DNA of 64,000 nucleotides, taken from the NCBI RefSeq assembly GCF_030009775.1, contig NZ_JASCTH010000020.1, forward strand, positions 124,001 through 188,000. Direction: 5' to 3'. The position numbers and the translations under genes are program-made. Below the pieces are notes generated by a model. It did not search any database. It was not told where the DNA came from and was given only the letters and a program-made list of their open reading frames with translations. Position 1 is the stretch's first letter. Every line of letters starts with the position of its first letter. Below are positions 1 through 64,000 of the stretch, piece by piece. Source of the DNA: Actinoplanes sandaracinus. Its GTDB lineage: Bacteria; Actinomycetota; Actinomycetes; Mycobacteriales; Micromonosporaceae.

Positions 1-28
1 TGGCCGCGGTCCGGCATACTTCTAGACC

Positions 29-355
29 GTGACGCCGAGAGAGCCCCGCCTGGAGATCGAGTACTGCACCCAGTGCCGCTGGCTGATGCGCGCGGCGTGG
101 ACGGCGCAGGAGCTGCTCACCACGTTCACCACCGAGCTGGGCGAGGTCGCGCTGGTGCCCGGCGTCGGCGGGGTCTTCGAGGTCCGGCTCGACGACGAGA
201 CCCTGTGGTCGCGCAAGGGCGAGGGCGGTTTCCCCGAGCTGGCGCAGCTCAAACGGCTGGTCCGGGACCGCGTCGCACCCGGGCGCGCGCTGGGACACAG
301 CGAGGGACACCGGCCCGGCGAGTCCACACCGGCTTCGCCCGCGGTGGGCGCGTGA
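29..355 (+). CDS. SelT/SelW/SelH-family (Rdx) thioredoxin-like protein
   Basis: A 108-residue protein read from GTG at 29. It has the Rdx-family CxxC motif near the N-terminus (CTQC, in the sequence YCTQCRW), where animal homologues carry selenocysteine (CxxU). The short thioredoxin-like body includes the family-typical stretch around VPGVGGVFEV and a W-S-R-K segment near residue 60. This fits a small cytosolic redox protein, although the bacterial members have no firmly assigned substrate. The last 25 or so residues are Pro/Gly/Ala rich and probably disordered. It ends about 50 bp before the permease gene and may be cotranscribed with it. The family call rests on the CxxC context and size; the function beyond thiol redox chemistry is unknown. 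Confidence 0.8.
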   Translation: MTPREPRLEIEYCTQCRWLMRAAWTAQELLTTFTTELGEVALVPGVGGVFEVRLDDETLWSRKGEGGFPELAQLKRLVRDRVAPGRALGHSEGHRPGESTPASPAVGA

Positions 356-405
356 TGGCTCCGGGCCGTGCACCCGTGATCAACCCCGAACGGTAGATTT
401 CACCG

Positions 406-1383
406 GTGACCGACACCCTGGAACGCCGCGCCGGCCGGACGAGGTCGGTCGAGGTCGAGATCCTCGCCGTGCTCCTGGTGCTGCTCGTGATCTTCCGCGA
501 GCGGGTCTCCGGGCTCGTCTCCGGCGCCGCCTTCCAGACCTGGACCACGGTCTTCGTCTCGGTGCTGGTCCAGGCCGTCCCGTTCCTGGTCTTCGGCGTG
601 CTGCTGTCGGCCGTCATCGCGGTCTTCGTGCCCCGCTCGTTCTGGGCCCGGGCGCTGCCGAAACACCCGGCGCTGGCCGTTCCCGCCGCCAGCGTCGCCG
701 GGGTGGTCCTGCCCGGCTGCGAGTGCGGAGCCGTACCCATCGCGGGGTCCTTGATCCGCAGGGGTGTGACCCCGGCCGCCGCGCTCGCGTTCCTGCTGGC
801 CGCGCCCGCGATCAACCCGATCGTGCTGACCGCGACCGCGGTCGCGTTCCCCGGCGACCCGGAGATGGTGCTCGCTCGCGGCCTGGCCAGCCTGGTGGTC
901 GCGATGGTGATGGGCTGGCTCTGGCTGCGGCTCGGCAAGAGTGAGTGGATCCGGCTGCCGCACCGGTCCTCCGACGGCGTCTCCAAGGGGGAGGCGTTCT
1001 GGTCGGCCTGCCGGCACGACGTGGTGCACGCCGGCGGGTTCCTGGTGGTGGGCGCCGCCGCCGCCGCGACGATCAACGTGGTGGTGCCGGAGGCGTGGCT
1101 GCAGACCCTGGCGGCCGATCCGGTGCTGTCGGTGCTGGCGCTGGCGGTGCTCGCCGTGCTGTTGTCGATCTGCAGCGAGGCCGACGCGTTCGTCGCCGCG
1201 TCGCTGTCGCAGTTCTCGCTGACCTCGCGTCTGGTCTTCCTGGTGGTGGGGCCGATGGTCGACCTCAAACTGATCTCGATGCAGGCCGGCGTGTTCGGCC
1301 GCCGGTTCGCGGTCCGGTTCGCGCCGGCGACGTTCGTGATCGCGGTGCTCACCGCGGTCGGGGCCGGGGCGGTGTTCCTGTGA
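406..1383 (+). CDS. UPF0718/DUF318-type permease
   Basis: A 325-residue integral membrane protein with about eight hydrophobic segments. The diagnostic DUF318 motif LPGCECGAVP is near residue 104, followed by the paired region FLLAAPAINPIV. A second half-repeat contains LSICSEADAFVAAS. The duplicated Cys-containing motifs are typical of the permease family that includes ArsP-type organoarsenical exporters, but the substrate here cannot be read from the sequence. The GTG start at 406 is the first start after the upstream stop. The stop overlaps the GTG of the next gene by 4 bp, so the two are translationally coupled; this permease plus TIGR03943 pair is a common actinobacterial arrangement. 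Confidence 0.85.
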   Translation: MTDTLERRAGRTRSVEVEILAVLLVLLVIFRERVSGLVSGAAFQTWTTVFVSVLVQAVPFLVFGVLLSAVIAVFVPRSFWARALPKHPALAVPAASVAGVVLPGCECGAVPIAGSLIRRGVTPAAALAFLLAAPAINPIVLTATAVAFPGDPEMVLARGLASLVVAMVMGWLWLRLGKSEWIRLPHRSSDGVSKGEAFWSACRHDVVHAGGFLVVGAAAAATINVVVPEAWLQTLAADPVLSVLALAVLAVLLSICSEADAFVAASLSQFSLTSRLVFLVVGPMVDLKLISMQAGVFGRRFAVRFAPATFVIAVLTAVGAGAVFL

Positions 1384-2084
1384 ACCGGCAGGCTCAGGCC
1401 GTCGTGCTGTTCCTCTTCGGCGGCGCGATCCTCAAGGCGTCGTTCACCGACCTCTACCTGCGATACGTCAAGGAGGGCCTGCGGCCCTTCCTCATCGCCG
1501 CGGGCGCGATGCTGGTGCTGGCAGCGTTCATGACCATCTGGTACGACCTACGCGGCCGCGGAACCCAGGACGACGATCACGGGCACTCCCACGAGCCCCG
1601 GGTCGGCTGGCTGCTGATCCTGCCGGTGCTCGGCCTGCTGCTGGTCGCCCCGCCCGCGCTCGGCTCGTACACCGCCGACCAGTCCGGGACGGTGCAGCTC
1701 AGCGCCGAGTCCGACTACCCGCCGCTGCCCGAGGGCGACCCGGCCGTGATCGGCCTGCTCGACTACGCCTCCCGGGTGATCTACGACGACGGCCGCAGCC
1801 TCACCGGCCGCCGCCTCCAGATGACCGGGTTCGTCACCGCCGGTGAGGGCGGCGCCCCGATGCTGGCGCGGATCGTGGTGAGCTGCTGCGCCGCCGACGG
1901 CCGCCCGATCAAGGTCGGCCTGACCGGCGGGCCGCTGGTCGACGTCCCGGCCGGAACGTGGCTGCAGGTCACCGGCCGGTACTCCGGCATGCGCGGCAAG
2001 GACCCGGTCAACCAGGCCGACCTCGCCTATGTGGAGGTTGAGCAGTGGCAGCCGGTCAGCCCACCGAAGCAGCAGTACGAATGA
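1380..2084 (+). CDS. TIGR03943-family membrane protein
   Basis: A 234-residue protein starting at the GTG that overlaps the TGA of the permease (GTGA). It has two N-terminal membrane segments (residues ~5-25 and ~35-55), a short His/Asp-rich loop (DDDHGHSHE, a possible metal-binding stretch) and a third hydrophobic segment. The extracytoplasmic C-terminal domain contains a CC pair in VVSCCAADGRP. This architecture matches the TIGR03943 partners of UPF0718 permeases, with which the gene overlaps here. The role is probably auxiliary to the permease, perhaps in metal or ligand delivery; that is inference. A larger upstream reading of the same frame (from 945) lies inside the permease and is not used. 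Confidence 0.82.
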   Translation: MNRQAQAVVLFLFGGAILKASFTDLYLRYVKEGLRPFLIAAGAMLVLAAFMTIWYDLRGRGTQDDDHGHSHEPRVGWLLILPVLGLLLVAPPALGSYTADQSGTVQLSAESDYPPLPEGDPAVIGLLDYASRVIYDDGRSLTGRRLQMTGFVTAGEGGAPMLARIVVSCCAADGRPIKVGLTGGPLVDVPAGTWLQVTGRYSGMRGKDPVNQADLAYVEVEQWQPVSPPKQQYE

Positions 2085-3124
2085 TCGACCGAACCCGGAT
2101 CGCCCTGGCCGCGGCCCTGCTCGCGGCCGTCGTCCTGCTCGCCGGCGGCCTCCCCGAGCAGCCACCCGCCCCGGTGCCGGCCGCCCGCGCCACCGCCGAG
2201 CAGGAGTGGCCCGGCGCGGCGCGCGCCGACCTGCGCGACCTGACCGTCGAGCCGCTGCTGTTCCTGGACGCGACCACGGCTGTCGGCACCGTCACCGACG
2301 GCGACTTCGTGCGGCTCGTCATCGAGAAAGCGGGGATCGCCCGCGAGTTGCGCCGCCTGCCGGCCGCCGGCGAACCGCGCTTCGAAGGCATGACCGCCGC
2401 CGGCGACGAACTGCTCTGGGCCGAGTCGTCCGGCTCCCGGCCGGTCGAGATCTGGGGCGCCAGCCGCGGCGGCGAGTCCCGGCTGCTCACCGCGGACACC
2501 GGCAACACCCTGTTCTACGGCAACCAGCACGACCTGGTGGTGGCGGACGGCCGGGTGTACTGGGCGGCCGGCGACGGCGACGAGAGCACCCAGATCCGGT
2601 CGGTCGCGCTGGCCGGCGGCCCGGTCGAGGTGCGCGAGGAGAAGGGCCGGTGGGCGCTGTCCGCCTGGCCCTGGCTCACCGACGAGGCCGGCGGTCAGTC
2701 CGGCACGGTCACGATGCGGGAGCTGACGACCGGCCGTGAGGTGCGCGTCCCGTTCTCCGGCGCCGAGTTCGGCATGTGCGGCCCGGTCTGGTGCCGGGTG
2801 ATGGTGATGGCCGGGGAGGGCCTGGCCCGGATCGACCTGATGCGTCCGGACGGCTCGGACCGGCGCCGGGTCGCCGGGTCGAACGCCCAGGCCGCGGTCA
2901 GCGACGTGGCGCTGCTGGACCGGTTCGAGATCCTCTCCGAGCCCGGTCCGAACTTCGACCTCACCGGCACGGCGGGGCTCGCCGTCCACGACCTGCGGAC
3001 CGGCCGGACGGTGACGCTCGCCGCCGCCGCGGACCTGGCCGCCGCCAGGAACGGCATGCTCTGGTGGTCGACCGGCACCAAGGACGCCGCCGTCTGGCAC
3101 ACCCTCGACCTGCGAACCATCTGA
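2081..3124 (+). CDS. Secreted or membrane-anchored beta-propeller-like protein of unknown function
   Basis: A 347-residue protein whose ATG overlaps the preceding TGA (ATGA), making it the third gene of the permease operon. The N-terminus has a signal/anchor (TRIALAAALLAAVVLLAGG) followed by a Pro/Ala linker. The rest consists of repeated beta-rich blade-like units with recurring G-D-E and W motifs (for example AAGDELLWAESSGSRPVEIW and VADGRVYWAAGDGDE), resembling a TolB/YncE-like propeller. No catalytic motif is visible. A lone Cys pair (MCGPVWC) could form a disulfide outside the cell. The start was chosen for the overlap and the signal sequence; a longer reading from 2045 adds residues within the previous gene. 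Confidence 0.75.
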   Translation: MIDRTRIALAAALLAAVVLLAGGLPEQPPAPVPAARATAEQEWPGAARADLRDLTVEPLLFLDATTAVGTVTDGDFVRLVIEKAGIARELRRLPAAGEPRFEGMTAAGDELLWAESSGSRPVEIWGASRGGESRLLTADTGNTLFYGNQHDLVVADGRVYWAAGDGDESTQIRSVALAGGPVEVREEKGRWALSAWPWLTDEAGGQSGTVTMRELTTGREVRVPFSGAEFGMCGPVWCRVMVMAGEGLARIDLMRPDGSDRRRVAGSNAQAAVSDVALLDRFEILSEPGPNFDLTGTAGLAVHDLRTGRTVTLAAAADLAAARNGMLWWSTGTKDAAVWHTLDLRTI

Positions 3125-3168
3125 CGCAAGGGCATCGCTGTTCGGCGGAGAGTGTTTCCGGTCGGTTC

Positions 3169-3393
3169 GTGGGGTGGCAGCGTGGCCCGCGCGCCTCATT
3201 CCCGATGATCGCGGCCGATCCCGACGTCGCCTACCTCGACTCGGCCGCCACCTCACCGAAGCCACAGGCCGTCCTGGACGCCGTCATCACCTACCTGACC
3301 ACGGTCCGGCTCGCGGGCGGCGATCATCCAAGCCCGCGAAGAGGCAACGCCCGCCGCCTGATTCTGCCGGCGGCGGATTCCGCCCAGCGCTGA
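3169..3393 (+). pseudogene. N-terminal remnant of an aminotransferase class V / SufS-like cysteine desulfurase
   Basis: A short open stretch encodes FPMIAADPDVAYLDSAATSP followed by KPQAVLDAV. This is the hallmark N-terminus of class V aminotransferases (typical pattern FP.L....YLDSAATSQKPQAVIDAV). After about 45 residues the similarity fades into a Pro/Arg-rich tail and a stop at 3393, so the PLP-binding lysine domain is missing. The gene is therefore a decayed or truncated copy, not a functional desulfurase. A GTG at 3169 could start translation, but no Shine-Dalgarno supports it. The rest of the 3125-3444 gap shows nothing else. Confidence 0.6.
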
Positions 3394-3444
3394 TCAGGCT
3401 GTTCCGGCCCCCGGTGACGGGGCCCGCGCGGGCATGCTCGGCCC

Positions 3445-4224
3445 ATGAGTGGACAGATCGAGATATTCAACGAGGCGGCCGACGACTACGACCGCCTCGG
3501 CGTCGACTTCTTCACCCCGTTCGGCGCCGCCCTGACCGAGGCCGCCGGCATCAAGCCCGGCGACCGGGTCCTCGACGTCGGCTGCGGGCGCGGGGCCGTG
3601 CTGTTCCCGGCGGCCGCGGCCGCGGGCCCCGCCGGGCACGTCACCGGCATCGACCTGGCGACCCGCATGGTCGAACTGACCCGCGCGGCCGCCGCCGGCC
3701 TGCCGAACGTCACCGTCGAACCCGGCGACGCGCAGGCCCCCGACTTTCCGGACGCCTCCTTCGACGTGATCACCGCCGGGCTGGTGCTGTTCTTCCTGCC
3801 CGACCCCGGTGCGGCGCTGGCCGCCTACCGACGGCTGCTGCGGCCCGGCGGGCGTCTCGCGTTCAGCGCGGCCGCCTCCTACGACGACTACTTCGTGGAA
3901 GCCATGAAGGCGCTCGCCGGCCACGCCGACGGCCCTCCGCCTCCGCCGGCGGGCCAGGCGGAGATGTTCGACAACGCGGACACGTTGCGCGCCGCGGTGG
4001 GCGAGGCCGGTTTCTCCGGTACGGACGTGCGCGACCACACCGTGGCCAGCACCTTCCGCGACCGCCGGCACTTCTTCTCCTGGATCAACTCACACGGCGG
4101 CCGAGCCGTGACCCGCCGGATCCCGCAGCAGCGGCGCGAGGCGGCCCTGGCCGACCTGGCCGCCGTCCTGCCCGAGCCGATCACCCTGAGCACGACCATG
4201 CACCTGGGGGTCGCCTCCACCTGA
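3445..4224 (+). CDS. Class I SAM-dependent methyltransferase
   Basis: A 259-residue cytosolic methyltransferase. The SAM-binding motif I is RVLDVGCGRGA (about residues 46-56), the acidic motif II is VTGIDLATRM, and a post-II region reads DAQAPDFPDASFDVITAG with LRPGGRLAFSA as motif III. It belongs to the Methyltransf_11/UbiE-like group by these motifs; the acceptor substrate cannot be predicted. The ATG at 3445 lies about 50 bp after the aminotransferase remnant. Its 3' end faces the DUF4132-type remnant on the other strand, and a strong hairpin (4295-4340) separates them. Confidence 0.85.
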   Translation: MSGQIEIFNEAADDYDRLGVDFFTPFGAALTEAAGIKPGDRVLDVGCGRGAVLFPAAAAAGPAGHVTGIDLATRMVELTRAAAAGLPNVTVEPGDAQAPDFPDASFDVITAGLVLFFLPDPGAALAAYRRLLRPGGRLAFSAAASYDDYFVEAMKALAGHADGPPPPPAGQAEMFDNADTLRAAVGEAGFSGTDVRDHTVASTFRDRRHFFSWINSHGGRAVTRRIPQQRREAALADLAAVLPEPITLSTTMHLGVAST

Positions 4225-4294
4225 GAGCACCGCTGACGGGCGGGCTGCGGGTCCGCTGAACAGACCCGGTGACCCCGGTGACGTGTCCGGACCG

Positions 4295-4340
4295 CGCCCG
4301 GGATCGGGGCGGAGCGCCCGCACCGCCCCGATCGCGGGCG
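4295..4340. terminator. Bidirectional hairpin terminator between convergent units
   Basis: An 18-bp stem pairs 4295-4312 with 4323-4340 (17 of 18 positions complementary) around a 10-nt loop. It lies between the end of the methyltransferase and the convergent minus-strand remnant. No long T tract follows, as is usual for GC-rich actinobacterial terminators. Confidence 0.6.
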
Positions 4341-4409
4341 GCGAGAGGCCGGCGAGGGCCGTTCACGCCGCCCGCGCCGCTCACGGCGCCGTCGCCGGCA
4401 CCCCCGTGA

Positions 4410-5024
4410 TCGCCCCGCCTCGTTGAGGGCGGACAGCGCCGGCGGGTAGGTGTGCGCGTGCTTGCGGATCAGCTCGGCCACGGTGCCCTCGGCGACGTTC
4501 GCGACCAGCGCCCGCATCGCCAGGCGTGGGTCGCGTTTGGCCGCCGCCCCCAGCGCTGGGCGGAAGTAGCTCTGGTCGACCCGCTCCACCACCAGGCCCA
4601 GCGCCGCCTCGGTGGGAATCGCCGCCAGCGCGGCCACCGCCCGTTTCCGGTCGTCGGGAGTGTCGATGGGGCGCTGCCGGCCGGCCCCGTCGAGCAGGGC
4701 CGCCCAGCCGGCTCCGATGCCGGCGCCGCCGGTGGCGATGATCTTCGCCGCTTCGCTCCGGAGGGGTTCGGGAAGGTGCGGGACCAGCCGCAGCGCCCGC
4801 ACCGGGAAGCGGGTCAGCATCTTCGATCTGAGCAGCAGGCCCACCCGGATGCGCCGCGCGTCCACGGTCTCGCGGAGCACCACCCGGAAAGCCTCGTCGG
4901 TCGGGACCGCCGCCAGCAACTCGACCGTGGCCGGCGGAAGCCAGTCCCGCAGGCCCGCCCTGTCCTCGGACGGCCGGAGCACGTCGCGGTAGAACGGCTC
5001 GGCCAGGAACGGAGCGGCGGCGTG
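4410..5024 (-). pseudogene. Truncated DUF4132/MolR-like HEAT-repeat protein fragment
   Basis: About 200 residues of open minus-strand frame encode tandem helical repeats (LLAAVPTDEAFRVVLRET, then AALAAIPTEAALGLVVERVD, then RDPRLAMRALVANVAEG). These match the HEAT-like repeats of actinobacterial DUF4132 (MolR-type) proteins, which are usually about 1000 residues or more. Both ends are missing. Upstream the frame runs directly into the TGA of the PepSY gene with no ATG; the first GTG is at 4982. Downstream, the sequence after ALNEAG at about 4410 degenerates into an Arg-rich stretch, while another frame ends soon after in GVPATAP-stop, suggesting a frameshift. I call it a remnant. The role of the family is unknown apart from an old association with MolR. 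Confidence 0.55.
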
Positions 5025-6416
5025 TCAGGCGCGGCGGCGGAGACCGAGCAGGGCGTCGACGACCAGGAACACCGCCAGCGGGATGCCGAAGAGGGGCATC
5101 GCCCAGCCGATCGCGAAGACCACCGGCACGCCCACGACGATCGCCCAGGCGGGAAGGCCGAGCCAGGCGCCACGGGCGGGCGGCGCCCCGACGAGGGCAC
5201 GGCGGCCGGTGCGGGTGGGGCGGCGCTGCCACCACATGCGGTATCCCCAGAGGATCACGCACAGCAGGCCGATGGCGAGCGCGGCCAGCAGGATCTGGTT
5301 GACGACGCCGAAGAGGACGCCCATGTGGGCCTGTACGCCCAGCTTGGACAGCTTCGCCAGCAGCGGCCACTCGGCGAAGTCGCTGCGTGCCACGACGGTG
5401 GCGGTGGCCGGGTCGACGGCGATGCGGTCGAGCTGGACCGGCCAGACGTTGTCGATGCCGGCGACGGTCCAGGCGGCGCCGCCGCTCTCCGGGACGGTCA
5501 GTTCGACCGGGCCGGTGAGGCCGTTGTCCCGGGCGACCTTGAGGGCCGTGTCGGCCTGGGCCAGGTCGACGGTGGTGGGGGAGTCGCCGCCGGCGCCGTG
5601 GTGGCCGCCGGCCGACGGGGCGGCGCCGGGGACCTCGAGCGCGGGGCGGTGGGCGTCGAGGGTGTCGAGGGCGACGGTGAAGTTGTCGCCGGCGTACCGG
5701 GACCAGGTCAGCCCGGTGGCGGCGAGGATGAGCAGGCCCACGCTGATCCACACGCCGGTGGCGGCGTGCCAGCCCCGGGTGCGGCGCACGCCCTTCTTGG
5801 CGGCGAGGTCGGCGACGAACATCTTGCGTACGGAGCGCCGGCGCCGCCACCACAGGATGATGCCGCCGAGGGTGAGCACCGCCAGCCAGCTCGCGGCGAG
5901 TTCGGAGTAGTGCCGGCCCGCATCGCCGAGGTGCAGGTTGCGGTGCAGGTCGTCGAGCCAGGTGGTGACCGGCGTCGACCCGTACCAGGTGGTGAGTTGA
6001 CCCTGGACCTTCCCGGTGGGCGGGTCGATGTAGACGGTGTGCTGGTTCTCGCCGAGGTCCGGCTGGGAGAACACCACCCGGGTCGTCCGGTCGCCCTCGC
6101 CGGGCTGGACCGCCGAGACCGTGCCGCCGGGATGTGCGGCGCGCGCCGCGGCGATCTGGTCGGCGAGCGGGACGGCGGCGCCGCTCGTGGTCGCGGCGGT
6201 CAACTTGTCGCCGTAGAGCATGCCGTCGAGCTGCGGCGTGACCGTGTAGAGCAGGCCGGTCACGGCCGCCACCACCAGGAACGGCGCGACCAGCACCCCG
6301 GCATAGAAGTGCAGCCGCAGCAGCAGCGCGCCGAACGCGGAGGAGCGGCGGATCTCGCGGGCGGCTGTCGCCGCCGGAGCGACCGGTTCGGTGGTCAGTT
6401 CGGGTGTCACGGCCAT
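5025..6416 (-). CDS. PepSY-associated TM-helix (PiuB-type) membrane protein
   Basis: A 463-residue membrane protein with the PepSY_TM layout. It has an N-terminal helix after RRSSAFGALLLRLHFYAGVL, an extracytoplasmic PepSY domain, TM helices in the middle (SWLAVLTLGGIILWW) with the family motif LHRNLHLGDAGRHYSELAASW just before them, a second PepSY domain, and a C-terminal pair of helices. A His/Gly-rich patch (GGHHGAGGD) lies in the second extracytoplasmic loop. Relatives are found with siderophore, iron or copper uptake and reduction genes; here the gene diverges from the copper-module genes across a palindromic control region. The ATG at 6416 gives the full N-terminal helix. Its TGA is in frame with the DUF4132 remnant that follows immediately. 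Confidence 0.85.
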   Translation of the reverse strand: MAVTPELTTEPVAPAATAAREIRRSSAFGALLLRLHFYAGVLVAPFLVVAAVTGLLYTVTPQLDGMLYGDKLTAATTSGAAVPLADQIAAARAAHPGGTVSAVQPGEGDRTTRVVFSQPDLGENQHTVYIDPPTGKVQGQLTTWYGSTPVTTWLDDLHRNLHLGDAGRHYSELAASWLAVLTLGGIILWWRRRRSVRKMFVADLAAKKGVRRTRGWHAATGVWISVGLLILAATGLTWSRYAGDNFTVALDTLDAHRPALEVPGAAPSAGGHHGAGGDSPTTVDLAQADTALKVARDNGLTGPVELTVPESGGAAWTVAGIDNVWPVQLDRIAVDPATATVVARSDFAEWPLLAKLSKLGVQAHMGVLFGVVNQILLAALAIGLLCVILWGYRMWWQRRPTRTGRRALVGAPPARGAWLGLPAWAIVVGVPVVFAIGWAMPLFGIPLAVFLVVDALLGLRRRA

Positions 6417-6502
6417 CGGCTGTCCTCGTCAGGGTGTCGGCGGCGCGGAGTGCGCCGGCATCCAAGGGGTTGCAGTCGACGCGGCCGGGCCCCTGGCGGC
6501 GT

Positions 6503-6600
6503 CGCCCATTGGTCGCCGCCGGATGCCGCATAGTTCCCAGCGATTCTTCAGGTGAAAAGAATCCGGGAACCAGGGCCCGTCCGGTGGCGACTAACGGGCG
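6503..6600. promoter_or_regulatory. Long nested palindrome in the divergent copper-module control region
   Basis: Outer arms 6503-6522 and 6581-6600 are complementary at 17 of 20 positions. Inner arms 6533-6548 and 6557-6570 pair over GTTCCC and GATTCTT blocks around an 8-nt loop centred near 6552. The 98-bp dyad sits between the start of the PepSY gene (6416) and the ATG of the PCu(A)C gene (6623). It could be an operator array, an RNA attenuator for the rightward operon, or the remains of a small palindromic element; the sequence alone does not decide. Confidence 0.5.
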
Positions 6601-6622
6601 TTCCCTGAAGCTGAGGAAGAAG

Positions 6623-7171
6623 ATGCTGACTCGTACCGTTCTCGCCTCCGCCGTGCTGGCGTGCGCATTTCTCGCCGGCTGCGGCTCGTCGTCGGAGCCC
6701 TCGAAGGCCTCGGCGCCCGCGGCGTCGTCCGCCGCTCCGGCCGCCGCGCTCACCGTGCGTGACCCCTGGGTGAAGGCGGCCGACACCGGCATGACCGCGG
6801 CGTTCGGCACGCTGGTCAACAACACCGGCGCCGACGTGACGATCGAGTCGGCCACCTCGCCGGCCTCGCCGCTGGAGCTGCACACCATGGCCATGCAGGA
6901 CGGCAAGATGGTGATGCGGCCGAAGGAGGGCGGCTTCGTGATCAAGGCCGGCGCGACCCACGAGTTGTCGCCGGGCGGCGATCACCTGATGCTGATGAAG
7001 CCGTCCGCGGCGATCAAGCCGGGCGACGAGCTGTCGTTCACGCTGAAGCTGAGCGGCGGCGGCACGGTGGCGTTCACGGCCGTCGCGAAGCCGTTCGCCG
7101 GCGCACAGGAGAGCTACGACCCCGGCATGCACGGATCGATGCCGTCGGCCTCGGCGAGCGCCCACTCGTGA
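6623..7171 (+). CDS. PCu(A)C-family periplasmic copper chaperone lipoprotein
   Basis: A 182-residue lipoprotein with signal peptide and lipobox (AFLAGC, Cys 17), then a Ser/Ala/Pro linker and the PCu(A)C domain. The copper-binding Met/His set is visible: ELHTMAMQDGKMVM followed about 20 residues later by H in ATHELSPGGDHLMLM, matching the family H-M...M...H-x-M pattern. The C-terminus adds a further Met/His tail (DPGMHGSMP). Homologues bind Cu(I) and deliver it to cytochrome oxidase or other exported cuproproteins. A good SD (GAGGAAG) precedes the ATG at 6623. Its TGA overlaps the GTG of the Dyp peroxidase, so the operon is PCu(A)C, Dyp, CopC-like, YcnI. Confidence 0.88.
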   Translation: MLTRTVLASAVLACAFLAGCGSSSEPSKASAPAASSAAPAAALTVRDPWVKAADTGMTAAFGTLVNNTGADVTIESATSPASPLELHTMAMQDGKMVMRPKEGGFVIKAGATHELSPGGDHLMLMKPSAAIKPGDELSFTLKLSGGGTVAFTAVAKPFAGAQESYDPGMHGSMPSASASAHS

Positions 7172-8349
7172 CGGTCACCCGCCGGGCGCTGCTGGCCGGA
7201 GGCGCGGTGGCCGGCGTCGGCGCCGCCGCCGCGGCCGGCCTCGCCGCCGCGGGTTCCGGTCGATCGGAGGGTTCGGCGCCCGCTCCGGTCCCGGTCTCCT
7301 TCACCGACATCGGTACGGGCAGAGTCGCGTTCCACGGCCCCCGTCAGGCCGGAGTCACCACCGAACCGCCCGCACACGCCGCGTTCCTGTCGTTCACCCT
7401 GGCCAAGGGCACCGACCGGCAGGCGCTGGGCCGGCTGATGCGGCTGCTCACCGACGACGCGGCCCGGCTCACCCAGGGGGAACCGGCGCTGGGCGACACC
7501 GAGGCCGAACTGGCCCTGCACCCGGCCCGGTTGACCGTCACGTTCGGCTTCGGGCCGGGCCTCTACCGGGCCGCGGGCCTCGCGTCCCCGGTCACCGACC
7601 TGCCGCCGTTCGCCATCGATCGGCTGGAGGACCGCTGGAGCGGCGGCGACCTGCTGCTGCAGATCTGCGCCGACGACGCGCTCACGGTCACCCACGCCCA
7701 GCGGATGCTGATCAAGGACGCGCGGCCGTTCGGCGCGGTCCGCTGGGTGCAGCGCGGCTTCCGGCGCAGTGCCGGCGTGCACGCGGCCGGGTTCACCCAG
7801 CGCAACGTGCTCGGTCAGCTCGACGGCACCGCGAACCCGCGGGACGCCGCGATGGACACCGCGGTGTGGAACCCCGACGGCAGCACCACCCTGGTGGTCC
7901 GCCGGATCCGCGCCGAGATCGAGACCTGGGACCTGCTCAGCGTCACCGACAAGGAGAACGCGGTCGGCCGGCGGATGACGTCGGGGGCGCCGCTCTCCGG
8001 CCGGGACGAGTTCGACGAACCGGACTTCGCCCAGCTCGACGACACGGGTCTGCCGGTGATGCCGGACTTCTCGCACGTCACGCGGGCCCGGATGAGCGAT
8101 CCCCGGCTCAAGATCCTGCGGCGGCCGTACAACTACGACGAGGCTCCGGACGCGCAGGGCCGACCCGACAGCGGGCTCGTTTTCGCGTCGTACCAAGCTG
8201 ACATCGACCGGCAATTCCTCCCCATCCAACGGCGGCTCGCCGAGAAGGACCTGTTGAACGAATGGACCACACCGATCGGATCCGCGGTCTTCGCCGTACC
8301 GCCCGGCTGTTCCGCCGGCGGCTGGATCGGCGAGCGGCTGCTCGCGTGA
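7168..8349 (+). CDS. Tat-exported Dyp-type heme peroxidase
   Basis: A 393-residue Dyp-type (EfeB-like) peroxidase. The N-terminus is a twin-arginine signal (VTRRALLAGGAVAGVGAA). The family GxxDG motif is GQLDG at about residue 216, and the proximal heme His is in PDFSHV (about His 303) with the downstream Arg in the NEWTTPIGSAVFAVPPG end region. Length fits class A Dyp enzymes, which oxidise dyes and lignin-like aromatics or act on heme. The GTG start overlaps the previous stop by 4 bp. Clustering with PCu(A)C, CopC and YcnI proteins suggests a copper or redox envelope role rather than the iron EfeUOB context, since no EfeU or EfeO gene is present. Confidence 0.88.
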   Translation: MTVTRRALLAGGAVAGVGAAAAAGLAAAGSGRSEGSAPAPVPVSFTDIGTGRVAFHGPRQAGVTTEPPAHAAFLSFTLAKGTDRQALGRLMRLLTDDAARLTQGEPALGDTEAELALHPARLTVTFGFGPGLYRAAGLASPVTDLPPFAIDRLEDRWSGGDLLLQICADDALTVTHAQRMLIKDARPFGAVRWVQRGFRRSAGVHAAGFTQRNVLGQLDGTANPRDAAMDTAVWNPDGSTTLVVRRIRAEIETWDLLSVTDKENAVGRRMTSGAPLSGRDEFDEPDFAQLDDTGLPVMPDFSHVTRARMSDPRLKILRRPYNYDEAPDAQGRPDSGLVFASYQADIDRQFLPIQRRLAEKDLLNEWTTPIGSAVFAVPPGCSAGGWIGERLLA

Positions 8350-8930
8350 CCGGAGTCCCGCGGTCGCTGCTCGCGCTCGCCGCGCTGCTGTTCGTGCTGG
8401 TGCCGGGCGTGCCGGCGTGGGCGCACAACGCGCTCGCCGAGGCGAGCCCGGCCAAGAACGCCACCCTGAAGAAGGCGCCGTCGGAGGTGAGACTGCGGTT
8501 CCTGCAGAAGCTGGACCCCACCTACACCACCATCACGGTCAGTAACGCCGCGAAGGAGCAGATCGCCACCTCCGCCCCGGCGGTGGACGAGGCCACCGGC
8601 GTGGTGACCCTCGCCGCGCCGTTGACGAACGGCGTCTACACGGTCGCCTATCAGGTGGTCTCCACCGACGGGCACACCGTCAAGGGCTCGTACCAGTTCA
8701 CCGTGGATGACCCGGCGCCCGCCCTGGAGCCGGGCCCGGCGGTCGAGAAGCCGGACGCGTCGGCCGCTGCGCCGTCCGCCAGCGTCACGGCTGAGACCGG
8801 CCCGTCACGCGCAGCCGCGGCGTCGTCGACCACGACGACCATCGACATCATCCCCATCATCATCGCCGGCGTCGTGGTGCTTCTCGCCGTGGCCGCCGTT
8901 TTCCTGTTCCTCCGTCGCCGCAAGGCCTGA
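8346..8930 (+). CDS. CopC-domain copper-resistance protein
   Basis: A 194-residue exported protein starting at the GTG that overlaps the Dyp stop. The signal peptide ends at AWA, so the mature protein begins with His (AHNALAEASPA), the classic CopC N-terminal copper ligand. The domain continues with PSEVRLRF and ends with the conserved DGHTVKGSYQF block, which supplies another His. A Ser/Thr/Ala linker and a C-terminal TM helix (IIPIIIAGVVVLLAVAAVF) with an Arg-rich tail anchor it. There is no CopD membrane domain, so it is the CopC-only form. It probably binds Cu(II) outside the cell. The longer reading from 8262 lies within the peroxidase gene and is not used. Confidence 0.85.
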   Translation: MTGVPRSLLALAALLFVLVPGVPAWAHNALAEASPAKNATLKKAPSEVRLRFLQKLDPTYTTITVSNAAKEQIATSAPAVDEATGVVTLAAPLTNGVYTVAYQVVSTDGHTVKGSYQFTVDDPAPALEPGPAVEKPDASAAAPSASVTAETGPSRAAAASSTTTTIDIIPIIIAGVVVLLAVAAVFLFLRRRKA

Positions 8931-8941
8931 AAGGTTCCCTC

Positions 8942-9670
8942 ATGAAGCAGACTGCACTGCGGCGTGCCGCGACCGTCTCCGCCGTCGCGGCCGTCTTCCT
9001 GCTCGGCCTGGCCGGTCCGGCGGCAGCCCACGTGACGGTCAACCCGGGCAGCGCCACCCAGGGCGGCTACACGAAGGTGTCGTTCCGGGTGCCGAACGAG
9101 AGCGACACCGCGTCCACCACCAAGCTGGAGATCAACCTGCCGGTGGAGAGCCCGATCGGGTCGGTGTCGGTCAAGCCGGTGCCGGGCTGGACCGCGGCTC
9201 CCGAGAAGTCGAAGCTGACCACTCCGGTCAAGGTGCACGACAGCGAGATCACCGAGGCGGTCACGAAGATCACCTGGACCGCGGCGGCCGGCTCCGAGAT
9301 CAAACCGGGCACGTTCCAGGAGTTCGACGTCTCGCTCGGCCCGCTGCCGCAGGTCGACAAGATGGTGTTCAAGGCGCTCCAGACGTACTCCGACGGCACG
9401 ATCGTCCGCTGGATCGACGAGCCCACCACCGACGGCACCGAGCCGGAGAGCCCGGCGCCGGTCCTGAAGCTGGCCGCCGCATCGGCCGCCCCGTCCGCCG
9501 CCGCCTCCGCGCCGGCCGCCGTGGCCACCGGCGAGGAGAGCGACAGTGGCGGCAGCGGCGCAGCCTGGGGCATCGCGGGCCTGGTCGCTGGTCTGGCCGG
9601 CCTGGTCCTCGGTCTGCTCGCCTACCGCAAGGCCGCGACGCCCGCACCTGGCGCGACACCCACCGCCTGA
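8942..9670 (+). CDS. YcnI family (DUF1775) copper-binding membrane-anchored protein
   Basis: A 242-residue protein with a signal peptide cleaved before HVTVNPGSAT, leaving the N-terminal His of DUF1775 copper-binding domains. The beta-sandwich domain (to about residue 155) includes VSFRVPNES and the conserved WTAAPEK segment. A Pro/Ala/Ser-rich spacer follows, then a C-terminal TM helix (WGIAGLVAGLAGLVLGLLAY) with basic tail. YcnI proteins usually accompany CopC/CopD proteins, as here with an 11-bp gap. It is the last gene of the copper module and is followed by a strong terminator. Confidence 0.87.
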   Translation: MKQTALRRAATVSAVAAVFLLGLAGPAAAHVTVNPGSATQGGYTKVSFRVPNESDTASTTKLEINLPVESPIGSVSVKPVPGWTAAPEKSKLTTPVKVHDSEITEAVTKITWTAAAGSEIKPGTFQEFDVSLGPLPQVDKMVFKALQTYSDGTIVRWIDEPTTDGTEPESPAPVLKLAAASAAPSAAASAPAAVATGEESDSGGSGAAWGIAGLVAGLAGLVLGLLAYRKAATPAPGATPTA

Positions 9671-9744
9671 CGCGGCATCCGGCGGCGAGCCGGATGCCAG
9701 GCTGCCACCCCGCGTCGAGCCGGCTGTGCAGCTATAACGGATGC

Positions 9745-9797
9745 GGACCGCGCGCCGCACCTCTCCCACCCGGGAGAGGTGCGGCGCGCAGCGGTCC
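9745..9797. terminator. Strong bidirectional terminator after the copper operon
   Basis: A perfect 18-bp stem (9750-9767 with 9772-9789) closes a 4-nt loop, and 5 further base pairs (9745-9749 with 9793-9797) extend it after a small bulge. It lies between the convergent ends of the YcnI gene and the MmcQ-like gene, and no coding sequence overlaps it. Confidence 0.85.
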
Positions 9798-9847
9798 GAG
9801 CCGCGCGAACCGGAAGTCATAGATCATCCGCCGGCCACCCGGCCCGG

Positions 9848-10231
9848 TCACCCCTGCGCGGGCCGGTAGGCGGCCTCGACCTCGTCGGGTGCCCGCATCC
9901 GCCAGGCGTCGGTGATCAGCTCCGCCAGTCGTTCGAGTGACACCCGCTCCAGGCGCAGCATCACCAGCGGTAGCCCGTCATAGCCGGGTGTGGTGAAGAA
10001 CAAGTCCGGCTCGCCGAGCAGCAGCGCCTGCTTCTCCGCCTCGTCGCCGACGAAGAGAACGGCCACGTCCATACGGATCACGCGCGGTTTTCCGGGTAGA
10101 CGTTCCGGATATGACCACACGAACCCCTTGCCTCCGACCCGGAAGTCGAACCCGTCACTGTCGATCTCCTCGACATGCGGCAGGGCCAGAGCCAGCCGTC
10201 GTACGTCGTCCGCGTCACACACGGTCGTCAT
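9848..10231 (-). CDS. MmcQ/YjbR family DNA-binding-like protein
   Basis: A 127-residue cytosolic protein of the MmcQ/YjbR (CyaY-like fold) family. Supporting motifs are the opening DDVRRLALALPHVEE, a KGFVWSYPER segment and the late PGYDGLPLVMLRLE block, ending in the helical LAELITDAWRMRAP, all at the usual family spacing. The biochemical role is not established; the E. coli relative has a double-wing DNA-binding-like fold. The ATG at 10231 gives a full-length family member. It diverges from the TauE/SafE gene. Confidence 0.82.
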   Translation of the reverse strand: MTTVCDADDVRRLALALPHVEEIDSDGFDFRVGGKGFVWSYPERLPGKPRVIRMDVAVLFVGDEAEKQALLLGEPDLFFTTPGYDGLPLVMLRLERVSLERLAELITDAWRMRAPDEVEAAYRPAQG

Positions 10232-10269
10232 TCTGCAGCATGTCCGTCGACGGCCGTGGAATTGATGCC

Positions 10270-10298
10270 TTGCCTACTGGCTAGCTAGGCTTCTATTC
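10270..10298 (+). promoter_or_regulatory. Possible promoter of the TauE/SafE exporter gene
   Basis: A TTGCCT (-35-like, 10270-10275) and CTATTC (-10-like, 10293-10298) pair with 17-bp spacing lies about 50 bp upstream of the ATG at 10347. Between the boxes are the short inverted arms GCCTA and TAGGC (10272-10290), enclosing a CTAG-rich centre, which could be an operator. This is weak pattern evidence only. Confidence 0.3.
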
Positions 10299-10346
10299 TC
10301 CGATCCAAGAACTAGGAATTGAACCCTTCCCCCGGGCGGTCGACAC

Positions 10347-11348
10347 ATGCAGAAGCTCATCCTCCTGGCCCTGGTCGGGCTCGGCGCGCAGTTGGTCGAC
10401 GGCAGCCTGGGCATGGCCTACGGTGTGACCTCGACCACCCTGCTCCTGGCGGTGGGGACCAACCCGGCGGCCGCCTCGGCCACCGTGCACCTCGCCGAGA
10501 TCGGCACCACCCTGGTCTCCGGTCTCTCCCACTGGCGGTTCGGCAACGTTGACTGGAAGGTCGTCCTCAGGATCGGCGTTCCGGGCGCGATCGGGGCCTT
10601 CGCCGGCGCCACGTTCCTCTCCAGCATCTCCACCGCGACCGCGGCGCCGCTGATGGCGATCATCCTGCTGACGCTCGGCCTCTACGTCTTCCTCCGGTTC
10701 ACCTTCCAGGGCCTGCCCAAGGGCCAGCTCGGCAAGCCGCTGCGCAAGCGGTTCCTCACCCCGCTCGGCCTGGTCGGCGGTTTCGTCGACGCCACCGGCG
10801 GCGGTGGCTGGGGCCCGGTCGGCACGCCCGCGATCCTGGCCAGCGGCCGCCTGGAGCCGCGCAAGACGATCGGCTCGATCGACACCAGCGAGTTCCTCGT
10901 CGCCATCGCCGCCAGCCTCGGCTTCCTCTGGGGCATCGGCAGCGAGAACATCGACTACGGCTGGGTCCTCGCCCTGCTGATCGGCGGCATGATCGCCGCG
11001 CCGCTCGCGGCCTGGCTGGTCCGCCACATCCCGCCGCGGGTGCTCGGCGCCGCGGTCGGCGGCGTCATCATCCTCACCAACACCCGGTCCCTGCTGCGCA
11101 GCGACTGGATCGACGCCCCGGACGCCGTCCGCTACGTCCTCTACGGCGTCATCTACCTCGCCTGGGCCGCCGCGATCGCCTACTCGGTGGCGCAGTACCG
11201 CAAGAACGCCATCGAGGACCAGCGGATCCTCGCCGAAGCCGAAGCCGAAGCCGAAGCCGAAGCCGAAGCCGAAGCCGAAGCCGAAGCCGAAGCCGTCGCC
11301 CTCGGCAGCACCCCCGACGACAAGGACAAGGCCCCCGCCAACGCCTGA
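10347..11348 (+). CDS. TauE/SafE (TSUP) family sulfite/sulfonate exporter with Ala-Glu repeat tail
   Basis: A 333-residue membrane protein with about eight TM helices. TSUP motifs are LVDGSLGMAYGV at the N-terminus and GGFVDATGGGGWGPVGTP in the second half-repeat. Such proteins export sulfite, sulfoacetate or related sulfur anions. The cytosolic C-terminus is unusual: ten exact GCCGAA units encode (Ala-Glu)10, a strongly acidic, probably helical tail, followed by a short DDKDK stretch. The ATG at 10347 begins a standard N-terminal helix. Transcription ends at the hairpin at 11368-11397. No sulfur-metabolism gene is adjacent, so the substrate is inferred from family only. Confidence 0.85.
   Translation: MQKLILLALVGLGAQLVDGSLGMAYGVTSTTLLLAVGTNPAAASATVHLAEIGTTLVSGLSHWRFGNVDWKVVLRIGVPGAIGAFAGATFLSSISTATAAPLMAIILLTLGLYVFLRFTFQGLPKGQLGKPLRKRFLTPLGLVGGFVDATGGGGWGPVGTPAILASGRLEPRKTIGSIDTSEFLVAIAASLGFLWGIGSENIDYGWVLALLIGGMIAAPLAAWLVRHIPPRVLGAAVGGVIILTNTRSLLRSDWIDAPDAVRYVLYGVIYLAWAAAIAYSVAQYRKNAIEDQRILAEAEAEAEAEAEAEAEAEAEAVALGSTPDDKDKAPANA
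11232..11291 (+). repeat. In-frame hexanucleotide microsatellite (GCCGAA)10
   Basis: Ten perfect tandem copies of GCCGAA within the 3' part of the TauE/SafE gene encode ten Ala-Glu dipeptides. Because the unit is 6 bp, copy-number change would keep the frame and only alter tail length. Perfect identity suggests recent slippage expansion. Confidence 0.95.
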
Positions 11349-11367
11349 CCGAAACACATCCGTGAAT

Positions 11368-11397
11368 GACGGGTCCCGCCGGGAGGCGGGACCCGTC
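11368..11397 (+). terminator. Terminator of the TauE/SafE gene
   Basis: A perfect 13-bp stem (11368-11380 with 11385-11397) with a 4-nt GGGA loop starts 20 bp after the stop codon. No T tract follows. It also lies upstream of the convergent lipid-kinase gene and may work in both directions. Confidence 0.8.
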
Positions 11398-11430
11398 GCG
11401 CTTCCCGGCCGGCGGCGCGGCACAGCACTC

Positions 11431-11486
11431 CCGCGATCTTGTGAAGTTGCGCGATGACGGCGCGCCCGAACTCCGCAAGATCGCGG
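11431..11486. repeat. Intergenic inverted repeat with CGCGATCTTG ends (candidate interspersed repeat)
   Basis: The 11-bp ends (11431-11441 and 11476-11486) are perfect inverted complements; inside them, AGTT/AACT and GCGCG/CGCGC blocks also pair, giving an imperfect hairpin of 56 bp. It sits between the TauE terminator and the convergent kinase gene, followed by a G-rich tract with a short repeat (GCGGTGAGGTGGGG) at 11490-11530. The compact palindrome resembles REP-type elements, but only this one copy is visible. Confidence 0.5.
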
Positions 11487-11530
11487 CGGGGCGGGGCGGG
11501 GCGGTGAGGTGGGGGCGGTGAGGTGGGGTG

Positions 11531-12460
11531 TCAGTGGTCGGGGGTGCCGGGCGGGGCCATGAGGCGCAGCGCGTTCGGGTCGACCGCGACCCGCATCGGG
11601 GTCTCGCCGCACGGCTCGCCGTCGACCTCGACGTGTGCCGGCCGGTCGGTCTCCAGCCACAGTTCGCCGACCGCGAGGAACGGCTGCTCACGCAGCGTCC
11701 GCCGGTGGCCGGTCAGGACGTTGCGGGCGGTCTCGCGGAGCAGCGTCAGCCGGGTCGCGCCGCCCACCGGATAGGCGACCAGCAGCCGGTCGTCGGCGTG
11801 CGCGTCGGCGGTGATCGGGCGGCCGGCGTGGAAACCGCCGTTCGCCACGTAGACCTGGTGGGTGGCGAAGACGATCTCGCGGCCGTCGGCGCGGACCGTG
11901 GCCCGCAGCGGCCGGTGCCGGGCCAGCAGCCCCAACGCGGTGATCGGGTACGCGATCCGCCCGATCACCCGCTTCAACCGGCTCGGCACGTTGATCATGA
12001 TTTCGGCGGAGAGGCCGATCCCGACGTGGTTGGTGAACGACATGTCCCCGGCGATGCCCAGGTCGACGTCGATGACCCGGCCGTCGACGAGGGTGGCGAT
12101 CGCCTCGTCCAGGCTGGGCAGGATGCCGACCGTACGCGCGAAGTTGTTGGTCGTGCCCAGCGGCAGCAGGCCGAGCGCGACGTCCCGGTGGGCCAGCACC
12201 CGCCCGGCGGTGCTGATCGTGCCGTCGCCGCCCCCGGCGACCAGCAGGTCCGGCTTGTGCGCCAGGGCCGCGGTCAGTGAGTTCTCCAGCTCGCCCGGCC
12301 GGTCCACGGCATAGGAGCCGAGCAGCTCGAACCCGGCGGCGAGCAGGCGGGCGCGCGCGTCGTCATACAGCTGGCGGCCGCGCCGGGACCGGGCGTTGAC
12401 GACCAGCGCCGCCCGCCGCTCGCGCCGGATGTCATCGGTCAGCTCCTGCTTCGTCCGCAC
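11531..12460 (-). CDS. Diacylglycerol/lipid kinase family protein (YegS/DagK-like)
   Basis: A 309-residue soluble lipid kinase of the DAGK_cat family. The N-terminal nucleotide-binding domain shows RAALVVNARSRRG and the signature GGGDGTIST at about residue 77, with the LGLLPLGTTNNFART motif 20 residues later. The C-terminal beta-sandwich domain ends in the HVEVDGEPCGETP region typical of the family. It phosphorylates diacylglycerol or a related lipid using ATP, probably at the membrane face. The GTG start at 12460 is a normal distance from the first strand. It is 24 bp downstream of the P450 gene in the same direction, possibly cotranscribed. Confidence 0.88.
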   Translation of the reverse strand: MRTKQELTDDIRRERRAALVVNARSRRGRQLYDDARARLLAAGFELLGSYAVDRPGELENSLTAALAHKPDLLVAGGGDGTISTAGRVLAHRDVALGLLPLGTTNNFARTVGILPSLDEAIATLVDGRVIDVDLGIAGDMSFTNHVGIGLSAEIMINVPSRLKRVIGRIAYPITALGLLARHRPLRATVRADGREIVFATHQVYVANGGFHAGRPITADAHADDRLLVAYPVGGATRLTLLRETARNVLTGHRRTLREQPFLAVGELWLETDRPAHVEVDGEPCGETPMRVAVDPNALRLMAPPGTPDH

Positions 12461-12483
12461 CGGCAGACCCTATCGGTTGGCGA

Positions 12484-13659
12484 TCACAGCGCGGTCAGTC
12501 GCACGGCCCGGTAACCGCGCAGCACGAACCCGGGATTCCGGGCCGGCTCGCCGGCCGTCGCGAGGCGGGGCGCGTGGTCGAGCAGGGCGGTGAGGGCGGC
12601 CTGCAGCTCGACCCGGGCGAGCGGCGCGCCGAGACAGAAGTGCGGGCCGGCGCCGAAGCTCACGTGCGGGTTGGGGTCGCGTCCGGCGTCGAACCGGTCC
12701 GGTGCGGCGAACACCGCCGGATCCCGGTTGGCGGCGCCGAGCAGTGCCGCCACCTCGGCGCCCGCCGGGACGGTCACGCCGAGGATCTCGACGTCCACGG
12801 CAGCGGTACGCACGAACAACTGCGACGGCGAGTCGTAGCGCAGCATCTCCTCCACCGTGGCCGGCACGAGGGCCCGGTCGGCGCGGACCCGGGCCAGCTC
12901 GCCCGGGTGCCGCAGCAGCGCGACCACGCCGTTGCCCAGCCCGTTCACCGACGCCTCGTGACCGGCGTTCAGCAGCAGGATCGCCGACGCCACCAACTCG
13001 TCGCCGGTGAGCCGGTCAGAGCCGTCGCGGGCCGCGATCAGATGGCTGATCAGGTCGCCGGCCGGCGCGGCGGCGCGCCGGGCGGCCAGGTCTCGCAGGT
13101 AGGCGGCGAACTCGGCGGCGGCGTCCAGGGCCTCGGCCTCGGCTTGCGGGGTGCGGGTCATCTCGTACATCCGGACGATCGCGGCCGACCAGGGCCGCAG
13201 CAGGCGCCGGTCGGCGGCCGGCACGCCGAGCAGTTCGGCGATGACGGTGACGGCCAGCGGCTCGGCGAAGTCGGCGAGCAGGTCGAAGTCGGCGCCGGCG
13301 GCGGCCAGCAGTCTCGCCGCCTCGGCCGCGACGGCCGGGCGGAGCCGCTCCACGTGCCCGCGGGCGAACGCGCCGGCGACCAGCGACCGCAGGCGGGTGT
13401 GCACCGGCGGCTCGTTCTCCATCATCTGGTGGCGGTGCAGCAGGTTGAACGGCTCGTAGACGGCCGCCGGCTCCAGGTCGGTCCAGAACCGGCCGAGGCG
13501 GCGGTCGCGGAGCACCGCCCGGACCGCGGCGTGACTCGCCGCCAGCCAGCGCCCGCTCGGCGCATGGAAGCCGAGCGGCGCGCGGTCGCGCAGATCAGCG
13601 AGCACGGGGTACGGGTCCAGCAGGAACTCCGGGTCCGAGAAGTCGAGCACCCCGGTCAC
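12484..13659 (-). CDS. Bacterial cytochrome P450
   Basis: A 391-residue P450. The heme-ligand motif is FGAGPHFCLG with Cys at about residue 342; the K-helix ExxR is in VEEMLRYDS; the I-helix oxygen-activation motif is LLNAGHEAS (Glu-Ala-Ser in place of the usual acidic residue-Thr). Also visible are the HTRLRSLV C-helix and the ENEPPVHTR region. The start was set at GTG 13659 (VTGVLDFSDPEFLLDPYP), the usual class I P450 N-terminus; extending to 14001 would add over 110 residues of non-protein-like sequence overlapping the divergent regulator. It needs an unlinked ferredoxin partner. The substrate is unknown. Confidence 0.9.
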   Translation of the reverse strand: MTGVLDFSDPEFLLDPYPVLADLRDRAPLGFHAPSGRWLAASHAAVRAVLRDRRLGRFWTDLEPAAVYEPFNLLHRHQMMENEPPVHTRLRSLVAGAFARGHVERLRPAVAAEAARLLAAAGADFDLLADFAEPLAVTVIAELLGVPAADRRLLRPWSAAIVRMYEMTRTPQAEAEALDAAAEFAAYLRDLAARRAAAPAGDLISHLIAARDGSDRLTGDELVASAILLLNAGHEASVNGLGNGVVALLRHPGELARVRADRALVPATVEEMLRYDSPSQLFVRTAAVDVEILGVTVPAGAEVAALLGAANRDPAVFAAPDRFDAGRDPNPHVSFGAGPHFCLGAPLARVELQAALTALLDHAPRLATAGEPARNPGFVLRGYRAVRLTAL

Positions 13660-13816
13660 GGTAGGGGAGTCTCCCGGCGAGCCGGCGGGATCGCCCCGGT
13701 CGCCCCGCACCCGTGTCCGGCAGGCGCCCTGATCACGGTGGGCGTACCGGAAGATGAGTCGCATGCCGGACAGCGCGCCGATAACCGCGTGGTCCGGCGG
13801 CGTCGCGGCGGTGAGA

Positions 13817-16690
13817 ATGACGGGCGTGGGAATCGGGATCGGCCTGTTGGGGCCGGTGGAGCTCAGCCGGGACGGCGCGGTGATCCCGCTCTCGGGCGTC
13901 CCGCAGCGGGTCCTGCTCGCCAGACTGGCGCTGGCGGGCGGCCGCCCGGTGCCGGTGACCGACCTGATCGAGGCGCTGTGGGAGGGCGAGCAGCCGGACA
14001 ACGCGCTGGGAAATCTGCACAGCTACGTCTCGCGGCTGCGGCGCTGCACCGGTGCGGACGTGATCCGCCGCGAACCCGGCGGCTACCGCCTCGACCTGCC
14101 GGACGGCGCGGTGGACACCGAACGGGTGGAGCGGCTGGTCGAGACCGCGCGCGGGCGGGAGCCGGCGACCGCGGCCGGCATGCTCGCCGAGGCGCTCGGC
14201 GCCTGGCGCGGGGACCCGCTGGCGGACGTGGCGGACCGGCTGGCGTTCGCGCCGGAGGTGGCACGGCTCGCCGAGTGGCGGCGGCACCTGCGCGAGGAGT
14301 GGCTCGACCGCCGGGTCGAGGCGGGGGCGGCGGCCGAGGCGCTGCCCGAGATCGAGGCGCTGGCCACCGCCGAACCGTTGCGGGAGCGGGCGCATCTGCT
14401 GCTGATGCGGGCGCTGCACGTGACCGGGCGTACCCCGGAGGCTCTCGTGGTGGCGCGGGCCTTCCGGGACCGGCTCGCCGACGGGCACGGCGTCGACCCG
14501 TCGCCGCTGATGGGCGAGTTGCAGCGGCGGATCCTGACCGACGACCCGGCTCTGCGGGTGCCCGCGCGGTCCGCTTCGGATGCCGCCGACGGGCCCGGGG
14601 CGTCCGATGAGGACGCCGCGAGCAGCCCCGCCGGGCCCGCGACGGAGAGCGGAACCGGCCTACGGCTGGGGCGGGTCGACCGGTTCTTCGGCCGGCGGGA
14701 GGAGCTCGCCGCGCTTCGGGCGGCGCTGGCCGCCGGGCGCGTCACCACCCTGGTCGGCCCCGGCGGCGTCGGGAAGACCCGGCTCACGAGCGAGGCGCTG
14801 ACCGGCGGTGAGCTGGTGGTCGAACTGGCCGAACGGTCCGTGCCCGCCGATGTGGCCGCGGCGGTCGCCGGCGCGCTGGGCCTGCGGACCGCTCCGCGCG
14901 GCGGCGTCGCCGCGCTCGCCGAACGGATCGGCGCGACGCCGGCGACCCTGGTGCTGGACAACTGCGAGCACCTGCTGGAACCGGTGCGGGTGCTGGTCGG
15001 TGAACTGGTCGCCCGCTGCCCGGGGCTGCGGGTGCTGGCCACCTCGCGACACCGCCTGGACGTGGCGGGGGAGCGGGTGCTGCGCATCGGCCCGCTACCG
15101 GCGGACGATCAGGTGGCCCTCTTCTGCGACCGCGCCGCGCTGCTGCGCGCCGGCTTCACGGACGACGCGCGTACGCGCGAGCTCGCCGCCGCGATCTGCC
15201 GGCTGGTCGACGGCCTGCCGCTGGCGGTGGAGCTGGCCGCCCGGCGCGAGGCGGTGTTCGGGCTGGCGCATCTGCGCGACCGGCTGGGCGCCGGGCTCAA
15301 CGTGCTGGAACCGGCCCGCGGCGGCGACCGGGCCACGGCGGTGTCGGCGACCGTCGAGTGGTCGTACCGGCTGCTGGACCCGGCCGCGCAGCGCCTGCTG
15401 GACCGGCTCGCGGTGTGCCGCGGCGGGTTCACCCTGGACGCGCTGCCACATTTCGCGCCCGACGCCGAACCGTTGCTGGCGGAGCTGGTCGACGCCTCCC
15501 TCATCGTCGCTGACCCACCGCGCTACCGGCTGCTGGAGACGGTGCGGCACGTCGGTCTCGGCCATCTCGGGCCGGACGGCGAGCGGCAGGCCCGCGACGC
15601 CCACGCCCGCTGGATGCTGGCGTTCGCCGACGACCTGGTCCGGGGCGCCCGGGAGCGGGACCCGTGGACCTATCCGGCCATGCGCCGGGAACTGGCCAAC
15701 CTGCAGGAGGCGCTGACCTGGCTGAGCGGGGGTGACGGCGACCGGGACGACGGCGCCCGGCTGGCCGCCCGGCTCGCGGTGGTCGGCGCGGACTACCCGG
15801 ACCCGGGCCTGACCGAGCAGCTGGCGAGGTGGGCGCCGGAGCGGGTGGAGACCCCGGGCGAGGTGCTGCGGGCGTTCGCGGCCGGCACCGGCGAGTGGCT
15901 GCACGGCCGCCTGGCCGAGGCGGACCGGCTGCTCACCGCGGCCCTGGACCGGATGCCCGCGGAGCACGACCTGCGCTGGGGCGCTCTGCTGATCCGCATC
16001 TCGAACGAGATGTTCGCCGGGCGGCCCGATGCGGTGCGGGCCGACGCCGAACGGATGGCGAGCGACCCGATGGCGCCCGCCTGGGCTCGGGCCACCGGGA
16101 TCTGCTGTTCGGCGCTGATGGACGCCTACGGCGGCGACCCGGAGGCGGGCGGCCGCTGGCTGGAGAAGTACGCCGGGCTGCTGGACACCGAGCATCTGGA
16201 CGGGTTCGTCCCGTTCACCCGGGGCGAGCTGCTGGCCGGCGCCGACCCGGAACAGGCTCTGGCCTGGTACGACCGGTCGATCGCGGCCAATGATCGGAGC
16301 AATCTGACCTACACCGGCCACATCGCCCGGGTGGGCCGGGCCGCGGTGCTGATCCGGCTGGGCCGGCGCGCCGAGGCGATCACCGCCTGCCGGGAGGTGA
16401 TCGTGGCGGTCCGCGACGCGAACATGACCGCCCAGGTGTGGACCATGGTCCGGCTCAGCGCGGAACTGCTCGCCGATCTGGGGGACGCGGAGATCGCGGC
16501 GGCCCTGGTGGCGGCCGCCGACGCGGACCCGTTCGCGCCGGCGGTGATGGGGCCGGACCGGATCCGGCTGGACGCGATCCGTGCGGCCGTCGCCGCCGCG
16601 CCGCCGCTCGCCGGTGGCATGCCGGCCGCGGTGACAGCGGTCGGCAAGGCTCTGGCAAGGGCCGGCGCACAGGGTGAAGGGCATGACTGA
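13817..16690 (+). CDS. AfsR/SARP-type regulator with BTAD, NB-ARC ATPase and TPR-like regions
   Basis: A 957-residue regulator. Residues ~1-95 form an OmpR-like winged helix (GLLGPVELSRDG...LLARLALAGG), and ~95-235 the bacterial transcriptional activation domain (WRGDPLADV...REEWLDRRVEAG). After an Ala/Ser linker comes an NB-ARC ATPase with Walker A GPGGVGKTR (about residue 314) and Walker B-like TLVLDNCEH (about 377). The C-terminal half is a helical TPR-type region. This is the AfsR layout: SARPs bind direct heptamer repeats upstream of secondary-metabolism or developmental promoters. I chose ATG 13817; GTG 13754 and GTG 13826 are alternatives. It diverges from the P450 and overlaps the methyltransferase start, so it may control both. 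Confidence 0.85.
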   Translation: MTGVGIGIGLLGPVELSRDGAVIPLSGVPQRVLLARLALAGGRPVPVTDLIEALWEGEQPDNALGNLHSYVSRLRRCTGADVIRREPGGYRLDLPDGAVDTERVERLVETARGREPATAAGMLAEALGAWRGDPLADVADRLAFAPEVARLAEWRRHLREEWLDRRVEAGAAAEALPEIEALATAEPLRERAHLLLMRALHVTGRTPEALVVARAFRDRLADGHGVDPSPLMGELQRRILTDDPALRVPARSASDAADGPGASDEDAASSPAGPATESGTGLRLGRVDRFFGRREELAALRAALAAGRVTTLVGPGGVGKTRLTSEALTGGELVVELAERSVPADVAAAVAGALGLRTAPRGGVAALAERIGATPATLVLDNCEHLLEPVRVLVGELVARCPGLRVLATSRHRLDVAGERVLRIGPLPADDQVALFCDRAALLRAGFTDDARTRELAAAICRLVDGLPLAVELAARREAVFGLAHLRDRLGAGLNVLEPARGGDRATAVSATVEWSYRLLDPAAQRLLDRLAVCRGGFTLDALPHFAPDAEPLLAELVDASLIVADPPRYRLLETVRHVGLGHLGPDGERQARDAHARWMLAFADDLVRGARERDPWTYPAMRRELANLQEALTWLSGGDGDRDDGARLAARLAVVGADYPDPGLTEQLARWAPERVETPGEVLRAFAAGTGEWLHGRLAEADRLLTAALDRMPAEHDLRWGALLIRISNEMFAGRPDAVRADAERMASDPMAPAWARATGICCSALMDAYGGDPEAGGRWLEKYAGLLDTEHLDGFVPFTRGELLAGADPEQALAWYDRSIAANDRSNLTYTGHIARVGRAAVLIRLGRRAEAITACREVIVAVRDANMTAQVWTMVRLSAELLADLGDAEIAAALVAAADADPFAPAVMGPDRIRLDAIRAAVAAAPPLAGGMPAAVTAVGKALARAGAQGEGHD

Positions 16691-17765
16691 CACCACTGCG
16701 AACCCCGCCGTCGACGAAGCCCGCGCCGAGGCCTTCGTCGGACAACTGATCACCGACTTCGCCGGGGCGGCCAGCACCGCGATGACCGTTCTCGGCGACC
16801 GGCTCGGCCTGTTCCGGGCGATGACCGGCGCCGGCCCGGTGACCGCGGCCGAGCTGGCCGCCACCACCGGCCTCAATCCCCGGTTGGTCACCGAGTGGCT
16901 GCGCCAGGTCGCCGTCTCGGGTTACGTCACCGCCGACTCCGGCCGCTTCGAGCTGCCGCTGGAACACGCGCTCGCCCTCTCGGTGGTGGATTCGCCGGCC
17001 TACCTGGTCGCGGCGAGCGAGATCATCACCGGGTACTTCCTGTCGCTGGACCACTTGGAGACGGCGTTCCGCGGCGACGGCGGGCTCTCCGGGGACGAGG
17101 TGCCGGGGTGCACCTACCACGGCATCGAACGGTACTTCCGGACCGCGTACGTCAACCAGCTCGCCCAGGTCTGGTTCCCGGCCGTCCCCGGGCTGGTCGC
17201 GAAGCTCGCCGCCGGCGCCCGGGTCGCCGACGTGGGCTGCGGGCACGGCTTCGCCGACCTGCTGATCGGGCGCACCTGGCCGGCGTCGTCGGTCGCCGGG
17301 TTCGACCTGCACGAGCCGTCGATCGCCACCGCCCGGGCCCGTGCCATCGAGGCGGGCAGCCCGGCGAACGTCTCCTTCCATGTCGCCGACTCGGCCTCGG
17401 TCGGCGGGCACGGCCCGTTCGACGTGGTGGTCTACTTCGACGCGCTGCACGACCTCGGCGACCCGGCGGCGGCGCTGAAGGCGGCCTATGACGCGCTCAC
17501 CCCGGGTGGTGTGGTGGTCGCGGTGGAGCCGTGGTCGGCCGACGACTGGACCGCCACGATCGGCATGCCGATCACCCGCATCGGGTACGCGTCGTCGACC
17601 GCTCTCTGCACGCCGGGTTCGCTGGCCCAGCCCGGCGCGTACGGGCTGGGCACGCTGGGCGGCCCGGCCGCGCGCCTGCGGCTGCTCGCGGAGGCCGGAT
17701 TCGCGAACCCGGTCCTGGCCGCCGACACCGGGTTCAACCTGGTGGTCGCCGCGACGAAAGCCTGA
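16683..17765 (+). CDS. SAM-dependent methyltransferase with N-terminal winged-helix dimerisation domain
   Basis: A 360-residue methyltransferase. The N-terminal helical domain (LGDRLGLFRAM...AAELAATTGLNPRLVTEWLR) is the winged-helix dimerisation part seen in O-methyltransferases and related MTases. The catalytic Rossmann domain has motif I ARVADVGCGHGFADLLIG, motif II VAGFDLHEPSI, and a DVVVYFDALHDLGDP post-motif. Relatives modify small molecules, which suits a gene coupled to a SARP regulator. The ATG at 16683 overlaps the regulator stop by 8 bp; a GTG at 16674 is possible. It converges with the VanW-family gene 28 bp away. Confidence 0.85.
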   Translation: MTDTTANPAVDEARAEAFVGQLITDFAGAASTAMTVLGDRLGLFRAMTGAGPVTAAELAATTGLNPRLVTEWLRQVAVSGYVTADSGRFELPLEHALALSVVDSPAYLVAASEIITGYFLSLDHLETAFRGDGGLSGDEVPGCTYHGIERYFRTAYVNQLAQVWFPAVPGLVAKLAAGARVADVGCGHGFADLLIGRTWPASSVAGFDLHEPSIATARARAIEAGSPANVSFHVADSASVGGHGPFDVVVYFDALHDLGDPAAALKAAYDALTPGGVVVAVEPWSADDWTATIGMPITRIGYASSTALCTPGSLAQPGAYGLGTLGGPAARLRLLAEAGFANPVLAADTGFNLVVAATKA

Positions 17766-17793
17766 TCCGCCCCGCGCGCGGGCGGCCGGGACT

Positions 17794-19578
17794 CTATGCG
17801 GCCGGGGCCTCGCCGCAGATGAAGCGCGGCTCCGGGTCGTACTTCCAGGTGAACTTCTCCCGCTTGACGACCTTGCCGCCGGAGTGGAACAGCCGGAACG
17901 CGTCCTGGGTGAAGCCGATCAGGCCGCCGGTGGCGATGCATTTCGGCCCGGCCGGCTTGGTGATCGTCGGCGGTGAGGTGATGTTGCGCCGCGCGCTCCA
18001 CTCGGTGGTCACCTTGTCCCACACCTTGGTGCTCCACATCGACACGGTGATCGAGTTGCTGGTGTACGCCGTGTCGATGAGGACACCGTGCGGGCTGTCG
18101 TTCTTGAACTTGAAGTCCAGGTCGGGCCAGAAGATCGTGGACTCGATCACCGCCGGATAGCGGTCGAAGTAGTACGAGTGCGGTTTGTGCTCGACGTCCT
18201 GCAGGCCGGCGTAGTAGCTGGCGTTGAACAGGGTCGTGGTGAACTGCGAGACGCCTCCGCCGACGCCCGGCTGGAGGTTTCCACCGACGATCACCGGGGC
18301 GTCCTTGTAGCCCTGGGCGTAGCCGCGCTCGCCGGTGTGCTTGTTCAGCGAGAACGTCTTGCCGGGCAGCACCAGCGCGCCGCGCACCTGCTTGGCCGCC
18401 GTCACGATGTTCTGGCTGCGCGGCGACGACAGCCCGCCGGTGAACTTGGTGGTGAAGGTCGACACCTTCTCCTTGACCCCGAGCTTCTCCAGCTCGGCGG
18501 CGCCGATGGCGGGCGCGGTGGTGGTCAGGGTGGCCGCGACCGTCCGGCTGTCGCCGCTCTGCGCGGCGGTCAGCAGTTGCGGCGCGAGCCCGGCCAGGTC
18601 GAGTCCCGTCCCGGCGGCGCCCTCGATGATCTTCGGTTTGCCGCCGGCGAAGGTGAACGACGCGTCCTTCGCGGGCGCCTCGATCTCGGCGAGTCGTGGG
18701 GCGACCGCGGCGCGCAGCTTCTTCGGGTCGATCCGCGGCTCGATCAGCCCGGCCTTGTCCGCGGTCAGCACCAGGCTCTTCGCGATCGCGGCCGGCGGGA
18801 CGGTCAGCGTGCCCTTCTCCGAGGTGATCGTCAGCGGGGCGGCCACCGCCGGGCGGGCGACCGTCTCGACCAGGCGGTCGACCTGTTCCGCGGTGGTCGT
18901 CGCGCGCGACTCGACGAGCGGGACGGTCACCGGTTTCCCGGACAGCCAGCCGGCCTTCACCGCCTCGGCGGAGCTTCGCGGGTCGAGGCCGCGGCCCGGC
19001 TCCGGATGGACCGCCTTCGGGGTGAGGCCGGTGAAGACGACCGCGGGGGGTTTCATCGCGGTGCCGACCTCGCCGACGCCCTTGCGCAGGGCGGCGTCGA
19101 GCAGGTCGGCGTCGACGGCGACGACCGGGGCGACCGCCCGGGAGCCGAACAGGGCGGGCCGGCCCTCCGCCGCGGCGTCGACGGTGGCGTCCACGTCGAC
19201 GACCAGGCCGACGTCGGCCGGGCGGAGTTTCGTGCCCTTGCCCTCGACCTGTACCTCGACGTCGGCGGTCACGGAGGGGGAGGCGGCGAGGTGGGCGCGC
19301 AGCGCGGCGGAGGCCTCGGACCGGGTCAGCCCGCCGAGGTCCACGCCGAGCACGGTGACTCCGCGGGGGACATCACCTTTCAGGGCCCAGGTGACCGCGG
19401 TGCCGGCGCCGGCGGCCAGCACCAGCACGGTGAGGCCGGCGATCACCAGCCGGCGGCGGCTGCGCCGGACGGGAGGCGGGGGCGGGGACTCCACGAGCGG
19501 AACCTCGACGTCGTCGTGCGTGGGCGAGGCCTGCTGCGGCAACCGCACGGTCGGTTGGCGGTCACTGGCAGTGGTCAC
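17794..19578 (-). CDS. VanW-family envelope protein with YoaR-like putative peptidoglycan-binding domains
   Basis: A 594-residue single-pass membrane protein. It has a cytosolic Pro-rich N-terminus, a TM helix (RRLVIAGLTVLVLAAGAGTAV), and then repeated putative peptidoglycan-binding (PG_binding_4/YoaR-like) domains, marked by GVTVLGVDLGGLTRSEA and a second DP-K-LRAAV block. The C-terminal VanW domain runs from about residue 385, with SPRSQNIVTAAKQVRGALV, GGGVSQFTTTLFNA and the GYAQGYKDAPVI region. VanW itself has no proven reaction, but the family lies at the cell wall. GTG start at 19578. It is followed by the convergent methyltransferase. Confidence 0.87.
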   Translation of the reverse strand: MTTASDRQPTVRLPQQASPTHDDVEVPLVESPPPPPVRRSRRRLVIAGLTVLVLAAGAGTAVTWALKGDVPRGVTVLGVDLGGLTRSEASAALRAHLAASPSVTADVEVQVEGKGTKLRPADVGLVVDVDATVDAAAEGRPALFGSRAVAPVVAVDADLLDAALRKGVGEVGTAMKPPAVVFTGLTPKAVHPEPGRGLDPRSSAEAVKAGWLSGKPVTVPLVESRATTTAEQVDRLVETVARPAVAAPLTITSEKGTLTVPPAAIAKSLVLTADKAGLIEPRIDPKKLRAAVAPRLAEIEAPAKDASFTFAGGKPKIIEGAAGTGLDLAGLAPQLLTAAQSGDSRTVAATLTTTAPAIGAAELEKLGVKEKVSTFTTKFTGGLSSPRSQNIVTAAKQVRGALVLPGKTFSLNKHTGERGYAQGYKDAPVIVGGNLQPGVGGGVSQFTTTLFNASYYAGLQDVEHKPHSYYFDRYPAVIESTIFWPDLDFKFKNDSPHGVLIDTAYTSNSITVSMWSTKVWDKVTTEWSARRNITSPPTITKPAGPKCIATGGLIGFTQDAFRLFHSGGKVVKREKFTWKYDPEPRFICGEAPAA

Positions 19579-19685
19579 CGGTCATCCTTCCGGAATCGGC
19601 GCGCGGTACGTCCTGGGGGATGGACTACTGATCACGCCGCGGGCGTCGAATGTTAGTCGACGACGACGCCCGATGACCCGGCCCC

Positions 19686-21707
19686 TCAGACCCGCTGGCC
19701 GGTGCCGAGGGCGGTTCGTACGGTGTCCACCAGCCTGTCCCGATCGAACGGCTTGGCCAGGATGGTGGAGCCCGGCTCCAGGTTGTTGCCGTGCTCGTCG
19801 AAGAGCGACTCGGCGAACCCGGAGACGAACACCACACACAGGTCGGGCCGGCGCCCGGACGCGATCCGGGCCAGCTGGCGTCCGTCCATGCCGGGCATCA
19901 CCACATCGGTGACCAGGGCGGCCACCTCGCCGCCGTGCCGTTCCAGCAGCCGCAGCGCCTCGGCCGCGTCGGGCGCGGTGAGCACCCGGTATCCGGCGCC
20001 GCTGAGGATCCGGGCGGTCACCTGGAGCACCGCCTCCTCGTCGTCGACCAGCAGCAGGGTCTCCCCGCCGGCCGAGTGCCGCTCCGGGGCCTTCGGCGGG
20101 GCCGGGGCCGGGGGCGCGCTGTCGGCGATGGCCGGCAGGGTGAAGTTCGCGGTGGTGCCCTGTCCCTCACGGGAGGTGAGGGTGAGCTGGCCGCCGGCCT
20201 GGCTGACGATGCCGTGCGCGGTGGAGAGCCCGAGCCCGACCGTGCCGGTGGTGGACTTGGTGCTGAAGAACGGGTCGAAGGCCCGGTCCAGCACGTCCTG
20301 CGGCATGCCGGCGCCGACGTCGTGGACGCCGACCACGACCCGGCCGTCCTCCACCGACGTGCGGATCGTGACGGTGCCGCCCTCCGGCATCGCCTCCCCG
20401 CTGTTGCGGACGAGGTTGTGCAGCGCCCGGGCGAGCTGGGACGGGTCGGCCTTCACCTTCGGCAGGCCGGGGGCGAGGTCCAGGACCAGCTCGCTGCCCC
20501 GGCCGACGGCGGAGGCCAGCGAGCCGGCGCAGTCGCGCAGCAGCGCGTTCATGTCGACCTCGGCGGGCTGGTTGACCTCGCGGCGACCGAAGGCGAGCAG
20601 CTGCTGGGTCAGTGTCTGCGCGCGCTGGCCGCCCTTGATCACCTGGGCGAGGTCGCCGAGCAGCGCCTCCGCGACCTCCGCCGGGATGGTGCCGTCATCG
20701 CGGCCGTCGGTGATCGATTCCATGGCGAGATTCGTGTATCCGAGGATCGCGCCGAGGATGTTGTTGAAGTCGTGCGCGGTCCCGCCGGCCATCCGGCGCA
20801 GGCTGTCCATGCGCTCGGCGTCGCTGCGCCGGGCCTCGTCCTGCCGGAGCTCGGTCTCCTCGCGTAGTCGTTCCTCGGCCAGGGTCACGTCGGTCACGTC
20901 GTCGACCATGAGCACGCCGCCGGTCAGCCCGTCGTCCTCGTCGTGGGTCTGCCGCAGGTGCACCCGCAGCGACCGGACGGAGCCGTCGGACCGGGTGACC
21001 CGGTGGGTGAAGCGCAGTTCGGTGTCGTCGCCGGCGCCGTGCAGCAGCGCGAGCGCGGGTTCCTGGGCGGACCGCTCCAGACAGGCGAGCCAGCCGTGCC
21101 CGACGAGCTGGTCCATGGGCAGCCGGGTGATCTCGGCGAGACGCTCGTTGACGTAGTCGGCGACGCCGTGCCGGTCGATGATCCCGATCCCGACCGGCGA
21201 GGCGACGGCCATCGCCTCGAACCGGCGCTCGGTGTCGTGCAGGGCGCGGACCTTCTCGATCAGCTTGGCGTTGACCGCGTGCAGGTGCGCCTGGGCGAAG
21301 TCGTCGTCCGGGGTGATGCCGACGTCGATCGGGCCGCTCGCCAGCGCGGTGTCGATCGCGTCGAGCAGGGCGTCCGGGTCCTGTGAGCGCAGCACCACCT
21401 GGCTCACACCGCACGCCTCGGCGATCGGCCGGGTCTCCGGTTCCAGGTAGTTGGCGGTGTAGAAGATCACCGGAGCCTGGGCGGCCTCGCGGTCCGGATC
21501 GGCGCGCAGCCGGTGGACCAGTTCCAGGCCGTCGATGCCGGGCATCAGGACGTCCGAGACCACCACGTCGGGGTGGTGGGTGTGAGCGAGCCGGAGCGCG
21601 TCGGCCCCGTCGTGCGCCTCGATGACCTCGTGACCCCGGAAGCCGAGCAGCATGCGCACGATCTCCCGGTTGGCGGCCACGTCGTCAACGACCATCACTG
21701 TCGCCAC
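19686..21707 (-). CDS. Hybrid sensor histidine kinase: REC-PAS-HisKA-HATPase-REC
   Basis: A 673-residue cytosolic hybrid kinase. An N-terminal receiver (phosphoacceptor Asp ~52 in VVSDVLMPGIDG) is followed by a PAS domain (~155-290), a HisKA box with His ~312 in GTAHDFNNILG, a HATPase_c domain (LVRNSGEAMPEGG; DVGAGMPQDV; GTVGLGLSTAHGIV), and a C-terminal receiver (Asp ~601 in VTDVVMPGMDG). The H-box GTAHDFNN is the type found in soluble PAS kinases of this class. The start was set at GTG 21707, preceded by a good SD (AAGGGAG); the longer reading from 21776 lacks support. It has no own output domain, so the receivers probably pass phosphate on. It diverges from a second hybrid kinase. Confidence 0.88.
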   Translation of the reverse strand: MATVMVVDDVAANREIVRMLLGFRGHEVIEAHDGADALRLAHTHHPDVVVSDVLMPGIDGLELVHRLRADPDREAAQAPVIFYTANYLEPETRPIAEACGVSQVVLRSQDPDALLDAIDTALASGPIDVGITPDDDFAQAHLHAVNAKLIEKVRALHDTERRFEAMAVASPVGIGIIDRHGVADYVNERLAEITRLPMDQLVGHGWLACLERSAQEPALALLHGAGDDTELRFTHRVTRSDGSVRSLRVHLRQTHDEDDGLTGGVLMVDDVTDVTLAEERLREETELRQDEARRSDAERMDSLRRMAGGTAHDFNNILGAILGYTNLAMESITDGRDDGTIPAEVAEALLGDLAQVIKGGQRAQTLTQQLLAFGRREVNQPAEVDMNALLRDCAGSLASAVGRGSELVLDLAPGLPKVKADPSQLARALHNLVRNSGEAMPEGGTVTIRTSVEDGRVVVGVHDVGAGMPQDVLDRAFDPFFSTKSTTGTVGLGLSTAHGIVSQAGGQLTLTSREGQGTTANFTLPAIADSAPPAPAPPKAPERHSAGGETLLLVDDEEAVLQVTARILSGAGYRVLTAPDAAEALRLLERHGGEVAALVTDVVMPGMDGRQLARIASGRRPDLCVVFVSGFAESLFDEHGNNLEPGSTILAKPFDRDRLVDTVRTALGTGQRV

Positions 21708-21823
21708 GGGTGGCTCCCTTCGCGGCGAGGTTGGTGGTGCTATGTCCGTAATAAAGCTAAAGCAGATAAAGGTCACATGTACGTTGATGCTGAATCGGAT
21801 TCGGATCTGCGAAAGGACGGACC

Positions 21824-24634
21824 GTGCTGGTCAGGGCGGTGTCGCTGCTGTTCGGGGTGATCGCCGGCGTCGCCGTGGTGCTGGTGTCCCGCCGGGCGCA
21901 GCGGGCGACGGCCGAGGCCGGCCGGCGTTCGTCGGCTCTGGAGAACGCCCGCCTCGCCGCCATCGTGGAGGCCTCCCAGGACGCGATCATCAGCAAGGCC
22001 GCCGACGGCACGGTCCGGACCTGGAATCCGGGTGCCGAGCGTCTCTACGGATACACCGCCGAGGAGATGATCGGCAGCGACGTCACCCGGCTGTTGCCGC
22101 CCGACCGGCTCGGCGAGGAGCGTGAGCTGCTCGCCCGGGTGCGCAGCGGCCAGGCCCTCACCCGGTACGAGACCCGCCGCAAACGCAAGGACGGCACCAT
22201 CATCGAGGTGTCGCTGAGCATGGCGCCGATGCGTGGCGCCGACGATACCGTGATCGGCCTGTCCACCGTCGCGCACGACATCACCGACCGGGTCCGGGCC
22301 GATCAGCGCCGCCGGGCGGAGCGCGAACAGCTCCAAATGATCATGCAGGCGGCCAGCGACCCGTTCTTCACCATGGACGACTCCGGCGTGATCACCGAGT
22401 GGAACCGGCAGGCTGAGCACGTCTTCGGCTGGCCACGTGCGGAGATCCTCGGCCGTACCGTGACCGGTACCCTCCTTCCGGCGGTGTATGACGAAGCGCT
22501 GCGGCGGCTGCTCCACGGCCGGCTGGGATGGCTGCTGGACCGGCCCACCGAGATGATCGCGATCCACCGGGACGGCCGCCGGATCCCGGTCGAGCTCACC
22601 ATGTGGTGCATCCGGCACGGCGGCGGCGCGCACTTCCACGGCTTCGTCCGGGACATCACCGCCCGTCTGGAGACCGAGCAGGCCCTGGCCGAGGCCCGCG
22701 ACCAGGCGATCGAGACGACCCGGCTGAAGTCGCAGTTCCTCGCCTCGATGAGCCACGAGATCCGGACCCCGATGAACGGCGTGATCGGCCTGACCGGCCT
22801 GCTGCTCGGCACGGACCTGGACGACCGCCAGCGCCGCTACGCCGAGGGCATCGGCGCGGCCGGGTCCGCGCTGCTCTCGGTGATCAACGACATCCTCGAC
22901 TTCTCCAAACTGGAGGCCGGCAAGGTGCTCCTGGAGGAGGTGAACTTCCAGGTCTGCCGGCTGATCGACGATGTGGTGGCGCTGGTCGCCCCGCCGGGCA
23001 CCAACGAGGCGCTGGAGGTCACCGGCAGATGTGACCCCGGGCTGCCCGCCACCGTCTGCGGCGACCCGGCCAAGCTGCGCCAGGTGCTGCTCAACCTGGC
23101 CGGCAACGCGGTCAAGTTCACCCCGGACGGGCGGGTCACCGTGACCGCCGTCCCGGACCCCGGGCACACCTGTGGATCGGACGCGGTGCCGATCCGGTTC
23201 GAGGTGCAGGACACCGGCATCGGCATCGACCGGCGCCAGCAGGAGGATCTCTTCGAGGCGTTCACCCAGGCCGACGCGGGCACCACCCGGCGGTTCGGCG
23301 GCACCGGGCTGGGCCTGGCCATCAGCCGTGACCTCGTCGAGTTGATGGGCGGGCGGATCGGGGTGCGCAGCGTGCCGGGACAGGGCAGCACGTTCTGGTT
23401 CACGGTCACGCTGCGCACCGCCCGGGAGGACCGGGACCTCTTCGACCGGCATCTGCTCGACGGTCTGCGGGTGCTCGTCGTGGACCGGGACGAGACCGAC
23501 CGCACCGTCCTCGCCGAACAGCTCAGCGCCTGGTCGATGGACGCGGTCGGGGTGGCCGACACGGTCGGCGCGGTCGCCGTGATGCGGGACGCGGCCGCCG
23601 CCGGCCGGCCGATCGACCTGCTCATCGTCGACCTGCGCACCGCGTCGCCGGACACCCAGGCGATCATTCCGCCCGGCTGTCCGGCGCCGAAGACCATCCT
23701 CCTCGCCGAGGACTCCCGCCACCTGCCCGGCGAACCCGACCCCGAGCGGGTGTCGGCCGCCTTCGCCAAGCCGCTGCGGCAGTCCCAGCTCTACGACGCC
23801 CTGATCGGGGTGCTCGGCGATCCGGGCGGCGACCGGGCGGCCGCCGCCACCTCGGAGAAGCCGCTGGGCCGTGGACACCTGCTGGTGGTGGAGGACAACG
23901 ACATCAACCGCATGGTCGCGCTCGGCATCCTGGCGAACCTCGGCTACAGCGCCGACGTGGCGGTCAACGGCCGGGAGGCGGTCGAGTCCGCCGCCCGCCG
24001 GGACTACCAGGCGATCTTCATGGACTGTCTGATGCCGGAGATGGACGGTTACGCGGCCACCGCCGAGATCCGCCGCCGCGAGCCGGCCGGGCGGCACGTG
24101 CCGATCATCGCGCTGACCGCCAGCGCCCTCGCCGAGGACCGGGCCCGTTGCCTGGCCGCAGGCATGGACGAGCACATCGCCAAGCCGCTCATCCCGGCCG
24201 ACGTGGCCCGGGTGCTGGAGCGCTGGATCGCGGTCCCGCCGCCCGAGCTCGCCGTGGTGGTGAAGGAGATGGAGCGGCGCCTGGACCAGTTGCGCGGCCC
24301 CGACCCGGCGGCCACCGCGAGCGCCCTGGCGGGGCTGCTCGGCACCCTGTCGGGGAAGATCCCGGAGCACCTCGACCGGATGCAGCAGGCCCTCGCCTTC
24401 TCCGACGCCGACCTGCTGCGCTCCGAGTCGCACCAGCTCATGGGTGTGCTGGCGAACCTGGGGGCGGGCGCGGCGACGGCTGCCTGCGGGCGGATCGAGG
24501 CCGACGCACGCGCCGGCGACCTGGACGCCGCCGTGGCGGCCTACACCACCGCCCGCCCACTGATCATGATGGCCCGGGACGCGGCGGATCAGATCCGCCG
24601 CACCCCGGTGGGAGCGGACGTGGTCTCGTCGTAG
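21824..24634 (+). CDS. Membrane-anchored hybrid histidine kinase: PAS-PAS-HisKA-HATPase-REC-REC-HPt
   Basis: A 936-residue phosphorelay kinase. A short N-terminal TM helix (VLVRAVSLLFGVIAGVAVVL) precedes two PAS domains (~45-165 and ~170-290; GYTAEEMIG, then WNRQAEHVFGWPRAEILG). HisKA has His ~311 in MSHEIRTPMNG, and HATPase_c shows NLAGNAVKF and GGTGLGLAIS. A first receiver is degenerate (Asp ~603 in VDLRTAS); the second is canonical (Asp ~734 in FMDCLMPEMDGYAAT). A C-terminal HPt domain has His ~870 in SHQLMGVLANLGA, where the usual Lys after the His is Met. The layout is a self-contained BarA/ArcB-like relay. GTG start at 21824; it converges with the TerC gene. Confidence 0.9.
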   Translation: MLVRAVSLLFGVIAGVAVVLVSRRAQRATAEAGRRSSALENARLAAIVEASQDAIISKAADGTVRTWNPGAERLYGYTAEEMIGSDVTRLLPPDRLGEERELLARVRSGQALTRYETRRKRKDGTIIEVSLSMAPMRGADDTVIGLSTVAHDITDRVRADQRRRAEREQLQMIMQAASDPFFTMDDSGVITEWNRQAEHVFGWPRAEILGRTVTGTLLPAVYDEALRRLLHGRLGWLLDRPTEMIAIHRDGRRIPVELTMWCIRHGGGAHFHGFVRDITARLETEQALAEARDQAIETTRLKSQFLASMSHEIRTPMNGVIGLTGLLLGTDLDDRQRRYAEGIGAAGSALLSVINDILDFSKLEAGKVLLEEVNFQVCRLIDDVVALVAPPGTNEALEVTGRCDPGLPATVCGDPAKLRQVLLNLAGNAVKFTPDGRVTVTAVPDPGHTCGSDAVPIRFEVQDTGIGIDRRQQEDLFEAFTQADAGTTRRFGGTGLGLAISRDLVELMGGRIGVRSVPGQGSTFWFTVTLRTAREDRDLFDRHLLDGLRVLVVDRDETDRTVLAEQLSAWSMDAVGVADTVGAVAVMRDAAAAGRPIDLLIVDLRTASPDTQAIIPPGCPAPKTILLAEDSRHLPGEPDPERVSAAFAKPLRQSQLYDALIGVLGDPGGDRAAAATSEKPLGRGHLLVVEDNDINRMVALGILANLGYSADVAVNGREAVESAARRDYQAIFMDCLMPEMDGYAATAEIRRREPAGRHVPIIALTASALAEDRARCLAAGMDEHIAKPLIPADVARVLERWIAVPPPELAVVVKEMERRLDQLRGPDPAATASALAGLLGTLSGKIPEHLDRMQQALAFSDADLLRSESHQLMGVLANLGAGAATAACGRIEADARAGDLDAAVAAYTTARPLIMMARDAADQIRRTPVGADVVSS

Positions 24635-24653
24635 CGCCGGCCGCCGGCGCTGT

Positions 24654-25625
24654 TCACGTGGTGACGCGGTCCTTGCGGTCGGCACGGAGGCTGGTCGCGG
24701 TAACGGTGACCAGAGTGGCCGCGATGACCGCCAGCGACGCGTCGGTGGGGATGTCCGGCACGCTCTCCCACACGCTGTGCGCCCAGTGCAGCACCAGCTT
24801 CACGCCGATGAACGCCAGGATCACGGCGAGGCCGTGGTTGAGATGACGCAACCGGTCGAGCACGTTGTGCAGCACGAAGTACAGGGCCCGCAGACCCAGC
24901 AGGGCGAACGCGTTCGTCGCGAACACCAGGTACGGGTCCTCGGTCACCCCGTAGACGGCCGGCACCGAGTCGACCGCGAACACCACGTCGGTCATGAACA
25001 CCGCGACCACGACCAGCGCGAGCGGGGTCAGCGCGCGACGGCCGTCCCGCACCACCGACAGCCTCCCGCCGTGATACTCCCCGGTCACCGGCATCAGCCG
25101 CCGCATCAGCCGGACACTGCGCATCCGGTCGACGTCGACGCGGTACTCCTCGGCCCGCATCGCCTCCCGCAGCACCTTCCCCGCGGTCAGCAGCAACACC
25201 GCCCCGAACAACAGGAACGCCCACGTGCCGCTGTGCAGGACCGCCGCCCCGGCGGCGATGAAGATCGCCCGCAGGACCAGGGCGCCGGCGATGCCGTAGA
25301 GCAGCACCCGTTGTGCCAGTCGCGGCGGCACCGCGAACGCGGCCAGCAACAGCATGAAGACGAACAGGTTGTCGACCGACAGCGCCTTCTCCACCACGTA
25401 CCCGGTGTAGAAGTCCATGGCGGGCCGGTGGCCGTACCGATGCCAGATCAGGGCCCCGAACGCGGCCGGAAGCGCCAGATAGAACAGTGACCAGCCGACC
25501 GCCTCGCGCATCGCCACGTCGTGCGGGCGGCGCGTGATAGCGAAGTCGGTGGCGAGCAGGACCAGCAGCACAGCGACCGAAATCGCCCATAGCTGCGCGG
25601 ACGCGATGGATGGCAGATCGAGCAC
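24654..25625 (-). CDS. TerC family membrane protein (probable Mn2+ exporter)
   Basis: A 323-residue TerC protein with about eight TM helices. Family signatures are EKALSVDNLFVFMLLL and the matching acidic motif VVFAVDSVPAVYGVTED in the second half, both supplying membrane Asp/Glu residues for metal binding, then TNAFALLGLRALYFVL. TerC-type proteins including Alx act in manganese export. The start is likely GTG 25625, which has an SD (GAGGGGG) 4 nt upstream; ATG 25649 lies inside the loop of the switching hairpin. It is preceded by a yybP-ykoY riboswitch and converges with the hybrid kinase gene. Confidence 0.9.
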   Translation of the reverse strand: MLDLPSIASAQLWAISVAVLLVLLATDFAITRRPHDVAMREAVGWSLFYLALPAAFGALIWHRYGHRPAMDFYTGYVVEKALSVDNLFVFMLLLAAFAVPPRLAQRVLLYGIAGALVLRAIFIAAGAAVLHSGTWAFLLFGAVLLLTAGKVLREAMRAEEYRVDVDRMRSVRLMRRLMPVTGEYHGGRLSVVRDGRRALTPLALVVVAVFMTDVVFAVDSVPAVYGVTEDPYLVFATNAFALLGLRALYFVLHNVLDRLRHLNHGLAVILAFIGVKLVLHWAHSVWESVPDIPTDASLAVIAATLVTVTATSLRADRKDRVTT

Positions 25626-25632
25626 GGAGCCC

Positions 25633-25768
25633 CCTCGGACACGAGTCATCGTCCGAGGTCTCCCTCACCCGCCGCAGGCTGACGAACCCCCGCCGGAGGG
25701 CGAACGCACGAGGGCACATCGGGTGCCCGTGGTGACCGCCACGTCCTCGCGGAGGTACTCCCCTCGCC
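25633..25768 (-). promoter_or_regulatory. yybP-ykoY Mn2+ riboswitch with SD-sequestering hairpin upstream of TerC
   Basis: Read on the minus strand, the region begins with GCGAGGGGAGTA (GGGGAGTA at 25763-25756), the invariant 5' block of the yybP-ykoY aptamer. It ends its core with TGAGGGAGACCTC (around 25669-25655), matching the conserved 3' AGACCU block. Between lie hairpins and a CGTCA segment. Directly downstream, arms 25651-25658 and 25633-25640 form a perfect 8-bp stem that overlaps the SD of TerC, suggesting translational control. The family binds Mn2+ and commonly controls terC/mntP/alx genes. The loop structure was matched by eye, not by a covariance search. Confidence 0.75.
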
Positions 25769-25841
25769 CGACAGGATATGCAGCCCGCGCTCCCAGAGCC
25801 ACCCGCGCTCCCCGGGGGCCATGGCCGGCGTCGCCGACGGC

Positions 25842-26450
25842 TCAGACCAGGTCCCGCACCGTCGCGGCGAACCGCGCCGGGGAACGCAGATGCGGGAAAC
25901 AGGGCCGCTTCCCGGCGCGGGGTTCCTGGCACCCGGAGAACCAGCGGCTGTACGACCGGAGCACGGCCCCGTCCCAGCGCGCCACCGCGAACTGCCGGTA
26001 CGGCGCCGGGACCCCCGCGAGATCGGCCGCCGCCCGGTGCTGTTCCGGGCTCTCCGGAGGCTCCGCCGCCGGCTCGTCGAACGTCAACAGCGCCCGGGTC
26101 GCGTAGGCGTCGGCGAACGCGCCGGCGAGCAGCGCGCCCTCGCCGTGGCCGACCAGCACCGGAGCCCGGTGCAGGTCCAGGCCGTTGACCAGCGTCGCCA
26201 GGTCACGGGCCAGGCCGTCGACATCGTTCTCACCGCGGGCCGCCGACTGCCCGTGGCCGGGCAGGTCGACGGCGATCACACTGCACGTGTCACCGAGTTC
26301 GGCCGCGACCGGCCACCACATGGTCCGGTCGTAGAAGAGGCCGTGCAACAGGACCACCGGGCGGCCGTACCGGCCCCAGCGGTCGTAGACGAGCCGGTTC
26401 TTCGGAGTGCCGAAAGCGTGAGTGGTGCGGCGCGGGGGTTGAGGATGCAC
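25842..26450 (-). CDS. Alpha/beta-hydrolase-fold protein lacking the catalytic serine
   Basis: A 202-residue alpha/beta-hydrolase-like protein. It has the oxyanion motif VVLLHGLFYDRTMWW, a DLPGHGQS block, and a nucleophile elbow VLVGHGEGALLAG in which Gly replaces the usual Ser of GHSxG. The C-terminus is short and no catalytic His is visible after the acid-region TFDEPAAEPP. It is therefore probably catalytically dead, non-hydrolytic, or a decayed gene. GTG 26450 has a fair SD (GGAAGAG); TTG 26483 gives 11 more residues. It diverges from the MFS gene. The family is clear; the function is not. Confidence 0.7.
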   Translation of the reverse strand: MHPQPPRRTTHAFGTPKNRLVYDRWGRYGRPVVLLHGLFYDRTMWWPVAAELGDTCSVIAVDLPGHGQSAARGENDVDGLARDLATLVNGLDLHRAPVLVGHGEGALLAGAFADAYATRALLTFDEPAAEPPESPEQHRAAADLAGVPAPYRQFAVARWDGAVLRSYSRWFSGCQEPRAGKRPCFPHLRSPARFAATVRDLV

Positions 26451-26550
26451 GGCGACGCTCTTCCTGGTTCGGGGGGAAACCAAACATCCACTGAATTCCC
26501 CACGAATCCAAACATTGCCCGAAATTGATCTCTTGGGATCTCGGGTACGT

Positions 26551-27750
26551 ATGGTTACTGCCGTGACCGGCTCTGCTCAGACCAACGCCCGGGTGCTCAC
26601 TCCGTGGCGGGCCATCGGAGTATTCGGGCTGGTGAGTCTCGCCGCCGACATGGTCTACGAGGGGGCCCGCTCGATCACCGGCCCGATGCTCGCCGGGCTG
26701 GGCGCCTCCGCGCTGGTGGTCGGCCTGGTCACCGGCGCGGGCGAGGCGGCCGCGCTGCTGCTGCGCCTGTGGTCCGGGCCGTTCGCCGACCGCACCGCCC
26801 GCTACTGGGCGCTCACCATCACCGGCTACGGCCTGACCGCGGTGTGTGTGCCGCTGCTGGCTCTCGCCCCGGTCCTCGGCGGCGCCGGGCTGGCCGTCGC
26901 CGCCGTCCTGATCGTGGCCGAGCGGATCGGCAAGGCGATCCGCTCGCCGGCCAAATCGGCGCTGCTGGCCGAGGCCGCCGGGGCGGTCGGGCGGGGCCGG
27001 GGGTTCGCCGTCCACAAAGCCCTCGACCAGGTCGGCGCGTTCGCCGGGCCGCTGCTCGTCGCCGGCCTGATCACCCTCGCCGCCGGTGCCGTCTGGCCGG
27101 CGCTGGCCGCGCTCGCGATCCCCGGCGCCGCCGCGATGATCCTGCTGATCTGGATGCGCCGTCGTTTCCCGGCCCCGGCGGCCAAGGAGACCGGCGCCAC
27201 CGCTGGGCAGCGCCTTCCCCGGCGGTTCCACTGGTTCGCCGTCTCCGCCGGGGCGGCCACCGGCGGGCTCCTCACCTTCGGGCTGATCTCCTACCACGCC
27301 AGCCAGACCGGACGGCTGCCGATCGCGGCCGTGCCGGTCCTCTACGCCGGGGCGATGGCCGCCGCCGCGGTCGCCGCGCTGGCCAGTGGCCACCTCTACG
27401 ACCGCTGGGGCGCCCGCGTCCTGTACGCCCTGCCCGCCCTCGGCGCCGCCGCGCCCGCCCTCGCCCTGTCCGGCGGCACCGCGGCGATCGTCACCGGCAC
27501 CCTCCTCTGGGGCGCCGCGACAGGGGTGCAGGACTCCACGGTCAAAGCCCTGGTCGCCGATCTGGTGCCGGCGCCACGGCGGGCCACCGCCTACGGAGTC
27601 TTCGCGGCGGTGCAGGGCGTGGCACTGCTCGGTGGCGGTGTGCTCGCCGGCGCGCTCTACGATCGGTCGATCACGACCCTCGTCGTGGTCCTCGCGGGCG
27701 CCCAGCTGTTCTCCGTGATCTGTTTGGCGGCGACCCTCCGGATGCGTTGA
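26551..27750 (+). CDS. Major facilitator superfamily transporter
   Basis: A 399-residue MFS transporter with about twelve TM helices. The first cytoplasmic loop carries an MFS-like pattern (RLWSGPFADRTARYWAL), and the motif recurs in the second half (SGHLYDRWGARVLYALPAL). The TM1 region is FGLVSLAADMVYEGARSITG, and the central loop reads RRRFPAPAAKETG. It belongs to an actinobacterial group of drug/sugar-type MFS proteins of unknown substrate. I took ATG 26551; an upstream reading from 26515 adds 12 residues. It converges with the esterase gene 30 bp downstream. Confidence 0.85.
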   Translation: MVTAVTGSAQTNARVLTPWRAIGVFGLVSLAADMVYEGARSITGPMLAGLGASALVVGLVTGAGEAAALLLRLWSGPFADRTARYWALTITGYGLTAVCVPLLALAPVLGGAGLAVAAVLIVAERIGKAIRSPAKSALLAEAAGAVGRGRGFAVHKALDQVGAFAGPLLVAGLITLAAGAVWPALAALAIPGAAAMILLIWMRRRFPAPAAKETGATAGQRLPRRFHWFAVSAGAATGGLLTFGLISYHASQTGRLPIAAVPVLYAGAMAAAAVAALASGHLYDRWGARVLYALPALGAAAPALALSGGTAAIVTGTLLWGAATGVQDSTVKALVADLVPAPRRATAYGVFAAVQGVALLGGGVLAGALYDRSITTLVVVLAGAQLFSVICLAATLRMR

Positions 27751-27779
27751 CGGCTCCTGTCGTCGATCGTTTCGCCGGC

Positions 27780-28634
27780 CTACCGGTCCAGGGCGCGGTC
27801 CAGAAAGGTCAGGCCCTCGTCGACCAGCGGGACCAGGTCGGCGCCGACGAAGCAGTGGTCGGCTCCCGGCACGATCCGCAGCTCAGCCGGCGCACCCACC
27901 GCGATGAGGCGCTCGTGCAGCTCCCGGCTCTGCCCGACGGGCACGATCCGGTCCTGCTCGCCGTGCGCGATCAGCAGCGGCGGCGCGTCGGGGGAGACGT
28001 AGTTGACCGGGCTCGCCGCCGCCGACTCCTTCGGCAGCTCCTGCACCGGGCCGCCGACCAGCCGGCTCTCCGGAGACTCGGGGGCGTCGTGGTCCTGCAG
28101 GCCCTCGGGATGGTTCTGGGCCGCCATGGTCAGCAGGTCGCTCGGGGCGTACCAGAGGACACCGGCCCGGACCGCGTCCGAGACGCCCGGGACCGCGCCA
28201 CCTCCCGCCATGGACGGATCGTCGCCGGTGAGCGCGACCAGCGCGGCCAGATGGCCGCCCGCCGACTCGCCCCAGACCGCGAACCGGGCCTGGTCCAGTC
28301 GCAGGCCTGCGGAGTGCTGACGCAGCCACCGCACGGCGGCCTTGACGTCGTGCAGCTGTGCCGGGAACGTGGCCTCACCGCTGAGCCGGTAACTCACCCG
28401 GGCCAGCGCGTATCCGGCGGCGAGGATCCGGTCGCCGATCCGGGCCGGTGCGAGCTGCGGCCCGTCGTGCTTGTTGCTGCCGGTCCGCCAGCCGCCGCCG
28501 TGCACCCAGATCACCAGCGGATGCGGTGCGGCGCCGGCGGGCGGGCGGAACAGATCGAGAGTGAGCGGCCGGTGGCCCGGGGGCTCGGCGACGATCGCGT
28601 CGATCACCGGGTCCGGCGGTTGTGAGGACGACAC
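27780..28634 (-). CDS. Alpha/beta hydrolase (BD-FAE/HSL-like esterase)
   Basis: A 284-residue esterase/lipase-type hydrolase. The oxyanion-hole HGGG motif is in IWVHGGGWRTGS (about residue 45), and the nucleophile elbow is FAVWGESAGGHLAAL (GxSxG, Ser about 125). The acid and His are in HGEQDRIVPVGQS and GADHCFVG near the C-terminus, so the triad appears complete. No signal peptide is visible, so it is probably cytosolic. Relatives hydrolyse short acyl esters, including carbohydrate acetates. The ATG/GTG choice at 28634 yields a usual family N-terminus (PPDPVIDAIVAEPPGH). Confidence 0.87.
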   Translation of the reverse strand: MSSSQPPDPVIDAIVAEPPGHRPLTLDLFRPPAGAAPHPLVIWVHGGGWRTGSNKHDGPQLAPARIGDRILAAGYALARVSYRLSGEATFPAQLHDVKAAVRWLRQHSAGLRLDQARFAVWGESAGGHLAALVALTGDDPSMAGGGAVPGVSDAVRAGVLWYAPSDLLTMAAQNHPEGLQDHDAPESPESRLVGGPVQELPKESAAASPVNYVSPDAPPLLIAHGEQDRIVPVGQSRELHERLIAVGAPAELRIVPGADHCFVGADLVPLVDEGLTFLDRALDR

Positions 28635-28694
28635 GTGTGTGCGGTGCCCGTCTCCGGGTCAGCGAAACCTTCTCCGATGCGCTAAGGATGGGGG

Positions 28695-29465
28695 ATGAGT
28701 GAACTGAGGCTCAACCGCAGACTGCTGCTCACCGCGGGTTCCGGTGTGCTCGGCGTGACCGTCCTCAACACCCTGTCCGGCTGCACCAAGGCTCAGGAGG
28801 GCCCGGGCGCCGCCTCCACCACGTCCGCCGCCCCTCCGGTGGCACCGAGCGCCGCCGCGCCGGCCGCGGACGGCAACATCACCGGCGACTGGCGTCGCGT
28901 CGACCTCGACTTCGTCTCGGTCTACCTTCTCATCCGCAACGGTGAGGTGGCCGTCGTGGACACCGGCAACCCCGGTTCGGCCACCTCCGTCGAGGACGGC
29001 CTCAAAGCCGCCGGCCTGGGCTGGGGAGCGGTCAAGCACATCATCCTCACCCACCAGCACCAGGACCACGCCGGTGGTCTGGCCGAGATCGCGCCGCTGG
29101 TCGGAGCCACCCTCTACGCCGGCGCGGCGGACGTGTCCGCGATCGGCGCGGGCGGCAAACCGCTGACCTCGGTCAAGGACGGCGACGATGTGTTCGGCCT
29201 CCAGATGATCGGCACACCGGGGCACACCCTCGGCCACGTGTCGGTCTTCGAGCCGGGGACCGGAGTGCTGGTGGCCGGCGACGCGCTGCGCAACCTGAAC
29301 GCGCTGGAGGGTTCCGACCGGCTGTACACCGCCGACGCCGCCCAGGCGGCCGCCTCGGTGAAGAAACTCGCCGCCCTCGACGTGCGGGCGATCCTGCCCG
29401 GCCACGGCAAACCGATCACCAGCGGCGCCCGGGAGGCGCTGCAGAAACTGGCCGCGACGCTCTGA
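28695..29465 (+). CDS. Tat-signal lipoprotein with metallo-beta-lactamase fold
   Basis: A 256-residue exported MBL-fold hydrolase. The N-terminus has a twin-arginine (LNRRLLLTAGSGVLG) and ends in a lipobox-like LSGC, so a Tat-exported lipoprotein is likely. A Ser/Ala/Pro linker leads into the MBL domain with the metal motif THQHQDHAGG (HxHxDH, about residues 119-127), a downstream H in GTPGHTLGHVS, and an Asp in VLVAGDALR with a final H in LPGHGKPI. These are the five or six ligands of a binuclear zinc site. It is similar to hydrolase-type MBL proteins with unspecified substrate. ATG start at 28695. Confidence 0.87.
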   Translation: MSELRLNRRLLLTAGSGVLGVTVLNTLSGCTKAQEGPGAASTTSAAPPVAPSAAAPAADGNITGDWRRVDLDFVSVYLLIRNGEVAVVDTGNPGSATSVEDGLKAAGLGWGAVKHIILTHQHQDHAGGLAEIAPLVGATLYAGAADVSAIGAGGKPLTSVKDGDDVFGLQMIGTPGHTLGHVSVFEPGTGVLVAGDALRNLNALEGSDRLYTADAAQAAASVKKLAALDVRAILPGHGKPITSGAREALQKLAATL

Positions 29466-29593
29466 ACGCCCTCCGCCCGTGACCGTGTCCCGATGGCCGG
29501 CCCGGCCGAACCGCTCGCCGGGGCCACAACCGTTCAGGTCGGCCCGGCTCCGGCCGATGAGCAGAGTGACGCCGGACGCGGAGTGAGTGTTTA

Positions 29594-32500
29594 GTGACTG
29601 ATACAGGGCTGACCGGCCTCGAATTGGTCGACGAGCTCGGCCGGGGCGCGTTCACCATGGTCCACCGCGCCCGGCGCGGTGACCGCTGGTACGCGGTCAA
29701 ACGGCCCCTCGCCGACGCGAGCGAATATCCGGCGATCCGGACCGAGCTGAGCCGCGAGGCCGCGCTGCTGGCCTGCATCGACGACCCGGGCGTGGTCCGG
29801 GTGCACGCGGTCGGGGACCTCGACGGCGTACCCACGCTGGTGCTGGACCACCTGACCAGCGGATCGCTCGCCGACCAGCTCGGCGCCGGGGTGCTGGCCG
29901 AGAAGTGGGTCGTCGCGATGGCCGCCCGGCTGGCCCGCGGCCTGGCCGCCGCGCACCGGCTCGGCCTGGTGCACCGCGACATCAAACCGAGCAACATCAT
30001 GGTCGGCCCGGACCAGCCGGCCACCCTCATCGACTTCGGCCTGGCCCAGGTCGGGGCCGAGACCGGCGACACCGACGAGGCCGTCGGCACCTTCCTCTAC
30101 TCGTCGCCGGAACAGTCCGGCATGCTCAAGCGCCCGGTCGACGGCCGCTCCGACCTCTACTCCCTCGGCGTGGTGCTCTACGAGTGCCTGGCCGGCCGGC
30201 TGCCGTTCGAGGCCGACGACGTCGGCGAGCTGCTGCGGATGCACCTGGCCGCCCCGGTGCCCGACCTCACCGAACTGCGCCCGGACATCGACGCGAACCT
30301 GCTCGCCCTCGTGTACCGGCTCCTCGCCAAGGACCCCGACGACCGCTACCCGGACGCCCGTGCGCTCCTGGCCGACCTGCGCGACTGCCCCGGAGGCGAG
30401 GCGGCCGCGCAGCCCGCCGTCACCGGCTGGCCGCTGCGGGGCCGCGCCACCGAGGCGGAACGGCTGAGCCGCCGATGGGAGCGGGCCCGGGCCGGGCAGG
30501 GCGGCGTCGCGGTGATCCGCGGTGCGGCCGGCTCCGGCCGGACCCGGCTCGCCGAGGAGGTCGCCGCCGAGGCGTCGGCCGCCGGGCTGCCGGTGTTCTG
30601 GGCGACCTGCCGCCCCGACGAGGAGTCACCGCTGGCCGCGGCCCGGGAAGCGGTCGCCTCCTGGCGGGCCTCGGTCCGCCGGCTGTCGCCGGAACGGCGG
30701 GCGGCCGTCGACGAGCAGATCGCCGAGGCCTCCGCGACCGCCGGCGCCGGCCTGATCGCCCGGCTCTTCGGCGACCTGATCCCGGCGACGGCCGGCGAGC
30801 CCGCCCTCGGCGGCGACGAGCACGTGCTCGGCGCCGGAGTGGTGTTCCTCGGCGAAGTCGCCACCCGGACCGGTGGGCTGTTGCTCGTCGTCGACGACGC
30901 CCAGCACCTCGACTCCGGCACCCGCCAGTTGCTGGAGAAACTCGCCGCCGAGATCGCCGGGCTGCCTGTCCTGATCGTGCTCACCGCCCCGGACGACGCC
31001 GCCGACCCGGCCGCCGGCATGGAGGGCGTCGGCGCGCTCACGGTGACCTGCGCCCCGCTTCCGGCGTCCGCCGTCGCCGACGTGATCGCCTCCCGCCTGC
31101 CCGGCGCCGAGGTCACCGTGGAACTGGTCCGGCACGTCATCGCGCGAACCGACGGAACCCCGCTCGCGGTCGTCAGCTACCTGTTGCGGCTCCTCGACGC
31201 CGGCCTGCTCAGCCCGATCTGGGGCACCTGGCGACTGGACATCCACGGCGCCGACGCGCTGCCCCCGGCCGCCGACGTCCGCGACCTGATCGCGGCCCGG
31301 CTCACCGGGCTGCCCGAGGACATCCTGAACTGCCTGACCGTGGCCGCCGCGGCCGGCATCCGGTTCCGGCCGGAGACCCTGTTCGAGCTCGACGAGCCCG
31401 ACAAGGTGCTCGGCGCGCTCGGCGCCGCGGCCGAGCGGCACGTGCTGGAACCCCGCCCCGGCGGCTGGTACGCCTTCGTCCACCCCCAGTTGCGAGACAT
31501 GCTCCTGGACCGGGTCGACGCGGCCGGGCTCCGGCGACTGCACGCCGACCTGGCCGGGGCGCTGGAGCGGCAGCCGGAGGAACTACGCGACGAGGGGCAC
31601 GCGTACGCCGTCGCCCGTCACCACCGCCGCGCCGGCGACGCCGCCGCACCCGAGGACCGCCGCCGCAGCGCCGCGATCGCCGGCCGCCGGGCACTGGCCG
31701 ACCAGTCCCCGGCCGAGGCGATCGAATACCTGACCGACGCCGTCGACGGCGACCCGGCGCCCGGCACCGACCTGCTGCACGCGCTGGCCCAGGCCTATCT
31801 GCGGGCCGGCCGGTTCGGCGAGGTGGACGCCGTGCTGGACCGGGCCCTCGCCGGCGAACCGGATCGCCTGTGGCGGGCCCGGCTGCTCACCACCCGCATC
31901 GAGCTGTTCCACACCATCTGGGACGACGACCGGGCCCTGGAGACGACCCGGTCGGCGCTGGCCGAACTGCGCCGGCCGCTGCCCGGGGCGGGGCTGCTCG
32001 CCCTGATCCAGACCCTGTTCATCGCGATGGCGGGCGGGCTCGTACGGCGTACCAAAGTGGGTTATGGAACCGCGCGGAGCCGCGACCGGGAGAAGCAGGC
32101 CGCGCTCGCCGCCGTCCTCGACGCCGGCGGCTATGCCGCGGCGGTCGGCCTGCGGCTGCGGGAGGCCGGCACCCTGGCCCTGCGCGCCCTCTACGCGGTG
32201 AACCGGCTCGGCCCCTGCCCGGAGTACGTCCGCGTCTACGCCCTGATCGGCTATGTCGCCGCGGTGATCAAACTGCGCGGCACCAGCGACCGCTGCCTGC
32301 GGCGCGCTGGCGACGTGGCCGCGAAACTGGGCGACCCGGGCCTGGGCGCCTATGTGGAGTGGATGCACGGCGTCGCCCTGCTGTTCAGCGGCGCCGACGA
32401 CGGCAGCATCTGGGAGAAGACGATCACCCGGAACGCCCGCTGGTACGGGCCCGCCCAGGTGATCCCCGGCTACGCCGCCCTCGGCCTGCGCTTCCTGCTG

Positions 32501-34816
32501 CGCGGATACGTCGACGAGGCGGCCCGCGAGTACGAGCGCGGCATCCAGCGCCTCGCCGACCAGCAGCAGGCGCTCGGCACCTCCATCGGCATGCTCAGCG
32601 TGATGATCCCGGCCGGGCAGAGCCGCTTCGGTGACGCCGCCGCCGCCCTCAAACGGCTCCGCGAGGCCTTCCCGCCCGGCACCGGCACCCGGGTGCAGCG
32701 GGCCAACATGCTCACCGCCGCCGCCTGCGTGCTGATCGAGCAGGGTGAGGTGGGCCAGCCGCTGGACGACGTGTTCGACGAGTTCCACGCGCTCAAGCTG
32801 CGCCGGAGTGAACTGATGCCGCAGCACCGCTGGATCTTCGTCTACCAGGCGCAGGCGCGGCTCATCCAGTTCCGGTACGCCGCCGACGCCGACCGCCCGG
32901 CCCGGCTCGCCGTGGCCCGCAAGGCGATCCGCGCACTGGGCCGGGTCGGCGGCACCCCGCTGCTGCGGGGCGTCTATCTGACCACCAAGGCCTCCCTGCA
33001 CCTGGCGGCCGGCGAGCCGGAGCGCTGCATCAAGCTCGCCGACGAGGCCGAACGGCGGCTGCGCAAGGTCGACGCGCCGTTCATCCAGTACGAGGCGTTC
33101 CGCATCCGGGCCCGGGCCATGCGTGCCATGGGCATGGCCAACGAAGCCGACCGGCAGGCCCGGTTCGCTCTCGGGATGGCCAACTTCCACGGCTGGGAGC
33201 AGCGGCGGCGGCAGACCCGTACCGAATTCGGCGTCGACGAGGGCGCCGGCACGCACCGCCGGACCGTCGCCGAACGCCGCCCCGCCTCCGGCCGCAACCG
33301 CCACCTCGACGCGTTGCAGCAGGTCGGCACGGCCGCCGCGACCATCCTCGACCCGCAGCAGCTGGCCAGCGTGGCCCTCGACGAGATGCTGCGCATCCTC
33401 GGCGCCGAACGGGCCATCTTCTTCCTCGTCGACGAGAGCGGCGACCCGGTCCGCTACGCCGGCCGCGACGTCTCCGGCGAACTCGAGGAGACCAGCGAGT
33501 ACGGCGCCAGCCTCGTCCGCCGCGTCGCCGAGACCGGTGAGCCGCTCGTCGTCACCGGCACCGAACAGGGCGCCGCCCTCGGCTCCCGCAGCGCCGTCGT
33601 GCACGGGCTGCGCAGCATCCTGATCGCGCCCGTCCAGTTCAAGGGCCGCCTCGTCGCGGTGGTCTACCTCGACAGCCGGCTCGCCCGCGGCATCTTCACC
33701 GACGACGACGTCGCCGTCCTCACCGCCGTGAGCAGCCACGTCGCGGTGTCGCTGGAGACCGCCCGGGCCGCCCAGCTGCACTCGGCGGTGCAGGCGGCCC
33801 GGCAGCAGCAGGCGCTCGCCGAGATGCTGCGGGCCAGCCTCGCCGAACTCAGCGCCATCCTGGAACCGGACCGCCTGCTGCGCCAGCTCTGCGCCACCCT
33901 GCAGGTGCAGCTCGGCGCCACGGCCGGCTGCCTGGTCAGCCGGGAGGGGGAGGTCCTCGCCGTCGTCGGTGCCACGCCGCAGGAGATCATCGGCACCCAG
34001 GTCCAGTTGCCCGCTCCTTCGGCTTCCCCGGCCTCCGGTTCTTCCGTGGCCTCCGCTGCCGGCGGCGCGGCGCAGTCGTCCGGTTCCGGTGAGCTGGGCG
34101 CGCCCGACCTGCTCGACCCGGCCGAGACCGCGGGGGTACGCGAAAGGCTGCTCGCCGGAGCGCCGACCGCGCTCGCCGTCCCCCTGACCGGGCGCGACGG
34201 CCCGGTCGGCCTGGTCCTGCTCGGCGGCGGCGGGCTCGACGACACCAGCCGTCAGGTGGCGGCGGCGCTGGCCACCCAGGGCATGGCGGCGTACGAGAAC
34301 GCCCGCCTCTTCAGCCGTGTCCAGGAACTGGCGACCACCGACGAACTGACCGGTCAGCACAACCGGCGTCACTTCTACGCGATCGCCGGCGCGCTGGTCC
34401 AGGCGGCGGCTCGCAACGGGCGTCAGCTGGCCGCCGTCATGCTCGACATCGACAAGTTCAAGTCGGTCAACGACACGTACGGCCATGGGGTGGGCGACGA
34501 GGTCATCCGGACCGTGGCCGCCCGGATCCGCGGCTGCCTGCGCCATTCCGACGTCCTGGGCCGTTACGGTGGTGAGGAGTTCGCCGCGGTCCTGCCCGAC
34601 CACGACGGTCACGCCGCCGACCTCGCCGAACGCGTCCGCCTGGCCGTCTCCGCCGAGCCGATCCCCACCCAGGCGGGCCCGCTCCCGATCACCATCAGCG
34701 TCGGCCTGACCAGCCTCACCCCCGGCGACACCAGCCTCGACGAGCTTCTGGCCCGAGCCGACCACGCTCTCTACCGCGCCAAGGAGTCCGGCCGCAACCG
34801 CGTGATGATCGACTGA
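29594..34816 (+). CDS. Giant multidomain signalling protein: Ser/Thr kinase-AAA-like ATPase-TPR-GAF-GAF-GGDEF
   Basis: A 1740-residue cytosolic protein. Residues ~10-265 are a Hanks-type kinase: glycine loop GRGAFTMV, Lys in YAVKRP, catalytic HRDIKPSN (Asp ~129), and DFG at ~147. Then comes a STAND/AAA-like ATPase with Walker A GAAGSGRT (Arg in place of Lys) near residue 305 and a Walker B-like LLLVVDDAQHLD near 430. A helical TPR-type region spans ~640-1230. GAF1 is ~1234-1390, GAF2 ~1415-1560 with an Ala/Ser-rich insert, and GGDEF ~1577-1738. The cyclase has an intact GGEEF (~1659) and an RxxD I-site (RHSD) five residues before it. It can plausibly make cyclic di-GMP under kinase and GAF control. 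GTG start at 29594. Confidence 0.88.
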   Translation: MTDTGLTGLELVDELGRGAFTMVHRARRGDRWYAVKRPLADASEYPAIRTELSREAALLACIDDPGVVRVHAVGDLDGVPTLVLDHLTSGSLADQLGAGVLAEKWVVAMAARLARGLAAAHRLGLVHRDIKPSNIMVGPDQPATLIDFGLAQVGAETGDTDEAVGTFLYSSPEQSGMLKRPVDGRSDLYSLGVVLYECLAGRLPFEADDVGELLRMHLAAPVPDLTELRPDIDANLLALVYRLLAKDPDDRYPDARALLADLRDCPGGEAAAQPAVTGWPLRGRATEAERLSRRWERARAGQGGVAVIRGAAGSGRTRLAEEVAAEASAAGLPVFWATCRPDEESPLAAAREAVASWRASVRRLSPERRAAVDEQIAEASATAGAGLIARLFGDLIPATAGEPALGGDEHVLGAGVVFLGEVATRTGGLLLVVDDAQHLDSGTRQLLEKLAAEIAGLPVLIVLTAPDDAADPAAGMEGVGALTVTCAPLPASAVADVIASRLPGAEVTVELVRHVIARTDGTPLAVVSYLLRLLDAGLLSPIWGTWRLDIHGADALPPAADVRDLIAARLTGLPEDILNCLTVAAAAGIRFRPETLFELDEPDKVLGALGAAAERHVLEPRPGGWYAFVHPQLRDMLLDRVDAAGLRRLHADLAGALERQPEELRDEGHAYAVARHHRRAGDAAAPEDRRRSAAIAGRRALADQSPAEAIEYLTDAVDGDPAPGTDLLHALAQAYLRAGRFGEVDAVLDRALAGEPDRLWRARLLTTRIELFHTIWDDDRALETTRSALAELRRPLPGAGLLALIQTLFIAMAGGLVRRTKVGYGTARSRDREKQAALAAVLDAGGYAAAVGLRLREAGTLALRALYAVNRLGPCPEYVRVYALIGYVAAVIKLRGTSDRCLRRAGDVAAKLGDPGLGAYVEWMHGVALLFSGADDGSIWEKTITRNARWYGPAQVIPGYAALGLRFLLRGYVDEAAREYERGIQRLADQQQALGTSIGMLSVMIPAGQSRFGDAAAALKRLREAFPPGTGTRVQRANMLTAAACVLIEQGEVGQPLDDVFDEFHALKLRRSELMPQHRWIFVYQAQARLIQFRYAADADRPARLAVARKAIRALGRVGGTPLLRGVYLTTKASLHLAAGEPERCIKLADEAERRLRKVDAPFIQYEAFRIRARAMRAMGMANEADRQARFALGMANFHGWEQRRRQTRTEFGVDEGAGTHRRTVAERRPASGRNRHLDALQQVGTAAATILDPQQLASVALDEMLRILGAERAIFFLVDESGDPVRYAGRDVSGELEETSEYGASLVRRVAETGEPLVVTGTEQGAALGSRSAVVHGLRSILIAPVQFKGRLVAVVYLDSRLARGIFTDDDVAVLTAVSSHVAVSLETARAAQLHSAVQAARQQQALAEMLRASLAELSAILEPDRLLRQLCATLQVQLGATAGCLVSREGEVLAVVGATPQEIIGTQVQLPAPSASPASGSSVASAAGGAAQSSGSGELGAPDLLDPAETAGVRERLLAGAPTALAVPLTGRDGPVGLVLLGGGGLDDTSRQVAAALATQGMAAYENARLFSRVQELATTDELTGQHNRRHFYAIAGALVQAAARNGRQLAAVMLDIDKFKSVNDTYGHGVGDEVIRTVAARIRGCLRHSDVLGRYGGEEFAAVLPDHDGHAADLAERVRLAVSAEPIPTQAGPLPITISVGLTSLTPGDTSLDELLARADHALYRAKESGRNRVMID

Positions 34817-34988
34817 CGCGCCCGTCCCACCGTCGTTCCCGTCCCACCGTCAACGCCTGGCCGGGGACGGCTTCGCCGTCGGGTGGGTGGCACCGCTGTG
34901 CCGCGTAGGTCCGCCGAGGGTCCTCGTGAGTCGGGCTTTTTCCTGAATACCGGATGAATCAGGCGCCACTCCAGCACCCTGGGGAGTC

Positions 34989-35885
34989 GTGAAGAGAATC
35001 CTTCCGGTGCTGCTCTGCGCCGTGTCCGGCCTGGTCCCCGCCCAGCCCGCCGTCGCGGGGCGAGCCGCCGCCGGTGACCAGCCCGCCGTCGCCGGTCGAG
35101 CCGTCGCCGGTGACCAGCGCGTCGTGGCCGTGCCGGGCGCTGGCGTGATGCCGGGTGCTGCACGGACACGAGCCGCCGTGGCCAAGCGGGCCGCGCACGT
35201 GATCCGGCCCGGGGACACGTTGATCCGGATCGCCGGCCGGCATGACGTCCGCGTCGCCGATCTGCGGAAGTGGAACGGGCTCGCGGCGACGGAGCCACTG
35301 CTGATCGACGGGATGCTCCGGCTCACCGCGCCCGACGCACCGCTGCCCGCCTGGGCGACCAGGGTCATGATGGTCACCGCCGCCGAGGCCAACGGCGACC
35401 CGGCCAAACAGTGCCCGGTGCCGGCGACCGACCTGCGCCGGATCTGGGTCCGCTACCTGGGCTTCGACGGCCGAGCCCACGACGGCAACGTGATCATGCA
35501 TCACACGCTGGTGGGGCAGACACAGCGCGGGTTCGAGGCCCTCTACCGCCGGCGGTTCCCGATCATGGCGATGTCGCCGGAGGTCGTCCCGGACAAGACG
35601 GTGCTGACGATGGGCTACGAATGCCGGTACGTCGCCGGGACGACGAAGTGGTCGCAGCACTCCTACGGCCGGGCGATCGACATCAACCCGCGCCAGAACC
35701 CGATGATCCGCGGCGATTACCTGGACCCGCCGAACGCCGCGACATGGCTGGCCCGGGACCGCTACTGGCCGGGCATGATGCACGAGGACGGCGCGGTGCT
35801 CGCCTTCACCGACGAGGGCTTCGCGTGGGGCGGCCGCTGGAAGACCTTGAAGGACTACATGCACTTCAGCACCACAGACCTCTGA
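34989..35885 (+). CDS. Secreted LysM + M15-family (VanY-like) peptidase
   Basis: A 298-residue cell-wall hydrolase. The signal peptide (VKRILPVLLCAVSGLVPAQPA) is followed by a Gly/Ala-rich linker and a LysM domain (HVIRPGDTLIRIAGRHDVRV, residues ~76-115). The C-terminal M15-type domain has SQHSYGRAIDIN (His ~223, Asp ~230) and YMHFS (His ~291), the Zn-ligand pattern of VanY/extensin-like peptidases. It likely cleaves peptide stems of peptidoglycan after LysM-mediated wall binding. The linker includes a 36-bp tandem duplication (35043-35114). The last 28 bp (35858-35885) recur at 40383-40410, across a low-GC segment. Confidence 0.88.
   Translation: MKRILPVLLCAVSGLVPAQPAVAGRAAAGDQPAVAGRAVAGDQRVVAVPGAGVMPGAARTRAAVAKRAAHVIRPGDTLIRIAGRHDVRVADLRKWNGLAATEPLLIDGMLRLTAPDAPLPAWATRVMMVTAAEANGDPAKQCPVPATDLRRIWVRYLGFDGRAHDGNVIMHHTLVGQTQRGFEALYRRRFPIMAMSPEVVPDKTVLTMGYECRYVAGTTKWSQHSYGRAIDINPRQNPMIRGDYLDPPNAATWLARDRYWPGMMHEDGAVLAFTDEGFAWGGRWKTLKDYMHFSTTDL
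35043..35114 (+). repeat. Two 36-bp tandem repeats in the M15-peptidase linker
   Basis: Units 35043-35078 and 35079-35114 each encode a 12-residue QPAVAGRAxAGD segment and differ at only a few bases. They lengthen the low-complexity linker before the LysM domain. Confidence 0.85.
35858..35885 (+). repeat. Left copy of a 28-bp imperfect direct repeat (3' end of the M15 peptidase gene)
   Basis: This 28-bp stretch is the last codons and stop of the peptidase (HFSTTDL-stop). A second copy at 40383-40410 matches at 26 of 28 positions (differences C/A at the 13th and C/T at the 18th). Such repeats at a gene's 3' end are typical attachment-site or duplication scars; either is possible. Confidence 0.75.
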
Positions 35886-36080
35886 TGACCTGGCCATATG
35901 CTCTCAGGCACAATGCAATCTTGCTCTACCTGGCACATCCATAGCCTGAGCTGGACCCAGGCGTCCGCCACCGTCCACAGGCGTCCGGTGCGGTCACCGG
36001 CGACTGTCACTCAGTTAGTCACCCGGATACTTCCTGTGGCATAGAAGTGTTCGATACTGTAAACCCCGCCATTCGATACA

Positions 36081-36587
36081 TCAGCTTGGTGCGCTCATTG
36101 GAGAAGGCTGAAGTTTATTGCACTCCTCGACGGTGGTACACCGAATCAGCACGTTCCGCACACCGGGAAGGGCTTTAATGTCGTCTTCCAGGGCGGAGTC
36201 CCTGACCTGACGGATCGCCGCTTGATCCAGCATCGTCACCACGAATCCCGCTGGCAGTAAATTAGGATCGATGTCCGAAAAAGCTGTGGGTTCGGACACC
36301 TCCCGCCTAAAGCGGTCACGAAATGCCGCGCCGTCCTCGTAGACGACGCTGCTCACCCCTGGTATAGCCTGCAGCCTCGCTTGCACGTTTGTCCTATGCT
36401 CATCCGAGGCATTATCGAGCATAAAGACGGTGAAATAGGCCCTTTCCTTCAGAATGCTTTCGAGGCGCTCTTCTTCATCATTCTGAAAGAGGCCGCAGGC
36501 CGCCAAACTTACTGTTTGCAGCAGGGCAACGATGATTATCGCAAATCGACGCACGCGGCGGAGGATACCAGGGATGGTGGTTGGCAT
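36081..36587 (-). CDS. Lipoprotein resembling an isolated FtsX extracellular domain
   Basis: A 168-residue lipoprotein: a signal with lipobox VSLAAC (Cys ~31), then a domain with the pattern of FtsX extracytoplasmic loops. This includes the ML-x-N-ASDEHRTNVQARLQAIPGV stretch, VVYEDGAAFRDRFRR, the PNLLPAGFVVTMLD block (the LPASFxVxL motif of FtsX) and a final PGVRNVLI. FtsX itself has four TM helices, which are absent here, so this is a stand-alone ectodomain tethered by lipid. In mycobacteria the FtsX ectodomain activates RipC; a decoy or regulator of such hydrolases is possible but unproven. Its GC content is well below the window average. It has no close operon partner. Confidence 0.6.
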   Translation of the reverse strand: MPTTIPGILRRVRRFAIIIVALLQTVSLAACGLFQNDEEERLESILKERAYFTVFMLDNASDEHRTNVQARLQAIPGVSSVVYEDGAAFRDRFRREVSEPTAFSDIDPNLLPAGFVVTMLDQAAIRQVRDSALEDDIKALPGVRNVLIRCTTVEECNKLQPSPMSAPS

Positions 36588-36621
36588 GCCCGTTAACCCT
36601 GACCGCTAGGGCCGCAGAGGC

Positions 36622-36924
36622 TCACGACTCAAGGGCGGCCGCGTGCGGCCGTCGCATGCGACGCGTTAGCGCCCTTGATCGTGAGTGCGGCCCGGACACA
36701 CTGCGCGCCGCCGCCCAGGCACCGACGGCCGCAACGCGCGTTGCACCCCGAACGCGGGCAGCTCGGCCGCGTCGCCCAGGTCCCCGCAGCGGTCGGCCGC
36801 CGGCCACCTTATAGTCGCGGCCGGTCTGTTCATTCTCGTGGTCGAGGAGAGACCTGAGCATCTTCTGGATTTCGGCGGCCAGGCGGACGTTGCCATGCGC
36901 GATGTCGAGAATCTCGTCAGGCAT
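36622..36924 (-). CDS. Small hypothetical protein at the end of the WXG-type operon (possible frameshift)
   Basis: A 100-residue protein starting MPDEILDIAHGNVRLAAEIQ, with a convincing helical N-terminal half to about GRDYKVAGG (residue 42). After that the frame becomes Arg/Ala-rich and unprotein-like, while another frame reads GDLGDAAELPAFGVQRALR, so a frameshift or sequencing slip is likely near 36800. The ATG overlaps the stop of the upstream WXG-type gene by 8 bp, so the two are coupled. No family is recognised. Confidence 0.4.
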   Translation of the reverse strand: MPDEILDIAHGNVRLAAEIQKMLRSLLDHENEQTGRDYKVAGGRPLRGPGRRGRAARVRGATRVAAVGAWAAARSVSGPHSRSRALTRRMRRPHAAALES

Positions 36925-38017
36925 GAGCACCCATCCCGGTCAGCGGGTGGTCGTAGCCCGCTTTTCCGCCGAAGGTGGGCAGTTTGACCGTGTCGAGGTC
37001 GCTGAGTGTGCGGTCTAGCACTGCACGAAAGCCCTTCACCGCTGAATCCGCATAGGCGAGGTACTTCGTGACCTGCGCCCACATAGCGAGGATGTTGGCC
37101 GCTTCCGCGGCTGTGACGCCGTACCCCACCGCCCCGCCTATGCCTGATGCGGCAGTGGCGGTGCCGGCCGCCGCTGCGATGCCAGCGATGAGGGCTGCAT
37201 CGCACATACCTTTGATGAGACCGCCGATAGCGTCGCCGGCCGCCCAAACGGCGTCGGCCATAGTCCGGTACGCAGCGCCCATCTCCGCCAGTGGCGCGCG
37301 AAGCTGGTCGATCGAGGTGGCGAAGTCGGTGAAGTATCGATAGGCAGCGTCTCCGGCATTACCTTGCCAGACTTGCTGTAGCGAGGTGGCCCCCGACTGG
37401 ACGTTGAAGGCGAGATCATGCACAGCGGCCGCCGCATTGGTCAAGACCGGCTGCATCTGGGCGAAGACCTCCCAGTCGCCGAAGATCTTCTTCTGCACCT
37501 CTTCGACCGGGTCGATGCCGAGGATGATGTCGAAGCCCTTCATCGTCCAGGCGGTCGGGCTGATGTAATCCATCCATCCCAGTTTGTTGACGGGGGTGTC
37601 GGGCTCCGGGTCGGGCTTCTTGAGGAGCTGTTCGGGTGCCCGCGAATCGCTGAAGGGCAGTGGTGGGCACACGGCGATCTCGTGCTCGATCGCCGTCGGG
37701 CACCATTCCCCGCTCGCTGGCAGCGCGCGGTCGAGGTTGGTCGCCGCCGCAAGGTCTGTGCTCCGGTAGTACTCCGCCGCCGAGCGAAGCTCCGGTACCG
37801 AGTAGTCGAGCATGCACGTCACGCGGTTGAAGGCGCCCTGGATCAGCGCGACGGCGTGCTGGTTTCCCTCATTGGCGACGCCGATCAGCTCGCCACCGGT
37901 GCCGTCCATGGCGTTCTTGGTGATGTACTCGCTGATGGCCAGGGAGTCGTCACGCGCCCGACCTATCTGATCCGCGTACGACACCAGCGCTTGTGGCTCC
38001 ACATCCAAGCTGCTCAC
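36917..38017 (-). CDS. WXG100-like (type VII secretion-related) hypothetical protein
   Basis: A 366-residue protein with an N-terminal helical ESX-type region (ALVSYADQIGRARDDS...) and a central helical segment carrying the WxG turn (LQQVWQGNAGDAAYRYF, about residue 230). A Gly/Ala-rich helical C-terminus follows. This is the pattern of EspC/WXG-type substrates of type VII secretion. No toxin motif is seen at the C-terminus. The GTG start at 38017 overlaps the stop of the upstream membrane-protein gene (GTGA), and its stop overlaps the next small gene, so this is a three-gene operon. Longer readings upstream to 38239 pass through the other gene in a different frame and are excluded. Confidence 0.6.
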   Translation of the reverse strand: MSSLDVEPQALVSYADQIGRARDDSLAISEYITKNAMDGTGGELIGVANEGNQHAVALIQGAFNRVTCMLDYSVPELRSAAEYYRSTDLAAATNLDRALPASGEWCPTAIEHEIAVCPPLPFSDSRAPEQLLKKPDPEPDTPVNKLGWMDYISPTAWTMKGFDIILGIDPVEEVQKKIFGDWEVFAQMQPVLTNAAAAVHDLAFNVQSGATSLQQVWQGNAGDAAYRYFTDFATSIDQLRAPLAEMGAAYRTMADAVWAAGDAIGGLIKGMCDAALIAGIAAAAGTATAASGIGGAVGYGVTAAEAANILAMWAQVTKYLAYADSAVKGFRAVLDRTLSDLDTVKLPTFGGKAGYDHPLTGMGAHA

Positions 38018-38373
38018 GAACCACTTCCGACGACGACCGCCAGTCCCGCGAGACCCAGGCCGGTAAAGGAGACCGCCGCAAGAAGAAGCCCGAGCACCAA
38101 CTTCGGGTAAGGCCGGCTGAAGTAGACCCCCGCCCCGCAGACACCGCCCACCGCGCACGCCAACGCTGGCACAAGCCGCGCGCCGTCGCTCTCCCCCCAC
38201 GAAACGGACAGCACGGCGAAGATGCCGATGAAGACACACACGCTTGCGATCGTGGAGCGCAGGTTCCAGTACGCCGTCCGCTGGAGCCTCTCCACCGACT
38301 CCTGATACCTCGCCGCGACTGCTTCGCGTTCCTCAGGCGTGCCACGTCGATTCCGACCGCTCTTCTGTGCCAT
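38014..38373 (-). CDS. Small membrane protein, first gene of the WXG-type operon
   Basis: A 119-residue protein with a basic, charged N-terminal helix (RNRRGTPEEREAVAARYQES) and three to four TM segments (TIASVCVFIGIFAVLSVSW; LVPALACAVGGVCGAGVYF; LVLGLLLAAVSFTGLGLAGLA). It overlaps the downstream WXG-like gene by 4 bp. Possible roles are anchoring or helping export of the WXG-like protein; that is inferred from coupling alone. Confidence 0.65.
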   Translation of the reverse strand: MAQKSGRNRRGTPEEREAVAARYQESVERLQRTAYWNLRSTIASVCVFIGIFAVLSVSWGESDGARLVPALACAVGGVCGAGVYFSRPYPKLVLGLLLAAVSFTGLGLAGLAVVVGSGS

Positions 38374-39045
38374 GACACAGACCGTAGCGATCGACGAAAT
38401 TGATCGCTGTCCCGAGGGCGCTGGTTGTCATGCCCTGCAAACTCTCAGACCGCGGTGAACCGGCAAGCCGGACAAAGCGTTATGCCGATAAGCGACAGCC
38501 GTTCTCATCTGTGGTTAGGCGGGCTCTCAGGCAACCAGCAGGGGCGTCGGACCTCGTAGGACACCCGCTTTGATGTGAGGTTGTGGGAACCTGTCGGATT
38601 GTCTACTCAATGCCCAGGTTCCGCTTCCGGAGGGCGGCCATTAGCGTCAGTCTATGGCCCGTCGCTCTTCCAAGGTCGCTGGGCGTGCGATCGGCTTTAT
38701 GCGGGCCGTCCTGGCCGCTCTCTTTTGGATGTCCGACCAGCGTCGTCTTGCGATTTCGACGCGCTGGCCATGTTCGTGCCGTACCTAGCCTTCGTCGCCC
38801 CATTTAAGTGTGGCGGCTACACCCCCCCGCCAGCGGCAGGCGTGCCGCAACATTGGCCTCGGCCTGCTTATCGGGTGCTATCGCCATCGGTTCGATCGCC
38901 TCGGGCGAATCTTCGACCGCGATCGGACGGCGGCCCGGTACCCGGTATCCGGTACCCAGGCCAGTCTGTCCGGAATAGAGAGTGCAGAGCATGCGCCGTC
39001 CGGATGGACGCGCAGAACGGTCACTACTTCGAGAACGGAAACGAA
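38374..39045. other. 672-bp intergenic region without a supported gene
   Basis: This gap between the divergent WXG-type operon and the ricin-lectin gene has AT-richer composition than its neighbours and no credible coding pattern on either strand. A 44-codon ORF (38654-38788) has no SD and no recognisable product. A short repeat of GGTAYCC units occurs near 38936-38960. It probably holds the promoters of the two flanking transcripts. Confidence 0.6.
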
Positions 39046-39669
39046 ATGGTCAGAACATTGCGAACCAGAACCCGACGAGCCGCCGCGACGATCATTGCAG
39101 GGCTGCTGCTGGCGACCGGCCAGGGGATCGTCGACGCGCGTTCGTCAGACGCGAGCGCTCCGTTGTCCGAGTACTGCTTCGAGGACGCCGACTGGTACAT
39201 ACTTAGGAACTACAAGTCGAGGAAGGTCCTGCAGCCCCGCGACAGTGTCACCCACAACGGCGCCAAGATTGTCCAGTACCCCGAGCGCCCCGAGTCGTTG
39301 TCGGGCTACCAGTACTGGTGCCGGATCAGCGACGGTGACTACGAGAGCTTCGAGAACGTGCAGGCCGAGAAAAACCTCGGCATCGACGGCGGCAGCAACG
39401 CGAACGGCGCCGCGGCCATCCAGGCCTGGCCGACCGGCGCGGTGAACCAGGACTGGCTCAAGCGCTCGACCGGCTACCCGGCGGGCGTCGTCGCTCTGGT
39501 CAACCGCAAGAGCGGCCTGTGCCTCGGTATCTCCGGCGGAAGCCTCAACAACGGGGCGCAAGCCGCCCAGTTCTTCTGCGATGGCTCGCCCAACCAGGGC
39601 TGGGAGATCGTCTACCGGCTGGGACCGGTGCGGGGAAGCGTCAATCGCGACTTGACACGTGGTTCGTGA
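39046..39669 (+). CDS. Secreted ricin-type beta-trefoil lectin protein
   Basis: A 207-residue secreted protein: an N-terminal signal (RRAAATIIAGLLLATGQG) cleaved near ARS, then a beta-trefoil lectin of the RICIN_14/RicinB type. The QxW-type motifs are visible: GYQYWCRI, AVNQDWLKR and the final SPNQGWEIVYRLG. Gly/Asn turns lie in the repeats, such as NLGIDGGSNANGAAAIQAW and LCLGISGGSLNNGAQAAQF. It likely binds galactose- or xylose-containing glycans. The start is ATG 39046, in line with the signal peptide; the frame upstream to 38575 shows no protein-like sequence. It belongs to the island-like low-GC segment. Confidence 0.85.
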   Translation: MVRTLRTRTRRAAATIIAGLLLATGQGIVDARSSDASAPLSEYCFEDADWYILRNYKSRKVLQPRDSVTHNGAKIVQYPERPESLSGYQYWCRISDGDYESFENVQAEKNLGIDGGSNANGAAAIQAWPTGAVNQDWLKRSTGYPAGVVALVNRKSGLCLGISGGSLNNGAQAAQFFCDGSPNQGWEIVYRLGPVRGSVNRDLTRGS

Positions 39670-39769
39670 TGACGACGAGTCGGTGTCGGGGTTGGCGGCG
39701 TGCACCCTGTGAGGGCTGAGCAGCGTCTGCATGGCCGCGAGCGAGTGGGTTCGCCCGTAATGTCACGTC

Positions 39770-40054
39770 GTGAAGATCTTCTTGCTCTGGCATGTTCGGC
39801 ACGCGCCCTTTGTCGATGGCAGTCCCACGCGACACCGCGACGAGAGCGGAGAACTCGACTGGGACGAAGAGGAGGGCGACGATCTCAAGATTCTTGGCGC
39901 GTACTCGACCGAGCGGAAGGCCGAGGAGCGGATCGCGCGGGCGCGGCTGCTGCCCGGCTTCCGGGATGAACCGGACTGCTTCCTCATCGATCAGTACACG
40001 GTTGATGCGGACAGGTGGACCGACGGGTTCGTCACCGTCGCGGCCAGCGAGTAG
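39770..40054 (+). CDS. DUF7336-like small protein
   Basis: A 94-residue protein with the pattern HxxE/D...DDLKILGAYSTERKAEERIARARLL, then LPGFRDEPDCFLIDQYTVD and the final DRWTDGFV. This matches small proteins annotated with DUF7336, whose role is unknown. GTG start at 39770. Acidic residues dominate the middle (DWDEEEGDD). It sits between the lectin gene and the IS481 remnant. Confidence 0.7.
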   Translation: MKIFLLWHVRHAPFVDGSPTRHRDESGELDWDEEEGDDLKILGAYSTERKAEERIARARLLPGFRDEPDCFLIDQYTVDADRWTDGFVTVAASE

Positions 40055-40061
40055 CAGCACC

Positions 40062-40275
40062 CCCCACGTTCGTCGAGGTGGCTCGGGTTTGCGGGCTTTG
40101 AAGCGGCCGACCGGGTTGATCGTGGTGCGCACGACGTCAGCGAGCAACTGGTCTGCGTCGTAGACCCGAAAGGTGCTGTCGGCTTCCTCGACAGTGACCG
40201 TCTGGCCGGCATGGCCAATGCCGACGTGGATGCGTTGCCCAGCAACGCTGATGCTGCCCCGATCAAGCCGTCAAA
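40062..40275 (-). pseudogene. C-terminal remnant of an IS481-family transposase
   Basis: Read on the minus strand, the segment encodes SISVAGQRIHVGIGHAGQTV, a run through VEEADSTFRVYDADQLLADV, then VVRTTINPVGRFKARKPEPP. This is the C-terminal beta-rich domain and basic tail found in actinobacterial IS481 transposases. The catalytic DDE core is missing and a TGA occurs immediately upstream, so only about 70 residues survive. It marks past insertion activity in this segment. Confidence 0.75.
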
Positions 40276-40382
40276 CGCCACCGGCATTGACGGAGGTCAC
40301 GTAGAACTGAGGTACTAAAAGGCAGGTCGCATGCCATGCAGAAGGGTCCTGACCAGCATGATCCAAGTCCGCAGACGAAGAA

Positions 40383-40410
40383 CATGCACTTCAGAACCAT
40401 AGACCTCTGA
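40383..40410 (+). repeat. Right copy of the 28-bp imperfect direct repeat
   Basis: It matches 35858-35885 at 26 of 28 positions and still reads as the M15 peptidase C-terminus (MHFRTIDL-stop). It lies 4.5 kb away, immediately after the IS481 remnant region, and closes the low-GC segment. Nothing else of a second peptidase gene is readable upstream of it. Confidence 0.75.
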
Positions 40411-40595
40411 CGGCGTCCTGCAGCCGCGACCGCCGCCACCCCTCCCGTGCCGTAGCCGAGAAACGTCGCGGCGCGGGTTGGGGCCGCTTAGGCGACGGCT
40501 GGGGTGTTGGGCCGTAGCGGGTGCGTGTCGCGGCGCGGGTTTGCCGTGGCGGGGGGACGGTTGGGGTGGTCGGCCGCCGCTGGCGCGTGTGCTGG

Positions 40596-40636
40596 GGCCC
40601 GTCTCCGCCGGGAGCTGGAGCGGTCGGAGACGGGCC
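40596..40636 (-). terminator. Terminator of the AI-2E transporter gene
   Basis: A perfect 12-bp stem (40596-40607 with 40625-40636) with a 17-nt loop lies just after the transporter stop at 40644, as read on the minus strand. Nothing coding is supported between 40411 and 40595. Confidence 0.65.
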
Positions 40637-40643
40637 TTCCTGA

Positions 40644-41813
40644 TCAGGCCTGGGCGGGCCGGCCCGTGTCCGTCGGTGATGACGGGGCCGCGGAGGCGGG
40701 GTCGGGCGCTGGGGGCAGGACCGGGTCCGGGGCGGCGGCGGGCGCGGGTGGGGTCTCGGTGAGCTGTTCGCGGAGGTAGTTCCAGAGGACGGCGATCATC
40801 GCCGCCACCGGCACCGCGAGCAGCGCCCCCACGATGCCGTAGAGGCTGCTGCCGAGCGTCACCGCCAGCAGCACCACGCCGGCGTGCAGGCCGAGGCCGC
40901 GGCTCTGCACCATCGGCTGGAAGACGTTTCCCTCGAGTTGCTGCACCACGATGATGATGGCGAGGACGATCAGGGCGTCGGTCCAGCCGTCGGTGACGAA
41001 GGTGATGATGACGGCGACGAAACCGGCGAACAAGGCGCCGACGATCGGTACGAACGCGGTCACGAACGTGAGCACGGCGAGGGGCAGGGCGAGGTCGACG
41101 CCAAGGATGGCGAGGCCGACTCCGATCAGGACCGCGTCGAGGAGGCCGACGAGGGCCTGGGAACGGACGAACGCGCCGAGCGCGTCCCAGCAACGGCCGG
41201 CGACCGTGGGCACGTCGTCGGAGAGACGGCCGGGGAGCTGGCGGCTGAGCCAGGGCAGGAAGCGCGGCCCGTCCTTGAGGAAGAAGAACATCAGGAACAG
41301 CGCGAGGATGGTGTTGACCACCCCGCTGAACACCGAGCTCACTCCACTGAGGGTGGCCGTGGCGATGCTGCCGACGCTGGCCTGGAGTTTGTCGACCCCG
41401 GTGTCGAGGTAGGTGTTGACCTGGGCGTCGCTGATGTTCAGGGGCGGCCCGGAGGCCCAGGAGCGCAGCTCCTCGATGCCGGTGCCGATCTGTTGGACGA
41501 GTTCGCCGGATTTGGCGCCGACGGGCGCCACGATGCCGACGACGGTGCCGACGGCGACCAGCAGGAACAGGAGTGTCACCACGCTGGCGGCGAGGGCCGG
41601 TGGCCAGCTGTGGCGGCGCAGGAACCGGGCCGGCGGCCAGGTCAGTGTGGTCAGCAACAGCGCGATGACGACCGGCCAGATCACCGACCAGGCGCCGCCC
41701 AGTATCCGCAGCGCCACCCAGGTGGCCAGCAGGACCAGCAGCAGTTGCAGCGAGATGCTCGCCGATGTGCGCAGCGCGCCTCGCGTCTTTCTCGGATTCA
41801 GCCCGGTGCCCAT
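40644..41813 (-). CDS. AI-2E (PerM) family transporter
   Basis: A 389-residue polytopic protein with about eight TM helices in the AI-2E_transport layout: N-terminal pair WVALRILGGAWSVIWPVVIALLL, a long extracytoplasmic loop (GTGIEELRSWASGPPLNISDAQ), and C-terminal helices including VLTFVTAFVPIVGALFAG and IIIVVQQLEGN. The C-terminal tail is Pro/Ala-rich. Members include E. coli TqsA (AI-2 export) and PerM, and some act as Na+/H+ antiporters, so the substrate is uncertain. The ATG at 41813 follows a standard upstream spacer. Confidence 0.88.
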   Translation of the reverse strand: MGTGLNPRKTRGALRTSASISLQLLLVLLATWVALRILGGAWSVIWPVVIALLLTTLTWPPARFLRRHSWPPALAASVVTLLFLLVAVGTVVGIVAPVGAKSGELVQQIGTGIEELRSWASGPPLNISDAQVNTYLDTGVDKLQASVGSIATATLSGVSSVFSGVVNTILALFLMFFFLKDGPRFLPWLSRQLPGRLSDDVPTVAGRCWDALGAFVRSQALVGLLDAVLIGVGLAILGVDLALPLAVLTFVTAFVPIVGALFAGFVAVIITFVTDGWTDALIVLAIIIVVQQLEGNVFQPMVQSRGLGLHAGVVLLAVTLGSSLYGIVGALLAVPVAAMIAVLWNYLREQLTETPPAPAAAPDPVLPPAPDPASAAPSSPTDTGRPAQA

Positions 41814-41874
41814 GTGATCACCCTAGGGACTTCGGGCAGGGGCCGCGCACTGAGGCGCGCGGCCCCTGGGCCAA

Positions 41875-43392
41875 CTACAGCTCTAGCGCGAACTTCAGGA
41901 GGTCCCCGATGCGGAACTGGCCGGTGGCCGGGGCGATCGGCGTGGTCGGCCGGAAGCCCGGGTTGACCCTCAGGTAACCGGACTTGTCGGCGTCGAGGAT
42001 GCCGAGGATCACTTCGGCGACGATGCGGCCGCCGACCGGGCCGAGCCGTTCGCCGGCGTGGCTGAGCTCGGCCTCCTTGAGGATGTAGAACCAGAGCGGC
42101 GCCTTGCCCTGCCAGCCCGGGTTGGCGGGGTCGGGGAGGCCGAGCTGGGTGTTGGTCAGCGGGGTGATGCCCATCCGGGCCGCGACGTCCTGGCCGGCGG
42201 GCAGGCCGAGCCGGCTGCCGCGGAGCAGGTTGCGTTCGGCGAGCGACGGGGTGTTGTCGTTGACCACGGTTCCGGGCAGGTTGAACAGCGGCAACGACAG
42301 CTTGCCGTCCATCCGGCGTGAGGCGTTCCGTGGAGCCGCCGGCTTGCCGGGAACGTCGAAGAAGTGCCACCAGTCGATCTCGAGGCGGGCCGGCAGTGGC
42401 CGGTTGCCGCGCAGGTCGGCGCCTTCCTGGCCGAAGATGGCGGCGAACGACGGCGTGGTGCGGGTGTTCATCAGGTAGCCGGCCCGGATCATGCTGTGCC
42501 CGAAGCGGTAGGCGGCGACCGAGTACTCGATCGGCATCATCGGGCGGTGCGGGTTCTTCGGCTTGTAGTACTCCCGCTTGACCCGGCCTTTGCCGTCGAG
42601 GAACCGGCCCACCACCTCGGGACCGACGATCTTGTCGAGGAAGTCGTGGATGATGATCCACTGGAAGTGCCAGCGGGTGAGCCGCTGAGCCTCGGCCAGG
42701 TTCTTCGCCAGCCCGGTCGTCAGGGTGCGGTTGTGGAACTTGGCGAAGGCCAGGTGGAGCTGGGCGACGATCAGGTTCTCGTCGTTGCGGGCGTCACCGA
42801 TGAAGGCGCTGCCGTCGGGGCGGCGCGGAAGGTCGTCGACGCCGTTCGCGTTGCGGACGACCTTCATCCGGGTGCGGTCGGCCTCGTACAGCTCAGGGTC
42901 CTGGGCCGGGCCGCGTCCGTAGAGGGAGCCCAGGTCGAACAGCGGGGTGTCGAAGTTCGTGAGGGCGTTCGGGTCGGCCTGCGCCTGGTCGAGGGGTGTC
43001 CGGTCGAGCGTCATGTCGTGGTCGATGAACTGGCCGAGGAAGGTGAACCCGGCGGCGACACGGCCGTTGTCGAGGTCGGTCGGGTTGGCCGTGGAGGGCT
43101 CGCCCATCTGCGCGGCCAGTGAACGGAGCAGATCTTCCGGCGGCTGGTACGCGTCCGCGTTCTTGAACATGACCCCGAAGCGGCCCTCTTTGTCACGGCC
43201 GGCCTTGACGGCGATCTCGCTGCCCCGGTTGCCGGCCGCCGCGTGCTTCCAGTCGGCCGGCGCGCGGGGAGCGTCCGGGGCGGCGGCGTGTGCGGGGGTG
43301 GTCAGACCGGCGGCACCGGTGGTGGTCACCGTCGCCGCGACGGCAGCGGTTCCGGCGATGAGGGTGCGCCGGTCGATGTTCGTGTCAGCCAT
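41875..43392 (-). CDS. Tat-exported animal-heme-type peroxidase
   Basis: A 505-residue protein with a twin-arginine signal (DRRTLIAGTAAVAATVTTTGA). The catalytic domain has the distal-His motif FLGQFIDHDMTLDRTP, as in the myeloperoxidase group (GQxxDHD), and the proximal His in YRFGHSMIRAGYLMN. The EYSVAAYRFGHS arrangement also fits the heme-peroxidase fold. Such bacterial enzymes oxidise halides, phenols or fatty acids; the substrate is unknown. ATG start at 43392. No obvious partner genes; it lies between the transporter and the glycan locus. Confidence 0.88.
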   Translation of the reverse strand: MADTNIDRRTLIAGTAAVAATVTTTGAAGLTTPAHAAAPDAPRAPADWKHAAAGNRGSEIAVKAGRDKEGRFGVMFKNADAYQPPEDLLRSLAAQMGEPSTANPTDLDNGRVAAGFTFLGQFIDHDMTLDRTPLDQAQADPNALTNFDTPLFDLGSLYGRGPAQDPELYEADRTRMKVVRNANGVDDLPRRPDGSAFIGDARNDENLIVAQLHLAFAKFHNRTLTTGLAKNLAEAQRLTRWHFQWIIIHDFLDKIVGPEVVGRFLDGKGRVKREYYKPKNPHRPMMPIEYSVAAYRFGHSMIRAGYLMNTRTTPSFAAIFGQEGADLRGNRPLPARLEIDWWHFFDVPGKPAAPRNASRRMDGKLSLPLFNLPGTVVNDNTPSLAERNLLRGSRLGLPAGQDVAARMGITPLTNTQLGLPDPANPGWQGKAPLWFYILKEAELSHAGERLGPVGGRIVAEVILGILDADKSGYLRVNPGFRPTTPIAPATGQFRIGDLLKFALEL

Positions 43393-43468
43393 GGACAGGA
43401 AGGTAGCCAGGCATCAGGTGCTAATGCGACATGAGATGACACGGAAGGACTAATACCGTCTGGTCGGC

Positions 43469-44728
43469 CTAATCCGACAAGGCAACCTTGGCGTCGGACG
43501 GGGGAGTGCCCCGAATCCGGCGATGCCGAACGACGTTAGGCACCGCTGTGGCCACCAGGATCAGGAGCGCGGTGCCGGTGGCGCACCACATGATCGCCGG
43601 GAAGGTGTGCGGCGCCAGCCAGCCGGCGACCACCAGGAGCACGCCGGTGCCCGCCCACAGCGGCGCGGACGGCCACTTCGCCCCGGCCGCGACCTGGGCG
43701 TTGACCAGCACGTACACCACGGCGTAGATGGCGCCGGTAGCCGCGAAGACCGGCGCGTAACGGCCCAGGCCCACGTAGTCCGGTCCGCCGGCCACCCGGA
43801 ACGCCAGCCCGCCGGCGATCGCGGACGCCGCCACCAGGCCCGCGCCCGAGGCGGTGACCAGGCCGATCGCCAGGATCAGGGCGCGGCGGCTGCCTTGCGC
43901 GAGGCGGGGCAGGGCCAGCACGGTGACCACCTGCGGCGCCCAGATCGCGCCCTTGGTCAGGACGGTGCCCACCGCGTACGCCCCGGTCTCGGCGGCCGGC
44001 AGCAGGGCCCGGGCCAGCAGCAGGTCGGCGTAGGAGACCACCAGCATGGCCAGCGTCGCCGAGCAGGCCGTGAAGACCTGCCGCGCGGTGATGTCGAGGC
44101 CGTTGCGGGCGCCGGGGACCGACCGGGTCAGCAGGCCCAGAGCGGGCGGGATCAGCAGCGCGGTCACGGTACCGATCAGCATCGAGCCGGTCAGGCCGGC
44201 GCCGAGGACCAGGCCGGCGCTCAGGCCCCCGTACCGGCCGGCGGCCTGGATCGCCATGCCCACCGCGAGTTGCAGGAAACGCTCGTCACCCTGCAGCTCG
44301 CCGACCCAGCGGCCGGAGGTGACGATGGCCCCGGTGTAGACGGCCAGCAGCAGGATCACCGTGGCCGGCACGTCCAGCAGCGGCCCGGCGGCCGGGGCCA
44401 GCAACGCGACCACCCCGGCGCACGCGCCGCCGGCGAGCCAGCCGGCTCGCCGGGCGGAGGTGCCGGGGTGCTTCGCCCGGTGCACCGCCACCGCGATCTG
44501 GAGACCCATGCCGGGTACCGCCACGATGCCGGCGATGGCCAGCACGGTCGCGAGCGCGCCCAGATCGGCGGGGGCGAGGGTACGGGCTCCCAGCACCGGC
44601 ACGAGATAGCCGAGCGCGCTGGTGATCGCGCTGGCGACGGTCACCGCCGCGACGCCGATGCCGATCCGCTGCCCCGACGGGGCCGGTGTGGTTACAGCCG
44701 GCCCTCGTCGACCGCCTGCTTGATCCAC
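43469..44728 (-). CDS. Polysaccharide flippase-like (MVF/Wzx-type) membrane protein
   Basis: A 419-residue protein with about twelve TM helices and no catalytic motif, of the O-antigen flippase/MATE-like kind. Opening helices include GVAAVTVASAITSALGYLVP and APADLGALATVLAIAGIVA. It is last in an overlapping minus-strand operon (dehydrogenase, GT2, epimerase, this gene), which makes lipid-linked glycan export the natural guess. The GTG start at 44728 overlaps the epimerase end by 37 bp; no nearer start gives a complete first helix, but a later GTG is possible. Confidence 0.72.
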   Translation of the reverse strand: MDQAGGRRGPAVTTPAPSGQRIGIGVAAVTVASAITSALGYLVPVLGARTLAPADLGALATVLAIAGIVAVPGMGLQIAVAVHRAKHPGTSARRAGWLAGGACAGVVALLAPAAGPLLDVPATVILLLAVYTGAIVTSGRWVGELQGDERFLQLAVGMAIQAAGRYGGLSAGLVLGAGLTGSMLIGTVTALLIPPALGLLTRSVPGARNGLDITARQVFTACSATLAMLVVSYADLLLARALLPAAETGAYAVGTVLTKGAIWAPQVVTVLALPRLAQGSRRALILAIGLVTASGAGLVAASAIAGGLAFRVAGGPDYVGLGRYAPVFAATGAIYAVVYVLVNAQVAAGAKWPSAPLWAGTGVLLVVAGWLAPHTFPAIMWCATGTALLILVATAVPNVVRHRRIRGTPPSDAKVALSD

Positions 44729-45714
44729 GGGATCACCTCGTCCAGCATCGTGTCGAGGCTGGTCTCGGCGGTGAAGCCGAGGACCTCGCGCGACTTCGAG
44801 ACATCCGGCACGCGCATGGCGACATCGTGGGCGAACGGGTCGTCGCTGACGTACCGGAAAGGAACGTCCGGGCCCTTGATCTTGCGCCAGATCACCTCGG
44901 CGAGCTGAAGCACGGTCGTCGACTCGGCGGTCGAGAGGTTGAAGTCGTCGTTGAGCGCGGCCTCGTGCTCGATCGCGGTCGCGATGCCCCGCGCCAGGTC
45001 GCCGCCGTAGGTGTAGTGCCGCACCTGGTCGCCGGCGCCGAGGATGTGCAGCGGGTCCTGACCCTTGAGCACCTTCTGCACCAGGTCCGGGACGACGTGC
45101 GACATCGCCAGCTTGACGTTGCCACTCATCACCTCGGCCGAGCCCAGCGCCCGGCCCTCGCCGATGCCGACACAGTTGAACGGCCGGACGATCGTGTAGG
45201 GCAGCTTGTACTGGTCCCAGGCGGCGCGGGCGTAGTACTCGACGGCGAGCTTCTGGAAACCGTAGGACGACTTGGGCGGCGGAACCTCGTTCTGGTCGCC
45301 CTCCTTGCTCGGCCAGCGGTCGGTCGACTCGAAGACCATCGACGACGACACGTAGGTGACCTTCTTGAGGGTCCCGTCGCGGTGCGCCGCGATCGCCGCG
45401 TCACACGACGCCGCCATGATCCGCTCGTTGGTGGCGAGAAGGTCGTAGGCGTACGCGTGGAAGTAGGAGATCCCGCCGATCATCGCGGCGCCGGCGACGA
45501 AGTGGTCGCACCCGGCCAGCAGATCGGTCACCAGGGCGACGTCGCGGGCGTCGCCCTCGACGAACCGGTAGTTCGGGTGGGTGTCGTAGCTGTGCGACAC
45601 CGGGCCGTACTTCGAGAAGTTGTCCAGGCCGACGACCTCGTGCCCGCGGCCCAGCAACTCCTCGACCAGATAGCCGCCGATGAATCCGGCCGAGCCGGTG
45701 ACCAGCACCTTCAT
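44692..45714 (-). CDS. NAD-dependent nucleotide-sugar epimerase/dehydratase (extended SDR)
   Basis: A 340-residue extended SDR. The Rossmann motif is VLVTGSAGFIGG (GxxGxxG, residues ~7-14), with D31 region VVGLDNFSKYG binding NAD. The catalytic YxxxK is SSYGFQKL, with an upstream Ser run (VSSSMVFES). A sugar-nucleotide-specific C-terminal part follows (IVRPFNCVG). UDP-glucose-4-epimerase or a GDP/UDP-sugar dehydratase are both possible. The ATG overlaps the GT2 stop (ATGA), so the pair is coupled. Together with the neighbouring dehydrogenase it probably makes an uncommon sugar nucleotide for the glycan locus. Confidence 0.87.
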   Translation of the reverse strand: MKVLVTGSAGFIGGYLVEELLGRGHEVVGLDNFSKYGPVSHSYDTHPNYRFVEGDARDVALVTDLLAGCDHFVAGAAMIGGISYFHAYAYDLLATNERIMAASCDAAIAAHRDGTLKKVTYVSSSMVFESTDRWPSKEGDQNEVPPPKSSYGFQKLAVEYYARAAWDQYKLPYTIVRPFNCVGIGEGRALGSAEVMSGNVKLAMSHVVPDLVQKVLKGQDPLHILGAGDQVRHYTYGGDLARGIATAIEHEAALNDDFNLSTAESTTVLQLAEVIWRKIKGPDVPFRYVSDDPFAHDVAMRVPDVSKSREVLGFTAETSLDTMLDEVIPWIKQAVDEGRL

Positions 45715-46502
45715 GCGGGCGTGTCCTCCTTGTCACGGGCCTCCGCCGGAGCGGGGTCGGGCCTCTTCGCCGCCCAGCGGGCGGCCATCTGCTCGTCCGA
45801 CATGCGCCGGCCGAACGCGAAAAAGTACCAGCGCAGATAACTCGGCATGAAACGGCCCACGTCGAAGTGTGACTCCCCGAGTTGCCGGTCGAGCCAGATC
45901 GTCGGGATCTCGGCCACCGGGCGCCGCAGGCGGGTCGCTTTCGCGGTCAGCTCGATGCCGATCTCGAAGCCGGTGTTCGACTCGATGCCGACCTCACGGA
46001 CGAAATCGGTGTCGTACGCCTTGAAGCTGTTCGTGGCGTCGCGGGTGCCGACCCGGGCGAACAGTTTCAGCGTCTTCCCGGCCCACCGGGAGGCGATCCG
46101 CTTGAACCGGGGACCGCCGACCTGCTGCCCCCCGGGCATGTACCGGGACGCCGAGGCGACCACCACGCCCCGGTCGACGAGGCGGGCCAGTTCGTCGATC
46201 TGCTGGGGGTCGTCGCAGCCGTCGGCCATCGTCACCACCGCCACCGGCGCGCGTGCCGCGTCGATGCCGAACCGGATCGCGTTGGCGGGGCCGCGGCCGT
46301 ACGTGTTCAGCACGGCCCGGACGCGCGGGTCGGTGCGGGCCAACTCGTGCACGTACGGCACCGTCGTGTCCTCGGGCATGTCGTGCACCACGAGGATCTC
46401 GGCCGGCAGCAGCACCTCGCGCAGGATCCGCTGCAGGTGGCGCACCACCTCGGGACCCTCGTTGTAGACCGGGATGATCACTGAAACCCGTGGTGGTGTC
46501 AC
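45711..46502 (-). CDS. Family 2 glycosyltransferase (dolichyl-phosphate-mannose-synthase-like)
   Basis: A 263-residue GT-A enzyme. It starts VTPPRVSVIIPVYNEGPEVV, with the sugar-nucleotide Asp in ILVVHDMPED, the metal site in VTMADGCDDPQQIDELARLV (DGxDD pattern), and the acceptor-loop region NSFKAYDTDFVREVG. The C-terminus has the QLGESHF motif and basic tail. Relatives transfer a sugar from GDP or UDP to polyprenyl phosphate or glycan ends. GTG 46502 overlaps the dehydrogenase stop; the upstream reading to 46916 falls in the dehydrogenase frame region and is not used. Confidence 0.86.
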   Translation of the reverse strand: MTPPRVSVIIPVYNEGPEVVRHLQRILREVLLPAEILVVHDMPEDTTVPYVHELARTDPRVRAVLNTYGRGPANAIRFGIDAARAPVAVVTMADGCDDPQQIDELARLVDRGVVVASASRYMPGGQQVGGPRFKRIASRWAGKTLKLFARVGTRDATNSFKAYDTDFVREVGIESNTGFEIGIELTAKATRLRRPVAEIPTIWLDRQLGESHFDVGRFMPSYLRWYFFAFGRRMSDEQMAARWAAKRPDPAPAEARDKEDTPA

Positions 46503-47704
46503 ACCCGTACCCCCTGTCCGGTCAGGCCCCACATGTCGATCAGCGGCTTGTCGGTCTCCAGATCGGCGTAGTCCGGGTGCGGCGAAGCGATCACGAGTAG
46601 ATCGGCCCGCTTGAGGACATCGTCGAGTGGTAGGAAACGGTCGTCCCGAACGTATGGGTCGGTACAGAGCGTCTCTTTGGCCTTCAACGTCAAGATCTTG
46701 CGCAGTTTGTAAGCCAGGCTGTCGCGCGAGTCGTCGCTGCCGCCCTTGAACGCCATGCCCAGGATGCCGACGGTCAGTTCGCCGAGGTCGAAGCGGTCCT
46801 CCAGCCGGGACACCAGGTAGAGCGGCAGCCCCTCGTTGATCAGCATCGCCGAGTGGCCGAGCACGAAGTTGTTCCGGTTGAAGGCGGCCAGCTGCATCGT
46901 GTCCTTGAGCAGGCACGGGCCGGCGGCGAAGCCCGGCATCGGCAGGTCGGCCGCGCGCGGGTAGTCGAACGAGACCGCGTGCCGGATCCGGGCGAAGTCG
47001 AGGCCGAAGTCGTTGGCCATCATCCAGAACTGGTTGGCCGCGGCGAACTTCAGGTAGCGCCAGGTGTTGGTGTACAGCTTCGCCAGCTCGGCCTCTTCCG
47101 GCTCCAGCAGCACGATCGAGTCGGTGAGATGCCGGAAGAGCTTCTCGGCCCGGTCAAGAGCCTGCGGCGTACGCGCGGAGACGATCTGCGGCAGCGTGAA
47201 GAGCTCGGTCATCGCCTTGCCCTCGGCGATCCGCTCCGGGCAGAACGCCACGTCCACGTTGAGGCCGTGCTTGATCAGCAACTTCTCGGTCAGCGCGGTC
47301 ACGCCCGGGTAGACGGTGCTGCGCAGCACGATCAGCTGGCCGTCGTGCAGGAACTCGACGCAGCGCTCGATCGCCCGCGGCACCGCGCCCAGGTCGGGGT
47401 TGAGGTGCTCGTCGACCGGGGTGCCGACCACCACGACCAGGGCCTCCGCGCGTCCCACACTCTCCGGCGCGGTGCTGGCCCGCAGCCGGCCGGCGGCCAG
47501 CGCCTCGGCGAGCGGCCCGGCCGCGCCGTTCTCGTCGAACGGCATGTCGCCCGCGTTGACCCGCGCCACCGCTTTCTCGTCGATGTCGTAGAGCAGCACG
47601 GACAGGCCCCGGGAGGCGAGCGCGATGCCCAGCGGGAGGCCCACTCGGCCACAGCCGCCGACCACGCAGACGTCCACGCCGGGAGCGTCCTGGGAATCGG
47701 TCAT
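46499..47704 (-). CDS. UDP-sugar (nucleotide sugar) dehydrogenase
   Basis: A 401-residue nucleotide-sugar dehydrogenase of the UDP-Glc/GDP-Man family. The N-terminal NAD domain opens VDVCVVGGCGRVGLPLG (GxGxxG-type). The catalytic Cys ~264 is in AGPCLLKDT, the family GxCxxKD motif. The central dimer helix and the C-terminal UDP-binding domain (VGILGMAFKGGSDDSRDS) are complete. It oxidises the C6 hydroxyl of a UDP-hexose or UDP-HexNAc to the uronate. ATG 47704 is preceded by a GAGGCGAA SD; TTG 47716 is an alternative. First gene of the minus-strand glycan operon, facing the divergent GT-C genes. Confidence 0.88.
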   Translation of the reverse strand: MTDSQDAPGVDVCVVGGCGRVGLPLGIALASRGLSVLLYDIDEKAVARVNAGDMPFDENGAAGPLAEALAAGRLRASTAPESVGRAEALVVVVGTPVDEHLNPDLGAVPRAIERCVEFLHDGQLIVLRSTVYPGVTALTEKLLIKHGLNVDVAFCPERIAEGKAMTELFTLPQIVSARTPQALDRAEKLFRHLTDSIVLLEPEEAELAKLYTNTWRYLKFAAANQFWMMANDFGLDFARIRHAVSFDYPRAADLPMPGFAAGPCLLKDTMQLAAFNRNNFVLGHSAMLINEGLPLYLVSRLEDRFDLGELTVGILGMAFKGGSDDSRDSLAYKLRKILTLKAKETLCTDPYVRDDRFLPLDDVLKRADLLVIASPHPDYADLETDKPLIDMWGLTGQGVRV

Positions 47705-47740
47705 TTCGCCTCGCAATCGCCTGGGTGTCGCCGATCTGTG

Positions 47741-47769
47741 TCGGCTCTGTATCGGCTTGATGTCGGCTC
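47741..47769 (+). promoter_or_regulatory. Three SARP-type heptamer direct repeats in the divergent glycan promoter
   Basis: TCGGCTC (47741-47747), TCGGCTT (47752-47758) and TCGGCTC (47763-47769) are separated by exactly 4 bp, i.e. an 11-bp period. This is the layout SARP regulators (ActII-ORF4, AfsR) recognise. They lie in the 217-bp region between the divergent dehydrogenase and GT-C genes. Whether a SARP binds is untested; a good -10 box is not obvious 8 bp downstream. Confidence 0.4.
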
Positions 47770-47921
47770 GTGCAGGTTACTGGTGAGGAAACCTCGGGTC
47801 TAGAGGAACCTTGGACCCGGCAATTCGGTTCGCGGGAGGCGCGCTTGAGGTGTCCCGCTAAGGATGATCGAAAAGGGACCCGACCTGTCCAAAGGATCGA
47901 GGCTGTGGCAACCTGCTGAAC

Positions 47922-49796
47922 GTGTCCTTGGCTCCGCAATCCGAGCGCAGCTCATCCTCCCTGCCGGTGGGCGGGAACCCGGTCCTCAGCGTCGGCCTGT
48001 CCGTGACCGCTGTGGCCGCGGTGCTCATCGTGGCCAGCGTGGCCGCGCGGGCGATGATCGCGCGCCGGGGATACCTCACCTACGACGACTTCCCGCTCGT
48101 CTCGATGGCGGAGAAAAACGGTCTGACGCCGGACTACCTGTTCACCCTGTTCAACAATCACCTGATGCCGGCCGGTCAGCTCGTCACCTGGCTGACGAAC
48201 CACCTCGGCGGGTTCGGCTACGGGCCGTACCTGACGCTGCTCGTGGTGGCGCAGGCGGCCGTGAGCATCGCGTTCTACCGGTTGCTCCGCCTGATGCTGC
48301 TGCCCGGGTGGGCGATCCTGGTGCCGCTGTCGATCTTCTTGTTCAGCCCGCTGACGCTGGAGGCGACCTCCTGGTGGGCGGTCGGCGTCAACATGCTGCC
48401 GATGCAGCTCGCGATGGTGCTGGCGGTGGGTGCGCAGGTGAGGTACATGCGTACCCGCCGGCGCAAGCACCTGCTCACGCTGGGCCTCTCGATCGGGCTC
48501 GGGCTGATCTTCTTCGAGAAGGCGCTCCTCGCGGTCGCCCTGGTGTTCCTGCTGACGCTGTGCCTCTACACCCGGGGTGGGCCGTTCCGGTCGGTGTTCC
48601 GGACGGTGCGGGACTGGTGGCAGTCCTGGACGGTGCTCACCGCGATCTCGGTCGGGTTCCTGACCTTCTACCTGCTGCGGTCCACCTCCTCACTGCGCCG
48701 CCCGGCCTCGGTCGACGAGGTGATCACCTTCGTCGCCCAGATGTTCGGCAACACGCTCTTCCCGGGCCTGGTGGGCGGGCCGTGGACCTGGATGCCCGCG
48801 GGTGACGGCGCCCCCATCACCGCACCCGCCATCGTGGCCCGCTGGGGCGCCCTGGCCGTCGTGGCCGCCTTCATGGCGTTCACCGTGTGGCTGCGCGGCT
48901 CCGAGGCGTTCCGGGCCTGGCTGCTGGTGTTGCTGTACATCACCCTGGTCGCCGGCCTCCTCGGCGCGACCCGGCTCGGATCGGTCTACAGCGGCGTCGC
49001 CGGCGCGGTGCCCCGGTACATCTCCGACGTGGTCGTGGTCGCCGCGATCGCCGCCGGGGCCGCGTTGTGCGGGCTGCGGCGTGACGGCCTCACGACCGCT
49101 GCCGAAGCGGCGCCCGAGCGCCCGCGCGCGGCCCTGATCCACCACCGCAAAGCCCTGCCGGCGCTGGCCGGGGCCATCGTGGTGCTGATCGTCAGCGCGA
49201 CGTTCACGGGCATCCGGTTCGGCGACGAGTGGGCGGTCAAGCGGGGCCGCGACTACCTGGCCACCGCGCGCGCCGACCTGGCCGCGGCTCCGGCCGGCAC
49301 CGTGTTCATGGACCAGCCCGTCCCCGAGGACGTGGTGGGGCGGCTGTCGGCGCCCTACAACCTGCAGTCGGAGTTCTTCGCGCCCCTCGACGACGGCCCG
49401 GTCTTCGTGACCCAGGCCCGCCACCTGTCGGTGTTCGACAAGACCGGTCACGTGCGGCAGGCCTGGGTGAACGGCGTCGTCGCCCGTCCCGGGCCGGTGC
49501 AGGGCTGCGGGTACCGCCTCACCGGTCCGCCGGTGAGGATCCCGCTGGAGTCGAGCCTCATCGACTACTGGCACGTGGTGCGGATCGCCTACCTCAGCGA
49601 CCGTGACACGGCGGCGACGATGCGCCTCGGCGCGGGCGAGATCATTCCCTTCGACGTGCACCGCGGCCTAAACGAGGTCTTCCTGCTGGCGCAGGGCGGC
49701 GGCGCCACCCTCGAGGTGGACCTCCTCGCCGAAGGGGCGGGCATCTGCACCGACGAGATCATGGTCGGCTCCGTCGTTCCGGCGCCCAAAGGGTAG
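47922..49796 (+). CDS. GT-C-like polytopic membrane glycosyltransferase
   Basis: A 624-residue membrane protein with about ten to twelve TM helices followed by a soluble extracytoplasmic C-terminal domain of about 190 residues. The first loop carries an acidic pair typical of GT-C enzymes (GYLTYDDFPLVSMAEKNG) and HLMPAGQLVTW. It most resembles uncharacterised actinobacterial transmembrane glycosyltransferases that use polyprenyl-phosphate sugars. GTG start at 47922; the start was chosen because it gives a short cytosolic N-tail before the first helix. Its TAG overlaps the next gene's GTG by 1 bp, so both are coupled. Confidence 0.75.
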   Translation: MSLAPQSERSSSSLPVGGNPVLSVGLSVTAVAAVLIVASVAARAMIARRGYLTYDDFPLVSMAEKNGLTPDYLFTLFNNHLMPAGQLVTWLTNHLGGFGYGPYLTLLVVAQAAVSIAFYRLLRLMLLPGWAILVPLSIFLFSPLTLEATSWWAVGVNMLPMQLAMVLAVGAQVRYMRTRRRKHLLTLGLSIGLGLIFFEKALLAVALVFLLTLCLYTRGGPFRSVFRTVRDWWQSWTVLTAISVGFLTFYLLRSTSSLRRPASVDEVITFVAQMFGNTLFPGLVGGPWTWMPAGDGAPITAPAIVARWGALAVVAAFMAFTVWLRGSEAFRAWLLVLLYITLVAGLLGATRLGSVYSGVAGAVPRYISDVVVVAAIAAGAALCGLRRDGLTTAAEAAPERPRAALIHHRKALPALAGAIVVLIVSATFTGIRFGDEWAVKRGRDYLATARADLAAAPAGTVFMDQPVPEDVVGRLSAPYNLQSEFFAPLDDGPVFVTQARHLSVFDKTGHVRQAWVNGVVARPGPVQGCGYRLTGPPVRIPLESSLIDYWHVVRIAYLSDRDTAATMRLGAGEIIPFDVHRGLNEVFLLAQGGGATLEVDLLAEGAGICTDEIMVGSVVPAPKG

Positions 49797-51481
49797 TGCG
49801 CCCGGGGCCCGTCCTCCACACGATCGCGGCGCTGGTGACCGCGGTCGTGCTCGCTCCGCTCGTCCTGCCGGGATACGTCCTGCGCTACGACATGGTCTTC
49901 GTGCCGCGGCAGCCGCTGAACTGGGAGATGCTGGCGCCGGCCGACTCGCTGCCACGGGCGGTGCCGGTGGACGCGGTGGTGGCGGCGGCCAACCTGGTGA
50001 TGCCGGGCTGGCTGCTGCAACGGATCGCGCTGGTGGCGATCGTCTATCTGGCCGCCCTCGGCGCCGCGCGGCTGTTGCCGACGGCACGCCTGCTGCCCCG
50101 GGTGGTCGCGGCCCTGGCCTACGCCTGGACCCCCTACCTCGCCGAACGGCTGCTGCTGGGGCAGTGGGCGCTGCTTCTCGCGTACGCCTGCCTGCCCTGG
50201 CTCGTGATCGCCGCCCGTGACCTGCGCGACGGCCGGCGGGGCGCCCTGCCCCGCCTGGTGATCGCGGCCGCGCCGGCCGCGCTGACGCCGACCGGCGGCC
50301 TGATCGCGCTGGCGACCGTCGCCGTCCTGCTGCCGTTGCGCCGGAGGGCCACCGCGGCCGCCCTGGCCGCCGTCACCGCCCTGAACGCGCCCTGGCTGGC
50401 GGCGGCGCTGACCGGCCCCGCCGGGGGCGCCTCGGACCCGGAGGGGGTCGCCCAGTTCGCGGCCCGGGCGGAGAACTGGGCCGGTTCCTGGACGGCGCTG
50501 GCCGGGACCGGCGGCATCTGGAACGCCCAGACCGTGCCGGCCAGCCGCGAGTCGGTGCTGGTCCCGGTGGTGACCGTGCTGCTGCTGGCGGCGGCCGTGC
50601 CGGGCCTGCTGGAGCTGCGCCGTCGCTGGGCGGGCGCCGCGGACCGGCTGTTCGTCCTGGCGGCGGGCGGCTTCCTGCTGGCGGTGGCCGGGGTGGTCGC
50701 GCCGGCCGCGGTCCTGCTGGAGTGGGCCGTCGTGCACGTGCCCGGCGCCGGGCTGCTGCGCGACGGCCAGAAGTTCCTGATCCCGTACGCCCTGGTGCTC
50801 GCTCTCGGGTTCGCCCTCGGCGCCGAGCTGCTCGCCGCCCGGCTGGACCGCGCCGTCGACCCGGCCGCCGGGCGGGTCGTGCTCGCCGGTGCCGCCCTGT
50901 TGCCCGTCGTGCTGCTGCCGGACCTGGCCTTCGGCGTATCGGGTCAGCTGCGGCCGGTGCGTTACCCGGCGGACTGGGCTGTGGTGGCCGAGCGGGTGGC
51001 CGAGAGGCCGGGCGAGGTGCTGTCGCTGCCGTTCGAGGGCTACCAGCGGTACGGCTGGACCGATGACGTGGTGGTGCGTGACCCGGCGCCCCGCTTCCTG
51101 AACGCGCCGGTGCTGATCAACGACGCGTTGCGGGTCGGTGCGGTGACGGTCGACGGGGAGAGCCCTCGCGCCGCGTCGGTGGGCGCCCTGCTGGCCGCCG
51201 GGCAACCGGCCGCCGCGGCCGGCACCCGCTGGGTGCTGGTGCGCCGGGGGAGCGGTGAACCGGCCGCGCGGGTGCTGGCGGGGCTGCGGCTGACGCACGA
51301 CGGGACATACCTTCAGCTGTGGGAGAACCCGTCGGCGCCCGGGGAAGTCAGAGTGGCCGGAACCGGTCGCCGGACCGTCGCCCTTGCCGCCCACGTTTCG
51401 GCTGGTCTGATCGTGACCGGAGCGGTTATTGCGCTACTGCTACTGGGCAGTAGATCGTGGTACCGTCCGCGCACCCACTAA
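49796..51481 (+). CDS. GT-C-like membrane protein of the arabinan/glycan locus
   Basis: A 561-residue polytopic protein, starting at the GTG that overlaps the previous stop by 1 bp. Ten or more helices are visible, the first as HTIAALVTAVVLAPLVLPGY followed by a loop LRYDMVFVPRQPLNWEML, which carries an Asp like that of GT-C enzymes. The last part (RDPAPRFLNAPVLINDALR) is extracytoplasmic, then a final helix. It is likely to be a glycosyltransferase of the GT-C superfamily related to, but shorter than, AftD; the donor and acceptor are unknown. The DUF2613 gene follows 17 bp on. Confidence 0.72.
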   Translation: MRPGPVLHTIAALVTAVVLAPLVLPGYVLRYDMVFVPRQPLNWEMLAPADSLPRAVPVDAVVAAANLVMPGWLLQRIALVAIVYLAALGAARLLPTARLLPRVVAALAYAWTPYLAERLLLGQWALLLAYACLPWLVIAARDLRDGRRGALPRLVIAAAPAALTPTGGLIALATVAVLLPLRRRATAAALAAVTALNAPWLAAALTGPAGGASDPEGVAQFAARAENWAGSWTALAGTGGIWNAQTVPASRESVLVPVVTVLLLAAAVPGLLELRRRWAGAADRLFVLAAGGFLLAVAGVVAPAAVLLEWAVVHVPGAGLLRDGQKFLIPYALVLALGFALGAELLAARLDRAVDPAAGRVVLAGAALLPVVLLPDLAFGVSGQLRPVRYPADWAVVAERVAERPGEVLSLPFEGYQRYGWTDDVVVRDPAPRFLNAPVLINDALRVGAVTVDGESPRAASVGALLAAGQPAAAAGTRWVLVRRGSGEPAARVLAGLRLTHDGTYLQLWENPSAPGEVRVAGTGRRTVALAAHVSAGLIVTGAVIALLLLGSRSWYRPRTH

Positions 51482-51498
51482 TCCGGGGAGGAAAGATC

Positions 51499-51663
51499 AT
51501 GGCCAAACTGGCCACGTTCATCATCGCGACGTTCGCCGGGGGCATCCTCGGGGTCGTCGGCGTGTTCGCGGCGGCCAGCGCCGTGAACCCGTCCGCCGAC
51601 CACGTCGCCAGCGTGAGCAAGACCGATCCGCAGCAGGGTGCGGCGGCGTACGGCGCTCGCTGA
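51499..51663 (+). CDS. DUF2613 small membrane protein
   Basis: A 54-residue single-pass protein: MAKLATFIIATFAGGILGVV is the membrane segment and a short extracytoplasmic tail ends in QQGAAAYGAR. It matches the actinobacterial DUF2613 family, which in mycobacteria includes the small protein Rv0236A next to aftD. An excellent SD (GGGGAGGA) precedes the ATG. A rho-independent terminator (51673-51704) follows directly, ending this transcript. Confidence 0.82.
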   Translation: MAKLATFIIATFAGGILGVVGVFAAASAVNPSADHVASVSKTDPQQGAAAYGAR

Positions 51664-51672
51664 CGTTGACCA

Positions 51673-51704
51673 AAAAGCCGGCCTTCTTCGGAGGGCCGGC
51701 TTTT
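51673..51704 (+). terminator. Rho-independent terminator after the DUF2613 gene
   Basis: An 11-bp perfect stem (51673-51683 with 51694-51704) with a 10-nt loop ends in TTTT plus C, the best textbook terminator of the window. The A tract on the left arm could make it work for the converging GT4 transcript too. Confidence 0.85.
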
Positions 51705-51783
51705 CTGGCGTGTGGGCCGGGTCGCCCCGCGGTTGAGCCTCTACCGGCGTGTGGGCCGGGTTCCCGGCGGGTGAACCACTGAG

Positions 51784-52965
51784 TCAGCGGACCGGCTGGT
51801 CGGCCGGGACCTGCTGCCCGCCGCCGAGCTGCCGGGCGACCACGTCGGAGAACCCGTCGCCGGCCTTCTCCCAGGTGAACCGGCTGGCGTGCACCGCCGC
51901 GGCCAGGCCCATCGCGGTGCGCCGCTGCGCGTCCAGCAGCAGCGCCCGCACCTGCAGGAAGAAGTCGTACTCGTTCTCCACAAGCACGCCGGTCTCGCCG
52001 TCGGCCATCGCGTCGGCGACACCGCCCGCGGAGCGGAACGCGACCGAGGGCGTGCCCCGCACCCCGGCCTCGACGATGGTGAGACCCCAACCCTCCTTGA
52101 GCGAGGGCATCAGGAGCAGCCACGACGAGCAGAGCAACTCGTGCTTGGCCTCCTCGGAGACGAAGCCGGTGAACCGCACCCGGTCCTCGATCCCCAGGTC
52201 GGCGGTGAGCTGCCGCAGCGGCTCGTCCCACCAGCCCTGACCGGCCACCACCAGTTCGACCTCGGGCAGTTCCAGGGCGAGCAGCGCGGTCGCCCGGAGG
52301 GCGAACTCCACCCGCTTGTGCGGCACGAGCCGGCCCAGCACCATCAGGCTCGGGTTCGGGGTACGCGGCGCCGGCGGCATCGTCACCTCGGGCGTCCCGT
52401 TGTGCACGACGGAGATCCGGTGCCGGTCGACACCGAGGCCGACGAGTTCCTCACGGGTCGATTCGGAGACCGTGACGTACTGACAGCGCCGGTAGACGCG
52501 GACCGCCAGGACCGACTCGATCCACCAGCCGATCCGGGCCAGCCGTGGGCCGAACACCACCGGCCACTGCTCCCGGTGCACGTGGTGGACCAGGACGATC
52601 ACCGGGCGGCGAGCGTAGAGACGACTGAGGAACGGCATGCCGTTGCCCACGTCTATGATCAGATCCGGTCGGCCGAGGCGGCGCCGGGACAATGGTCCGA
52701 TGCCGAGCAGGCCGATCAGGTAGGTGAAGGCGGCCAGAAGGTAGACGGTGTGCCGTCCGCCGCGGCGGACGATCCGCATCCCCTCCGGGGTGCTCTCCTC
52801 CGCCAGGGCGGTGCCGTAAGCCTGGCAGAGCAGGGTCACGCGGTAACCGCGGCGCACCAGCTCGGTGGCCACCCGGTCGAGGTAGAGCTCTGAGCCCCCG
52901 CCTTCGGGGTGCTTGGTGTCGCGCCAGTTAAGGAACAGGACGTGACCGCTGCGGGCATCAGTCAT
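51784..52965 (-). CDS. Family 4 glycosyltransferase (GT-B fold)
   Basis: A 393-residue cytosolic GT-B enzyme. The N-terminal domain has LFLNWRDTKHPEGGGSELYL, the acceptor side; the C-terminal domain has SLMVLGRLVPHKRVEFALRA and the donor EX7E motif (KEGWGLTIVEAGVRGTPSVAF). The C-terminal region binds a nucleotide sugar, as in GT4 family enzymes such as PimB and WaaG. ATG 52965 is preceded by an AGGGGAG SD; GTG 52980 is an alternative. It resembles Rv0225-type transferases found in the mycobacterial lipoglycan neighbourhood. It runs against the VWA/AftD transcript. Confidence 0.87.
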   Translation of the reverse strand: MTDARSGHVLFLNWRDTKHPEGGGSELYLDRVATELVRRGYRVTLLCQAYGTALAEESTPEGMRIVRRGGRHTVYLLAAFTYLIGLLGIGPLSRRRLGRPDLIIDVGNGMPFLSRLYARRPVIVLVHHVHREQWPVVFGPRLARIGWWIESVLAVRVYRRCQYVTVSESTREELVGLGVDRHRISVVHNGTPEVTMPPAPRTPNPSLMVLGRLVPHKRVEFALRATALLALELPEVELVVAGQGWWDEPLRQLTADLGIEDRVRFTGFVSEEAKHELLCSSWLLLMPSLKEGWGLTIVEAGVRGTPSVAFRSAGGVADAMADGETGVLVENEYDFFLQVRALLLDAQRRTAMGLAAAVHASRFTWEKAGDGFSDVVARQLGGGQQVPADQPVR

Positions 52966-53069
52966 GGTCTCCCCTGCCACCCCTACTTGCGAGTACGATT
53001 CGCGGTCGCGTCACACTAGGTCAGCTCTGGGAACAACCGCAACGGGCGCGTAACAACGGGAGGAACCGC

Positions 53070-54800
53070 GTGAGCGATGGGAGCCTCCGATCGCGACCGG
53101 AGTTCTGGCCGGTCACGCTGCTGAGCATCGCGCTAATCGCGGTTCTCGCCGGATGGTCTGGATTCACTTATGTCGATCGAACCCGTAATGATCCGCGGTG
53201 CTCCGAGAAGACCACGCTGAGAGTCGCCGTGGCGCCGAGCATCGCCCCGCCGGTGCGCGAGATCGCCGCCCGCCTCACTTCCGGCGACGCCTGCCTCGCC
53301 TGGTTGGTCGAGGCACGGGAATCGGCGGACGTGCTGCGCGCCGTCGCGCGTACCGCCCCGGATGCCGCTGTCACCGCCTCCGCATCGGCGTCGGCGAGCA
53401 GTTCCGGAGAGAAATCCGCCAGCGCGAGCACCGCCGCCGGCGAGACGGCCGCCCTGGCCCCTGACGTCTGGCTGCCCGAGTCGACGCTCTGGCTGCGCCG
53501 GGCCCGCGCGGCCGGCGCCTTCCAGGTGCCCACGGAGGGCATCTCGGTGGCCACCAGCCCGGTCGTGCTCGCCCTCGACGAGGGCACCGCCACCAGGCTG
53601 CCCAGCGCCGATCTCAGCTGGCCCCGCCTGGTCGGCGCCGCGAAACCACCGGTCCCGGTCGCGCTGCCGGACCCGGCGACCAGCCCGCTCGGCTTCGGGT
53701 CCCTGGTCGGGATCCGGAACATCGCCAAGGGCGACGCCCCCGGCACGGCGGGGATCATGCGGCGGCTCTCGCCGCACACCCTCTCGACCGCCGGTGAGGC
53801 CGTCCCGGACCCGGTCGGGCCGGGCGGCGGCGAGACCGCGGTGATCAGCACCGAGCAGCAGGTCCTGTTCGCCGCCGACGGCGGGAAGAAGCAGGTCGCG
53901 GTCTACCCGCAGACGGCGGTACCCGGGCCCGACTACCCGTACGCCGTGCTCACCACCGAGGACGAGCCCCGCGAGTACGCCGCCGGGCTGCTGCGAGCGA
54001 TCCTCGACGGCACCGGCGTCTCGGCGATCACCGGCCACGGCCTGCGCACCCCGGCCGGCGGCCCCCCGGCCGGCATCACGAACGCCACCAAGGTCCGCAC
54101 CACCGACTACCCGCCCGCCGCGCTGCCGCCGGAGACCGACGTCGAGGCCCTGCTCAACGCCTGGGGCGGGGTGCATATCAGCGCCCGGATGCTGGCCGTC
54201 TTCGACATCTCCGGCTCGATGGCCGCGGTGGTGCCCGGCGCGACCGAGTCCCGCATGGAGGCCACCATCAAGGCCGCACAGGACGGCGTGAAACTGCTGC
54301 TGCCCACCACCGAGCTGGGCGTCTGGGAGTACTCCACCGACCTGGACGGCTCCCGGGACTATCGGGAGGTGGTGCCGGTCGGGCCGATCGGCCCACGCCG
54401 TGACGAGATCATCCGGGAGGTCGGCCGGATGAAGGTCGACCCCAACGGCCAGACCGGCCTCTACGACACCGCGCTGGCCGCGTACCGCGACGCCACCCGC
54501 AACTGGACGGCCGGCCGGATCAACATGGTGCTGATCCTGACCGACGGCACCGACGACAACTCCAGCGGCATCAGCCGTGCCGAACTGCTGGGGAAACTGG
54601 GCGAACTCGCCGACCGGAAACGTCCGGTGCCGATCCTGTTCATCGGTGTCGGCCCGGATATCGACGCCGCCGAACTGAACCAGATCGCCAAGGCCACCGG
54701 CGGCCGGGTCGCTCTCACCGAGAAGCCGTCCGGAATCCGGCAGATCTTCTACACCGCGCTGGCCGAGTTCAGCTGCCTGCCCCCGGAGTGCCGCCGATGA
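53070..54800 (+). CDS. Solute-binding/VWA-domain membrane protein
   Basis: A 576-residue protein. An N-terminal TM anchor (WPVTLLSIALIAVLAGWSGF) is followed by a region like a bacterial solute-binding fold (residues ~45-330) with Ala/Ser-rich inserts. A C-terminal von Willebrand A domain follows: its MIDAS is FDISGSM at about residue 379 (DxSxS), with TGLYDTALAAY supplying the Thr and LILTDGTDDNS the final Asp. The VWA domain suggests metal-dependent protein or ligand binding outside the cell. Its TGA overlaps the AftD ATG (ATGA), so they are coupled, as in actinobacterial loci where this type of protein accompanies arabinan genes. GTG start at 53070. Confidence 0.84.
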   Translation: MSDGSLRSRPEFWPVTLLSIALIAVLAGWSGFTYVDRTRNDPRCSEKTTLRVAVAPSIAPPVREIAARLTSGDACLAWLVEARESADVLRAVARTAPDAAVTASASASASSSGEKSASASTAAGETAALAPDVWLPESTLWLRRARAAGAFQVPTEGISVATSPVVLALDEGTATRLPSADLSWPRLVGAAKPPVPVALPDPATSPLGFGSLVGIRNIAKGDAPGTAGIMRRLSPHTLSTAGEAVPDPVGPGGGETAVISTEQQVLFAADGGKKQVAVYPQTAVPGPDYPYAVLTTEDEPREYAAGLLRAILDGTGVSAITGHGLRTPAGGPPAGITNATKVRTTDYPPAALPPETDVEALLNAWGGVHISARMLAVFDISGSMAAVVPGATESRMEATIKAAQDGVKLLLPTTELGVWEYSTDLDGSRDYREVVPVGPIGPRRDEIIREVGRMKVDPNGQTGLYDTALAAYRDATRNWTAGRINMVLILTDGTDDNSSGISRAELLGKLGELADRKRPVPILFIGVGPDIDAAELNQIAKATGGRVALTEKPSGIRQIFYTALAEFSCLPPECRR

Positions 54801-57800
54801 CCGTCACCCTCCGGGAGCGGACGCCCACCGTGACCACCGAACCGACCAGTCACCGCCGCCACCTGCTCGCCCTGGGCGGCGCGCTGCTGCTCGTCGTGCT
54901 CGCCTTCGTGCAGCGCCCGGGCCGCATCACCTTCGACACCAAGCTCGACATGGCCGAGGACCCGATCGGCTTCATGTCCCGGGCCCTGCACCTGTGGAAC
55001 CCCTGGTCCACCTCGGGCGAGCTCCAGCAGCAGGCGTACGGCTACCTGTTCCCGATGGGCCCGTTCTTCGCCGCCGGCGACCTCCTCGGCATGCCGCCGT
55101 GGATCACCCAGCGGATCTGGTGCGCGCTGCTGCTCTGCGCCGCCTACTACGGCACCCTGCTGCTGGCCCGCGCGCTGCGGATCGGCAACGACACCGGCCG
55201 GATCGTGGGCGCGCTCGCCTACGCGCTGGCACCCCGGATGCTCACCGAAATCGGGCCGCTCTCCTCCGAGATGCTGCCGGTGGTGTTCCTGCCGTGGGTG
55301 ATGCTGCCCCTGGTGCGGGCCGGCCGGATCGGCTCGCCCCGCCGCGCCGCCGCGCTCTCCGCCCTGGCCGCGCTCTTCATGGGCGGCATCAACGCGGCCG
55401 CCGTGGTGATGGCCCTGGTGCTGCCGGGTCTGTGGCTGATCACCCGCCGCTGGGACCGGCGCCTGGCCACGCTGATCTTCTGGTGGGGCGTCTGCATCCT
55501 CGGGACGACGCTGTGGTGGATCGTCCCGCTGCTGCTGTTCGGCGAGTACAGCCTGCCCTTCCTGGACTTCATCGAGTCGTCCGGCACGACCACCGCGGTG
55601 ACCTCGCTGTTCCAGGCGACCCGCGGCACCAACCAGTGGGTCGGCTACATCGTCCAGGGCGACCCGTGGTGGCCCGCCGGCTGGACGCTGGTCGACAACC
55701 CGGCGCTGATGGCCGCGACCGCGCTGGTCGCCGCCGTCGGCCTGGCCGGCCTGGCGATGCGTGGGCTGCCCGAACGGCGCTTCCTGATCATCGGCGCGCT
55801 GACCGGTCTCACCCTGCTGACCGTGGGCTACGTCGGCACCATGGACAGCCCCTTCGCCCCGCTGGCGCGCGAACTGCTGGACGGGCCGCTCGCCCCGCTG
55901 CGCAACGTGCACAAGTTCGAGCCGGTGCTGCGGCTGCCGGTCGCGCTGGGCGTCGCCTACGCGGCGAGCCACGTGCTGACCTGGCGGCGGCTGGGCCTGC
56001 GGATCCCGGCGAGCCCGCTGGTCGCGGCCCTCCTGATCGTCGCGGCGGCGCCCGCCGGGATGACGCTGCTGCGCCCGGGGCCGGGCTGGGCCGAGATGCC
56101 GTCGTACTGGCGCGACGCGACCGGCTGGCTCGCCGACCAGGACGCGCAGGCCCGCACCCTCGTCGTCCCGGGTTCCGGGTTCGCCCAGCACACCTGGGGC
56201 CGGACGGTCGACGAGCCGATGCAGCCGCTGGCCGGGGCGCCCTGGTCCACCCGTAACCAGATCCCGCTCGGCTCCGAGGGCAACATCCGGGTGATGGACA
56301 CCGTCGAGGCGGTGCTGGAACAGGGCCGCGGCTCACCCGCCCTGGCCGAGTTCCTGGCCCGTTCCGGCTACAAGTATCTGCTGGTCCGGCACGACCTGGA
56401 CCGGTCCGCCTCGGGAGCCCCGCCGATCGCGGTGGTGCGCCAGGCGATCGCAGGCTCACCCGGCCTGGAACCGGCCGCCTCGTTCGGCCCGATGGTCGGC
56501 ACCGGTGGCTCAGACCCGAGCCCGGTCGACGCGTCCGTGTCGGTGCCGGCGATCGAGATCTTCGCGGTCACCCGTACCGTCCCGCAGATCTCCGCCACCG
56601 CGATCGCCGGCGTGCCGGTGGTCGGCGGCGGACCGGAATCCCTGCTGGGCGTCCTGGAACAGGGTCTTCTCCACGGTGAACAGCCGACCGTGCTGGCCGG
56701 CGAGACGAACGGCACCCTCGGCCTGGCCGCCGGCGAGTCGCAGGCGCGGCCGATCGTCACCGACGGCCTGCGCCGCCGGGAACTCAACATCGGGCGGGTC
56801 CGCGACAACGTCAGCCAGACCCTGACCAGGTCCGAGAAGACCAGACAGGGCCGGGTCCGCAGTGACCTGCTGCCGTTCGAGGGCAAGGGCCACCAGACGG
56901 TCGCCGAGTACCAGGGCATCCGCGCGGTCCAGGCGTCCAGCAGCGCGAGCTACGCCGACTCGATCGGCGCGACCGACCCGTCCAACATGCCGTTCGCGGC
57001 CCTGGACGGCGACCCGGCGACGGCCTGGCGTTCCGACCCGTTCCAGGCCGGCGCCGGTCAGTGGATCAATGTGGAGCTGGGCAGCGCGAAGCGGGTCACC
57101 GCGGTGACCGTGGACTTCTCCTCCGACCTGCGCGTCGCCGCCCCGGTCTCGGTGGTCCGGCTCACCACCGACCAGGGCATCGTGGACCGCGCGGTGCCGG
57201 AGACCCCCGGCCCGCACACCCTCTCCACCCTGCCCGGGCTCACCACCGCCGTCCGCGTGACGGTGCTCGCCCTGCAGGGCGGCTACAAGGGCGCGGTCGC
57301 TCTGCGTGAGCTGGGCATCCCCGGTCTCGACGCCGAACGGGGCCTGCGCGCCCCCGACGACATCAAGACCACCACCCCGCCGGCGTACGCGTTCGAACGC
57401 GACGCGCAGCAGCGTGGCGCCTGCTTCCCGGTGTCCCCGGGGACCTCCGCCGGGATCCGGTGCGACCAGTTCCTGGCCCGTCAGGGTGAGGAGCCGCTCG
57501 GACTGGACCGGTACTTCACCACCCCGGTGGACGCCGCCTACGACCTGCGGCTGACCGCCCACACCCGGCCCGGCGCGAGCGTCCCGCTCCAGCTGCCGGT
57601 CGCCTTCTCGGCGTCGTCGGTGCTGGCCGGTGACGTGACGGTCGGCGCACATGCGGCGGCCGACGGCAACCCGGCCACCGCCTGGCTGGCCGAACCGAAC
57701 GACGACACCGCCACCCTCACCCTGACCTGGACGGGGAAGCGCAGGATCGACCGGGTCCGGGTGGTCGCGCCGGAGGCGGCGTCGGCGGGCCGGCCCACCA

Positions 57801-59755
57801 AGGTGTCGATCCGGGCCGGTGACCGTGACACGGTCGTCGACATCGGCGCCGACGGCCTGGCGACGTTCCCGGCCGCCTCCGTCGAGCGGCTCGACATCAC
57901 CGTCCTCAACTCCGAGCGGGTGATCGCCGACCCCCGCGGCCGGGGCTGGCAGGCGCCGCACGGGATCGCCGAGATAGAGGTGCCCGGCCTGGCCGGGCTG
58001 CTCACCCCGGCCGGTGACAGCACGCCCCTGGCGGCCGCCTGTGGCGCCGGGCCCGGCGTCGAGATCGCCGGCGTCCGCTACCCGACCTCGGTCGCCGGCA
58101 CCCTCGGCGACGTCCGGGCGGGCCGGGCGCTGGCGGTCACCGTGTGCGACGACTTCGCCGTCGACTCGGTGCAACTGCCGGCCGGTGACCAGCATCTGCG
58201 GACCATCCCGTCGGCGGCGTTCGTGATCGACTCGGCCACGCTCGTCCCGGACGGCGCCGCGGCACAGGCGCCGGCCGTCACCCACCGGACCGTCACCGTG
58301 GACAAGTGGGAGCCCACCGACCGGGCCGTCACGGTCGCCTCCGGCGAGGCGTCGCTGATGGTGGTGCCGGAGAACCACAACGCCGGCTGGGCCGCCACCC
58401 TGAACGGGCAGGAGCTGCGCCCGGTCCGCGTCGACGGCTGGCAGCAGGCCTTCGTGCTCCCGGCCGGCGAGGGCGGTTCGGTGATCTTGCGCTTCACCCC
58501 GGACGACCCGTACCGTACCGGCCTTGCGGCCGGTGCTGGATGCATCCTGCTGGTCGTGGTCCTGGCACTGCTGCCCGTGCGGCGGCGTGCCGTTCCGGCC
58601 GGCCCTCCGCCGGCCCGGGCGAACACCGTGATCCCCGCCGGGGACTGGTGGATGCTCGTGCCGCTGGTCGTTCTGGTGGTCGTTCTCGGTGGGCCGGCGG
58701 GTGCGGCGCTGCTGCTGCTGGCACTCATCGTGCGGCAGGTGCGGCCGCGCTGGCTGCCCGGGCTCGCTTTCGCGAGCGCCGCGACGGCCGTCGGGGTCGC
58801 GGTCGGCGGCCGGCTGCTGGGCCACGGTCAGGATTGGGCGTACGGCGTCGCGGTGCAGTCGGCGATGCTGGCCGCGGTGTGCGCGGTCGCGGCAGCCGCG
58901 GCCCCGTCCGCAGGCCACCCGGAGAAGGAGAACTCAGTGGACGACCAGCCGATCGTCGAGCACCGCGCCACCTTCGGCCGGTCGGTGCGGTTGTTCCGCA
59001 CGTTCCTTGTCGAACAGACCGATCCGGACCGGTTCTACTCGATGCTCGCCGCCGACTCGGTGCGCCAACTGGCGGCCTACGCCGATCTGGCCGGCGCCCG
59101 GGTGCTGGACGTCGGTGGCGGGCCGGGGTATTTCGCCAGCGAGTTCCGGGAGGCCGGGGCGGCGTACATCGGCCTGGACCCGGCGGTCGGTGACTTCGCC
59201 GCCGCCGGCGCCGAAGTGAACGGGATGGTCCGCGGCAGCGGCACCGCCCTGCCGATCCGCACCGGCTCGGTGGACGTCTGCTACTCGTCGAACGTCCTGG
59301 AACACGTCTCCGAACCGGAGGCGATGCTCGACGAGATGGTTCGAGTCACCCGCCCGGGCGGCACCGTCTTCGTGTCGTTCACCCCGTGGTACTCGCCGCA
59401 CGGCGGACACGAGACGGGACCTTGGCACCTGCTCGGCGGCGATCGGGCCAGGCGCCGTTACCTGCAGAAATTCGGTCGCGAGCCGAAGAACCGATACATG
59501 GAGACACTCTTCCCGATCAGCGCGGCGCGTATGATGCGCTGGGCCCGGGCCGCCCGCCGCGCCGGTGATGTCACGACGGTCGATGTGATTCCGCGGTATC
59601 ACCCCTGGTGGGCGCAGTGGGTGGCGTCCGTGCCGGTGCTCCGGGAATTCCTGACGTGGAATTTCACCGTCGTTCTCCGGCGTGAGGGCGAGTCAGTTTC
59701 GACAGTCGTTCAGGAAGATGTGGCCAGGGTCTCGCTTCCGGATGTGACTCAGTAG
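54797..59755 (+). CDS. AftD-like alpha-(1->3)-arabinofuranosyltransferase, fused in frame to a methyltransferase
   Basis: A 1652-residue reading frame. Residues ~1-480 form a GT-C membrane domain (helices near LLALGGALLLVVLAFVQRPG; acidic first loop FDTKLDMAEDPIG). Residues ~700-850 contain an F5/8-type-C (discoidin) carbohydrate-binding domain (SASYADSIGATDPSNMPFAA) and ~940-1060 a second one; TM helices return near 1240. This is the DUF3367/AftD layout, about 1380 residues, as in mycobacterial AftD which extends arabinan with arabinofuranose. From residue ~1381 the frame continues without a stop into a class I methyltransferase. The ATG overlaps the VWA stop. Whether the two parts are one polypeptide is addressed in the next entry. 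Confidence 0.82.
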   Translation: MTVTLRERTPTVTTEPTSHRRHLLALGGALLLVVLAFVQRPGRITFDTKLDMAEDPIGFMSRALHLWNPWSTSGELQQQAYGYLFPMGPFFAAGDLLGMPPWITQRIWCALLLCAAYYGTLLLARALRIGNDTGRIVGALAYALAPRMLTEIGPLSSEMLPVVFLPWVMLPLVRAGRIGSPRRAAALSALAALFMGGINAAAVVMALVLPGLWLITRRWDRRLATLIFWWGVCILGTTLWWIVPLLLFGEYSLPFLDFIESSGTTTAVTSLFQATRGTNQWVGYIVQGDPWWPAGWTLVDNPALMAATALVAAVGLAGLAMRGLPERRFLIIGALTGLTLLTVGYVGTMDSPFAPLARELLDGPLAPLRNVHKFEPVLRLPVALGVAYAASHVLTWRRLGLRIPASPLVAALLIVAAAPAGMTLLRPGPGWAEMPSYWRDATGWLADQDAQARTLVVPGSGFAQHTWGRTVDEPMQPLAGAPWSTRNQIPLGSEGNIRVMDTVEAVLEQGRGSPALAEFLARSGYKYLLVRHDLDRSASGAPPIAVVRQAIAGSPGLEPAASFGPMVGTGGSDPSPVDASVSVPAIEIFAVTRTVPQISATAIAGVPVVGGGPESLLGVLEQGLLHGEQPTVLAGETNGTLGLAAGESQARPIVTDGLRRRELNIGRVRDNVSQTLTRSEKTRQGRVRSDLLPFEGKGHQTVAEYQGIRAVQASSSASYADSIGATDPSNMPFAALDGDPATAWRSDPFQAGAGQWINVELGSAKRVTAVTVDFSSDLRVAAPVSVVRLTTDQGIVDRAVPETPGPHTLSTLPGLTTAVRVTVLALQGGYKGAVALRELGIPGLDAERGLRAPDDIKTTTPPAYAFERDAQQRGACFPVSPGTSAGIRCDQFLARQGEEPLGLDRYFTTPVDAAYDLRLTAHTRPGASVPLQLPVAFSASSVLAGDVTVGAHAAADGNPATAWLAEPNDDTATLTLTWTGKRRIDRVRVVAPEAASAGRPTKVSIRAGDRDTVVDIGADGLATFPAASVERLDITVLNSERVIADPRGRGWQAPHGIAEIEVPGLAGLLTPAGDSTPLAAACGAGPGVEIAGVRYPTSVAGTLGDVRAGRALAVTVCDDFAVDSVQLPAGDQHLRTIPSAAFVIDSATLVPDGAAAQAPAVTHRTVTVDKWEPTDRAVTVASGEASLMVVPENHNAGWAATLNGQELRPVRVDGWQQAFVLPAGEGGSVILRFTPDDPYRTGLAAGAGCILLVVVLALLPVRRRAVPAGPPPARANTVIPAGDWWMLVPLVVLVVVLGGPAGAALLLLALIVRQVRPRWLPGLAFASAATAVGVAVGGRLLGHGQDWAYGVAVQSAMLAAVCAVAAAAAPSAGHPEKENSVDDQPIVEHRATFGRSVRLFRTFLVEQTDPDRFYSMLAADSVRQLAAYADLAGARVLDVGGGPGYFASEFREAGAAYIGLDPAVGDFAAAGAEVNGMVRGSGTALPIRTGSVDVCYSSNVLEHVSEPEAMLDEMVRVTRPGGTVFVSFTPWYSPHGGHETGPWHLLGGDRARRRYLQKFGREPKNRYMETLFPISAARMMRWARAARRAGDVTTVDVIPRYHPWWAQWVASVPVLREFLTWNFTVVLRREGESVSTVVQEDVARVSLPDVTQ
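58937..59755 (+). CDS. Methyltransferase part of the AftD fusion, or a nested gene with internal start
   Basis: GTG 58937 (VDDQPIVEHRATFGRSVRLF) lies in frame inside the AftD frame and is preceded by GGAGAAGGAG at 58921-58930, a near-ideal SD. From here the 272-residue product is a complete class I methyltransferase: motif I VLDVGGGPGYFAS, motif II YIGLDPAV, NVLEHVSEPEAMLDEMVRV and GGTVFVSFTPWY. In many actinobacteria this methyltransferase, like mycobacterial Rv0224c, is a separate gene near the arabinan genes. The SD argues for independent translation; lack of a stop argues for a fusion. Both products may be made. Confidence 0.6.
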   Translation: MDDQPIVEHRATFGRSVRLFRTFLVEQTDPDRFYSMLAADSVRQLAAYADLAGARVLDVGGGPGYFASEFREAGAAYIGLDPAVGDFAAAGAEVNGMVRGSGTALPIRTGSVDVCYSSNVLEHVSEPEAMLDEMVRVTRPGGTVFVSFTPWYSPHGGHETGPWHLLGGDRARRRYLQKFGREPKNRYMETLFPISAARMMRWARAARRAGDVTTVDVIPRYHPWWAQWVASVPVLREFLTWNFTVVLRREGESVSTVVQEDVARVSLPDVTQ

Positions 59756-59821
59756 TAACCTCCTGCAAGCTCGGCATACATCACTCATGCCACCATCTCG
59801 TTTCCACCTCGTGGAGGACAT

Positions 59822-60877
59822 ATGAAGTCCCGCGTCATCGGCACCGTACTGTTCGGTTTCGGCGTCTTGGCGCTGGTGTTCGCCGGCGGCCTCGCGTTCG
59901 TCGTGGCACCGACGGCCAAGCAGCTCCCCTATGACATGGAGCTGACGCAGTCGGTTGCCGAGGCGCCGAACGCCCGCTTCATGCAGATCACCAACGGCCA
60001 GGTCGTGGTCAACTCCGGCACGTTGCGCTCGACGGTCACCGTCCAGCCCGACTCCGGCTCGACCGCCAAACTCGAAGGCGACCTGGACGGCTCCGCACTG
60101 GTGTGGGTGGCCGGCCAGCAGGTGCAGCGCACCGACACCGGTGACCTGATCAGCGCCTACAGCACCTCGCTCGCCGTGGACCGCAAGACCGCCGCCGCCC
60201 AGGCCTGGAAGGGCCAGTGGCTGGACACGGGCAGCGACCGGCAGCCGGTCAAGTACGACGGCCAGATCTACAAGTTCCCGTTCGGCACCACGAAGGACGG
60301 CGCGTACAAGATCTTCGACCGGGACATCCTGGAGAGCCGCCCGGCTCAGTTCGTGAAGACCGAGGAGATCCAGGGGCTGGAGACCTACCAGTTCACCCAG
60401 ACCATCCAGAACGAGACCCAGGACGTTCCGAAGGACCGGCTCGCGGTCGCCCTGAGCTCGCTGCTTCCCGGCGCGACCGACGGCAAGATCCAGTACAGCA
60501 ACACCCGTACCGTGTGGGTGGAGCCGAACACCGGCCAGTTCATCCGGGTCCAGGAGCAGCAGAAGAAGCAGCTCGTGTCCACCGACAACCGTTCCGTCGA
60601 CGTCCTCGACGCGACGTTCGCCTACACCGACGAGACCGTCACCAAGGCGGCCGCGACGGCGAAGGACAACATCTTCCTGCTCAACATCGTCAGCCTCTGG
60701 GGCCCGCTCGGCCTGGCCCTGCTCGGCCTGATCCTCGCCGCGGCCGGTGGCCTCCTGGTCGTCCGCGGCCGGGTCAAGCCCGCCACGGTCGGCGTTCCGG
60801 CGCAGTGGACCGGTTCCCCGCGGCACGCCGCGAACACCGAGGCCACCCAGGCCAGCGCCTCCGCCGACAAGGCATAA
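59822..60877 (+). CDS. DUF3068 (PorA/PgfA-like) membrane protein
   Basis: A 351-residue protein with two TM helices: N-terminal VIGTVLFGFGVLALVFAGGLAFVV-type segment and C-terminal IVSLWGPLGLALLGLILAAA. The long extracytoplasmic beta-rich domain between them carries LPYDMELTQSV, FPFGTTKDGAYKIFDRDI and YQFTQTIQNETQDVP. The final tail is cytosolic. It matches DUF3068; relatives in Corynebacteriales (for example the Rv0227c type) are implicated in lipoglycan maturation and polar growth. ATG 59822 has SD GTGGAGGA. The gene is last in the locus and is closed by the terminator at 60891-60933. Confidence 0.85.
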   Translation: MKSRVIGTVLFGFGVLALVFAGGLAFVVAPTAKQLPYDMELTQSVAEAPNARFMQITNGQVVVNSGTLRSTVTVQPDSGSTAKLEGDLDGSALVWVAGQQVQRTDTGDLISAYSTSLAVDRKTAAAQAWKGQWLDTGSDRQPVKYDGQIYKFPFGTTKDGAYKIFDRDILESRPAQFVKTEEIQGLETYQFTQTIQNETQDVPKDRLAVALSSLLPGATDGKIQYSNTRTVWVEPNTGQFIRVQEQQKKQLVSTDNRSVDVLDATFAYTDETVTKAAATAKDNIFLLNIVSLWGPLGLALLGLILAAAGGLLVVRGRVKPATVGVPAQWTGSPRHAANTEATQASASADKA

Positions 60878-60890
60878 CGCACGGCTTTCC

Positions 60891-60933
60891 GCCCGCGCCA
60901 CCGAGCCTCCGCGCTCGGTGGCGCGGGCTTTTT
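60891..60933 (+). terminator. Rho-independent terminator of the glycan locus
   Basis: A perfect 15-bp stem (60891-60905 with 60914-60928) with an 8-nt loop is followed by five T residues. It closes the long plus-strand glycan transcript and insulates the nitrate reductase gene. Confidence 0.9.
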
Positions 60934-60961
60934 CGTCCCTCACAACGCCGGCCCCGGTGAC

Positions 60962-61010
60962 GTGACCTCCGGGTAATCGGCGACGCACCTTCAAGTGATC
61001 AGGCGGAAAC
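60962..61010 (+). promoter_or_regulatory. GlnR-type nitrogen-control operator upstream of nitrate reductase
   Basis: Blocks GTGAC (60962-60966), GTAAT (60973-60977), CGCAC (60984-60988), GTGAT (60995-60999) and GAAAC (61006-61010) occur at an exact 11-bp period with 6-bp gaps. The last four fit the GlnR a-b-a-b box (gTnAc-n6-GaAAc repeated), the last pair best. GlnR activates nitrate assimilation genes in actinobacteria, so location and pattern agree. Not a computed score. Confidence 0.55.
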
Positions 61011-61054
61011 CCCGAGTTCCTAAGTTGGGGCGAACTAAGTGTGAAGGGGTGTCC

Positions 61055-64000
61055 GTGGCTGCCGATGTCACCGGAGTGCGAACCGTGTGCGGGTACTGCG
61101 GCGTCGGCTGTGGGTTGGTGCTCGACGTCGCACGCCAGGACGACGGCCGCCTCAAGGTCGTCAAGGCGAGCGGCGACCGCGACCATCCGGCCAACGCCGG
61201 CCGCCTCTGCACCAAGGGAGCGACCAGCGTCGACCTGCTCTCCGCGCCCGGCCGGCTGGACACCGCGCTGATCCGCGCGAACCGGGGCGCCTCGTTCGAG
61301 AAGGCCGGCGTCGACGCCGCGATCAGCGAGACCGCCCGGCGGCTCCGCGCGATCATCGACGAGCACGGACCGGACTCCTTCGCCATGTACGTCTCCGGGC
61401 AGATGACCCTGGAAGCCCAGTACCTGGCGAACAAGCTGGTCAAAGGCTTCATCGGGACGAACAACATCGAGTCCAACTCGCGGCTGTGCATGGCCAGCGC
61501 GGGCACCGGCTACAAGCTGTCGCTCGGCTCGGACGGGCCGCCCGGCTCCTACGACGACCTCGACCACGCGGACGCGTACCTGGTGATCGGCTCGAACATG
61601 GCCGACTGCCACCCGATCCTCTTCCTGCGGATGATGGAACGGGTCAAAGCCGGCGCCCGGCTGATCGTGGTCGACCCGCGGCGCACCGCCACCGCCGAGA
61701 AGGCCGACCTGTTCCTGCAGATCCGCCCCGGAGCCGACCTGGCCCTGCTCAACGGCCTGCTGCACCTGCTGGTCGCGGACGGGCACATCGACGAGGAGTT
61801 CATCGCGGCGAACACCGAGGGCTGGGAGTCGATGCCCTCGTTCCTCGCCGACTACCCGCCGGACCGGGTCGCCGCGCTCACCGGCATCCCATCGTCCGAC
61901 ATCCGGACCGCGGCCGAGTGGATCGGCGAGGCCGGGAACTGGGTCAGCCTCTGGACCATGGGCCTCAACCAGAGCACCCACGGGACGTGGAACACCAACG
62001 CCCTGATCAACCTGCACCTGGCGACCGGTGCGATCTGCCGTACCGGAAGCGGGCCGTTCTCGCTCACCGGCCAGCCCAACGCCATGGGCGGCCGCGAGAT
62101 GGGCTACATGGGCCCGGGCCTGCCCGGCCAGCGGTCCGTGCTAGCGCCGGCCGACCGGGAGTTCACCGAGACCGCCTGGGGCGTGCCGGCCGGCACCCTG
62201 CGCACCGACGTCGGCAAAGGCACCGTCGACATGTTCGAGCAGATGGCGGCCGGCCGGATCCGGGCCTGCTGGATCATCTGCACCAACCCGGTCGCCTCGG
62301 TCGGCAACCGCCGAACCGTCATCGCCGGTCTGGAGGCCGCCGACCTGGTCATCACCCAGGACGCGTTTGCCGAGACCGAGACCAACGCCTACGCCGACAT
62401 CGCGCTGCCCGCAGCCATGTGGTCCGAGGGCGACGGCATCATGATCAATTCGGAGCGGAACCTCACCCTGGTCCACGAGGTCGTCCCGGCGCCCGGCGAG
62501 GCGCTGCCCGACTGGCGGATCATCGCCCGCGTCGCGGCCGAGATGGGTTACAGCGCGTCGTTCACCTACGGGTCCGCCGAGGAGATCTTCGCCGAGATCA
62601 AGACCTTCACCAACCCGCAGACGGGGTACGACCTGCGCGGCGTCACCTACGAACAGCTCTCCTCCGGCCCCGTGCAGTGGCCGGCCGCGCCCGGAAGCGG
62701 CCGCCGCAACCCGATCCGTTACCGCACCGGCGACGGGACCCTCCGCTTCGCCACCCCCAGCGGCAAGGCGGTCTTCCACCCCCGGCCGCACGCCGATCCC
62801 GCCGAGATGCCCGACGACGACTACCCGTTTGTCCTCAACACCGGCCGCCTCCAGCACCAGTGGCACACCATGACCAAGACCGGCAAGATCGCCAAGCTGA
62901 ACCGGCTCAACCCGGCGCCGTTCATCGAGATCAACTCGATGGACGCGGAATGGTCCGAGATCACCGCCGGAGACCTGGTGGAGATCGCCTCCCGGCGCGG
63001 GCGGGCGGTGCTGCCCGCCGTCGTCACCGACCGGGTGCTGCCCGGCACGTGCTTCGCGCCGATGCACTGGAACGACCTCTTCGGCGAGTACGTCAGCGTC
63101 AACGCGGTCACCAGCGACGCCGTCGACCCGCTGTCCTTCCAGCCGGAGCTGAAGGTGTGCGCGGTGTCCCTCACCAGGGTCGCCGCCGCTCCCACCCCGC
63201 CGGCCGGCCCCGTGTCCGCCGCGAACGGTCTCCCCCCGACACCTTCCGCGAGCGGCCCGCTTCCCGCGCGTGCGGTGAACGGCCTGTCTCCGGCGCCTGC
63301 CGTGAACGGCTTCGCTCCGGCGTCGGCCACGAACGGCCTGCCTCCAGCGCCTTCCTCGGGCGGGCGGGGGTCGCTGCATGAGCGGCTCGGGCTCGACCCC
63401 ACACCGCCCACGTTGGACGAGGATCAGCGGCGCTACCTGGCCGGGCTCCTGGCCGGTGCGGTGAACAGGACCGAACCACTGGTCCTGCCGGCGAGCGCGC
63501 CCTTCGACCCGGCTACCGCCATGTGGGTGAACGGGCTGCTCGCGGGGGTGCTCTCACCCGTACCCACGCCGGGGTCCTTCTCCGTTTCCCCCGGTTTTTC
63601 CGCCGCGCCGCCCGGAGACCGCCTGCAGGTGCTGTGGGCCTCGCAGACCGGCAACGCCGAGGACTTCGCGCAGACCGTGGCCGGGCGGCTGGCCGAGACC
63701 GGACGGCAGGTCACCGTCATCGGCATGGACGGGCCGGCCGCCGACCTGCTCGATCCGGGCGCCGACCTGCTCGTGGTGACGAGCACGTTCGGCGACGGAG
63801 ACGCGCCCGACAACGGCAGCACCTTCTGGGACTCCCTCGCCGGCGAAGCGGCGCCGCGCCTGGACGGGCAGCGGTTCGCGGTGCTCGCGTTCGGCGACTC
63901 CACCTACGCCGACTTCTGCGGGCACGGGCGGCGCCTGGACGAGCGTCTGGCCGAACTGGGCGCCGTCCGGCTCGCGCCCCGGGCCGACTGCGAGCCCGAC
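61055..64000 (+). CDS. Bifunctional assimilatory nitrate reductase / sulfite reductase-type flavoprotein (5' part, runs off window)
   Basis: 982 codons are visible, with no stop before the window edge. The N-terminus has a 4Fe-4S site: C12, C15, C19 and C52 in [10 protein letters not shown]...LCTKG. The molybdopterin domain includes the [10 protein letters not shown] region and [13 protein letters not shown]. The second Mo-cofactor part contains [18 protein letters not shown] and the C-terminal [14 protein letters not shown]-like binding domain. After a Pro/Asn-rich linker (63221-63357) comes a flavodoxin domain ([13 protein letters not shown] from about residue 858). The fused layout matches actinobacterial bifunctional nitrate reductase/sulfite reductase flavoprotein alpha subunits; reduction of nitrate is by homology. 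GTG 61055 has an SD (AAGGGG) 5 nt upstream. Confidence 0.85.

Follow-up and report, generated by a model that had tools for sequence, protein, structure and literature searches.

Within the window, by which we mean the whole 64,000-nucleotide stretch of DNA analysed here, lies a gene for a large signalling protein in which a Hanks-type kinase, a STAND-like nucleotide-binding domain, a TPR superhelix, two GAF domains and a GGDEF domain follow one another in one chain (Table 1). The first-pass annotation, made from the sequence alone, had described a single frame of 1740 residues, and this reading holds: the frame starts with GTG, contains no internal stop between 29594 and 34816 on the forward strand and has a third-position GC of 0.94, as do the window's other likely genes. 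A metallo-beta-lactamase-fold gene lies upstream of the fusion and a gene for a LysM-M15 peptidase downstream. Elsewhere in the window, a 1655-aa frame at 54788-59755 combines an AftD-type arabinofuranosyltransferase (GT-C_AftD, CBM_AftD) with a C-terminal methyltransferase domain, and positions 36001-40000 have a lower GC (0.63-0.64), with no ORF there passing the codon-position filter.

Table 1. Features of the fusion gene and its upstream region (window positions).
Feature	Position	Strand	Detail
FliA/WhiG-type promoter-like element TTCA-N16-GCCGAT	29533..29558	+	ends 35 bases ahead of start codon
Likely ribosome-binding site GGAG	29580..29583	+	sequence; 10 nt before fusion-gene start
Fusion gene kinase-STAND-TPR-GAF-GAF-GGDEF	29594..34816	+	1740 aa, GTG start, one ORF
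Hanks-type Ser/Thr kinase domain	29621..30379	+	residues 10-262; K36, D129, D147 present
AAA_16 / STAND-like nucleotide-binding domain	30434..30979	+	residues 281-462; Pfam, model, Foldseek
Walker A GAAGSGRT	30521..30544	+	residues 310-317; Lys to Arg316
TPR superhelix	31598..33229	+	about residues 669-1212
GAF domain 1	33347..33757	+	residues 1252-1388; Pfam and model
Long linking helix	33701..33853	+	about residues 1370-1420; model
GAF domain 2, divergent	33866..34225	+	about residues 1425-1544; model and sub-cut-off GAF_2 match
Signalling helix ahead of cyclase	34241..34336	+	about residues 1550-1581; model
GGDEF diguanylate cyclase domain (predicted), GGEEF	34331..34801	+	residues 1580-1736
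RHSD inhibitory site and GGEEF signature	34541..34582	+	residues 1650-1663

The domain search that the annotation had called for, together with a structure model, bears out the domains that it named. The kinase, described there as intact, gives a Pkinase match over residues 11-252 (E 5.6e-35) and has the Gly-rich loop, the catalytic Lys (K36), the HRD Asp (D129) and the DFG Asp (D147), motifs from which Hanks-type phosphotransfer is predicted. It is followed by an AAA_16 match (residues 281-462, E 2.9e-17, 64.1 bits against a cut-off of 32.6) and by the TPR-like helices that had been read from the sequence, of which TPR_19 recognises residues 700-760 just above its cut-off (E 8.1e-6, 26.5 bits against 25). 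In a STAND protein the nucleotide-binding domain precedes a repeat-type sensor, as it does here, but the Walker A motif reads GAAGSGRT, with the Lys-to-Arg change already noted at first reading; because this Lys is missing from the window protein, the ATPase is, by its sequence, STAND-like and is not classed as an active STAND ATPase. Two GAF domains had been claimed, and both stand: the first is a clear GAF_2 match (residues 1252-1388, E 2.4e-20), while the second falls under the Pfam cut-off (GAF_2 E 0.0022, 18.7 bits against 28.6) and is clear in the AlphaFold2 model as an alpha/beta domain flanked by two long helices, at about residues 1425-1544. The C-terminal GGDEF match (residues 1580-1736, E 1.1e-44) retains the metal Asp (D1618), the GGEEF signature and the RxxD I-site (1650-1653) that the annotation had listed; the Pfam match, the GG[DE]EF motif and the metal Asp together predict a diguanylate cyclase, and with it c-di-GMP synthesis. 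A hydrophobic stretch at about residues 795-818, within the TPR part (best 19-residue mean 2.04), makes membrane contact conceivable, and the protein may touch the membrane there.

Fusions of the kinase-TPR-GGDEF type have been known since 2005, when, in the excerpt of Krupa and Srinivasan (PMC1262709) on which we draw, an 1826-aa Clostridium thermocellum protein was listed with a kinase, six TPRs and a GGDEF domain. This protein, as given there, shares with ours an N-terminal Hanks kinase, a TPR-rich middle, a C-terminal GGDEF domain, the order of the three in one chain and a similar length; it belongs to another phylum, and the likeness is one of listed domains, briefly commented on in that paper. 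Excerpts of both PMC1262709 and PMC2176072 describe dual kinases that contain GAF and histidine kinase parts, and the cyanobacterial HstK type (kinase-GAF-HisKA; PMC2176072) likewise places a kinase and GAF before an enzymatic output. The HstK output is, however, a histidine kinase, and no C-terminal HisKA/HATPase was found by Pfam in the window protein, although two other proteins met in this study, at L164 and L120, do have one. The TOMM kinase/cyclase fusion (TIGR03903) has in common a kinase, an ATPase middle (match to residues 278-716) and a nucleotide cyclase; membership is ruled out by a score of 180.4 against a cut-off of 705.75, and Pfam found no class III cyclase in the window protein. 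In structure searches, the best Foldseek E-value belongs to the STAND-TPR protein 6mfv (chain A), in which an ATPase fold precedes a TPR superhelix as it does here, with TM-scores (0.26/0.35) that are low over the whole model; unlike 6mfv, the window's clade has the Walker A Arg, together with a kinase and a GAF-GGDEF end. The order of GAF, long helix and GGDEF recurs in the Idiomarina phytochrome cyclase (5llw), whose input is a phytochrome where the window protein has a kinase and STAND-TPR. What is new is the combination: conservation as an actinobacterial family whose output is GGDEF, a Walker A Arg fixed within a clade, and a flagellar-like promoter element.

The annotation had supposed that actinobacterial diguanylate cyclases normally come without a protein kinase, an expectation that fails in this lineage. 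Species genomes were scanned, and the best 80 matches include 28 loci with long relatives, all in Actinoplanes, Paractinoplanes, Planosporangium and Dactylosporangium; 25 are intact single ORFs, L041 is cut by a contig end, L045 is frame-broken and L046 lacks the middle part, and the other loci among the 80 match mainly a GGDEF or GAF-GGDEF end. Since all 25 intact orthologues, taken from public records of species, have an unbroken frame at 53-85% identity, the fusion is not an assembly artefact, and the frameshift that the annotation had named as a possible refutation is ruled out. At L046, the second locus of Actinoplanes aureus, the kinase start directly adjoins the GAF-GGDEF end, either by deletion or through an assembly fault.

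A search with the middle region across 300 Micromonosporaceae genomes identified at least 77 carriers in 7 of 44 genera, 45 of them with one copy and 32 with two to five. Scoring was limited to the leading candidates of each genome (five in the family, three in the class sample and up to seven in the phylum sample), so that carrier counts and copy numbers alike are lower bounds. The 77-genome match list supplied 79 usable loci, a subset, of which 76 combine kinase and GGDEF in a single ORF; L144 and L150 are frame-broken, and L164 has another output. In the class sample at least 14 of 394 genomes are positive, within Micromonosporaceae and two other families, and in 12 of 14 loci from the 13 other genomes of that sample the two domains share an ORF, the remaining two loci being cut by contig ends. 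Among the 198 genomes of the phylum sample, the middle region was found in the window's own genome alone, with a query that would miss kinase-GGDEF fusions built around an unrelated middle. Together, these searches place kinase and GGDEF in one ORF at 113 of the 121 loci examined whole (four of which repeat another locus); the remaining eight are frame-broken, partial, contig-cut or, in one case, swapped in output, and the partial genes L100-L119 and L201-L208 were excluded from the counts. This wide recurrence in the genome samples therefore defines a receptor family that is widespread in a few actinobacterial families. Plasmid cargo was considered and rejected: at E 1e-30 there are matches in 15 plasmid records, in none of which coverage reaches 80% of the query, and the 8 of the 15 that were listed are confined to the GGDEF end or extend a little ahead of it. 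The swapped output belongs to L164:2960-8098 (-), a family member with HisKA-HATPase-receiver in place of GGDEF.

Across 111 full-length members the catalytic residues are nearly invariant, which rules out a degenerate kinase or GGDEF, the annotation's other route to refutation. The kinase Asp residues D129 and D147 are present in all 111 and K36 in 108; a C-terminal GGDEF domain is present in 110, and the metal Asp, the GGEEF Glu and the GHxxGD Asp are each kept in 110, L164 being the exception. GAF domain 1 was matched in all 76 tails scanned. The kinase PknB is activated through a pair of residues. Here the T166 position of the activation segment is Thr or Ser in 111 of 111, and no other Thr/Ser near it is common to all members; PknB-like activation is unsupported, as T166 is the sole conserved activation-loop Thr.

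The Walker A position is more varied, with Arg in 46, Lys in 64 and Thr in one of the 111 members. The Arg is not a private mutation, for all 25 aligned orthologues that cover the site have it; distant paralogues mostly have Lys. On a FastTree tree built without the kinase and ATPase columns, in which several long branches were marked, the Lys/Arg label changes at least five times, and the Arg clade around the window takes in 40 rows, with one Lys row at its base. The window's own genome gives 110 AAA_16 matches; among the best 30 of these, the Walker A could be read in 25 and contains Arg in three, the fusion included. That the Arg alters nucleotide hydrolysis, as first suggested, is plausible.

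The nearest relatives share with the window gene an upstream element, TTCA-N16-GCCGA[AT], which nine close orthologues have at nearly the same position. The window's copy is the sole TTCA-type match in 64 kb, where 0.40 would be expected by chance on both strands, and is not significant alone. Across the 112 distinct upstream regions of the family, each of 250 bases, the broader pattern [CT]TCA-N15-17-GCCGA[AT] is found in 40, in 19 of them as CTCA rather than the TTCA of the window. By comparison, 100 dinucleotide shuffles of the same regions give a mean of 0.28 and a maximum of 2 matches, permuted -10 cores a mean of 0.21, the reverse strand 10, and the regions upstream of 257 other ORFs in the orthologue loci 5, two of these ahead of divergently transcribed chemoreceptor genes (L037, L043). 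Spacers of 15, 16 and 17 bases account for 7, 31 and 2 regions, respectively, other lengths from 8 to 27 giving no match or one. By group, the element precedes the window gene and occurs in 10 of 21 regions from named-species loci, in 27 of 78 regions from the genomes of the family sample, and in 2/2 regions of the family labelled f19 and 0/10 of f20. It is absent from 72 of the 112 regions, including all nine Paractinoplanes orthologues, and its presence label changes at least 17 times on the tree. Regions were anchored on the homologue of residue 1, and for this reason the true upstream region may be missed in genes with a longer N-terminus.

Because the motif was framed from the window's upstream alignment, after that alignment had been viewed and with the aid of a known consensus, distant paralogues and flagellin genes provide a fair test. 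Of the two Flagellin_N matches that the window's own genome contains, one has the element in front of it, as do 11 of 20 flagellin genes sampled in other genomes; the other nine of the 20 lack it. The whole genome contains 258 CTCA-type and 138 TTCA-type matches (396 together), whereas the reversed pattern gives 96 and 31, and with matches this numerous a single one is weak evidence; the 66-kb flagellar contig end has three, about the genome average. Another match within the window, CTCA-N15-GCCGAT at 3195-3219, about 225 bases before ORF 3445-4224, is within chance when taken alone. Excerpts of PMC8325347 describe WhiG-like flagellar sigma factors driving Actinoplanes flagellar and pilus genes, and suggest that a Rubrobacter WhiG-like factor drives genes for c-di-GMP enzymes. 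The window gene is preceded by a promoter-like element of the kind expected in a flagellar-sigma (FliA/WhiG) regulon, and its transcription may depend on such a factor.

Carriage of the receptor goes with flagellin within the Micromonosporaceae. In what are apparently the same 300 genomes as used for the carrier count, Flagellin_N was found in 76 of 77 carriers (the exception being G052) and in 18 of 223 non-carriers, one of them borderline (G042); by genus, the figures are 6 of 7 carrier genera and 5 of 37 others. Fisher tests give 2e-52 by genome, with kinship ignored, and 4e-4 by genus; kinship confounds the link, 65 of the 77 carriers being of one genus, and the profile may also pick up hook-filament proteins. 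In the class sample, flagellin was detected in 3 of 14 carriers. Both f19 carriers have flagellin and the element, whereas flagellin was not detected in the 11 f20 carriers and the element occurs in none of 10 upstream regions from f20, the family of loci L211-L222. Strict dependence on flagella is thereby ruled out, 11 of the 14 class-sample carriers having no detected flagellin; since f20 carriers do without detected flagellin or element, the receptor is not a flagellar part, and the promoter element seems to have been recruited in flagellated lineages. According to excerpts of PMC10746217, GGDEF genes surge, and c-di-GMP enzymes are unusually numerous, in zoospore-forming actinobacteria; the window's own genome has 44 EAL matches.

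Comparison of the orthologue loci revealed no neighbour common to all. A GGDEF-EAL gene, identified by Pfam in L026 and by 57-78% similarity in the other four, lies directly upstream in five orthologues (L022, L023, L026, L029, L042), and in L023, L026 and L042 it overlaps the fusion start by four bases. The window keeps just a short stretch resembling the 3' end of this gene, a possible relict at 29466-29593 whose frame ends in DEQSDAGRGVSV and a stop; conservation of the block may instead be regulatory, since it contains the promoter-like element and the ribosome-binding site. Serine dehydratase genes are neighbours in L030, L044 and L047, and in L033, L035, L037 and L043 a divergent chemoreceptor (MCP) gene shares the upstream region, with flagellar-like elements facing the MCP gene. 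In L030 (Paractinoplanes rishiriensis), a 1616-aa ORF near the fusion (1496-6346, +) has weak NACHT/STAND similarity, NACHT lying below its cut-off. Elsewhere in the window's own genome, L120:3573-8741 (-) encodes an HstK-like kinase-AAA_16-GAF-HisKA-HATPase protein directly downstream of a GGDEF gene, L120:8837-10405 (-), whose 5' frame end has a CTCA-type element; the fusion may have a split counterpart in this gene pair.

The domain anatomy given in the annotation stands, and so does its idea that kinase, ATPase and cyclase are coupled in one chain. We consider it probable that the family comprises stage-specific, c-di-GMP-making receptors of zoosporic actinobacteria, many of them expressed from a flagellar-type sigma promoter. 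The protein would probably be a cytosolic multi-domain receptor, with the kinase at its N-terminus and in its middle a STAND-like switch and a TPR sensor arm for a putative ligand; the two GAF domains and their long helices would pass the state of the switch to the C-terminal cyclase. GGDEF enzymes in general act as dimers and are inhibited by their product. The cyclase here would likewise work as a dimer and be shut off by product at the I-site, while the kinase would most likely phosphorylate its own protein or a partner, thereby setting the switch. In flagellated lineages many of the fusion genes, the window's included, would be read from a flagellar-type sigma promoter, from which we propose that the c-di-GMP input would be made at the sporangium or zoospore stage. 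A more specific version, in which kinase-STAND-cyclase receptors joined the flagellar sigma regulon repeatedly as a kinase-gated c-di-GMP input for sporangia and zoospores, and in which the STAND part of the window's clade has, with its fixed Arg, lost normal ATP hydrolysis and is set by phosphorylation rather than by ATP turnover, is tentative and on balance doubtful.

Kinase and cyclase could be independent outputs of one STAND-TPR sensor, in which a bound signal would switch on c-di-GMP synthesis and the phosphorylation of external substrates alike, neither output controlling the other. We regard this arrangement as possible but rather unlikely: the two catalytic sites are conserved with about the same strictness, the ATPase-TPR sensor sits between them and L164 exchanges the C-terminal output while retaining the kinase, yet among the members examined a sensor and cyclase without the kinase are unseen except at frame-broken or contig-cut loci, which fits either model. 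The GGDEF part might instead serve mainly as a c-di-GMP sensor, controlling the kinase through its I-site, rather than as an enzyme, and every one of the 26 aligned close orthologues, like the window protein, does have the RxxD motif; of the 111 members, however, 110 retain the active site and 27 lack the I-site, the reverse of what binding alone would lead one to expect, and we think this quite improbable. Still less probable, to the point of being barely credible, is a receptor for defence, whether anti-phage or NLR-like. The protein has its STAND-TPR layout in common with STAND sensors and PADLOC kinase models of 32 families match, PD-T4-6 at up to 223 bits, but such matches are expected of any Hanks kinase, the 25 of the 32 that were listed lie in the kinase or run on into the ATPase, at most as far as residue 431, on which ground a defence kinase was rejected, and the flagellar-like elements and signalling neighbours (MCP, GGDEF-EAL) of some orthologues argue otherwise.

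The promoter-like element might alternatively reflect GC-rich composition or a conserved coding remnant rather than a sigma site. The element's place within or beside the 3' end of the GGDEF-EAL gene in five orthologues, the choice of the exact motif after the alignment had been viewed and the number of genome-wide matches all lend themselves to this explanation; composition-preserving shuffles nevertheless reproduce so few of the matches in the 112 regions, the spacer is so sharply 16 bases, and the element recurs before distant paralogues and so many flagellin genes, that we judge it unlikely.

According to excerpts of PMC10746217, work on c-di-GMP in this phylum has centred on non-motile species. 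A stage-specific receptor that would make c-di-GMP in zoosporic actinobacteria, as we favour, offers a conserved protein whose promoter, kinase and cyclase can all be tested, among organisms that include the genetically tractable Actinoplanes missouriensis. It also provides natural Arg-type and Lys-type STAND switches in otherwise similar proteins, and a clean case in which to ask whether a Hanks kinase controls c-di-GMP synthesis within one chain.
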